40,395 nt of DNA from Bacteroidales bacterium. Its GTDB lineage: Bacteria > Bacteroidota > Bacteroidia > Bacteroidales > UBA932. The stretch covers positions 1-40,395 of the forward strand of contig JAFTDE010000015.1 of assembly GCA_017454335.1 (NCBI GenBank), in the 5' to 3' direction. The notes under the pieces are model-generated. The model saw only the letters and a program-made list of their open reading frames with translations. It was not told where the DNA came from and did no database searches. Positions 1-40,395 of this stretch are shown here, piece by piece (positions within the stretch are counted from its first letter, which is position 1; every line of letters starts with the position of its first letter). The translations under genes and the position numbers were made by a program.

Positions 1-966
1 CATGATGCGAACAATAACACAACCCTCGAGAGCGTGTCCTTCGGTGGGGGACGTGTCCGCAAGAACGGGTCCGGCTACGACGTGGACTACTACATAACCG
101 ACCACCTGGGGAGTGTGAGGGCCATCGTGAACGCAAGCGGAACGATTACCGAGCAGAACGACTACTACCCTTTCGGCACCCGTCACCCGAACGGCCTGAC
201 GACCCTGTCCGGGAACCGCTGGCGTTTCTCCGGCAAGGAGGAACAGGACGCCTCCTTCGGAGTGCCCTACAGCGACTTCGGCGCACGCCTCTATGACCGC
301 ACCGCCTGGACCGCCATCGATCCCCTCGCGGAGAAGTACTACGCAGTGAGTCCATATGCGTATTGTCATAATAATCCAGCAGGATTCGTAGATCCTAATG
401 GGAAAGACGATTATGAGTTTGACTTTACAGGCAACTGGAAAAGAATAATCAATGACGATCCTTATGATAGACTTATCTCAGGAGAGAAATCTCTTATCGT
501 GAAAAACAAGGCAATAATGGCGCAAATGGAGACTCATCCGTATAATCTTATTTCCGCAGAAGGAATACGGTCAAGACGTCAACTTCACTACTCTATCTTT
601 GATGACAATCCTGAAGAGTATTCTGTCTTTAAGTTTCTTGCAGATAACACATCTGTTGAATGGCTTCTCCTTAAAGGACGAGATGGTCGCACCCTTCTTG
701 GTACACAACATTTGTCGGACAAGATTAATGAATCTAATCTCTCTTTCTGGACGGAAAAAGATGGCATATTCATTTTTAACGAACCGACAATGCGGCTACA
801 CAATCACCCGCCAGGTTACCGTTCTGAATTATCCAGCATGGAAATAGATGAAGAGAATTACAAAATGAATAAAGAAACAAGTAGTTTTGTGTATTTTAAC
901 CAGAGTGGTAATGTTTACTCATTAACCGACAACGGACCCAAAATTGATCATCAATGGAAATGGTAA
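1..966 (+). CDS. RHS-repeat polymorphic toxin, C-terminal part (5' end outside window)
   Basis: The frame is open from base 1, so the gene enters from outside the window; the GTG at 34 is internal. About 320 residues are visible. The first ~115 are the RHS core-associated region, with the hallmark strings DYYPFG, RFSGKEEQD, DFGARLYDR, IDPLAEKYY, SPYAYCHNNPA and FVDPNG. The remaining ~185 residues are a variable tip that in this family is usually the released toxin. Near its end lies H267-N-H269-P-P-G followed by S and D residues, which resembles the HxH...S..D metal site of JAB/MPN peptidases found in RHS tips. The S/D spacing is not canonical, so the enzyme class is tentative. Base composition drops sharply to AT-rich at about position 345, the usual core/tip exchange point. 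The stop overlaps the next gene by 13 nt. RHS identity is firm; JAB activity is inference. Confidence 0.9.
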   Translation, partial: HDANNNTTLESVSFGGGRVRKNGSGYDVDYYITDHLGSVRAIVNASGTITEQNDYYPFGTRHPNGLTTLSGNRWRFSGKEEQDASFGVPYSDFGARLYDRTAWTAIDPLAEKYYAVSPYAYCHNNPAGFVDPNGKDDYEFDFTGNWKRIINDDPYDRLISGEKSLIVKNKAIMAQMETHPYNLISAEGIRSRRQLHYSIFDDNPEEYSVFKFLADNTSVEWLLLKGRDGRTLLGTQHLSDKINESNLSFWTEKDGIFIFNEPTMRLHNHPPGYRSELSSMEIDEENYKMNKETSSFVYFNQSGNVYSLTDNGPKIDHQWKW

Positions 967-1466
967 AATCATTCTTTAGGGGGAGTCTTCTCCCCCTTCT
1001 TTCCTTAGTTCTATGTATAGTCTTTGGATGTACCGCCCCTAATAGACAAAGCCGAGGTGTTTTTAAATCAGAGTCTTTACAAGATAGTATGGACGTGTTT
1101 ATTACCCTTATTGACAGTATTCCTAATCAATATGGAAATCCGACGATTTTTTATGTAACCATTTATGAAGAAAATGGTGATGCACATGTTGATTTTGATG
1201 CTGTAGATGGATGGCTAACTTGGCCGGTAAAGGATATTGAAGCGAGCAATTTATTTTGTAGAGGAAGATATTTGGGTAGGTTGTTGGTTGTTAATGGTAA
1301 TCCAAAGTTTAAAAGATTCGTTTACAATAATAGAATTAAACTGACGAAAAATGATGTGTCGTTCTTGAAGTGTCAGGAACAGTACATGTTAAAAGAAACG
1401 CTCCAAAATCCAATGTATCATCGAGAACTTATTCTCTCTCCCGATGGCGTTTGGAGAACAAAATAA
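954..1466 (+). CDS. Small lipoprotein, probable immunity protein of the RHS tip
   Basis: 170 residues from the ATG at 954; an alternative ATG at 960 gives almost the same protein. A hydrophobic signal (residues ~11-25) ends in the lipobox V-F-G-C with Cys26, so it should be lipidated and sit in the periplasm or outer membrane. The rest shows no family that I recognise; it has several aromatic and Asp-rich stretches and looks like a compact beta-rich domain. It overlaps the 3' end of the RHS gene and shares its low GC, the standard position and composition of a cognate immunity gene. The immunity role is inferred from position only. Confidence 0.75.
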   Translation: MEMVKSFFRGSLLPLLSLVLCIVFGCTAPNRQSRGVFKSESLQDSMDVFITLIDSIPNQYGNPTIFYVTIYEENGDAHVDFDAVDGWLTWPVKDIEASNLFCRGRYLGRLLVVNGNPKFKRFVYNNRIKLTKNDVSFLKCQEQYMLKETLQNPMYHRELILSPDGVWRTK

Positions 1467-1654
1467 TCCTATGCGCATAATTATAGGTAACTTTTTTATC
1501 TTTAGCGCATTAAGTTGCGAATAATCTTTTTTCTGTTACTCTCCCCCTCGCTGACCGGGACTAACAGTGTAAGCGTCCCCCAATAGGATAAGCGTCACAG
1601 TATCCAGATCATTGAGTGCGCCTTATTAATCAATAAATCTTAGTTGATGTCAAT

Positions 1655-2173
1655 ATGAAATCTTTATTATTTGCATTTCTATTTTTTCTCTCCTTTGTGT
1701 CAAGCGTTTATGCACAAAGACCCGACGTAAACCAGTACAACGCCTCTGGGGAGAAGGATGGTCTTTGGATTGAAAGGACCAAAACCCATACATGGTATGA
1801 TACCTATAAAGATGGAAAGCGAGAAGGACTTGGTTTTTATACCAACCAAGAGAACGAGATTGCTGGTTTTGCGACATCTCATGATAACCAGCCGATAGGA
1901 ACCTTTGTAGACTGTGATCGTGGACGTATTTCGTTTATTGTGTTTGACTGCGGCAAAAACACATTGTATTCAATCACAGACATAAATGGCAAACTGTACT
2001 TTCCTGATTATAAGGGCTACTTTATCAGTTTTTCCCCGGAAGGCAAGATTGAAAGTGAGGGAATTCTTGTTTGGAACAAAGAGGATTCTTTGGAAATAGA
2101 TAGCATTGAATACGGAGAATGGAAATATTATGATAAAAGCGGAAACGTGACAGTAAAGCAATTCGCTCTGTAA
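1655..2173 (+). CDS. Secreted YwqK/MORN-like repeat protein
   Basis: 172 residues. A signal peptide (MKSLLFAFLFFLSFVSSVYA, cleavage before Q21) directs it out of the cytoplasm. The mature part carries MORN/YwqK-type repeats: G-E-K-D-G-L-W, then Y-K-D-G-K-R-E-G-L-G, S-P-E-G-K-I-E-S-E-G and Y-G-E-W-K-Y-Y-D-K-S-G. Such proteins are often found beside RHS and other polymorphic toxins and are commonly annotated as YwqK-family antitoxins. It is AT-rich like the toxin tip and lies 188 bp downstream of the lipoprotein gene, so it may belong to an older toxin-immunity pair left behind when the tip was exchanged. Function is inferred from context. Confidence 0.75.
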   Translation: MKSLLFAFLFFLSFVSSVYAQRPDVNQYNASGEKDGLWIERTKTHTWYDTYKDGKREGLGFYTNQENEIAGFATSHDNQPIGTFVDCDRGRISFIVFDCGKNTLYSITDINGKLYFPDYKGYFISFSPEGKIESEGILVWNKEDSLEIDSIEYGEWKYYDKSGNVTVKQFAL

Positions 2174-2185
2174 TTAACTCTTTTG

Positions 2186-2216
2186 CCGACCCGGGAATTT
2201 CTCGGGTCGGTTTTTT
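2186..2216 (+). terminator. Intrinsic terminator after the RHS cassette
   Basis: Perfect 8-bp stem (CCGACCCG at 2186-2193 with CGGGTCGG at 2203-2210), 9-nt loop, then six T. It begins 13 nt after the YwqK-like stop codon and closes the plus-strand cassette. Confidence 0.9.
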
Positions 2217-2219
2217 ATT

Positions 2220-2362
2220 GAATACCTCCGCCAGGTCCGGTCCGGGAACATCACGACCCTCACCCGATACGACAATGCCGGCACGATTTGCGACCTTGGA
2301 TTTCGATCCCACGCGGGTAAAATGCGCTTACCGCCCCGCCAAGGTCCAGAGGATATCCCCCG
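2220..2362 (+). pseudogene. Possible RHS remnant
   Basis: Plus-strand frame from 2220 reads EYLRQVRSGNITTLTRYDNA, which resembles RHS repeat text (GNIT...RYD..G), then loses any family likeness. No start codon or complete gene is present. It may be a displaced piece of an RHS core. The resemblance is short and this call is weak. Confidence 0.25.
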
Positions 2363-2499
2363 TCAATTAAAAAACTTCCCGTCGCCGTCGGCGTCGAGGG
2401 TCTTGGCGAGTTTCTCGATATTGAGGCTGCGGGCGGAGGCATCGACGATGTCCTTGTAGACGCCGCCCTGGCGATAGACGGAGTCGGGATCGCCCGACT
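2363..2499 (-). pseudogene. C-terminal remnant of an unidentified gene
   Basis: On the minus strand, one frame reads ~44 protein-like codons (GDPDSVYRQGG, then YKDIVDASARSLNIEKLAK, ending LDADGDGKFFN) to a TGA at 2363-2365. It has no start of its own: at about 2499 the sequence switches abruptly into the amtB copy in another frame. I do not recognise the parent family. Confidence 0.4.
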
Positions 2500-2573
2500 G
2501 GCCAGGACGCCGTTGAGCGTCAGTGAGAGCGAGGGCTTGCCGTACTTGAGCCAGGTCAGGAACATGGTCGCGG
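2500..2573 (-). repeat. 74-bp exact copy of an internal amtB segment
   Basis: Bases 2500-2573 are identical to 15301-15374 inside amtB, in the same orientation, with sharp edges on both sides. On the minus strand it still reads MFLTWLKYGKPSLSLTLNG, but it is joined to unrelated sequence at each end and is not part of a functional gene. Confidence 0.95.
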
Positions 2574-2611
2574 AAGTTCCGGCGCTGGTAAAAACTCTTT
2601 TCAAATAAGAA

Positions 2612-4000
2612 TCAGAATTTCCGGTCGTAGAGGGAGGTGGGGTAGGCGCCGTTGAAGCAGGCGGTGCAGAGGCCGGTGTGGCCGGCCGCTTCGAAAAGGG
2701 CCCGCTCGGAGAGGTAGTGCAGGGAGTCCGCGCCGATGTATGCGCAGATCTGCCGCTCGCTGTGATCAGATCCGATCAGCTGGTCCCGCGAGGCGGTGTC
2801 GATCCCGTAGAAACAGGGCCAGGCGTACTTGGGGCTGGCTATCAGCATGTGAACCTCGGTCGCCCCGGCGTCCCGCAGCATCCGGACGATCTGCCGGGAC
2901 GTGGTTCCCCGGACGATCGAGTCGTCGACCAGGGCGATGCGCCGGCCGTGCACGATGCTGCGCACCGGAGAGAGTTTCATCCGCACGCCGACATCCCGCA
3001 TCGACTGGTCCGGCTGGATGAAGGTCCGCGCTACATACATGTTCTTCACCAGGCCCGTTTCCAGGGGGAGACCGGCTGCCTCGGCGTATCCGACGGCGGC
3101 GCTCATGCTCGATTCGGGCACATTGACGACGATGTCGGCGGGGACGGGGTGCTCTTCAAACAGCAGGCGGCCCGTCCGTTTGCGGAAAGCATGGACGCCG
3201 ATTCCCTCGATGACGCTGTCGGGGCGCGCGAAGTAGATGTACTCCATGGCGCACATCCGCCGTTCGGCGTGCCGGGAATGCCGGAAGGACTGCAAGCCTT
3301 CCGGCCCGATCACCACCAGTTCCCCGGGGGCGATGTCCCGCTCGAATCCGGCACCCAGGGCATCCAGGGCGCAGGTTTCGCTGGCGATGACGTAACCTCC
3401 GCCGAGGCGCCCGATGGACAGGGGGCGGAATCCGTATTTGTCCCGGAAGGCATACAGCCTGCCGTCCGCAAGGACGACCGTGGAAAACGCGCCGTCCAGC
3501 TGGTTCGCGGCGGCCATGATCTTCTCCGTCCAGCCCTGGGACTTCGGTCCCGTCCCGATCAAATGGGCGATCAATTCACTGTCTGAAGTGGACGAAAACA
3601 GGTGTCCGAGGCTCTCCAGCCGGGTTTTGATACTGGCGGCGTTGACGATATTCCCGTTGTGGGCCAGGGCAAAGCGTCCGGCGTGGCAGGCCAGGAGGAA
3701 GGGCTGGATGTTTTCCATGCCGCCCACGTCCGTCGTGGGATAGCGGACATGCCCGATGCAGGTACAGCCTTCCAGTCCGGCCAACGCCCTTTCCGAAAAC
3801 ACATCCTTGACCAGCCCGGCCCCCTTGTGGACCTGCAGCTGTCCGTCCGGACCCGCCATCGCCAGCCCGCAGGCCTGCTGGCCCCGGTGCTGGAGGGCCT
3901 GCAGGGCCAGGAAGGCGCTGCGGGACGCATCCCCGACGCCGTACAGGCCCAGCACGCCGCACTCTTCGTGCAGTTCCTCGAAGCAGTGGCTACAGTCCAT
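2612..4000 (-). CDS. purF: Amidophosphoribosyltransferase (glutamine-PRPP amidotransferase)
   Basis: First committed step of purine synthesis: PRPP plus glutamine gives 5-phosphoribosylamine. 462 residues. A 13-residue propeptide (MDCSHCFEELHEE) precedes Cys14, the class II glutaminase nucleophile (C-G-V-L-G-L-Y-G). The PRPP loop ALVDDSIVRGTTS lies at ~355-367. Cysteines at ~250 (RRMCAMEY), 396 (AWPCFYG), 445 and 448 (CTAC) match the 4Fe-4S ligands of the Bacillus-type enzyme. Its start overlaps the dapL stop region by 11 nt, which suggests coupled translation at the end of the nitrogen operon. No clear terminator follows; a scrambled region does. Confidence 0.97.
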   Translation of the reverse strand: MDCSHCFEELHEECGVLGLYGVGDASRSAFLALQALQHRGQQACGLAMAGPDGQLQVHKGAGLVKDVFSERALAGLEGCTCIGHVRYPTTDVGGMENIQPFLLACHAGRFALAHNGNIVNAASIKTRLESLGHLFSSTSDSELIAHLIGTGPKSQGWTEKIMAAANQLDGAFSTVVLADGRLYAFRDKYGFRPLSIGRLGGGYVIASETCALDALGAGFERDIAPGELVVIGPEGLQSFRHSRHAERRMCAMEYIYFARPDSVIEGIGVHAFRKRTGRLLFEEHPVPADIVVNVPESSMSAAVGYAEAAGLPLETGLVKNMYVARTFIQPDQSMRDVGVRMKLSPVRSIVHGRRIALVDDSIVRGTTSRQIVRMLRDAGATEVHMLIASPKYAWPCFYGIDTASRDQLIGSDHSERQICAYIGADSLHYLSERALFEAAGHTGLCTACFNGAYPTSLYDRKF

Positions 4001-5195
4001 GGATGCACTCCTCTATCCGTTCCATCGCCTCAACGGTCCGTGCGCGGTCCATGAAGGCAGTGAGCCGGAAACAGGCCCGGCCCTCCGCGCCGAAACCCGA
4101 TCCCGGCGTGACAACGACGCCTGCCCGGTGGAGCAGCAGGTCGAAGAAAACCCAGTCGTCGATTCCGTCCGGGGTCCTCGCCCAGACATACGGGGCGTTC
4201 CGCCCGCCGGAAGCGTGCAGTCCCGCACGGACCAGGGCGTCCCGGATGATGGCGGCATTGCCCAGATAGTACAGGATGTTCTCCCGGATCCCGGCCTGGC
4301 CCTCGGGCGTATAGACGGCCAGGGCACCCCGTTGAGAAATGTACGAAGCCCCGTTGAACTTGCATCCCTGGCGGCGCTCCCACAGGGCGTTCAGGCCCAG
4401 CTGTCCCCCGCCCGGAATCCGGCCCTGGATTCCCTTCGGAACCACCGTGTATCCGCAGCGGACCCCGGTGAATCCGGCCGTTTTGGAGAAACTCCGGAAC
4501 TCGATCGCGCAGTCCCGCGCCCCCTCGATCTCGTAAATGGAATGCGGGATGTCCGGATCCTGGATGAAGGCTTCGTAGGCCGAATCGTACAGGATCAGCG
4601 AGCCGTGGCGCAGGGCGTAGTCCACCCAGGCCTTCAGCCTGTCGCGGGTGATGACCGCCCCGGTCGGGTTGTTGGGATAACACAGGTAGATCACGTCCAG
4701 CCCTTCTTCGGGAATCTCTCCCATGAAAGCGTCCGCCTCCCGGCAGGGAATGTAGCGGATCCGCCGGCCGTCCATGACGTTCGTATCAACATAGACCGGA
4801 TATACAGGATCGGGGATCCCGATGATGTTCTCCGCCGAAAACAGGTCCAGGATGTTTCCCAGATCGCTCTTCGCGCCGTCGCTGATGAACACTTCGTCCG
4901 TGTCGACGCGGATGCCCCGGGAGGCGTAATCCCCCCGGACCACCGCTTCGCGCAGCCATTCATACCCGTGCTCGGGACCGTATCCGTGGAAGCGTTCCTG
5001 CACGGCGAGGTCGTCCACCGCCTCGTGCATGGCCCGGGCGACAGGCGGCACGACCGGGAGCGTCACGTCCCCGATACCCATCCGGATGATGTCCGTTTCC
5101 GGAGACGCCTCGTGAAACGCGGCTACCCGGCGGCCGACTTCCTGGAACAGGTATCGGTGCTCCAGGCGGCCAAAACCTTCTTTGATCTGTACCAT
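3990..5195 (-). CDS. dapL: LL-diaminopimelate aminotransferase
   Basis: PLP enzyme that converts tetrahydrodipicolinate directly to LL-diaminopimelate using glutamate as amino donor, for lysine and peptidoglycan. 401 residues. The fold type I aminotransferase features are visible: MGIGDVTLP near the N terminus, FISDGAKSDLGN, CYPNNPTGA, and the PLP lysine K238 in SFSKTAGFTG followed by RCGY. The start lies 1 nt from the gltD stop and the 3' end overlaps purF, so it is inside the nitrogen operon. Its glutamate requirement fits placement after GOGAT. Confidence 0.95.
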   Translation of the reverse strand: MVQIKEGFGRLEHRYLFQEVGRRVAAFHEASPETDIIRMGIGDVTLPVVPPVARAMHEAVDDLAVQERFHGYGPEHGYEWLREAVVRGDYASRGIRVDTDEVFISDGAKSDLGNILDLFSAENIIGIPDPVYPVYVDTNVMDGRRIRYIPCREADAFMGEIPEEGLDVIYLCYPNNPTGAVITRDRLKAWVDYALRHGSLILYDSAYEAFIQDPDIPHSIYEIEGARDCAIEFRSFSKTAGFTGVRCGYTVVPKGIQGRIPGGGQLGLNALWERRQGCKFNGASYISQRGALAVYTPEGQAGIRENILYYLGNAAIIRDALVRAGLHASGGRNAPYVWARTPDGIDDWVFFDLLLHRAGVVVTPGSGFGAEGRACFRLTAFMDRARTVEAMERIEECIHGL

Positions 5196-5196
5196 G

Positions 5197-6543
5197 TTAC
5201 AATTGCTTCAGATAATCATCCACTTCCTTTGCGGCGGCGCGCCCGCCGGCCAGGGCCCGCACGACCAGGCTGGGACCCGTGAGCGCGTCTCCGGCGACAA
5301 ATACGTTCGGTCCGAACTGCGGATGCTGCGGGCGCAGGAAGCCCATGGCCAGCAGGACCATATCGCAGTCGATCACGCTCTTGCGTCCCGTGGGTTTCAT
5401 CTGCTGCCGTCCCCCGTCCGGGGCCGGCAGCCACTCCACCTCCTCAACCTCCACACCGCCCACACGGCCGGTCCCGTCATCGAGGAAACGGCAGGACGAG
5501 AGGCTCCAGCGCCGGTCGCAGCCCTCTTCGTGGCTGGTGCTGGTCTTGAGGATCTGGGGCCACATCGGCCAGGGCGTGGCGGGATTGTATCCCTCGGGCG
5601 GTTTGGGCATGATCTCAATCTGGGTGACGTTCAGGCAGCCCTGGCGGTGGCAGGTACCGATGCAGTCGCTGCCGGTATCCCCGCCGCCGATCACCAGGAC
5701 GTTCTTCCCCTTGGCGGAAACCGTTTCTTCCCGGCTGAACGTTTCGCCTGCGAGCCGGTGGTTCTGCTGGGTCAGCAGGTCCAGCGCGAAGTATACGCCC
5801 CTGAGTTCCCTTCCGGGGATGGGCAGGTCGCGCGCAACGGGCGTTCCGGTGGCGATGACATAAGCGTCAAAGCCCTCGGGAAGCTGTTCCGGATCCACGG
5901 TCACCCCGTATCGGAAGACGATGCCCTCCTGCTCCAGCACGGCGATCCTCCGGTCGATCACGTACTTGTCCAGCTTGAAGTTGGGGATGCCGTAGCGGAC
6001 CAGGCCGCCGGCGCGGGGCATCTTCTCCAGCACGGTGACGTCGTATCCCCGCCGGTTCAGCTGGACCGCAGCGGAGAGTCCGGCGGGGCCGGAACCGATG
6101 ACGGCGACTTTGCGGCCGTTGCGCGGGTAGCTATGCGGGTGGATGTATCCTTCGCGGAATGCGCGCTCGACGATCGAACACTCGTTCTCGCGTATGGTCA
6201 CGGGTGCATCCATGCTGTGGTTCAACACGCAACTCTTCTCGCAGAGTGCGGGACAGACGCGTCCGGTGAACTCCGGAAAATCGTTGGTCTGCGCCAGGAT
6301 CTTGTACGCAAGTTCCCACTTGCCCTTGCAGACGGCGTCCTGCCACTCGGGCTGGCGGTTGCCCAGAGGACAGGCCCAGTGGCAAAACGGTACGCCGCAA
6401 TCCATGCAGCGGGAAGCCTGGAGCATGCGGTCTCCCTCGTTGAGGGTCTGCTCTACTTCTCCGAAATTGGAGACTCTTTCAAATACCGGCCGGTGGCCGG
6501 CTTCCTGCCTCGGTATGGTCAGGAATGCATTGGGGTTTCCCAT
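5197..6543 (-). CDS. gltD: Glutamate synthase small subunit
   Basis: Passes electrons from NADPH to the large GOGAT subunit. 448 residues, slightly shorter than the usual ~470-490. The N-terminal Fe-S region has C46-x2-C49-x4-C54-x3-C58 and a second group RVCPALCEKSC at ~96-106. FAD-binding VIGSGPAGLSAA and NADPH-binding VIGGGDTGSDC follow. The C-terminal FAD motif is NVFVAGDALTGPSLVVRA. It lies 12 nt downstream of gltB and 1 nt upstream of dapL. Confidence 0.95.
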   Translation of the reverse strand: MGNPNAFLTIPRQEAGHRPVFERVSNFGEVEQTLNEGDRMLQASRCMDCGVPFCHWACPLGNRQPEWQDAVCKGKWELAYKILAQTNDFPEFTGRVCPALCEKSCVLNHSMDAPVTIRENECSIVERAFREGYIHPHSYPRNGRKVAVIGSGPAGLSAAVQLNRRGYDVTVLEKMPRAGGLVRYGIPNFKLDKYVIDRRIAVLEQEGIVFRYGVTVDPEQLPEGFDAYVIATGTPVARDLPIPGRELRGVYFALDLLTQQNHRLAGETFSREETVSAKGKNVLVIGGGDTGSDCIGTCHRQGCLNVTQIEIMPKPPEGYNPATPWPMWPQILKTSTSHEEGCDRRWSLSSCRFLDDGTGRVGGVEVEEVEWLPAPDGGRQQMKPTGRKSVIDCDMVLLAMGFLRPQHPQFGPNVFVAGDALTGPSLVVRALAGGRAAAKEVDDYLKQL

Positions 6544-6555
6544 ATTCCGTGTCCG

Positions 6556-11004
<4,449 letters not shown>

Positions 11005-11008
11005 AAGT

Positions 11009-13195
11009 CTAGTTGATAAAGAGGAGTTCGCGGTACTTGGGCAGCGGCCACAGGTCGTTGTCCACGATTTCCTCGAGCTTGTCGATGGGCCGGCGGATCG
11101 CGAACAGGCTCTCGGCTATCTCGTGATAGGCCTTCGCCTTCTCGTATTCGTTCTCGATGGTGTTGGCCTGCTTCCTGGCCTCGATCATCGCGGCCACGCC
11201 CTTCTGGAGCTGCTCGATCCTGTGCGAGATCTTTTCGATGAGGGTGATGGTCACGGCCGCTTTTTCCTGGTAGGAATCGGGGAAGTTTTCCTTCATCATG
11301 GACAGGTTCCTGAGCAAGGTGTTCTGGTACGCAAGCGCAGCCGGAATGATGTGGTTGATGGCCATGCGGCCCATCACGCGGGACTCTATCTGCACCTTCT
11401 TGGTGTACATCTCCCACTTGACCTCATTCCGCGCCTCGAGCTCCTTCGGGGAGTAGATGCCCAGCGAGGTGAACATTTCAATGGAAGCGGGCTTCGTGAA
11501 GGATTTGATCATCTCCGGGACGCTGGTCTCGGTGTCCAGTCCGCGGCGGGCGGCTTCCTCCTTCCACTCATCCGTGTATCCGTTGCCGTCGAAGCAGACG
11601 ACGTCGATGATCGAGCGGATGATGGGCTTGAGCGTATCCATCACGGCGATCTCCAGGGCCTTGCCGGAGGCGAGCTCCTTGTCGAGGGCTTTCTTGAAAA
11701 CGAGCAGCTGTTCGGCTACGGCTCCGCTGAGCGCAGTCATTGCGCCGGCGCAGTTGGCCGAGGAGCCTACCGCGCGGAACTCGAAGCGGTTGCCGGTGAA
11801 GGCGAAAGGCGAGGTGCGGTTGCGGTCGGTGTTGTCCACGAAAATCTCCGGAATCTCCACGATGCCCACGGAGGTGCCCTTCTTGCCGGCGATCTCGATC
11901 GGGGTGCCGGAAGGCAGTTCGAGGAGCTTGTGCAGCACGTCCGTCATCGTACGGCCGAGGAAGGCGGAGACGATGGCGGGCGGGGCCTCGTTGGCGCCGA
12001 GCCGGTGGGCGTTGGTCGCCGTCGCGATGCTGGCGTTCAGCAGGGCGTTGTGCGTCTGCACGGCGGCCAGGATGTTCACGAAGAAGGTGACGAACTGGAG
12101 GTTGCCGGCCGCATCCTTCCCGGGTGCCAGCAGCAGCGTGCCGGTGTCGGTGCCCAGCGACCAGTTGTTGTGCTTGCCAGATCCGTTGATGCCGTCGAAG
12201 GGCTTCTCATGCAGCAGCACCACGAAACCGTGTTTGCGCGCGACCTTGTTCATGATGTTCATGATCAGCTGGTTCTGGTCGTTGGAGAGGTTGCACTCCC
12301 CGAAAATCGGGGCCAGTTCGAACTGGTTCGGAGCGACTTCGTTGTGGCGGGTTTTCAGGGGAATGCCCAGCTTGTATCCCTCGAATTCAAGGTCTTTCAT
12401 GAAGGCGGCGACGCGGCTTGGAATGGCCGCGAAGTAGTGGTCTTCCAGCTGCTGGTTCTTGGAGGAGGCATGCCCCATCAGGGTACGGCCGGTCAGCATC
12501 AGGTCGGGCCGGGCGGCGTACAGGTCCTCGTCCACCAGGAAGTATTCCTGTTCCCAGCCCAGGTAGGAATGCACCTTGGAGACTTTGGGATCGAAGAGCT
12601 TGCAGATCGGTACCGCGGCATCGGAAACGGCCTTCAGGGCTTTCTTGAGCGGGGTCTTGTAGTCCAGCGCCTCGCCGGTGTAGGAGATGAACACCGTCGG
12701 GATGCACAGGGTGTCGTCCTGGATGAAGACGGGCGAGGTGGGATCCCAGGCGGTATAGCCGCGGGCTTCGAAGGTGGCGCGGATGCCGCCGCTGGGGAAG
12801 GACGAGGCGTCCGGCTCCTGCTGGATCAGAGACTTGCCGTTGAAGGCCTCGATCATGCCGCCCTTGCGGTCGTATTCCATCAGGGAGTCGTGCTTCTCGG
12901 CGGTCACTTCCGTCAGGGGCTGGAACCAGTGCGTGATGTGGGTGACGCCGTGGGCGAGCGCCCATTCTTTCATGCCCTCCGCCACCTTGTCGGCCGTGGA
13001 GAGATCGAGCGGATGTCCGTTGTCGATACAGTCAACCAGGGCATCGTAGGTCTTGACATCAAGATACTTGCGCATCTTCTCGCGGTTGAACACCAGCTCG
13101 CCGAAATAGGCCGAAGGCCGCTCCGCGGGAGCCGTCACGTCCAACGCCCTCTTCTTGAAGGCGTCCTGGACGACATCGAATCTAAGCTTGCTCAT
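11009..13195 (-). CDS. glnN: Glutamine synthetase type III
   Basis: ATP-dependent synthesis of glutamine from glutamate and ammonium. From the ATG at 13195 (MSKLRFDVVQ) it has 728 residues, matching the ~729 of the Bacteroides GSIII family. A longer frame upstream only reads through asnB. Family segments are visible: THWFQPLTE, SGGIRATFEARGY, GWEQEYFLVD, TRHNEVAPNQFE, NGSGKHNNWS and NRTSPFAFTGNRFEFR. It lies 20 nt after asnB and 4 nt before gltB, so GS and GOGAT are made from the same transcript. Confidence 0.96.
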   Translation of the reverse strand: MSKLRFDVVQDAFKKRALDVTAPAERPSAYFGELVFNREKMRKYLDVKTYDALVDCIDNGHPLDLSTADKVAEGMKEWALAHGVTHITHWFQPLTEVTAEKHDSLMEYDRKGGMIEAFNGKSLIQQEPDASSFPSGGIRATFEARGYTAWDPTSPVFIQDDTLCIPTVFISYTGEALDYKTPLKKALKAVSDAAVPICKLFDPKVSKVHSYLGWEQEYFLVDEDLYAARPDLMLTGRTLMGHASSKNQQLEDHYFAAIPSRVAAFMKDLEFEGYKLGIPLKTRHNEVAPNQFELAPIFGECNLSNDQNQLIMNIMNKVARKHGFVVLLHEKPFDGINGSGKHNNWSLGTDTGTLLLAPGKDAAGNLQFVTFFVNILAAVQTHNALLNASIATATNAHRLGANEAPPAIVSAFLGRTMTDVLHKLLELPSGTPIEIAGKKGTSVGIVEIPEIFVDNTDRNRTSPFAFTGNRFEFRAVGSSANCAGAMTALSGAVAEQLLVFKKALDKELASGKALEIAVMDTLKPIIRSIIDVVCFDGNGYTDEWKEEAARRGLDTETSVPEMIKSFTKPASIEMFTSLGIYSPKELEARNEVKWEMYTKKVQIESRVMGRMAINHIIPAALAYQNTLLRNLSMMKENFPDSYQEKAAVTITLIEKISHRIEQLQKGVAAMIEARKQANTIENEYEKAKAYHEIAESLFAIRRPIDKLEEIVDNDLWPLPKYRELLFIN

Positions 13196-13215
13196 AATAT
13201 GGGGTTTATTGAAGG

Positions 13216-14883
13216 TTAATAGGCTTGGATATGGACGCCGGCGACCGCGCGGCCGCTGGGGTCGTTGAGGTTCTTGAAAGCGGCATCCCATTCGAGGGCT
13301 ATGGCCGTGGAACAAGCCACACTGGCTTCGCTGGGAACCGACAGTGCCGCGGAGTCGCTCGGAAACAGTTCCGAGAAAATGCTGCGGTAGTAATACTCTT
13401 CCTTGTTCTGGGGAGTATGGATGGGAAAGCGGTTGGCGGCATGGGCCATCTGCTCGTCGCTGACGGCTTCGGCCGTGACGCGCTTCAGCGTGTCGATCCA
13501 GGAGTAACCGACGCCGTCGGAGAATTGCTCCTTCTGCCTCCAGGCTATCTCTGACGGGATCAGGTCCGCACACGCCTCGCGGACGATCTTCTTCTCAATG
13601 GTCGTACCCGGGCACATTTTCGCGGCGGGATTCAGGCGCATCGCTACGTCCAGGAACTCCTTGTCAAGGAAGGGGACCCGTCCCTCGACGCCCCAGGCCG
13701 CGAGGCTCTTGTTGGCGCGCAGGCAGTCATAGAGGTGAAGCTTCGACAGCTTGCGCACGGTCTCATCGTGGAAGGCCCGTGCATCCGGCGCCTTGTGGAA
13801 GTACAGGTAGCCGCCGAAAACCTCGTCGGCACCTTCGCCGGAGAGCACCATCTTGATACCCATCGACTTGATGACGCGCGAGAGCAGATACATCGGCGTC
13901 GAGGCGCGGATGGTGGTGACGTCGTAAGTCTCCGTGTAATAGATTACGTCGCGTATCGCGTCCAGGCCTTCCTGGATGGTATAGTTGATCTCGTGGTGGA
14001 CGGTGCCGATGTGTCCGGCGACCAGGCGCGCCTTGTCGAGGTCCGGCGCACCTTTCAGCCCGACGGCGAAAGAGTGCAGCCGCGGCCACCAGGCGCGCGT
14101 CTTCGAGTCGTCCTCGATGCGCATTGCGCTGAACTTCTCGGCGATCGCCGAAATGACGGAGGAGTCGAGCCCGCCGGAGAGCAGCACGCCGTAAGGGACG
14201 TCGGACATCAGCTGGCGCTTCACCGCGGACTCCAGCGCAGCACGGAGCTGCGCCGGGTCGGCGGGGTTGTCCTTCACCTTGTCGTAGTCCGTCCATTCAC
14301 GGGTATACCACCGCTTCATGCCCGGTTCGCGGCTCCAGTAGCGGTGGCCGGGCAGGAAAGGCTCGTAGCGTTCACACTGACCTTCCAGGGCCTTCAGCTC
14401 GCTGGCGACATAAATCTTGCCGTCCGCATCATCGAAGCCGATGTAAAGGGGAATGACTCCGATGGGGTCACGGGCGATCAGGAAAGCATCTTTCTCCACG
14501 TCATAGAGCGCAAATGCGAAAATCCCGTTCAGTTCCTCCAGGAAATCCTGTCCTTTGTCCCGGTACAGGGCAAGGATGACCTCGCAGTCGCTGCCCGTAC
14601 GGAAGTCATATTTCCCGGCGTAACGCCGCCGGATCTCCTGATGGTTGTAGATTTCACCGTTCACCGTGAGGACCTGCCTGCCGTCGGGAGAGACAAGCGG
14701 CTGTCCGCCGGACTCCGGGTCCACGATGCTCAGGCGTTCGTGGGCCATGACGGCGCTCCCGCCGCACCAGATGCCGCTCCAGTCCGGCCCCCTGTGCCGG
14801 AGTTTGCGGCTCATTTCGAGAGCCTTCCGGCGCATTTCGTCAGACTGCTTCCCGACATTGAATATTCCGACTATGCCACACAT
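13216..14883 (-). CDS. asnB: Glutamine-dependent asparagine synthetase B
   Basis: Transfers the glutamine amide to aspartate with ATP. 555 residues. Cys2 of MCGIVGIF is the class II glutaminase nucleophile after Met removal. RLSIVD and NGEIYN lie in the glutaminase domain. The PP-loop SGGLDSS is at 236-242, followed by LSGEGADEVFGGY and the synthetase-domain motif GRVPFLDKEF. It is third in the operon, 15 nt downstream of amtB. Confidence 0.96.
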   Translation of the reverse strand: MCGIVGIFNVGKQSDEMRRKALEMSRKLRHRGPDWSGIWCGGSAVMAHERLSIVDPESGGQPLVSPDGRQVLTVNGEIYNHQEIRRRYAGKYDFRTGSDCEVILALYRDKGQDFLEELNGIFAFALYDVEKDAFLIARDPIGVIPLYIGFDDADGKIYVASELKALEGQCERYEPFLPGHRYWSREPGMKRWYTREWTDYDKVKDNPADPAQLRAALESAVKRQLMSDVPYGVLLSGGLDSSVISAIAEKFSAMRIEDDSKTRAWWPRLHSFAVGLKGAPDLDKARLVAGHIGTVHHEINYTIQEGLDAIRDVIYYTETYDVTTIRASTPMYLLSRVIKSMGIKMVLSGEGADEVFGGYLYFHKAPDARAFHDETVRKLSKLHLYDCLRANKSLAAWGVEGRVPFLDKEFLDVAMRLNPAAKMCPGTTIEKKIVREACADLIPSEIAWRQKEQFSDGVGYSWIDTLKRVTAEAVSDEQMAHAANRFPIHTPQNKEEYYYRSIFSELFPSDSAALSVPSEASVACSTAIALEWDAAFKNLNDPSGRAVAGVHIQAY

Positions 14884-14898
14884 GGTCTTGTCCTCCTG

Positions 14899-16116
14899 TC
14901 AGTTGTAGCAGCTCTCGCCGTGTTCGTAGACGTCGAGTCCCTCGTCTTCCACGCGCGGCTCGACCCGCAGGCCGTGGATCTTCCTGATGCCGAAGAACAG
15001 GATGAATCCGCAGACGGCCGCCCAGAGGTCGATGACCAGGATGCCCAGGCACTGTACCCCGAAGAAATGCCATCCGCCGCCGTAGAGAAGGCCTCCGTCC
15101 GTGGCCAGCAGACCGGTCAGGATCGTGCCCAGGATGCCGCACACGCCGTGCACGGACGAAGCGCCCACCGGGTCGTCGATATGCAGTCCGTGATCGATGA
15201 ACTCGATGGCGAAGACCAGCACGATGCCGCAGAGGAATCCGATGACGACGGCGCCCCAGGGAGATACGACGTCGCATCCGGCCGTGATGCCGACCAGGCC
15301 GGCCAGGACGCCGTTGAGCGTCAGTGAGAGCGAGGGCTTGCCGTACTTGAGCCAGGTCAGGAACATGGTCGCGGTGCCGCCGGCCGCTGCAGCCAGGTTG
15401 GTGGTCAGGAAGACATGCGAAATGGCGTTGCGGTTCACTTCCCCGCTGGCGGCCAGCTGGCTGCCGGGGTTGAAGCCGAACCACCCGAGCCAGAGGATGA
15501 AGACCCCCAGCGCAGCCAGGGAAAGGCTGTGCCCGGGGATGGCCCGGCTCTTGCCGTCCCGGCCGTATTTGCCGCGGCGCGGACCCAGCGCGATCGCGCC
15601 GATCAGGGCGAGGACGCCGCCGACGCTGTGTACGATGGCACTTCCGGCGAAATCATGGAAGCCCAGGCCGGCGAGCCAGCCGCCTCCCCAGGTCCAGTGT
15701 CCCTCGACGGGATAGACGAAGAGCGAGATGAAGGCACTGTAGACCAGGTACATCGAGAACTTGGTCCGTTCCGCCATCGCACCGCTGACAATGGTCGCGG
15801 AAGTGGCGCAGAAAACGGTCTCGAAGATCAGGAATCCTTCGACGGGCAGCTCGCCCTTGTAGAAGGAGAGGTCACCCCAGTTGGGCGCGCCGATGAATCC
15901 GGCCCCGTCGCCGCCGAACATGAATCCGAAACCTACAAAGAAGAACAGCAGGGACCCCAGCATGAAGTCGACAAAGTTCTTCATCAGGATGTTGACGGTG
16001 TTCTTGCTGCGGGTGAATCCCGCCTCGCAGAGTGCGAATCCGGGTTGCATCCAGAAAACCAGCATCGCTGCAAGCAGCATCCAGACAGTATCGAGAGAAA
16101 TGGCTAATTCATTCAT
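14899..16116 (-). CDS. amtB: Ammonium transporter
   Basis: Inner-membrane ammonium channel, 405 residues, about 11 hydrophobic segments. Pore histidines are visible in DFAGSAIVHSVGG and DPVGASSVHGVCG, and the signature region reads LGWFGFNPGS. The gene follows glnK by 20 nt; the PII protein GlnK normally binds and closes this channel. An internal 74-bp segment (15301-15374) recurs exactly near 2500. There is no obvious signal peptide; the N terminus starts with the first membrane segment. Confidence 0.95.
   Translation of the reverse strand: MNELAISLDTVWMLLAAMLVFWMQPGFALCEAGFTRSKNTVNILMKNFVDFMLGSLLFFFVGFGFMFGGDGAGFIGAPNWGDLSFYKGELPVEGFLIFETVFCATSATIVSGAMAERTKFSMYLVYSAFISLFVYPVEGHWTWGGGWLAGLGFHDFAGSAIVHSVGGVLALIGAIALGPRRGKYGRDGKSRAIPGHSLSLAALGVFILWLGWFGFNPGSQLAASGEVNRNAISHVFLTTNLAAAAGGTATMFLTWLKYGKPSLSLTLNGVLAGLVGITAGCDVVSPWGAVVIGFLCGIVLVFAIEFIDHGLHIDDPVGASSVHGVCGILGTILTGLLATDGGLLYGGGWHFFGVQCLGILVIDLWAAVCGFILFFGIRKIHGLRVEPRVEDEGLDVYEHGESCYN
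15301..15374 (-). repeat. amtB segment duplicated at 2500-2573
   Basis: Identical over 74 bp to 2500-2573. In this location it is in frame within intact amtB, so this copy is the source. Confidence 0.95.
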
Positions 16117-16136
16117 GACTCATTCGTTTTAAGGTG

Positions 16137-16484
16137 TTACTTCCTGTCCCTCAGCACAGAATCCCCATGTTCGCCGGTGCGGATCGACCAGGTGTCGATC
16201 ACGTCGCTGACAAAGATGCGTCCGTCCCCGACTTCGCCCGTGTGGGCCTCGCGGAGGATGACATCGACGGCGGGCTGGACGAAAATGTCACGGCAGATGA
16301 TCGTCAGGGCGATGCGCTCGATGACGTCTGTGGAATACTGGACACCGCGGTAGATCCGCTCCTGCCGGCTCTGGCCGATGCCGTGGACGTCATGGTACTC
16401 GAACCAGTTGATGTCCGACTGCAGCAGGGCTTCTTTCACATCCTCGAACCTCGTTTTCCGGATGATGGCTTCAATCCTTTTCAT
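16137..16484 (-). CDS. glnK: PII nitrogen regulatory protein
   Basis: 115 residues. It starts MKRIEAIIRK as PII proteins do. The T-loop (~36-54) reads GIGQSRQERIYRGVQY with Tyr50 in the place of the usual modified tyrosine, but the following residues (STDVIERIALTII) differ from the enterobacterial pattern. The B-loop TGEVGDGRIFV and C-terminal IRTGE are conserved. It binds ATP/ADP and 2-oxoglutarate and should gate AmtB, its neighbour 20 nt downstream. It is the first structural gene behind the leader attenuator at 16527-16694. Confidence 0.94.
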   Translation of the reverse strand: MKRIEAIIRKTRFEDVKEALLQSDINWFEYHDVHGIGQSRQERIYRGVQYSTDVIERIALTIICRDIFVQPAVDVILREAHTGEVGDGRIFVSDVIDTWSIRTGEHGDSVLRDRK

Positions 16485-16526
16485 AATACACTACTATCTG
16501 TTGGTTTGACTGTTCCGCCCGGGCAT

Positions 16527-16557
16527 AAAAAAAGACCGGTCCTTTCGAACCGGTCTT
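16527..16557 (-). terminator. Attenuator terminator in the glnK leader
   Basis: In the minus-strand RNA a 9-bp stem (AAGACCGGT / ACCGGTCTT, 8-nt loop; bases 16532-16557) is followed by a U run. It lies after the leader ORF and 43 nt before glnK, so it would stop transcription of the operon unless prevented. Its 5' arm contains ACCGGTTC, able to pair with the leader loop at 16589-16595. Confidence 0.85.
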
Positions 16558-16577
16558 CTATTTATCTCCAGAAAAAA

Positions 16578-16694
16578 TCACCTTGTCCGACCGGCAAAAC
16601 AAGACACAAGATTATTATTCTGGGAAGCCTGGGAGCTCTCAGAACCATTCTGCTGCTGCTTGAAATTGCCGAATTGGAGGATCACGGTAATCAC
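16578..16694 (-). CDS. Gln/Asn-rich leader peptide of the nitrogen operon
   Basis: A 38-residue ORF from a GTG at 16694 to TGA at 16578; an in-frame TAG lies two codons upstream of the GTG. It contains 6 Gln and 5 Asn, including Q-Q-Q-N (codons at 16647-16658) and Q-N-N-N (16611-16622). It ends V-S-C-F-A-G-R-T-R. It sits just below a promoter and just above an intrinsic terminator, the layout of a transcription-attenuation leader. Ribosome stalling at Gln (or Asn) codons would leave the GCCGGTC segment free to pair with the terminator arm. The carAB leader shares its Gln/Asn density and its C-terminal sequence. Translation is inferred. Confidence 0.75.
   Translation of the reverse strand: MITVILQFGNFKQQQNGSESSQASQNNNLVSCFAGRTR
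16582..16603 (-). promoter_or_regulatory. Leader hairpin and candidate antiterminator strand (glnK)
   Basis: In the RNA, CTTGT (16603-16599) pairs with ACAAG (16586-16582), exposing GCCGGTC (16595-16589) in the loop. GCCGGTC can instead pair with GACCGGT of the terminator 5' arm (7 bp, one G-U). A ribosome reaching the stop codon at 16578 would cover this segment. The same arrangement occurs before carAB. Confidence 0.65.
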
Positions 16695-16714
16695 TTTCTA
16701 ACCTTTTTCTTTTG

Positions 16715-16746
16715 CGAATATATGCGATGTCAGACAAAAAAACAAG
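16715..16746 (-). promoter_or_regulatory. Promoter of the nitrogen operon leader
   Basis: Bacteroidetes-type elements on the minus strand: -7 box TATATTCG (16722-16715) with TTG 20 nt upstream (16745-16743). It would start RNA about 15 nt before the leader ORF. Confidence 0.6.
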
Positions 16747-16772
16747 AAATTTTTAAATTTTTTTATTTCTTG
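16736..16772 (-). terminator. Terminator of carAB-pyrG
   Basis: 8-bp stem CAAGAAAT (16772-16765) / ATTTCTTG (16750-16743), overlapping the pyrG stop codon, then a run of seven T on the minus strand. It overlaps the -33 element of the glnK promoter. Confidence 0.75.
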
Positions 16773-18379
16773 CCCCGGCGAAAGGCCAACGCCGCCTTGA
16801 CCAAACCGACAAACAGGGGATGCGGCCGCTCGGGTGTGCTCTTGTATTCGGGATGGAACTGGACCCCGATGAAGAAGGGGTGCGACGGCAGCTCCACCAC
16901 TTCCACCAGACCCGTCTGGGGATTGCGTCCCGTGGCCTTCAGGCCGTTCTTCTCAAACTCGCTAAGGTACTCGGAATTGAACTCGTAGCGGTGGCGGTGA
17001 CGCTCGGAGATGTCGGTTCCGCCATACAGCGAGGCGGCCAGCGATCCTTTCTCCAACGTGCACGCGTAGGCGCCCAGGCGCATGGTACCTCCCTTTATGT
17101 TTGTCTTTTTCTGTTCTTCCATCATGCAGATGACCGGGTGGGGCGTCTGGGGATCGAGTTCAGTCGAAGCGGCGTCTTTCCATCCCAGCACATCCCGGGC
17201 GAACTCGACTACGCACATCTGCATGCCCAGGCAGATGCCCAGGAAAGGGATGTCCTTCTCGCGGGCATGCCGGATGGCGAACACCTTTCCCTCAAGCCCC
17301 CGTTCCCCGAAACCGGGCGCCACGAGGATACCGTCCGCGCCTTCCAGCAGTTCGCCGACATTCTCCGCCGTGACGTTCTCGCTCTGGACCGTACGGACGT
17401 TCACCCGGCAGTCATTGGCCGCACCGGCATGCACGAAGGCTTCCTGGATGGACTTGTAGGCATCCTGAAGCTCTACATACTTGCCGACCAGCACGACCTG
17501 CACTTCGTGCGCGGGATTCTTGATCCGCTCGAGGAAAGTCTTCCAGCGGCCCAGGTCCGGCGTGGCGAAGTTGTCGATCTGGAGCTTGCGCACCGCCAGT
17601 TCGTCCAGGTGCTCTTCGTGCATGTTGAGGGGGACCTGGTAAATGCTCCAGGCGTCGATGCTCTGGATCACATGCCCGGGCCGGACATTGCAGAAAAGGG
17701 CGATCTTGCGCCGGAGTTCCTGCGAAAGGGGATGCTCGGTCCGGCAGACGATGACGTCCGGCGTCACCCCGCCCTGCTGCAGGGCCTGGACGGAATGCTG
17801 GGTCGGTTTGGTCTTGAGCTCCTTCGCGGCGCTCAGGTACGGGATGAGGGTCAGGTGGACGGACATGCAGTCCTCTTCGGGCAGCTCCCACTGCAGCTGG
17901 CGGACCGCCTCCACGAAGGGCTGGGACTCCATATCGCCGATCGTGCCGCCGATCTCGGTCAGGATGACATCGTACTCCCCGGTACGTCCCAGCAGCAGGA
18001 TGCGGCGCTTGATCTCGTCCGTGATATGCGGAACGATCTGGACCGTCTTGCCCAGGTAGGCGCCCTCCCGCTCTTTCGTGATGACGGTGTGGTAGATCTT
18101 GCCGGTCGTGACGTTGTTCGCCTTGGAAGTATAGACCCCCAGGAAACGTTCGTAATGGCCGAGGTCCAGGTCGGTTTCCGCTCCGTCCTCGGTGACATAA
18201 CACTCCCCGTGCTCGTACGGATTGAGCGTCCCCGGATCGATGTTGATGTAGGGGTCGAACTTCTGGATGGTCACCCGCAGGCCCCGGGCCTGCAGGAGTT
18301 TGGCCAGCGACGAGGCGATGATGCCCTTGCCCAGCGAGGAGGCCACGCCTCCGGTGATGAAAATGTACTTCGTGTTCAT
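16763..18379 (-). CDS. pyrG: CTP synthase
   Basis: Converts UTP to CTP with ATP and glutamine. 538 residues, the family length. The N-terminal synthetase domain has ITGGVASSLGKGI and KFDPYINIDPGT. The C-terminal class I glutaminase has the nucleophile in FLGICLGMQ and the His-Glu pair in VQFHPEYKS. The start is 21 nt below the carAB stop, so both belong to one pyrimidine transcript. A terminator overlaps its stop codon. Confidence 0.97.
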   Translation of the reverse strand: MNTKYIFITGGVASSLGKGIIASSLAKLLQARGLRVTIQKFDPYINIDPGTLNPYEHGECYVTEDGAETDLDLGHYERFLGVYTSKANNVTTGKIYHTVITKEREGAYLGKTVQIVPHITDEIKRRILLLGRTGEYDVILTEIGGTIGDMESQPFVEAVRQLQWELPEEDCMSVHLTLIPYLSAAKELKTKPTQHSVQALQQGGVTPDVIVCRTEHPLSQELRRKIALFCNVRPGHVIQSIDAWSIYQVPLNMHEEHLDELAVRKLQIDNFATPDLGRWKTFLERIKNPAHEVQVVLVGKYVELQDAYKSIQEAFVHAGAANDCRVNVRTVQSENVTAENVGELLEGADGILVAPGFGERGLEGKVFAIRHAREKDIPFLGICLGMQMCVVEFARDVLGWKDAASTELDPQTPHPVICMMEEQKKTNIKGGTMRLGAYACTLEKGSLAASLYGGTDISERHRHRYEFNSEYLSEFEKNGLKATGRNPQTGLVEVVELPSHPFFIGVQFHPEYKSTPERPHPLFVGLVKAALAFRRGKK

Positions 18380-18400
18380 TTCCTGATATGTGTATGGTCC

Positions 18401-21400
18401 TTATGCGAATTCGTCCCAGCTCTTGACCGGAATCGTGTCGATGTCCACCGTGCAGAACGCGGTGATGAAGGCGACGGCCAGCCGGGCATTGGTGATCAGG
18501 GGGATGTTGAGGTCGATGGCCGCCCGGCGGATCTTGTACCCGTTCGACAGTTCGCGGGGCGAAAGGTCCTTGGGGATGTTGACCACCATGTCGATCTGAT
18601 GCCCGTGCAGCAGGTCCAGCGCCTGTGGTTTGTGTCCGGCATCGCTGGGCCAGTGCACCATCGTGTTGGGCACCCCGTTCCCCGTCAGGTAACGGGAAGT
18701 GCCGCTGGTCGCATAGATCCGGTAGCCGTGCGCGACCAGCAGGCGCGCCGCGCCCAGCATCTCCGCCTTCTGTTCCGCGGTACCCGTGGACAGCAGGATG
18801 TTCTTCCCGGGGATGCGCTGCCCCACGGCCAGCATCGATTCGAGTATGGTGCTGTTCACGTCGTCGCCGATGCAGCCGACCTCGCCGGTCGACGCCATGT
18901 CCACGCCCAGCACCGGGTCCGCCTTCTGCAGGCGGTTGAACGAGAATTGCGAAGCCTTGATGCCGACGCAGTCCAGGTCGAAGAGGTCCTTGGAGGGCGG
19001 ATCCGGGGATTCGCCCAGCATCACCTTGGTCGCCAACTCTACCAGATTGATCTTCAGCACCTTACTGACGAAGGGGAAACTGCGGCTGGCGCGCAGGTTG
19101 CATTCGATGACCTTGACCTCGTTGTCCTTGGCCAGGTACTGGATGTTGAAGGGACCGGAGATGTGCAGTTCCGCGGCGATCTTGCGGCTGATGCGTTTGA
19201 TGCGCCGCACCGTTTCGACATAGAGTTTCTGCGGCGGGAACTGGATCGTCGCGTCACCCGAATGCACGCCGGCGAACTCCACATGCTCGCCGATCGCATA
19301 GGCGATGATGTTGCCGTGGTCGGCGACGGCATCGAACTCGATCTCCTTGGCGTTCTCGATGAAGCGGCTGACCACGACCGGATGCTCCTTGGACACCTTG
19401 GCCGCCATCTGCAGGTAGCGTTCCAGCTCTTCTTCATTCGAGCAGACGTTCATCGCCGCGCCGGACAGCACGTACGAGGGGCGCACCAGGACGGGGAAGC
19501 CCACCTTTCCGATGAAGTTGGCGATGTCCTCGCGCGAGGTCAGTTCACCCCACTCCGGCTGGTCCACGCCGATGCGGTCCAGCATGGCGGAGAACTTCTT
19601 GCGGTCCTCCGCATTGTCGATATCCGTAGCGGACGTACCCAGCAGCGGCACGCCCCGGGCGGCCAGCCGGAGCGCCAGGTTGTTCGGGATCTGCCCGCCG
19701 GTCGACACCACCACGCCTTTCGGATGTTCCATCCCGATGACATCCAGGACCCGTTCGAAGGACAGCTCGTCGAAATACAGCCGGTCGCATACGTCGTAGT
19801 CGGTAGAGACGGTCTCGGGGTTGTAGTTGATCACGACGCTGCGGTATCCGTGGTCGCGGATGGTCTTGAGCGCCTGGACGCAGCACCAGTCGAATTCCAC
19901 GGAAGAGCCGATGCGGTAGGCGCCGGACCCCAGGACCACCACGCTCTCGCGCCCGTCCCCGTCCGGGACGACATCGCCGGCCGTGCCCTGATAGGTCAGG
20001 TAAAGATAATTGGTCGACGCCGGGAACTCTCCGGCCAGGGTGTCGATCTGCTTGACCACCGGGACGATGCCCTCGGCGATGCGCCGTTCGCGGATTGCGA
20101 GCGCATCCGCGGGGGCACGCCCGCCTGAGACGGCCCGGGCAATCTGGAAATCGGAGAAGCCGTAGACCTTGGCGCGCCGCAGCAATTCGCGGGGAAGCGC
20201 ATTCCCCTTCTGGCGGAGCTCGGCCGAGATGTGGATGATGTTCAGGAGTTTCAGCAGGAACCAGCGGTCGATCTGCGTCAATTCATGGATGCGGTCCACG
20301 CTGTACCCCGCCTGCATGGCCTCGCTGATGGCAAAGATGCGTTTGTCTGTGGGTTCCTTCAGGGCACGGTCCAGGTCGGCGAGGGGCAGGGGCTCATTCT
20401 CCACGAATCCGTGCATCCCCTGGCCGATCATACGGAGACCCTTCTGGATGGCTTCTTCGAAGGTCCTGCCGATGGCCATCACCTCTCCCACGGATTTCAT
20501 GCTGGAACCGATCTCGCGGTCCACGCCATGGAACTTGCCGAGGTCCCAGCGGGGAATCTTGCATACGACGTAATCCAGGGCAGGTTCAAAGAAGGCCGAG
20601 GTGGTCCGGGTCACGCTGTTCTTGAGCTCGAAGAGGCCCTTGCCCAGACCGAGCTTGGCCGCCACGAAGGCCAGGGGATATCCCGTCGCCTTCGAAGCCA
20701 GGGCCGAGGAACGGCTGAGCCGGGCGTTCACTTCGATCACCCGGTAGTCTTCCGAATCCGGGTCGAAGGCGTACTGGACATTGCACTCGCCGACGATGCC
20801 CAGGTGACGCACGATCCGGATGGCCTGTTCCCGGAGGAAGTGGTACTCGGCGTTCGTCAGGGTCTGCGACGGAGCGATGACGATGCTCTCGCCGGTATGG
20901 ATGCCCAGCGGGTCGAAATTCTCCATGTTGCAGACCGTGATGCAGTTGTCATAGGCGTCGCGGACGACTTCGTATTCGATTTCCTTCCAGCCCTTGAGGC
21001 TCTTCTCGACCAGAACCTGCGGCGAGAAGGAGAAGGACTTCTCCGCGAGGCGGACCAGCTGGTCCTCATCGTCGCAGAATCCCGATCCCAGACCGCCCAG
21101 GGCATAGGCCGAGCGGAGAATCACCGGATATCCCAGTTCGGCCGCAGCCGCCTTCGCCGCCTCCACGGAGGCGCAGGCCTCGCTCCGGATGGTCCGGATG
21201 TCGATCTCGTCCAGGCGCTCCACGAACAGTTCGCGGTCTTCCGTATCGATGATGGTCTGGACGGGGGTGCCCAGCACACGGACGCCGTATTTCTCCAGGA
21301 TGCCGGACTTGTACAGTTCGATGCCGCAGTTCAGCGCCGTCTGGCCGCCGAAGGAGAGGAAAATCCCGTCGGGACGCTCCTTGGCGATGACCTTTTCCAC

Positions 21401-22783
21401 GAAGGCCGGGGTCACGGGCAGGAAGTAGATCTTGTCCGCGACGCCTTCGCTGGTCTGGACCGTGGCGATGTTCGGGTTGATGAGGATGGTCCGCACGCCC
21501 TCTTCCCGCAGGGCTTTCAGGGCCTGCGATCCGGAATAGTCGAACTCGCCCGCCTCGCCGATTTTCAGGGCGCCGGATCCGAGCACCAGGACCGAGGCGA
21601 TATTTCCCGCCTCCGGTCTGGCGTCTCCCCGGGACAGGTGGCCGCTGACCGGAGGGCGGCCGACATTCTCCGCCGAATCCATCAGGACGACGAAGCGGTC
21701 GAAGAGGACCTCGGTATCCAGCGGGCCGCCGCTGGCCTCAGGGTGGAACTGGACGGAGAACCAGGGCATCGTTTCGTGCTCCAGTCCCTCGTTCGATCCG
21801 TCGTTCATATTGACCAGCAGGGGTTTCCACCCGGCCGGCAGCGTGCTGTCGTCCAGGGCGTAACCGTGGTTCTGGCTGGTGATGAAGCATTCCGTCGTGC
21901 CCGCCAGGCGGACCGGCTGGTTGTGTCCGCGGTGACCGTATTTGAGTTTGTGCACCCGGGCGCCGGCGGCGATACCCAGCAACTGATTGCCCAGACAAAT
22001 ACCCATGACCGGTTTGACGGGACGGCCCGCCTCCGCGGCCGCAAACCCCTCGTCCAGGACTTTCCGCAGGACGGCGACGGTCTCGCGGCACTGTTCGGGG
22101 TTGCCGGGGCCGTTGCTGAGGATGATGCCGTCGTAATCCAGGCCGGTATAATCGTAGTCCCAGGGAACCCGGATGACTTCGATGCCCCGGACCAGCAGGC
22201 AGCGGATGATGTTGTACTTGCACCCGCAGTCCACCAGGATGACTTTCTTCCTGGCTTCGCCTTCCGGAAGATAGTGGATGACCTGCCGGCAGGAGACCTC
22301 GGCGACGAAATTCTGGCTGCCGTAGTCCGCCTCGTCCGGACAGAGCTCCTCCTGTCCCTCCATGACGATACGGCCGCGCATGACGCCCTTCTCGCGGAGA
22401 ATCTTCGTCAGGGCGCGGGTATCGATGCCGGTCACCGCAGGAATGTCTTCACGCTTCAGCCAGGCGTCCAGGCTCTCCTCCGCATCCCAGTGGCTGTACT
22501 CGCGGCTGTAGTCCGCCACCACAAGACCCTGCGTATAGATGTGGCTGCCTTCGAAGAATTCCTCCAGTCCGTCTTCCTCCCGGACATGGGGCGGGACGCC
22601 GTAATTGCCGATCAGGGGGAAGGTCGACACCAGGATCTGCCCGGCGTAGGAAGGGTCGGTCAGACTCTCCGGGTACCCGGTCATCGCCGTGTTGAACACC
22701 ACCTCCCCAGCCGTATTCCTGGGGCTTCCGAATGCCGTCCCTTCGAAGCGGGAACCGTCTTCAAGGATTAAACATGCTTTCAT
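18401..22783 (-). CDS. carAB: Fused glutamine-dependent carbamoyl-phosphate synthase (CarA-CarB)
   Basis: One continuous 1,460-residue protein makes carbamoyl phosphate for pyrimidines and arginine. Residues 1-~370 are the CarA glutaminase (nucleophile Cys263 in MGICLGNQ, His347 and Glu349 in VQFHPEA). A linker of ~25 residues without any Met leads to the CarB part (~397-1460). That part has LGSGALKIGEAGEFDYSGSQ, two ATP-grasp halves (the second from SVVVLGSGAYRIGSSVEFDW) and a C-terminal MGS-like allosteric domain ending near VKSWDEFA. The CarB text is of the eukaryote-like type (INPNIATVQTSEG, SFGGQTALNCGIELYKSG). Start chosen at MKACLILEDG; ATG at 22789 is an alternative. The T run of the attenuator abuts the start. 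Separate subunits are the bacterial norm. Confidence 0.95.
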   Translation of the reverse strand: MKACLILEDGSRFEGTAFGSPRNTAGEVVFNTAMTGYPESLTDPSYAGQILVSTFPLIGNYGVPPHVREEDGLEEFFEGSHIYTQGLVVADYSREYSHWDAEESLDAWLKREDIPAVTGIDTRALTKILREKGVMRGRIVMEGQEELCPDEADYGSQNFVAEVSCRQVIHYLPEGEARKKVILVDCGCKYNIIRCLLVRGIEVIRVPWDYDYTGLDYDGIILSNGPGNPEQCRETVAVLRKVLDEGFAAAEAGRPVKPVMGICLGNQLLGIAAGARVHKLKYGHRGHNQPVRLAGTTECFITSQNHGYALDDSTLPAGWKPLLVNMNDGSNEGLEHETMPWFSVQFHPEASGGPLDTEVLFDRFVVLMDSAENVGRPPVSGHLSRGDARPEAGNIASVLVLGSGALKIGEAGEFDYSGSQALKALREEGVRTILINPNIATVQTSEGVADKIYFLPVTPAFVEKVIAKERPDGIFLSFGGQTALNCGIELYKSGILEKYGVRVLGTPVQTIIDTEDRELFVERLDEIDIRTIRSEACASVEAAKAAAAELGYPVILRSAYALGGLGSGFCDDEDQLVRLAEKSFSFSPQVLVEKSLKGWKEIEYEVVRDAYDNCITVCNMENFDPLGIHTGESIVIAPSQTLTNAEYHFLREQAIRIVRHLGIVGECNVQYAFDPDSEDYRVIEVNARLSRSSALASKATGYPLAFVAAKLGLGKGLFELKNSVTRTTSAFFEPALDYVVCKIPRWDLGKFHGVDREIGSSMKSVGEVMAIGRTFEEAIQKGLRMIGQGMHGFVENEPLPLADLDRALKEPTDKRIFAISEAMQAGYSVDRIHELTQIDRWFLLKLLNIIHISAELRQKGNALPRELLRRAKVYGFSDFQIARAVSGGRAPADALAIRERRIAEGIVPVVKQIDTLAGEFPASTNYLYLTYQGTAGDVVPDGDGRESVVVLGSGAYRIGSSVEFDWCCVQALKTIRDHGYRSVVINYNPETVSTDYDVCDRLYFDELSFERVLDVIGMEHPKGVVVSTGGQIPNNLALRLAARGVPLLGTSATDIDNAEDRKKFSAMLDRIGVDQPEWGELTSREDIANFIGKVGFPVLVRPSYVLSGAAMNVCSNEEELERYLQMAAKVSKEHPVVVSRFIENAKEIEFDAVADHGNIIAYAIGEHVEFAGVHSGDATIQFPPQKLYVETVRRIKRISRKIAAELHISGPFNIQYLAKDNEVKVIECNLRASRSFPFVSKVLKINLVELATKVMLGESPDPPSKDLFDLDCVGIKASQFSFNRLQKADPVLGVDMASTGEVGCIGDDVNSTILESMLAVGQRIPGKNILLSTGTAEQKAEMLGAARLLVAHGYRIYATSGTSRYLTGNGVPNTMVHWPSDAGHKPQALDLLHGHQIDMVVNIPKDLSPRELSNGYKIRRAAIDLNIPLITNARLAVAFITAFCTVDIDTIPVKSWDEFA

Positions 22784-22789
22784 AGGCAT

Positions 22790-22821
22790 AAAAAAAACCG
22801 ATCCTCTGCCCAGAGAACCGG
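22790..22821 (-). terminator. Attenuator terminator in the carAB leader
   Basis: RNA stem of 10 pairs including two G-U (CCGGTTCTCT, 22821-22812, with AGAGGATCGG, 22807-22798), 4-nt loop, then eight T (22797-22790). It ends directly at the ATG at 22789. Its 5' arm has the same CCGGTTC as the glnK attenuator. Confidence 0.88.
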
Positions 22822-22854
22822 AATGTCTTTTACAGGTTTGCACACGTGTTGCCG

Positions 22855-22980
22855 CTATGTCCGTCCGGCCGGACATGACACACCCAACCAGGAATTGACC
22901 TGGGAGCGGTTCTGGTTATTCTGATGTCCGGAAGAACACCAGAGGGCACTCAGATAGTCACGTCCGAAGGAACTGCACAT
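22855..22980 (-). CDS. Gln/Asn-rich leader peptide of carAB-pyrG
   Basis: 41-residue ORF from ATG at 22980 to TAG at 22855. Residues 20-29 read Q-N-N-Q-N-R-S-Q-V-N, seven of ten being Gln or Asn. It ends V-S-C-P-A-G-R-T, nearly the same as the glnK leader peptide. It starts about 20 nt below a promoter and is followed by a terminator abutting carA. The product CarA uses glutamine, so Gln-codon stalling is a sensible control signal. Translation and regulation are inferred. Confidence 0.78.
   Translation of the reverse strand: MCSSFGRDYLSALWCSSGHQNNQNRSQVNSWLGVSCPAGRT
22857..22876 (-). promoter_or_regulatory. Leader hairpin and candidate antiterminator strand (carAB)
   Basis: In the RNA ATGTCC (22876-22871) pairs with GGACAT (22862-22857), leaving GGCCGGAC in the loop. 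GCCGGA can pair with TCCGGT at the base of the terminator 5' arm (6 bp, one G-U). A second candidate strand, AGAACCG (22913-22907), matches CGGTTCT of the same arm over 7 bp and lies in the Gln-Asn codons. Confidence 0.55.
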
Positions 22981-23002
22981 AGGGAAAACAACTAACCGAT
23001 TG

Positions 23003-23033
23003 CAAATATAACAATAGATTTCTATAATGCAAC
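23003..23033 (-). promoter_or_regulatory. Promoter of the carAB leader
   Basis: Minus strand: -7 box TATATTTG (23010-23003), 19-nt spacer, GTTG (23033-23030) as -33 element. Close fit to the Bacteroidetes consensus. Confidence 0.7.
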
Positions 23034-23048
23034 ACGGCGGGTACAGCA

Positions 23049-23096
23049 ACAGGGTCCGGAATGCGGAAGATTTGGGAAAAGCATTCCGGACCCTGT
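23049..23096. repeat. Intergenic hairpin A (GGAATGC...GCATTCC family)
   Basis: 16-bp perfect inverted arms (23049-23064 and 23081-23096) with a 16-nt purine-rich loop. It lies between the end of the efflux operon and the carAB promoter. No T run follows on either strand. Core and loop resemble hairpin B at 28961-29018. Confidence 0.8.
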
Positions 23097-23112
23097 GCTG
23101 CACCTGCTTCGA

Positions 23113-24408
23113 TTAGAAGGTGATTTCCGCGCCGCGGTAGAAGTCCAGCAGGCGGGACTGGTACAGGTATTCGTAGCGCGCCTGCAGGAAGTCGGACTCC
23201 GCACGCAGGTAGCGGTTCTTCGACTCGTTGTATTCGGTGATGTTGGCCTTGCCGTTCTCGTATTTCTCGCGCGTCAGGTCGAAGGCCTGCTGGGCGCTGA
23301 GGGCGGCCTCTTCGCTGCTGGCGTACTTGCTCTGCGAATTGACGGCATTGTAGTAGGCGGTCTGGATCTCCTTGTACAGCGTTTTCTTGGCGTTCTCCAG
23401 GCTCAGCAGCTGGTTGTGGTAGTTGAGCTGGGCGCTGCGGACCTGGTTGCGGGTGGAGAAGCGCGAGAAGATCGGGATGCGCAGCGACAGGCCGATGTAC
23501 TGGCTGAAATTGTTCTTCAGCTGCTCGCCGAAAGCCGCCGCCTCGCGGCCGGAGGAGGTGTAGTAGTTGGTACCGAGCCCCCCGCTGAGCGACAGCGAAG
23601 GATAGTAGCCGCCCTTGGCCAGGGCGATGTTCCGCTCGGCGTTCCCCAGCCGGATCTCCTCGGCCAGGATGGTGGGCTTGACCCCCACCGCCTCGGCGTA
23701 GATGTCCTCGGGGTTCATCAGCGCGCCGATGCCGAGCGCCTGGATGTCCGGGGCCAGCACGGAGAAGCCGTCGGGCGAAGGCAGCTCCAGCAGCTGGCTC
23801 AGGTCCAGCAGCGACAGGGACAGGTTGCCCTGCGCCTGGGTCTCGCTCAGCCGGCTCTGGGCCAGGGTGGCCCGCTGCGCCGCCACTTCGGCGGTGCTGG
23901 CCTTGCCGTTCGCCATCAGCTGTTCCAGCCGGTCCAGCTGGGCGGCGTCCACCTCAACCTGGTTCTGCGCCACCGCCAGGATCTCCTGGTTGTAGAGGAT
24001 CTGGACATAGCCCTTGGCCACGGCGACACGGATGTCGTCGCGCGCCTTCTCCAGGTCCGCCGTCGCCGCCTCGAGGTTCAGTTGCCCCAGGGCGATCTGG
24101 TTGTTGATCTGGAAGCCCTGGAAGATCGGGAGGTCCGCCCCCAGGCTGAAGGAAGTATTCGTCGTGTTGGTGTTGGCGTAGGTGTTGTCCGCCGTCAGGC
24201 CGCGGCCGAACGAGAAATTCTGCGATCCGCTGGCCGACACGCCGGGCAGGCGCGCGTTCCGGGCGGTGTTCAGCTCGATTTCCCGCTGCTGGACCGCCAG
24301 TTCGCTCTGGCGCACCTGGATGTTGTTGTCCAGGGCGTATTGGATGCAGTCCTGCAGGCTCCAGGGGCCCGAGGCTGCCAGCATCAGGGTCAGTATCAGC
24401 GCTTTCAT
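23113..24408 (-). CDS. TolC-family outer-membrane efflux protein
   Basis: 431 residues, the size of TolC-like channels. A signal peptide (MKALILTLMLAASG) leads to WSLQDCIQYALDNN, the standard opening of the OEP repeat, and the protein shows two long coiled-coil halves (for example NQIALGQLNLEAATADLEKA and ENAKKTLYKEIQTAYYNAV). Last gene of the five-gene efflux operon; its ATG overlaps the adaptor gene stop by 4 nt. It should form the outer-membrane exit duct for the MacAB-like pump. Confidence 0.93.
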   Translation of the reverse strand: MKALILTLMLAASGPWSLQDCIQYALDNNIQVRQSELAVQQREIELNTARNARLPGVSASGSQNFSFGRGLTADNTYANTNTTNTSFSLGADLPIFQGFQINNQIALGQLNLEAATADLEKARDDIRVAVAKGYVQILYNQEILAVAQNQVEVDAAQLDRLEQLMANGKASTAEVAAQRATLAQSRLSETQAQGNLSLSLLDLSQLLELPSPDGFSVLAPDIQALGIGALMNPEDIYAEAVGVKPTILAEEIRLGNAERNIALAKGGYYPSLSLSGGLGTNYYTSSGREAAAFGEQLKNNFSQYIGLSLRIPIFSRFSTRNQVRSAQLNYHNQLLSLENAKKTLYKEIQTAYYNAVNSQSKYASSEEAALSAQQAFDLTREKYENGKANITEYNESKNRYLRAESDFLQARYEYLYQSRLLDFYRGAEITF

Positions 24409-25502
24409 TCTTCGGTATCGATAATGAGTTGTCCGCGGACGATGTCCCCTTCGGACAGGCCGCTCTTGATTTCAATGTTGACGCCGTCGCTCAGCCCGGT
24501 GGTGACTTCGGTGCGGACGTACTTGCCGTCATCTCCCTTGCGCATCACGAAAGTGCGGTCGCCGTCGAATTCCAGGGCGCTCTCGGGGATGCTCAGCACG
24601 TTCTCGACGGTTTCCAGGACGATCTCCGCGTTGGCGCTGTATCCGGACCGGATCGTGTACGACGAGCTGCCCTGCAGGGCGGCCTTGATTTCGAATTGCT
24701 TGGCGCCGTTGTTCTCGACCGCTTTGGGCGAGATGTACTCGAGCGTCGCTTCGGAATGGTAGTCGGGCAGGGCGCCGATGGTGATCTTCATGGGCGTGCC
24801 CTCGGAGAGCGAACCGACTTCGGTCTCGTCCACGTTGCCGTCGAAGATCAGGTCGGACATGTCGGCGACCGTGGCCACCGTGGTACCGTCGTTCATGGTG
24901 TTGGCCTGGATGACGGAGTTACCGACCTTGACCGGGATGTCCAGGATCAGGCCCGTGATGGTCGAGCGGACCAGGGTCGAGCTGCCGGTGGCGTTGGTGC
25001 TGGACACGCCGTCCCGGATGACCTCGAGGGCGTCCTTGGCGCCGGCGTATTCCTCCTTGGCCTGCTGGAGTGCCTGGGAGACCTGGTCGTACTCTTCGGC
25101 GCTCACCAGCTGCTTGTCATACAGGGCCTTCTCGCGGTCGTAGTTGGTCTGGGCCTGCCGGAGGTTGATTTCGGACAGGCGCACACGACTCTGGGCCGAG
25201 GACAGGGACTGCATGTCGGGGATGACGCGGAGCTTGGCGATCACCTCGCCCTCCTTGACCTGCTGGCCGGCCTCCTTGTAGAGCTCGGCGATGATGCCGT
25301 TGATCTGCGGCTTGACGTTGACTTCGTTGCGCGGCTCGACCTTGCCGGTGACCACCGTGGCCCGGTCGATATTCATCACGGTCGCCGTCAGTTCCTCGTA
25401 GCGGAGGACCTCCGGGCGGGATTTGCGGTACAGGAACAGGAAGGTTCCGATGAAAAGTACCGCGATCAGCGCAAAAATGATGTACTTGACAAAGCGTTTC
25501 AT
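24405..25502 (-). CDS. Periplasmic adaptor (HlyD/MacA family)
   Basis: 365 residues. An N-terminal membrane anchor (YIIFALIAVLFIGTFLFLY) is followed by a barrel-sandwich/lipoyl half (TGKVEPRNEVNVKPQINGII), an alpha-helical hairpin (~95-160, rich in Gln, Ala, Glu) and the second lipoyl half plus beta-barrel (ITGLILDIPVKVGNSV). This is the membrane-fusion protein linking the permeases to the TolC-like channel. It starts 18 nt after the second permease. Confidence 0.93.
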   Translation of the reverse strand: MKRFVKYIIFALIAVLFIGTFLFLYRKSRPEVLRYEELTATVMNIDRATVVTGKVEPRNEVNVKPQINGIIAELYKEAGQQVKEGEVIAKLRVIPDMQSLSSAQSRVRLSEINLRQAQTNYDREKALYDKQLVSAEEYDQVSQALQQAKEEYAGAKDALEVIRDGVSSTNATGSSTLVRSTITGLILDIPVKVGNSVIQANTMNDGTTVATVADMSDLIFDGNVDETEVGSLSEGTPMKITIGALPDYHSEATLEYISPKAVENNGAKQFEIKAALQGSSSYTIRSGYSANAEIVLETVENVLSIPESALEFDGDRTFVMRKGDDGKYVRTEVTTGLSDGVNIEIKSGLSEGDIVRGQLIIDTEE

Positions 25503-25520
25503 ATCGTTGTTCTTTATTTG

Positions 25521-26765
25521 TTATTCGTCTCTCATGGCGTCCACGGGCTTGATGGCCATCGCACGGGACGCGGGTGCAAGGCCGGCGATCACGCCCAGCA
25601 CGGTCAGCATCAGGGCGGACAGGACGGCGGTCCAGAATCCGATCTGGAAACTGGCCGGGATTTCGGTGGCTGCGACGGCGATCTTCTCCGTCAGGCGCAG
25701 CAGCTGGACGGCGAACACGATGCCGAAGGATCCGGCCACCAGGGTCAGGGCGATGCTCTCGAAGATGATCTGCGAGAGGATGTCACGCGGCGTGGCGCCG
25801 ATGGCGCGCCGGATGCCGATCTCGGTGGTTCGCTCCCGGACCGTGACCATCATGATGTTGCTGACGCCGATCACACCCGCCAGGATGGTTCCCAGGCCGA
25901 TCAGCAGGATCAGGAAGTTCAGTCCACGGAACAGGTTGTCCACCAGGGAGAAGAGCTGTTCGGTGTTGATGATGATCAGGGCTTCCTTGTCCTTGGGGTT
26001 GAAGAGGTGCTGCCTTGCGAGGATCTCGCGCATGCGTGACTCCTGGCCGGACATCCGCACGCCGGAACGGCCGGTCATGCAGACCAGGTCCACGACCTTG
26101 CCGCGGTTGTACAGCTTCTGGGCCACGGGAAGCGGGATGCTGACGGTCTGGTCGGCGCGGCCGTTGATGCTGATGTTGCCGCTGCTGTAGTCCACGCCCA
26201 CGATCTGGTAGAAGACCGGCCCCACCTGGATGAACTCGCCGCAGGGATCGCCCCCGTCGGGGAACAGTTCCTTGTAGATGCGCTTGCCGATCACGCAGAC
26301 CTTGCGCTCCTGCAGGATGTCGGTTTCATTGAGGTAGCGCCCGTATTTGATGCGGGGTTCCTCAATCTTGCCGTAATCCGCCTGGATGCCCTTGACGCTG
26401 CAGCTGGAGGAGTAGGATCCGTACATCACCTGCCCGCCCCAGACGGCGATGACCGGCGTGACGATCTCCAGGTCCGGCATCATCTGCCGCAGCCGCTCGA
26501 CGTCCGTATAGGTGAGGTCCCAGTAGCGGCCCTCCTTGAATCCCTTGTACGGCTCGCTGGTCTGCGAGGAGACCATGATGCAGGTGTTCGTGGCGAAGCC
26601 GTCGAAATTGGACATGATCGTCTGCTTCAGCCCGTCGCCGCCGCCCAGCATGAACAGCAGCATGAACACGCCCCAGAACACGCCGAAGCCGGTGAGCAGG
26701 CTTCTGCTCTTGTTGCGGACCAGCGAATCCGCAATCTCCCGGAAACTGTCTACATCGAGTCTCAT
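25521..26765 (-). CDS. MacB-like ABC permease, second copy
   Basis: 414 residues, no ATPase domain. First membrane segment near 20-45 (SLLTGFGVFWGVFMLLFMLGGG), a large periplasmic MacB core domain to ~280, and three C-terminal FtsX segments with the signature VRERTTEIGIRRAIGATPRDIL. Its start overlaps the stop of the first permease by 4 nt. The two permeases are diverged paralogues and probably pair as a heterodimer. Confidence 0.92.
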   Translation of the reverse strand: MRLDVDSFREIADSLVRNKSRSLLTGFGVFWGVFMLLFMLGGGDGLKQTIMSNFDGFATNTCIMVSSQTSEPYKGFKEGRYWDLTYTDVERLRQMMPDLEIVTPVIAVWGGQVMYGSYSSSCSVKGIQADYGKIEEPRIKYGRYLNETDILQERKVCVIGKRIYKELFPDGGDPCGEFIQVGPVFYQIVGVDYSSGNISINGRADQTVSIPLPVAQKLYNRGKVVDLVCMTGRSGVRMSGQESRMREILARQHLFNPKDKEALIIINTEQLFSLVDNLFRGLNFLILLIGLGTILAGVIGVSNIMMVTVRERTTEIGIRRAIGATPRDILSQIIFESIALTLVAGSFGIVFAVQLLRLTEKIAVAATEIPASFQIGFWTAVLSALMLTVLGVIAGLAPASRAMAIKPVDAMRDE

Positions 26766-28087
26766 TCTGCGCGGAGGGCTTCTATGGGTCTGACCTGGGC
26801 GGCCTTGCGGGCCGGGAACAATCCGGCGATCGAGCCGGCGACAATCAGGACGAGCGTGGCTTCGAGGGCGACGTCCAGTCCCACGGTGGGATTGACGAAC
26901 ATCGCGATCTGCGCGTCCATGATGGATATGGAGGACTGTCCGACCGTCTTGTCCAGGATCTGGCAGGCGATCATGCCGAGGAACATGCCGACATAGCCGA
27001 AGAAGGCCGTGATCGTGACGCTCTCGGCCAGGATCAGTTTCATGATGGCCCAGGGGCTGGCGCCGATGGCCTTGCGGATACCGAATTCATGCGTGCGCTC
27101 CTTGACCGTGATCAGCATGATGTTGCTCACGCCCACGATGCCGCCCAGCAGGGTGAACAGGCCGATGATCCAGAGCGCGGTGCTGAGGATGCCCCGGCCC
27201 TTGTTCATCTGGAGGTTCTGCGTGAAGCGGTTCCAGATCCACAGGGCGCGGCGGTCGTCCGGTGCGGCCCGGTGGCGCAGGTTCACCACGGCGCGGAACT
27301 GCTCTTCAAAGGCTTCGTTCTCCTCTTCGGATTCGAGGCCGTGGAAGGTGAAGGTGATATCGTCCACGACGCGACCCTTGCCGTAAACGGTCCGGACGGT
27401 CGTGTACGGGGCGTACACGGTGTTGCTGTTGGAAGCGTCGTTGGACTTGGCGACGCCCACCACCCGGAAGGAGAAGTCGCCGATGCGGACGTACTTGCCG
27501 ATGAGGTCCCGGACCTGGACCTTCCGGCCGGAGGCGTCGTCCAGTCTCCTGCCCATGAGCCGCATTCCGCGGTCCCGGACTTCATTGCCCAGCAGGTTCT
27601 CGGCCTGGTCCTCCTGCAGGACCACGACCTTGCGGCTCTCCCGGATGTCCTTTTCATTGAGGAAACGGCCGCAGAGGATTTCGATCTTGTCCATTTCCTG
27701 GCGGGCGGGGAAGTTGCCTTCGATGCTGCCGGAGAAATGCCTCTTGCCATAGCTGACCGTGGCGCTCGTGCTAACGGACGAGATGACCTGGTCGACGTGG
27801 TCGGAGAACATCTCGCTGCCGGTCAGGGCGACGTCGCGTTCATCCAGGTCGATGCGCCGGCCTTCTTCGAGGCCGTCGTAGGGTTTGGAAGTGTAGCCCC
27901 CGCCGACCTGCATCGTATTGGTCGCGATGTCGTCGCCGCCCATCATGAAGGAGTTCATCAGGCCGTTGCCGGCACCCAGCAGCACGATCAGCATGAAGAT
28001 GCCCCAGGACACCGCGAAGCCGGTGAGGCAGGTGCGGAGCTTGTTGCGCCGGATGCTCTCCCATATTTCGATGAAAACGTCTCTCAT
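26762..28087 (-). CDS. MacB-like ABC permease, first copy
   Basis: 441 residues with the same architecture: N-terminal segment (TCLTGFAVSWGIFMLIVLLG), periplasmic core domain, and FtsX segments with VKERTHEFGIRKAIGASPWAIM. The start overlaps the ATPase stop by 4 nt. Substrates of such pumps include peptides and antibiotics; none can be named here. Confidence 0.92.
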   Translation of the reverse strand: MRDVFIEIWESIRRNKLRTCLTGFAVSWGIFMLIVLLGAGNGLMNSFMMGGDDIATNTMQVGGGYTSKPYDGLEEGRRIDLDERDVALTGSEMFSDHVDQVISSVSTSATVSYGKRHFSGSIEGNFPARQEMDKIEILCGRFLNEKDIRESRKVVVLQEDQAENLLGNEVRDRGMRLMGRRLDDASGRKVQVRDLIGKYVRIGDFSFRVVGVAKSNDASNSNTVYAPYTTVRTVYGKGRVVDDITFTFHGLESEEENEAFEEQFRAVVNLRHRAAPDDRRALWIWNRFTQNLQMNKGRGILSTALWIIGLFTLLGGIVGVSNIMLITVKERTHEFGIRKAIGASPWAIMKLILAESVTITAFFGYVGMFLGMIACQILDKTVGQSSISIMDAQIAMFVNPTVGLDVALEATLVLIVAGSIAGLFPARKAAQVRPIEALRAE

Positions 28088-28806
28088 TTCATGATGGTGC
28101 TGGTGCCGAACACCGAGGCGTGGTGTCCGAAGTTCTCTTCAATCTGCCCGATGATGCCGTCCTTGATGTGGACGATCTTGTTGGTGGCGTTGGCGACGCC
28201 GCTCTCGTGGGTGACCACGATGATGGTCATCTTGTCCTCCCGGTTCAGCTGCTGAAGCAGTTCCATGATTTCCACCGAGGTTTTCGAGTCCAGGGCGCCC
28301 GTGGGCTCGTCCGCCAGGACGATCTGGGGCCGGGTGATCAGGGCCCGCGCGATGGCCACGCGCTGTTTCTGTCCGCCGGACATCTCGTTCGGATAGTGTT
28401 TCGCCCAGTCGGCCAGGCCGAGGCGGTCGAGGTATTCCATCGCCATCTGGTGGCGTTTCCTGCGGGCGACTCCCTGGTAGAACAGGGGCAGTTCCACGTT
28501 CTCGACGGCGGTCTTGAAGCCGATGAGGTTGTAGGACTGGAAGATGAATCCGATCATGCGGTTGCGGTAGTCCGCAGCCTGTTTCTCGCTGAGGTTCTTG
28601 ATCAGCCGGCCGTCGATGTAGTATTCCCCGGTGTCGTAGTTGTCCAGGATGCCCAGGATGTTCAGCAGGGTGGACTTGCCGGAGCCCGACGCGCCCATGA
28701 TGGAGACGAATTCTCCCCGGTCGATCCCGAGGTTGATTCCTTTCAATACGTGCAGGGGCTGGCCGTTGTTGTATGTCTTGTTGACGTCTTTGAGTTCGAT
28801 GAGCAT
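28084..28806 (-). CDS. ABC transporter ATPase (MacB/LolD type)
   Basis: 240 residues from the ATG at 28806 ([12 protein letters not shown]); an upstream in-frame Met would extend into the promoter region. Walker [11 protein letters not shown]-loop FIFQSYNL, signature [15 protein letters not shown], Walker [13 protein letters not shown] and H-loop VTHE are all intact. It energises the two permeases that follow with 4-nt overlaps. A consensus promoter lies just upstream. Confidence 0.95.
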
Positions 28807-28833
28807 ATAGCGTACTATTGAACTATTACACTG

Positions 28834-28864
28834 CAAAGGTATGGATTATTTTTTATTCCGCAAA
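28834..28864 (-). promoter_or_regulatory. Promoter of the efflux operon
   Basis: Minus strand: TTTG (28864-28861), 19-nt spacer, TACCTTTG (28841-28834). Perfect Bacteroidetes consensus, ~28 nt before the ATPase start codon. Confidence 0.85.
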
Positions 28865-28960
28865 TTTTTTCGCGTTTTTTTCTGCAATTTTCGCGCCGGG
28901 CCCGGGCGGAGCTGGTCCTGGGCAGGGACAGAATGGGATTGGCGATGGGTGTCCGCGGGC

Positions 28961-29018
28961 CCGGCGAGGGGGCGGGAATGCGGGAGTAAGGGAGAAGCAT
29001 TCCCGCCCCCTTCGCCGG
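28961..29018. repeat. Intergenic hairpin B (GGAATGC...GCATTCC family)
   Basis: Arms 28961-28981 and 28997-29018 match throughout apart from one bulged base; the loop is 15 nt. The core GGGAATGC/GCATTCCC and the purine-rich loop resemble hairpin A. It lies between the efflux promoter and palindrome copy 1. Confidence 0.8.
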
Positions 29019-29046
29019 CACCCGCCGCGCTCTCCGTTGCGGGGTT

Positions 29047-29192
29047 TTGTAGAAAGTGAAGCACGCGAGGATGCCTTGGAGGCGTGTCTGGAGGGGGTCG
29101 GTGTGCTCAGAGGCGCCATCTGGGCCTTCTGAGCACAAGCACCCCCCTCACAGGGCCGTGAGAGGCCGGTCGGCGTGCTTCACTTTCTACAA
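29047..29192. repeat. 146-bp palindromic element, copy 1
   Basis: Perfect 20-bp terminal inverted repeats (TTGTAGAAAGTGAAGCACGC at 29047-29066 and its complement at 29173-29192). Inside are a nested hairpin (GTGCTCAGA 29103-29111 / TCTGAGCAC 29128-29136) and flanking GAGGGGGT / ACCCCCCTC. It is 97% identical (4 differences) to copy 2 at 30247-30392. Its edge abuts the stop codon of the transposase-like gene. Confidence 0.95.
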
Positions 29193-30098
29193 TTACCGGA
29201 CATACCGCTGGACTTCGGACTCGGGGAGAAAGACCAGGGAAGCTATCTGCCGCAGGGTGAACCGGTATTGCGTCCGCAGGTACTGGGCCAGGTCAATGCG
29301 ACGCCGGCCGTCCAGCTTGCGCGGATCCCGGAAGCCGTACTTCTTCTTGCACTCGTCGCCGCAGATGCGCCTGGCTTCCATATCCTCGAACGCCACGCCC
29401 CGTGCTTCCGCCATCTTCTCCAGCATCTCCTGTTCGATTTTTCGCGGGCTGGCCAGGAAAACCCGGAAGCGGTTGTGGCTCTGGTAGATTTGCTCGAAGC
29501 GTTTGATATCTATATAGTTCTCCGGGAGGATCAGTCCGTTGCATACCAGCCAGTCATCCGGAATCGACCACCGCCGGGAATGCAGCAAGGCTCTCCGGGC
29601 CCGCACGGTCAGCGAGGAAAAAGGGACGGGATCGTGGACAAGCCCCTCGCTGTCCGTTTGCCAGATCGAGGCGGGCCGCCCGCTGCGGAAATAAAGGGAT
29701 CCCGTTCCCCAGCGATAGTCGTAATGCATGGCGGGTTTGCCGTCCTTGGTCGCCTGGATAATCGTATACACAGCCACGTTCCGCAGGTAATTGATGTCGT
29801 CAATCCAATACAGATCACAGCGGAACACCACGGGGACCTGCCCCTTGCGTGTCTTGTAAGCATAGTGGCGGTACAGGTTCTCGAACATTTCCCGGAAACG
29901 CGCGCAGTCCGCCAGCGTCCCGTACAGAAGGATGTGGGGATGGGAGTCTTCGATCGAAAAGGAAACAACCACGACATCCGTGTTGGCAGCACAGACACCG
30001 ATGATGTTGAAGACGGCATGGTAGTCCGCAACGCTGAGAATAAAATGGCGGACATCTGCGCCATTGGCGCACAAATGATAATAATGTTTGTTCATCAT
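29193..30098 (-). CDS. REP-associated tyrosine transposase (RAYT)-like protein
   Basis: 301 residues from ATG at 30098 (a second ATG follows at once). An N-terminal Y1/HUH nuclease domain is suggested by His53-Pro-His55 in EDSHPHILLYG, the metal-binding pair, and by Y104-L-R-N in NYLRNVAV, matching the catalytic Tyr region of Transposase_17/RAYT proteins. The C-terminal ~55 residues (GRRRIDLAQYLRTQYRFTLRQ, then IASLVFLPESEVQRYV) look like a DNA-binding helix-turn-helix. Such enzymes cut single-stranded hairpins. The flanking palindromes are probable substrates. Family assignment rests on motifs and context. Confidence 0.75.
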   Translation of the reverse strand: MMNKHYYHLCANGADVRHFILSVADYHAVFNIIGVCAANTDVVVVSFSIEDSHPHILLYGTLADCARFREMFENLYRHYAYKTRKGQVPVVFRCDLYWIDDINYLRNVAVYTIIQATKDGKPAMHYDYRWGTGSLYFRSGRPASIWQTDSEGLVHDPVPFSSLTVRARRALLHSRRWSIPDDWLVCNGLILPENYIDIKRFEQIYQSHNRFRVFLASPRKIEQEMLEKMAEARGVAFEDMEARRICGDECKKKYGFRDPRKLDGRRRIDLAQYLRTQYRFTLRQIASLVFLPESEVQRYVR

Positions 30099-30246
30099 CG
30101 TATCCTACGCCTCATACTCCCGCCACCACCGCGATGACAACAGATGATTCGTCCTGTGTAAAGGTGGGACTTTTCAGGAACATCTCCAAATTATCCGGCT
30201 GTTTTTTCGGGATGTCAGCCGGACGGACAGGACGGCCGTCGGGTTT

Positions 30247-30392
30247 TTGTAGAAAGTGAAGCACGCGAGGATGCCCTGGGGGCGTGTCTGGAGGGGGTCG
30301 GTGTGCTCAGAGGCGCCATCTGGGCCTTCTGAGCACAAGCACCCCCCTCACAGGGCCGTGAAAGGCCGGTCGGCGTGCTTCACTTTTTACAA
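30247..30392. repeat. 146-bp palindromic element, copy 2
   Basis: Same structure as copy 1, exactly 1,200 bp away in the same orientation, with one mismatch in the right terminal repeat. It lies between the transposase-like gene's upstream region and the 3' end of queH (stop at 30414). The 30099-30246 stretch between gene and repeat holds no other feature I can support. Confidence 0.95.
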
Positions 30393-30413
30393 AAACGGAA
30401 AAGGGGGAGGATG

Positions 30414-31070
30414 TCAGTCGTGACGGGAGAATTCGCAGCCGCACCAGGTCTGGTTGTAGAAGCCCTGTTCGCGGATGATTTCGCTGCGGCGGGGCTGGAG
30501 GCCGCCTTTGCGCCAGTTCTGGCCCCACCAGACGACGCGACGACCAGCCCCAAGCGCCAGGACCTCACCACCGTCAGGACCCCCCGCACCGGAACCACCA
30601 AGCGCCAGGACCGAGACAGCCTCCGCCGAGACGGTCTCGCAGGCTTCGCGGCCGGCCTGGTCGACCTGGGCGAGGTCCTTCCAGCGGGAGCTGGCGAGGG
30701 TGGTCGCCAGGACGTCATATCCGTGGGCGGCGGCGTAGCGCGCGGCGCGCAGCAGGCGGTACCGGAAACACTGGAGGCAGCGCGCGCCGCGCTCGGGTTC
30801 CCGCTCCAGCCCGCGCACGGCGGCCAGCCATGCGGCGTGGTCGTCCTCGTCGTCGATCACCTCCAGGCCGTACTGGGCGGCGTAGCGGCACAGTTCGCTC
30901 CGGCGCAGTTCGTACTCTTCGCGCGGGACGATGTTGGCGTTGCTGAAAAACAGCGTCGGGCGGACGCCGTTCGCCACCAGGCACTCGACCACGGCCCCGC
31001 TGCACGGAGCGCAGCAGCAGTGCAGCAGCACCCGGCTGCCCGGGACTTCGAGCTGTACGTCCGGTCTCAT
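30414..31070 (-). CDS. queH: Epoxyqueuosine reductase QueH
   Basis: Last step of queuosine tRNA modification, reducing epoxyqueuosine to queuosine with a 4Fe-4S cluster. 218 residues from the ATG at 31070, which overlaps the upstream stop as ATGA. Family motifs: LLHCCCAPCS (Cys18-20, Cys23), an EY...RR segment, ARCLQCFRYRL, TTLASSRWKD, and C-terminal YNQTWCGCEFS. A Gly/Ala-rich insert (~VLALGGSGAGGPDGGEVLAL) before the WWGQNWRKGG segment is unusual. The gene lies directly after the feo genes, so iron import and an Fe-S enzyme share a transcript. Confidence 0.92.
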   Translation of the reverse strand: MRPDVQLEVPGSRVLLHCCCAPCSGAVVECLVANGVRPTLFFSNANIVPREEYELRRSELCRYAAQYGLEVIDDEDDHAAWLAAVRGLEREPERGARCLQCFRYRLLRAARYAAAHGYDVLATTLASSRWKDLAQVDQAGREACETVSAEAVSVLALGGSGAGGPDGGEVLALGAGRRVVWWGQNWRKGGLQPRRSEIIREQGFYNQTWCGCEFSRHD

Positions 31071-31231
31071 TGCGCGGAAGTTTTTTGCTCCGACCCGCAG
31101 CGCCCCTTCATGGAGCAGCCCGCACATCCGCAGCTGCACCCGCTCTTGCGCGCACTCCGGCGCAGGCTGACCAGGGCCAGCACGACAGCGGCCAGCACCA
31201 ACAGCAGGATGAGGAGGGTCGGCAGGTTCAT
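31067..31231 (-). CDS. FeoB-associated Cys-rich membrane protein
   Basis: 54 residues. One N-terminal membrane helix (LPTLLILLLVLAAVVLALV) is followed by a basic segment and the cysteine cluster C32-S-C-G-C-A-G-C39, with another Cys at 45. This matches the small FeoB-associated Cys-rich family. It starts 1 nt after the feoB stop and overlaps queH by 4 nt. It may bind metal or modulate FeoB at the inner membrane; the mechanism is not known from sequence. Confidence 0.9.
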   Translation of the reverse strand: MNLPTLLILLLVLAAVVLALVSLRRSARKSGCSCGCAGCSMKGRCGSEQKTSAQ

Positions 31232-31232
31232 A

Positions 31233-33584
31233 TCAGACAATCAACAGGGCGATCTGGTATGCCGCGAACGCAACGATCCAGGCCAGCACACACTGGAACA
31301 CAACCATGAAAACGGCACAGGCGCGTCCCTGCTCGCGCCGGACCGTGGCGATCGCGGCGACGCAGGGCGTGTACAGCAGGCAGAAGACCAGCATCGGCAC
31401 GGCGGTCGCGACCGTCAGCGCGGACGCGACGCCCAGCACCTCCATCGTCGAAACGACGCTCTCCTTGGCGAGGAAACCCGAAATCAGCGCCGTCACGATG
31501 CGCCAGTCGCCCATGCCGATGGGCCCGAACAGCGGCGCGAGGAACCCGGCGATCGCAGCCAGCATGCTGCCTTCGCCGTTCTCGACCATGTTGAAATGGA
31601 AGTCGAAGGTCTGGAAGAACCAGATCACGAGCGTGGCGATGAAGATCACCGTAAACGCCCGCTGCAGGAAGTCCTTGGTCTTGTCCCACAGCAGGTGGGC
31701 GACATTGCGCGCCTGCGGCAGGCGGTAATTCGGCAGTTCCATCACGAACGGGGCCGCCTCGGAACGGTTGCCGATGTGCTTGCTGACCAGGGCCACGACG
31801 ATGCCGACCAGGATGGCCAGCAGGTACAGGCAGATCAGCACCAGCCCCCCGTGCCCCGGGAAGAAGGCATTGGTAAAGAAGGCGTAGATCGGAATCTTCG
31901 CCGAACAGCTCATGAAGGGGGTCAGCAGGACGGTCATCCGGCGGTCCCGGGCCGACGGCAGGGTGCGCGTGGCCATCACGCCGGGCACCGAGCATCCCAG
32001 GCCGATCAGCAGCGGCACGATGCTGCGGCCCGACAGGCCGATCTTGCGCAGCAGGCTGTCCGTCACGAACGCCACCCGCGCCATGTAACCGCTGTCTTCC
32101 AGCATCGACAGGAAGAAGAAGAGGATGACGATGATCGGGACAAAGCTCACGACCGAACCGACACCCCCGAACACGGCGTCCACTACCAGTGAGCGCACCG
32201 CGGGCGAAACGTTCCAGCCCAGCATCGCACTGTCCACGACACCGCCCAGCCAGCCGATTCCCCGGTCCAGCAGGTCCTGGAGCGGAGCGCCCAGCACGTC
32301 GATCGTCAGCCAGAGGATCAGGGCGATCGTCACGGCGAAGATCGGCAGGGCTGTCCATTTGCCCGTCAGCACCTTGTCGATGCGGCGGCTGCGCAGGTAT
32401 TCCCGGCTCTGCCGGGGTTTGACAACCGTCTGGGCGCAGAGCGCGTGGATGAACGAATAGCGCATGTCCGCCATGGCTGCGGCGCGGTCCAGGCCGCGCT
32501 CCTGCTCCATCTGGAGTATGATATGTTCGATGGTCTCCTTTTCGTTCTTGTCCAGCCCCAGCGCGGCTTCGACCGAACTGTCGCCTTCGACCAGCTTGCC
32601 GGCCGCAAAGCGCAGCGGCAGGCCGGCCGCGGCGGCATGGTCCTCGATCAGGTGCATCACACCATGCAGGCAGCGGTGCACCGCACCGCCATGGTCATCC
32701 TTGTCGCAGAAATCCTGGCGGGCCGGGCGCTCCTGGTACCTGGCGACATGGATGGCGTGCTGGACCAGCTCGTCCACGCCTTCGTTGTTCGCCGCGGAAA
32801 TCGGCACGACGGGGATGCCCAGCAGACGTTCCATCTCGTTGACACGGATGGCTCCGCCGTTGCCGCGCACCTCGTCCATCATGTTCAGCGCCAGCACCAT
32901 CGGCACGTCCAGCTCCATCAGCTGGATGGTCAGGTACAGGTTGCGCTCGATGTTGCTGGCATCGACGATGTTGATCAGGCCCCGGGTCCCTTCGTCCAGG
33001 ATGAACTCGCGCGAGACCATTTCCTCGGCGGTGTAGGGAGACAGCGAATAGATGCCGGGCAGGTCGGTGATCGTCGATTCGGGATGACCCTTGATGACGC
33101 CTTCCTTGCGGTCTACCGTGACCCCCGGAAAGTTGCCGACATGCTGGTTCGATCCCGTCAGGACATTGAACAGGGTGGTTTTGCCGCAGTTCTGCTGGCC
33201 GGCCAGGGCCAGGGCCAGCACGGTGTCCTTCGGCAGGGGGTTTTCGTGGTCCTTGGAGTGATATATGCCCGCCTCTCCCAGACCCGGATGGGCGTTGTGA
33301 TCGTGCAGGGAACTGATGTATCCCGCTTCGGGGTCCGGCGCAGGCTGTTCCGACACGCTCTCGATCGGTCGGACCACAATCCGGGCGGCGTCGGCGCAGC
33401 GCAGGGACAGGGCATAGCCGTGGATCCGGATTTCTATCGGATCGCCCATGGGGGCGCGCTTCACCATTTTGGCTTCAGCGCCCGGGATCAGGCCCATGTC
33501 CAGGAAATGCTGTCGCAGGGCACCTTCGCCCCCGACCGTCATGACCACAGCGGCATCTCCGATATGCAAGTCATTCAGAGTCAT
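31233..33584 (-). CDS. feoB: Ferrous iron transporter, FeoA-FeoB fusion
   Basis: 783 residues. Residues 1-~75 are a FeoA SH3-like domain (LGDAAVV-like opening, LDMGLIPGAEAKMV). A linker leads to the FeoB G domain with G1 GQQNCGKTT (129-137), VGNFPGVTVD, DLPGIYSL and LNMMD. The C-terminal half holds the membrane core with Gate motifs, e.g. LIGLGCSVPGVMATR and PFMSCSAKIPIYAFF. It imports Fe2+ across the inner membrane. The fusion is common in Bacteroidetes. First gene of feoAB-small protein-queH. Confidence 0.95.
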   Translation of the reverse strand: MTLNDLHIGDAAVVMTVGGEGALRQHFLDMGLIPGAEAKMVKRAPMGDPIEIRIHGYALSLRCADAARIVVRPIESVSEQPAPDPEAGYISSLHDHNAHPGLGEAGIYHSKDHENPLPKDTVLALALAGQQNCGKTTLFNVLTGSNQHVGNFPGVTVDRKEGVIKGHPESTITDLPGIYSLSPYTAEEMVSREFILDEGTRGLINIVDASNIERNLYLTIQLMELDVPMVLALNMMDEVRGNGGAIRVNEMERLLGIPVVPISAANNEGVDELVQHAIHVARYQERPARQDFCDKDDHGGAVHRCLHGVMHLIEDHAAAAGLPLRFAAGKLVEGDSSVEAALGLDKNEKETIEHIILQMEQERGLDRAAAMADMRYSFIHALCAQTVVKPRQSREYLRSRRIDKVLTGKWTALPIFAVTIALILWLTIDVLGAPLQDLLDRGIGWLGGVVDSAMLGWNVSPAVRSLVVDAVFGGVGSVVSFVPIIVILFFFLSMLEDSGYMARVAFVTDSLLRKIGLSGRSIVPLLIGLGCSVPGVMATRTLPSARDRRMTVLLTPFMSCSAKIPIYAFFTNAFFPGHGGLVLICLYLLAILVGIVVALVSKHIGNRSEAAPFVMELPNYRLPQARNVAHLLWDKTKDFLQRAFTVIFIATLVIWFFQTFDFHFNMVENGEGSMLAAIAGFLAPLFGPIGMGDWRIVTALISGFLAKESVVSTMEVLGVASALTVATAVPMLVFCLLYTPCVAAIATVRREQGRACAVFMVVFQCVLAWIVAFAAYQIALLIV

Positions 33585-33603
33585 ACTTTGTCAGGTTAAT
33601 CTG

Positions 33604-33635
33604 CAAAGATACGACCCAAAAAGCACAACTGCAAT
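33604..33635 (-). promoter_or_regulatory. Promoter of the feo operon
   Basis: Minus strand -7 box TATCTTTG (33611-33604) with TTG 20 nt upstream (33634-33632). The start codon follows ~20 nt downstream. No Fur-like palindrome was recognised. Confidence 0.65.
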
Positions 33636-33658
33636 CATCATTTATGGGGAGATGGCAA

Positions 33659-33678
33659 TAAGTCGCGGTTTCGACTTA
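33659..33678 (-). terminator. Hairpin overlapping the aroC stop codon
   Basis: TAAGTCG / CGACTTA stem of 7 bp, loop of 6 nt, starting at the aroC stop. Only a weak T stretch follows, so termination is uncertain. Confidence 0.4.
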
Positions 33679-34638
33679 CACCAAATCCGCCAGGACGATG
33701 GCGGTCATGGCCTCGACGATGACGGGGGTGCGCAGGGCGAAGCAGCAGTCATGGCGTCCCTTGATCTGCAGCGTCCCGGTCGATTCGGTCTTGAAGTTCC
33801 AGGTCTGCTGGGCCCTGGCGATGCTGGATGTCGGTTTGACGGCCACCCGGAAACACAGCGGCGCGCCGTTGGTGATTCCGCCGTTGACACCGCCCGCCCC
33901 GTTCTTGACAGGCCCGTCCGGCCCGAAGGGATCGTTGTGCTCGGAACCCCGCATGGCGCTGGCGCGGAATCCGTCGCCGAATTCGATGCCGCGGATGCCC
34001 GGAATGGAGAACACGGCATGTGAGATCAGCGATTCGACGCTGTCGAAGAAGGGTTCGCCCAGGCCGATCGGAACCCCCTGGACTTCGCACGCGATGACCC
34101 CGCCCAGCGAGTCTCCGTCCGCCGCAGCAGCAGCGATCAGTTCATCCCAGCGTGTGCTGTCCGCACAACCGCCGACTTCGACCAGCCGGGCCCGGATGTC
34201 CATTCCGTCGAGGATCTTCTTGGCCACGACGCCCGCCGCGACGATGGGCAGGGTCAGCCTTCCGGAGAAATGTCCCCCGCCCCGCGGATCGTTGGCCCAG
34301 TCCCATTTGACCGCCGCCACATAATCCGCATGACCCGGGCGCGGCATCTCGTCGAAAGCCGCGTAATCCCCGGAACGGGTATTCTCGTTGTGGAAAACAA
34401 GGGTGAGGGGCGCGCCGGTCGTGTGTCCCTCATAGACACCGCTGAGGATGTGCGGTTCGTCGGATTCCCGACGCGGAGTCGTGCCCGCCGCCCCGGAGGC
34501 GCGGCGCGCGATGTCCTCCGCAAAGTCCGCGGGACCCAGGGCGATTCCCTCGGGGACGCCGTCGATCACCACGCCGATGGCCGGCCCGTGCGATTCGCCG
34601 AAAATGCCGACCCGGAATATTCTGCCAAAAGTGTTCAT
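33676..34638 (-). CDS. aroC: Chorismate synthase (short form)
   Basis: Makes chorismate from EPSP with reduced FMN. 320 residues from ATG at 34638; most family members have ~350-390. Recognised motifs: FGESHGPAIG, DGVPEGI, RPGHADY, GLGEPFFD, IEFGDGF, NGAGGVNGGITNG, KPTSSI and KGRHDCC. The usual YRGGGRSSARETA stretch reads PRGGGHFSGRLTL, so the ARET residues are replaced. It diverges from sufB. The -7 box ends only 4 nt before the ATG, so the mRNA may be leaderless. Confidence 0.9.
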   Translation of the reverse strand: MNTFGRIFRVGIFGESHGPAIGVVIDGVPEGIALGPADFAEDIARRASGAAGTTPRRESDEPHILSGVYEGHTTGAPLTLVFHNENTRSGDYAAFDEMPRPGHADYVAAVKWDWANDPRGGGHFSGRLTLPIVAAGVVAKKILDGMDIRARLVEVGGCADSTRWDELIAAAAADGDSLGGVIACEVQGVPIGLGEPFFDSVESLISHAVFSIPGIRGIEFGDGFRASAMRGSEHNDPFGPDGPVKNGAGGVNGGITNGAPLCFRVAVKPTSSIARAQQTWNFKTESTGTLQIKGRHDCCFALRTPVIVEAMTAIVLADLV

Positions 34639-34642
34639 CACC

Positions 34643-34680
34643 CAAAGATAGCAAACTTGCCGGAGAAATCGTTATCTTTG
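34643..34680. promoter_or_regulatory. Divergent promoter region aroC/sufB
   Basis: Two TATCTTTG -7 boxes point outward: minus strand 34650-34643 towards aroC and plus strand 34673-34680 towards sufB. They end 4 and 7 nt before the respective start codons. The -33 elements are unclear. Confidence 0.6.
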
Positions 34681-34687
34681 CAAGACT

Positions 34688-36136
34688 ATGGATGATATGC
34701 TCAAAGAGCTGACCGCTCAGGAATACAAGGAAGGCTTCGTGACCGAGGTCGAGCAGGAGTTCGTGCCCAAGGGCCTGAACGAGGACATCATCCGCACCAT
34801 CTCTCGCCTGAAGGACGAACCGCAGTGGCTGCTGGACTTCCGCCTGGACGCCTTCGCCAAATGGCAGCAGATGACACCCCCGACCTGGGGCCACCTGACC
34901 CTGCCGCCCATCGATTTCCAGGATATCATCTACTATGCCGCACCCAAGCGCAATGCGGACCGTCCCAAGGAGATCGATCCGGCGCTGGTCGAGACCTTCG
35001 ACAAGCTGGGCATCCCCATCGCCGAACGCGAGTACCTGGCCGGGGTGAAGGACAAGCGCGAGGTCGCGGTGGACGCCGTTTTCGATTCGGTGTCCGTCAG
35101 CACCACCTTCCGCAAGACCCTCGCCGAGAAAGGCATCATCTTCTGTTCATTCAACGAAGCGGTGCACGAGCACCCGGACCTGGTGCGCAAGTACCTGGCG
35201 AGCGTCGTGCCCGTCGGGGACAACTTCTACGCCGCGCTGAACAGCGCCGTGTTCTCCGACGGATCGTTCTGCTACGTTCCCAAGGGCGTCAAATGCCCGA
35301 TGGAGCTCAGCAGTTACTTCCGGATCAACGCCAGCGGAACCGGCCAGTTCGAGCGGACGCTGATCGTCGCCGACGAGGGGGCGCAGCTCAGCTACATGGA
35401 AGGTTGCACCGCCCCGATGCGGGACGAGAACCAGCTGCACGCGGCCGTCGTGGAGATCATCGTCGAGAAGGACGCCGACGTCAAGTACAGCACGGTGCAG
35501 AACTGGTATCCCGGCGACGCCCAGGGCCGCGGCGGCATCCTGAACCTGGTGACCAAGCGCGGACTTTGCCGCGGCGCGGGATCGCATCTCAGCTGGACCC
35601 AGGTCGAAACCGGATCCGCCATCACCTGGAAATACCCCAGCACGGTCCTGATGGGCGACGACAGTTCGTCGGAATTCTACAGCGTCGCGCTGACCAACAA
35701 CATGCAGCAGGCGGACACCGGCACCAAGATGATCCACATCGGCCGCCGGACCCGCAGCCGCATCGTCAGCAAGGGCATTTCGGCCGGGCACAGCCAGAAC
35801 AGCTACCGCGGCCTGGTGCGCATCAACCCCGGTGCGAGCGGGGCGCGGAACTACAGCCAGTGCGACTCGCTGCTGATCGGCAGCCAGTGCGGCGCCCACA
35901 CCTTCCCGGTGATCCTCGGCGCCAACCCGACCGCCGTCGTCGAGCACGAGGCCACGACTTCGAAGATCAGCGAAGACCAGCTGTTCTACTGCAACCAGCG
36001 GGGCATCCCGCCGGAAGAGGCGGTGGGGCTGATCGTCAACGGATATGCGCAGGAAGTGCTGCAGCGCCTGCCGATGGAATTCGCCGTCGAAGCGAGAAAA
36101 CTGCTGCAGGTTTCCCTGGAGGGATCAATCGGATAA
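34688..36136 (+). CDS. sufB: Fe-S cluster assembly scaffold SufB
   Basis: 482 residues. Core of the SufBC2D scaffold that builds Fe-S clusters. Typical text: [94 protein letters not shown] and [20 protein letters not shown]. The ATG at 34688 is 7 nt from the -7 box; ATG at 34697 is a possible alternative start. sufC follows after 4 nt. Confidence 0.96.
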
Positions 36137-36140
36137 GTTT

Positions 36141-36890
36141 ATGGAGAATTTGTTGGAAATACACGGTTTGCACGCGGGCATCGCGGAGCGGGAGATCCTC
36201 AAGGGGATCGACCTGGCCGTCCGGCCCGGGCAGGTGCATGCGATCATGGGGCCGAACGGCGCGGGAAAATCCACGCTGGGCGCGGTGCTGGCCGGACGGC
36301 CGGACTACACGGTGACGGCGGGATCCGTCCGCTACCGGGGGAAGGACTTGCTGGCCATGGCCCCCGAAGAGCGGTCATGGGAAGGGCTGTTCCTGAGCTT
36401 CCAGTACCCGATCGAGATTCCGGGGGTCAGCCTGACGAACTTCATGAAGGCAGCCCTGTCCGCACGGCGCAAGCATGCGGGCCTGCCGGAGCTGAGCCCG
36501 GCGGAGTTCCTCCGGCTCCTGCGCGAGAAGATGGCCTTCGTGCAGATGAAGAGCGATTTCGCCTCGCGAAGCGTCAATGTCGGATTCTCCGGCGGTGAGA
36601 AGAAGCGCAACGAGATTTTCCAGATGGCGATGCTGGACCCGACCCTGTCGATCCTGGACGAGACGGACAGCGGACTGGACGTGGACGCCCTGCGCATCGT
36701 CGCGGACGGGGTGAACCGCCTGCGCCGCCCGGACAACGCCGCCATCGTCATCACCCACTACAAGCGCCTGCTGGAGTACATCGTCCCGGACGTGGTGCAC
36801 ATCCTCAAGGACGGACGGATCGTGCGGACCGGCGGGCCGGAGCTCGTGGACCTGATCGAAGAAAAAGGATTCTCGGAAATTGATGGATAA
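36141..36890 (+). CDS. sufC: Fe-S cluster assembly ATPase SufC
   Basis: 249 residues from the ATG at 36141; a longer frame reads back into sufB. ABC-type ATPase of the SufBCD complex with Walker A GPNGAGKSTL, the SufC-specific signature FSGGEKKRNEI, Walker B LSILDETDSGLDVDAL and H-loop VITHYKRLL. Its 3' end overlaps sufD by 8 nt. Confidence 0.96.
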   Translation: MENLLEIHGLHAGIAEREILKGIDLAVRPGQVHAIMGPNGAGKSTLGAVLAGRPDYTVTAGSVRYRGKDLLAMAPEERSWEGLFLSFQYPIEIPGVSLTNFMKAALSARRKHAGLPELSPAEFLRLLREKMAFVQMKSDFASRSVNVGFSGGEKKRNEIFQMAMLDPTLSILDETDSGLDVDALRIVADGVNRLRRPDNAAIVITHYKRLLEYIVPDVVHILKDGRIVRTGGPELVDLIEEKGFSEIDG

Positions 36891-37473
36891 GATCTGCATA
36901 CTGGGACGGGACGCGCTGCCCGGGAGCCTGGCGCTCCGGGGCGGGGAGTCGCTGCGGCTGACCCTGGTCGCACTGCCGGGCGTGAGCTGCGAAGGCGTGC
37001 TGACCCTCGACCTGAACGGGCCGGGGTGCCAGGTGGACCTCGCGGGGCTGTACCTGTGCCGGGGCGACGAGAACGTCCGCCTGCAGATCCGCGTGCTGCA
37101 CCATGCCGGGCTCTGCCATTCGCGGCAGCTGTTCAAGGGCATCGTCGGCGGCACGGCGCGGGCGGATTTCGACGGGCTGATCCGGGTCGATCCCGACGCC
37201 CAGAAAACCGAAGCCTACCAGGAGGCCCATACCATCCTCCTCTCGGACCAGGCGCGCATCAGCGCCCGGCCGCAGCTGGAGATCTATGCCGACGACGTCG
37301 TCTGCTCGCACGGCGCCACGGCGGGATTCCTGGATCCGGACGAGCAGTTCTACATGCGCTCGCGCGGCATTCCCGAAGCGGAAGCCCGGCGGCTGCAGAT
37401 GCTGTCCTTCCTGTCCCCCGTGCTGGAGCGGCTGCCGGAGGACCTGCAAAAAGAAATCACGGACGCGCTATGA
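36883..37473 (+). CDS. sufD: Short SufD-like Fe-S scaffold subunit
   Basis: 196 residues from ATG at 36883, less than half of the usual ~400-450. It retains the C-terminal SufB/SufD beta-helix end: GIVGGTARADFDGLIRVDPD, QKTEAYQ, CSHGATAG (C141, H143, equivalent to the catalytic His region of E. coli SufD) and DEQFYMRSRGIPEAEA. The N-terminal helical domain and much of the beta-helix are missing, but the gene overlaps intact neighbours on both sides, so it looks like a genuine compact form and not a broken gene. It would pair with SufB on the SufC dimer. Confidence 0.88.
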   Translation: MDKICILGRDALPGSLALRGGESLRLTLVALPGVSCEGVLTLDLNGPGCQVDLAGLYLCRGDENVRLQIRVLHHAGLCHSRQLFKGIVGGTARADFDGLIRVDPDAQKTEAYQEAHTILLSDQARISARPQLEIYADDVVCSHGATAGFLDPDEQFYMRSRGIPEAEARRLQMLSFLSPVLERLPEDLQKEITDAL

Positions 37474-38222
37474 TTACCAGACCCAACTGCAAAATCAACC
37501 TCGGGCTCCACATCCTGGGCGAGCGGAGCGACGGGTTCCATGACATCGAAACGCTGTTCTACCCCTGCAGCCTCTTCACCGACGAGCTGGAAATCCAGCC
37601 CGCCGAGGAATTCCGGGCACGGATCGGGGCGAACTGGCGCGAGCAGGACGACCTTGCGGTCCGGGCGTACCGCCTGCTGGCCGGCACGTACCACCTGCCT
37701 CCGGTGTACATCCGCCTGATCAAGCAGATCCCCGTCGGGGCGGGACTGGGCGGCGGTTCTGCGGACGGCGCCTTCGCGCTGATGATGCTCAACGAACTGT
37801 TTTCGCTGGGCCTGGGCATGAAGCAGCTGACGGAATATGCCGCCCGGCTGGGCAGCGACTGCCCCTTCTTCCTGTACAACCAGCCGATGATCGGCAGCGG
37901 CCGCGGCGAGATCCTGGAGCCCTTCGACATCGACCTCAGCGCCTACACCATCCGCATCAAGGTGCCCCGCGACATTCGGATCAGCACCGCAGAAGCCTAC
38001 CGGGGTGTCCGGCCGCACGAGGGGATGCCGCTGCGCGAAGCCCTCGCCTGCCCGGTGGACCAGTGGCGGGAATGCCTGGTCAACGATTTCGAGGAGCGCG
38101 TATTCGCCGCGCATCCGCAGCTGGCCGCAGTCAAGCAGCAGCTGTACGACGCGGGGGCCGTGTACGCCGCGATGTCCGGCAGCGGTTCGGCGCTGTACGG
38201 AATCTTTCCGAAAGAAAAATAG
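37470..38222 (+). CDS. ispE: 4-diphosphocytidyl-2-C-methyl-D-erythritol kinase
   Basis: MEP-pathway GHMP kinase, 250 residues from ATG at 37470, overlapping the sufD stop as ATGA. N-terminal TRPNCKINLGLHILGERSDG and the ATP-binding loop PVGAGLGGGSADGAF are diagnostic; the C-terminal GHMP motif is AAMSGSGSALYGIF. The longer upstream frame is an artefact over sufD. Its placement after suf may reflect the need of the later MEP enzymes IspG and IspH for Fe-S clusters. It ends flush against the convergent rimM. Confidence 0.94.
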   Translation: MITRPNCKINLGLHILGERSDGFHDIETLFYPCSLFTDELEIQPAEEFRARIGANWREQDDLAVRAYRLLAGTYHLPPVYIRLIKQIPVGAGLGGGSADGAFALMMLNELFSLGLGMKQLTEYAARLGSDCPFFLYNQPMIGSGRGEILEPFDIDLSAYTIRIKVPRDIRISTAEAYRGVRPHEGMPLREALACPVDQWRECLVNDFEERVFAAHPQLAAVKQQLYDAGAVYAAMSGSGSALYGIFPKEK

Positions 38223-38705
38223 TTATTCTGCCAGCAGACCTTCCGGCAGTTCCAGCACGAGCGTCCGCGTATCGGGATCGACTTCGCGGACCAGGTCCTC
38301 GTGCAGGGGAATCATTTCTTCGCCGTGCACCGTCTGGACATACAGGCAGAGGTTGCCGGGAATGGGGGCCATGTCGTTCACCGTTCCGATCCGGCGGTCC
38401 CCGTCGTAAACGGTCCAGCCCGTGAAATCCGCTTCTTCCTCTTCCTCGTCGTCGCCTTCGGTGAGGAGTTCCAGCCCGACCAGTTCCTCGGCATCGCGCA
38501 GATCGTGCACATCCGTCAGGCGGGCGATGGCGCGGGTGTTGCCGCGCTGCTGGAGGGATTCAATGAAAAAAGGAACCGGCAATCCATCGATTTCGATGAA
38601 TACCGGTTCCGTTTTGTCGATGTCCTGGATGTCGATGTCGTACAGCCCGATCAGGATGCCGCCATCGGTTCCGTGAGACTTGAGAATTTTGGCAAGCGCG
38701 CGCAT
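38223..38705 (-). CDS. rimM: Ribosome maturation factor RimM
   Basis: 160 residues; helps mature the 30S head and binds S19. The RimM N-terminal barrel includes GILIGLYD and FFIESLQQRGN, and the PRC-barrel part has WTVYDGDRRIGTV and IPLHEDLVREVD. An acidic run (EGDDEEEEE) separates the two. Its start overlaps the rpsP stop (TAATG), the common rpsP-rimM pairing. Confidence 0.9.
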   Translation of the reverse strand: MRALAKILKSHGTDGGILIGLYDIDIQDIDKTEPVFIEIDGLPVPFFIESLQQRGNTRAIARLTDVHDLRDAEELVGLELLTEGDDEEEEEADFTGWTVYDGDRRIGTVNDMAPIPGNLCLYVQTVHGEEMIPLHEDLVREVDPDTRTLVLELPEGLLAE

Positions 38706-39259
38706 TACGCCTCGGCAGGGGCCTCTGCGGCCGGTGCTTCCTCGGCGGGGGCTTCGGCGGCAGCAGCCTCAGCGGCCTCAGCGGCCTGCTTGGCAGCCAG
38801 CTCCGCAGCCTTCTTGGCGATCGCCTCGGCGCGGGCCTCGTTGACCTTGGCCTCGGCGGCCTTGGCGGCTTTGCGCTTCTCGACAGCCTCCATCACCAGT
38901 CCGGACTTCTTGGCTTCGATCTTGGCGTCCCGCTGAGCTTTCCAATCATTCCACTTCTTGTCGGCCTCGGCCTGGGTGAGGGCACCCTTGGCGACACCGC
39001 CGTCGAGGTGATGGCGGAGGAGCACTCCCTCGTAGGACAGGATGCGACGGCAAACCAGGGAAGGTTCGGCACCGACCTTGATCCAAGCGAGAGCCCGCTC
39101 GGCGTTGAGGATAATGGTAGCAGGGTTGGTGTTCGGATTGTAGGATCCGAGCTGCTCGATGAAACGACCGTCACGCGGTGAACGTGAGTCCGCCACTACA
39201 ATGTGGAAGAATGCGAAATTCTTCTTTCCGTGGCGCTGAAGACGAATTTTAACAGCCAT
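38705..39259 (-). CDS. rpsP: 30S ribosomal protein bS16 with Ala/Glu-rich tail
   Basis: 184 residues. The S16 core is clear ([32 protein letters not shown]). After ~110 residues a long tail of Ala, Glu and Lys repeats begins and ends in [15 protein letters not shown]; such tails are usual in Bacteroidetes S16. A promoter lies ~60-95 nt upstream. Confidence 0.96.
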
Positions 39260-39321
39260 TGTGAATCTGTTGTTTTAAAATGAAATAAATACCTAATTGC
39301 TCTTGCTCGAAGAGCGGACGG

Positions 39322-39353
39322 CAAAGTTCGGAAAGTTTTACACTTTTTCCAAA
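39322..39353 (-). promoter_or_regulatory. Promoter of rpsP-rimM
   Basis: Minus strand: TTTG (39353-39350), 20-nt spacer, GAACTTTG (39329-39322). The -7 box departs from the consensus in its first base. Confidence 0.5.
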
Positions 39354-39358
39354 TTTAT

Positions 39359-39389
39359 TTTGTGAAAATCAGAAATATCTCTAATTTTG
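39359..39389 (+). promoter_or_regulatory. Promoter of tRNA-Leu
   Basis: TTTG (39359-39362), 19-nt spacer, TAATTTTG (39382-39389). Perfect consensus; transcription should start within a few bases of the tRNA 5' end at 39400. Confidence 0.85.
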
Positions 39390-39399
39390 CAGTCCCAAT

Positions 39400-39482
39400 G
39401 CGGCAGTGGTGAAATGGTAGACACGCTACTTTGAGGGGGTAGTGGGCGTTGGCCTGTGTGAGTTCGAGTCTCACCTGCCGCA
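39400..39482 (+). tRNA. tRNA-Leu (anticodon GAG)
   Basis: Acceptor stem GCGGCAG / CTGCCGC with discriminator A. D arm GTGAAATGGTAGACAC. Anticodon stem CTACT / GGTAG with loop TTGAGGG, giving GAG. Long class II variable arm and T arm GTGAGTTCGAGTCTCAC. The 3' CCA is not encoded. Confidence 0.95.
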
Positions 39483-39489
39483 CGAAAAA

Positions 39490-39516
39490 GGCATCCGGAA
39501 TCCGGATGCCTTTTTT
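39490..39516. terminator. Terminator after tRNA-Leu (bidirectional)
   Basis: 9-bp stem GGCATCCGG / CCGGATGCC with a 3-nt loop, flanked by A5 on the left and T6 on the right, so it can end both the tRNA transcript and the convergent DUF1080 transcript. Confidence 0.9.
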
Positions 39517-39533
39517 GTTTGCGGGCTATAAGA

Positions 39534-40154
39534 TTAGTATTCGACGGTGATGTTGCGGAACTCGATGGCGCCGCCCTCGCTCTGGAAACCGATATAGCCC
39601 CCGCGCACCGCCGTCATGGCCTCATTGACGAGCACACCGTTGACCTTGGCCGTCAGCTGGCCGTCCTTGCAGCGGATTTCCACCTTGTTCCACTGGCCGT
39701 CCGGCCGCTCGGGATCTCCCTCGCAGAGCGGAGCCTTGCGGTAGGTCGGTCCATCCACATCTTCCATGGCGATGCGGCTGAAGAAGAATCCGAAGTCGGA
39801 CTCGCGGATCTGCAGCTGGACACCCGTCGGCCAGACGCGGTCGCCTTCCTGCAGGAAGACATAGATGCCGCCGTCCACCCGCTGGTCCACCCAACGCCAC
39901 TCCAGACGCAGGGTGCAGTCGCCGAAGACCTTCTCGGTGCGGATGTATCCGTTGGGCTTGCCGCTGACATGCAGCTTGCCGTCGACGACGCTGAACGTGG
40001 GTTCCGTGACAGGTTCGGCGTCCGGCACCGGATCCGCCAGGAAATACACCCACCCGTCCAGGTCCTTGCCGTTGAACAGGACTTCCTTATTCCGCCACTC
40101 GGGCTCGGGGACCGGAAGAGATGCCCGATCAGGTCGGGCAGGACGTTCTGTCAA
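39534..40154 (-). CDS. DUF1080 (3-keto-disaccharide hydrolase-like) protein
   Basis: 206 residues. Family text: EVLFNGKDLDGW, FSVVDGKLHVSG, GYIRTEKVFGDCTLRLEWRW, GGIYVFLQEGDRVWPTGVQLQI, GQWNKVEIRCKDGQLTAKVN and the end GGYIGFQSEGGAIEFRNI. The fold is a concanavalin-like sandwich that acts on glycans. Most members are secreted lipoproteins; here no signal peptide is seen and the only open start is TTG at 40154, with a candidate promoter ~15-45 nt upstream. The N terminus may therefore have been lost or the start misread. Confidence 0.8.
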   Translation of the reverse strand: MTERPARPDRASLPVPEPEWRNKEVLFNGKDLDGWVYFLADPVPDAEPVTEPTFSVVDGKLHVSGKPNGYIRTEKVFGDCTLRLEWRWVDQRVDGGIYVFLQEGDRVWPTGVQLQIRESDFGFFFSRIAMEDVDGPTYRKAPLCEGDPERPDGQWNKVEIRCKDGQLTAKVNGVLVNEAMTAVRGGYIGFQSEGGAIEFRNITVEY

Positions 40155-40167
40155 ATCTTCCGAGGTG

Positions 40168-40198
40168 CAAAGGTGTCCAAAAAAGCGAAAATATCAAA
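40168..40198 (-). promoter_or_regulatory. Candidate promoter of the DUF1080 gene
   Basis: Minus strand: TTTG (40198-40195), 19-nt spacer, CACCTTTG (40175-40168). One mismatch in the -7 box. Confidence 0.45.
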
Positions 40199-40220
40199 TA
40201 ATTGCGTAACTTCGCTCGTT

Positions 40221-40395
40221 ATGAACAAATTGAAAATCTACGTCAAGGATGACTTCGGGGGCCTGAACTGGCACCTGCGCTCCTATTCGTCCGTCTATAT
40301 GGTTTACGATGCCAACGTGGCCGAGCACGTTGCCAAAATCAAGAAGCATGTCAAGTCTTCGCTGCCCCTGGAGATCAGCGAGGCGGCCAAGACCA
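40221..40395 (+). CDS. N-terminal part of an unidentified protein (possibly AroB-like)
   Basis: Opens with ATG at 40221 (MNKLKIYVKDDFGGLNWHLR) and runs off the window after 58 codons. The segment SSVYMVYDANVAEHVAKI followed by LPLEISEAAKT resembles the N-terminal domain of 3-dehydroquinate synthase, but too little is visible to be sure. A possible -7 box TAACTTCG ends 6 nt before the ATG. The coding quality (codon use, GC) is like the core genes of the window. Confidence 0.6.
   Translation, partial: MNKLKIYVKDDFGGLNWHLRSYSSVYMVYDANVAEHVAKIKKHVKSSLPLEISEAAKT

Follow-up and report, generated by a model that had tools for sequence, protein, structure and literature searches.

Ribosome-mediated attenuators of the trp, his, leu and ilv type, such as those of E. 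coli trp and his, act through a long antiterminator hairpin. Glutamine is the signal, and nitrogen genes are the targets, of the glnA RNA and Downstream-peptide riboswitches. Among other leaders, the LEU element of Actinobacteria provides a precedent for a pseudoknot associated with a leader peptide (PMC1262725), and the uORFC-8-2 leader of cysS in Rhodobacterales contains an upstream ORF with cognate codons, for which read-through has been proposed when the charged tRNA is scarce (PMC8632094). For Flavobacterium psychrophilum, 'strong clues' of leader-peptide attenuation have been reported (PMC9723704), and small ORFs of Bacteroides thetaiotaomicron have been called 'reminiscent of leader peptides' (PMC7366714). 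These two reports share the phylum and the general mechanism with the leader described here, and no glutamine/asparagine leader or nitrogen operon is named in the accessible portions of either (PMC9723704, PMC7366714).

The sequence of the present leader shares features with the trp/his type: a short ORF carries codons for the amino acid of the operon, an intrinsic terminator precedes the first gene, and the 5' arm of the terminator has a predicted alternative partner.

The leader and the nitrogen operon

The window (the whole stretch of 40,395 nt that was analysed) contains a nitrogen operon on the minus strand. Its genes are P-II (glnK-like; 16137..16484; Pfam PF00543), the ammonium transporter gene amtB (14899..16116; PF00909), asnB for a glutamine-hydrolysing asparagine synthase (13216..14883; PF00733, PF13537), type III glutamine synthetase (GSIII; 11009..13195, with the start MSKLRFDVV; PF12437, PF18318), gltB for the large subunit of glutamate synthase (6556..11004; PF00310, PF01645), a gltD-like oxidoreductase (5197..6543; PF14691, PF07992), a class I/II aminotransferase (3990..5195; PF00155), and a purF-like amidotransferase (2612..4000; PF13522). 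We take the oxidoreductase to be gltD from its position, and the name purF-like is likewise our assumption. An earlier note on this DNA had placed an attenuator before an operon of GS, GOGAT, AmtB, and GlnK. That position is borne out, the genes from P-II to purF lying directly downstream, and asnB and the purF-like gene extend the content of the operon beyond those named there.

Directly upstream of the leader, on the same strand of the window, lies pyrG. From 22980 to 2612, carAB, pyrG, P-II, amtB, asnB, GSIII, gltB, the gltD-like gene, the aminotransferase gene and the purF-like gene are all on the minus strand. Five of them (carA, pyrG, asnB, gltB, and the purF-like gene) contain glutamine amidotransferase domains, and the stretch may therefore be regarded as a cluster, on one strand and with two leaders, of genes that make or use glutamine. 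Elsewhere in the window, a tRNA gene at 39400-39482 (plus strand) is the only Rfam match at gathering score. In Prevotella ruminicola, amtB, glnK, and asnB belong to the genes with the strongest response to ammonium, their transcripts changing 69-, 46-, and 38-fold, respectively, with ammonium supply; the accessible text of the report is inconsistent as to whether low or high ammonium is the inducing condition (PMC5552732).

The leader lies between the P-II gene and pyrG, on the minus strand, from 16746 to 16527. A candidate promoter (16715..16746), read from the sequence, consists of CTTG at -33 and TATATTCG at -7 (16722-16715) with a spacing of 20 nt. The Bacteroidetes -7 promoter consensus is TAnnTTTG. 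The window copy misses it by one base, though an exact match occurs no more than 60 nt upstream of the ORF in 18 of 30 leaders, against 1.0 expected from shuffles. The ORF, MITVILQFGNFKQQQNGSESSQASQNNNLVSCFAGRTR, has 38 codons (16578..16694), with a GTG start at 16694 and the stop at 16578, and relatives carry such leaders too. Six Gln and five Asn codons make up 11 of the 38; the ORF is thus enriched in codons for amino acids made by the operon, in which GSIII and asnB follow downstream. A first cluster, QQQN, is at 16647..16658, and a second, QNNN, at 16611..16622, ending 16 nt before the CCGG core of the putative antiterminator element. This element, GCCGGTC (16589..16595), lies within the last codons of the ORF and is complementary to GACCGGT (16555-16549) in the 5' arm, AGAAGACCGGTTC, of an intrinsic terminator (16527..16559; -19.9 kcal/mol), the remainder of which is the loop GAAA, the 3' arm, and a T run. 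The terminator stands between the ORF and the first gene, P-II, whose start is 42 nt from the T run. The ORF with its two codon clusters, the element, and the complementary arm are all present as the earlier note had read them, on the minus strand.

Eleven sequences of the window group were aligned (alignment A1; L034, nearly identical to L033, was left out). The 11-bp helix of the terminator is 99.2% paired across them, a level reached by none of 500 shuffles. Its covariation score is also reached by none of 500 shuffles, and three pairs are changed on both sides (2 of 500 shuffles).

A second leader, which is not part of the earlier claim, was found by scanning before the fused carA-carB carbamoyl-phosphate synthase gene (18401..22789; PF00988, PF00117, PF02786), also on the minus strand. 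Its ORF, MCSSFGRDYLSALWCSSGHQNNQNRSQVNSWLGVSCPAGRT, occupies 22855..22980, its -7 promoter box, TATATTTG, 23003..23010, and its antiterminator-like element, GGCCGGAC, 22863..22870 (in a register chosen by hand, the script preferring another); its terminator (22790..22821; -14.2 kcal/mol) adjoins the start of carA. The scan threshold is not reached by two recognisable relatives, L375 and L376; they keep the arrangement and a common stretch, RDYL(S/T)ALWCSSGHQ, with fewer Gln/Asn residues (4 and 5, respectively). Given these lower numbers, the carAB leaders may sense something further.

Recurrence and distribution of Gln/Asn leaders

The P-II loci came from 31 of 149 and 79 of 398 family genomes with P-II, from 30 loci across the order, and from the best 80 of 501 named-contig relatives. 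The near relatives of the window are rumen Bacteroidales assemblies; P-II is 97% identical in L032, a record from water-buffalo rumen, and the window itself most probably comes from an organism of this kind. A first scan required an ORF in which 6 or more of 15 residues are Gln/Asn, with a terminator after it; 25 of the 188 loci (duplicates included) have such a leader directly before P-II. All 25 are family or named-contig loci, and none of the 30 loci taken from across the order has the leader. Directly upstream of P-II it is absent from 163 of the 188, of which two (L161 and L195) have a leader one gene further up. There, the first gene after the leader, ahead of P-II, encodes an outer-membrane-like protein; for L161, whose protein was compared with Pfam, the match to Gcw_chp is weak (23.3 bits; cut-off, 24). 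In P. ruminicola, glnK and amtB are clustered with PRU_1977, which is presumed to be a transmembrane protein (PMC5552732).

A stricter scan (7 Gln/Asn in 15) of both strands of 404 sequences (1,548,544 bases) gave 31 non-identical sites with such an ORF and a terminator, some of them near duplicates. Thirty of the 31 precede nitrogen genes, a proportion that partly reflects selection, since most loci had been fetched around these genes. The downstream gene is P-II at 21 sites (including L235 by inference, as its contig ends inside P-II), an outer-membrane-like gene ahead of P-II at two, asnB at four, GSIII at two, and carA at one; the remaining site has an unrelated gene context and a weak terminator. 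Less bias attaches to a pattern search that covered 398 whole genomes of the family and set no condition on the downstream gene. Matches were found in 30 genomes, against 7 for the reversed control pattern (our own count). A Gln/Asn leader frame, as judged by reading the printed peptides, is present in 15 of the 30, at 16 sites, and these precede P-II (nine, one of them inferred at a contig end), the outer-membrane-like gene and P-II (two), asnB (four), and GSIII (one). Across the order, 17 of 295 genomes match (reversed control, 7), among them that of the window itself; beyond it, one match is convincing on reading, namely L248 in genome G374, which belongs to another family and in which the leader precedes GSIII.

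The distribution is patchy. The leader is not directly upstream in 54 of the 58 asnB loci scanned, the other four being positive. At GSIII it is missing directly upstream in 90 of 92 loci, one of the 90 being a poor borderline match (L291); this set, which covers part of the listed GSIII places, comprises 30 listed loci, 60 fetched stretches, and L222 and L248, both found by pattern. The three matches obtained at a loose threshold are L222, L248, and the poor L291, and the idea that GSIII is a general carrier of the leader was rejected on these numbers. At the scan threshold, 28 of 29 carA loci lack the leader, the single positive being that of the window.

In 42 of 175 distinct regions upstream of P-II, an ORF of any kind precedes a terminator. 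Across the 175, the amino acid pair that most often reaches 8 of 15 residues is Gln+Asn, in 17 regions, followed by Asn+Ser in 12. At 6 of 15 its lead is small (Gln+Asn 21, Leu+Asn 18, Ile+Arg 17).

Some loci deserve separate mention. In genome G595, a near copy of the P-II leader (L220) lies directly before asnB inside the operon, and a one-base difference in its Asn run alters the end of the ORF. In G000, a scan of the 450 nt upstream of a second GSIII gene (C53:118634-119110; L284) revealed no Gln/Asn leader. Seven leaderless loci of the Prevotella type (L045, L053, L066, L084, L087, L095, and L104) share similar short translations upstream of P-II, of the kind FNNQ/FNKQ... or resembling CRNFAPESFQ, which hint at a different conserved DNA element at that place.

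Pairing of the element with the terminator

In the window, GCCGGTC and GACCGGT form 7 contiguous bp, one of them G-U. Because GACCGGTC is self-complementary, the window copy alone cannot tell with which terminator arm the element pairs, and it is the relatives that decide for the 5' arm. In 33 leaders, the terminator was located and the best complementarity between the ORF end and the 5' arm was determined. Element and arm change together from group to group: GCCGGTC/GACCGGT in the window, ACCAGTC/GGCTGGT in L048, GGACCGGTC/GGCCGGTCC in L159, GGACCAG/CTGGTCC in L161, TCAGTC/GGCTGA in L190, and CCAGCCT/AGGCTGG in L248.

When arms are swapped among 29 representatives (of the 33 leaders, near duplicates being removed), the native pairing energy with the 5' arm is reached by 4 of 20,000 permutations. 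With one leader per group, it is reached by 56 of 20,000 for a fixed representative, and by 102, 392, and 97 of 20,000 for three random choices. Pairing with the 3' arm was tried and rejected, the corresponding figures of 5,768 and 6,348 of 20,000 indicating no preference. A control stretch further upstream, containing Gln/Asn codons, pairs with its own 5' arm at a mean of -9.0 kcal/mol, compared with -12.9 for the element. The control out-pairs the element in 3 of 14 groups (L048, L216, and carW) and about equals it in L212; in some leaders, AAC CAG, encoding Asn-Gln, resembles the element by coincidence.

A second alignment across groups (A2) contains 18 rows anchored by hand on the CCGG, CCAG, or TCAG core, and thus leans towards pairing. 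Left out of it were near duplicates, L222 and L376, which offer no unambiguous register near the stop, and L375, a relative of carW. In A2, both partners have changed in five of the nine pairs, a number that 20 of 500 shuffles reach, and 1 of 500 attains the covariation score of this hand-anchored pairing. Related rows inflate counts of this kind.

Within the window group (A1), the CCGG core is invariant and ungapped relative to the stop region. One of the seven pairs is mismatched in 6 of the 11 sequences, so that contiguous pairing in the register of the window is 5 bp in L032, L035, L036, L037, and L144 and 4 bp in L038. The script finds 6 or more contiguous bp in 32 of the 33 leaders, its best register differing from the preferred one in L032, L035, L036, L037, L041, L144, carW, L222, and L376. 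The isolated duplex of element and arm (-13.4 kcal/mol) is weaker than the terminator (-19.9 kcal/mol), and antitermination must therefore win kinetically or be helped.

The earlier note had proposed examining covariation and codon conservation in relatives, and had named an ORF or Gln codons unconserved in relatives as the result that would speak against it. The outcome is otherwise: the Gln/Asn ORF, the terminator, and the matching element are repeatedly found together before P-II, asnB, GSIII, and carA, the terminator covaries clearly, and the pairing of the element with the 5' arm is maintained by compensatory changes, as indicated by the swap test and A2.

These results bear on the possibility that the hairpin merely terminates transcription of pyrG, which lies upstream, or of a small RNA, and that the Gln/Asn ORF and the complementarity are due to chance. 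The position of pyrG next to the leader favours such an explanation, as do several sub-threshold Rfam matches to sRNA families. It is nevertheless very improbable, because the leader persists in five loci in which pyrG was not found in the fetched flank (L035, L036, L037, L041, and L142), occurs before asnB, GSIII, and carA as well, and retains its pairing against swaps.

The core of the element ends 10 nt before the stop codon in the nine window-group leaders tabulated, although in five of them this distance rests on A1 and is not an independent fit. The last clustered Gln/Asn codon precedes the core by 16 nt in seven of these nine and by 19 nt in two, the ORFs ranging from 27 to 38 codons. 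In the whole table of 30 leaders, in which the core was placed by hand for L032, L035, L036, L041, L144, L222, and carW, the distance from the core end to the stop is 9-17 nt for 25 and 2-7 nt for five; in L212, L221, and L248 the distance is just 2-3 nt.

The small hairpin that the earlier note had drawn as displaying GCCGGTC (S1; 16581..16604, minus strand) fares less well. In the 11 window-group sequences 93.6% of its cells are paired, with covariation not above that of shuffles. A hairpin of this type appears in the unconstrained fold of 6 of 24 leaders, against 2.2 expected, five of the six being from the close group of the window, and it is missing from the unconstrained minimum-energy fold of the window copy itself. 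The pseudoknot geometry had seemed widespread when the element was forced to be unpaired, and was downgraded on the count of 6 of 24 obtained without the constraint. An element displayed in a hairpin loop, i.e. a pseudoknot antiterminator, is weakly supported.

Proposed attenuation and known systems

The leader peptides fall into groups that look unrelated: FKQQ...SQNNNAVSCLAGRIR near the window, LNNQNNNQQNQNNN in L048, QNQNQNQV in L007, and QQNNNNSNNNQNQNNN in L159. Beyond the Gln/Asn content, the peptide is not conserved among relatives. In a codon comparison of 14 pairs, purifying selection on the peptide was not detected (nonsynonymous/synonymous ratio 1.39), and Gln/Asn positions are kept only slightly better than others (281 of 440 versus 376 of 644). 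This suits a leader in which only the codon content matters, and is no independent proof of translation. Leader Asn codons are 41 AAT and 15 AAC, compared with 58 AAT and 221 AAC in the genes of the window. The use of AAT as a slow codon was considered as an explanation and rejected, since the other leader codons also tend to end in A or T (117 of 215 G/C-ending, versus 4930 of 5953).

The RNA outside the element and the terminator differs between groups, as judged by eye, while the Gln/Asn codons recur. This argues against a ligand- or protein-binding RNA, such as a glutamine riboswitch, that would control the terminator with the ORF being incidental. Glutamine riboswitches are known elsewhere, which lends the idea some plausibility. 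The single tRNA is, however, the only match in the window at the Rfam gathering score, the 10 sub-threshold matches in 16400-16900 include no glutamine riboswitch family, and the T-box covariance model has no match in the window at gathering score or near the leader below it. An RNA of this kind is hardly to be expected here.

The earlier note had tied the operon to charged tRNA-Gln. The Gln codons, recurring before nitrogen genes, agree with this. Asn codons are as prominent as Gln codons, and the leader is therefore better described as a probable Gln/Asn sensor. A glutaminyl-tRNA synthetase scores above the cut-off in 11 of 12 leader-bearing genomes (the assembly of the window itself is 79% complete) and GatB in none of the 12, so that tRNA-Gln should be charged from free Gln.

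Very probably, then, charged tRNA-Gln and tRNA-Asn are sensed here by ribosome-mediated transcription attenuation; that the ORF is translated, where the ribosome stands, and in which direction the system responds are inferred. As RNA polymerase transcribes the leader, a ribosome would follow through the Gln/Asn-rich ORF. With both amino acids plentiful, it would arrive at the stop codon with its footprint over the element, whose core lies 10 nt before the stop; the terminator would then form, and transcription would end before the P-II gene. With Gln or Asn short, the ribosome would stall at QQQN or QNNN before reaching the element, and the free element would pair with the 5' arm, allowing read-through into the operon and thus ammonium uptake and the synthesis of Gln, Asn, and Glu. 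From the usual size of the ribosome footprint, a ribosome at the stop should cover the element, and one on the first cluster should leave it free. The scheme predicts a leader RNA of about 180 nt, with its 3' end at 16527-16535 of the window, when Gln and Asn are plentiful.

A translation-sensing attenuator might instead respond to the general state of translation, or to arrest by the nascent peptide, and not to the charging of tRNA-Gln and tRNA-Asn. The carAB leaders, with a common stretch and few Gln/Asn residues in the relatives, favour this alternative; moreover, the element would also be free with no ribosome at all, and mere loss of translation should then switch the operon on. Against it, Gln/Asn enrichment is common to the unrelated-looking peptides before P-II, asnB, and GSIII, and the downstream genes are concerned with making or using Gln and Asn. 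We regard it as unlikely.

The attenuator sensing tRNA-Gln and tRNA-Asn may also be part of something wider, which we put forward tentatively: a mobile regulon, in which one type of Gln/Asn leader has moved among P-II-amtB, asnB, GSIII, and carAB within one Bacteroidales family (and once outside it), operating as an OR gate on the two charged tRNAs through a compact pseudoknot that forms when a hairpin loop at the ORF end captures the 5' arm of the terminator, so that the termination of translation is the off signal.

On the sequence evidence, a group of rumen-type Bacteroidales probably reads the supply of Gln and Asn through such leaders and turns nitrogen-assimilation genes on when it is short. 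If so, ribosome-mediated attenuation would operate on the two amino acids with amide nitrogen, glutamine and asparagine, and nitrogen genes in these bacteria would be controlled without a dedicated nitrogen regulator protein. Uptake by P-II-amtB, assimilation by GSIII/GOGAT, and asparagine synthesis would come under the charging of two tRNAs, and carbamoyl-phosphate synthesis would join the same control through the second leader.

The earlier note knew of no described glutamine leader, and our searches agree: no paper on a glutamine or asparagine leader peptide was found in the open-access literature, a scope from which subscription journals are mostly absent and which does not imply absence from print. 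In a term search of the main text of a survey of premature terminators (PMC2965389), neither glutamine nor asparagine is mentioned.

The general mechanism is already known, being of the trp/his kind. Unlike that type, the present leader is predicted to sense Gln/Asn and serves P-II-amtB, GSIII, asnB, and carAB, and in place of the long antiterminator hairpin it has a short element, possibly displayed in a hairpin loop, whose core ends 9-17 nt short of the stop codon in 25 of 30 leaders. The glnA RNA and Downstream-peptide riboswitches bind their ligand directly, and the leader has no Rfam match to them. The LEU element acts on a ribosome-binding site, whereas the target here is an intrinsic terminator (PMC1262725), and uORFC-8-2 differs in its amino acid (cysteine), its gene (cysS), its lineage (alpha-proteobacteria), and its RNA (PMC8632094). 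As far as the searches of the open-access literature show, the novelty lies in the two amino acids predicted to be sensed, in the nitrogen genes served, in the lineage and, perhaps, in a short antiterminator of the loop-to-arm kind.
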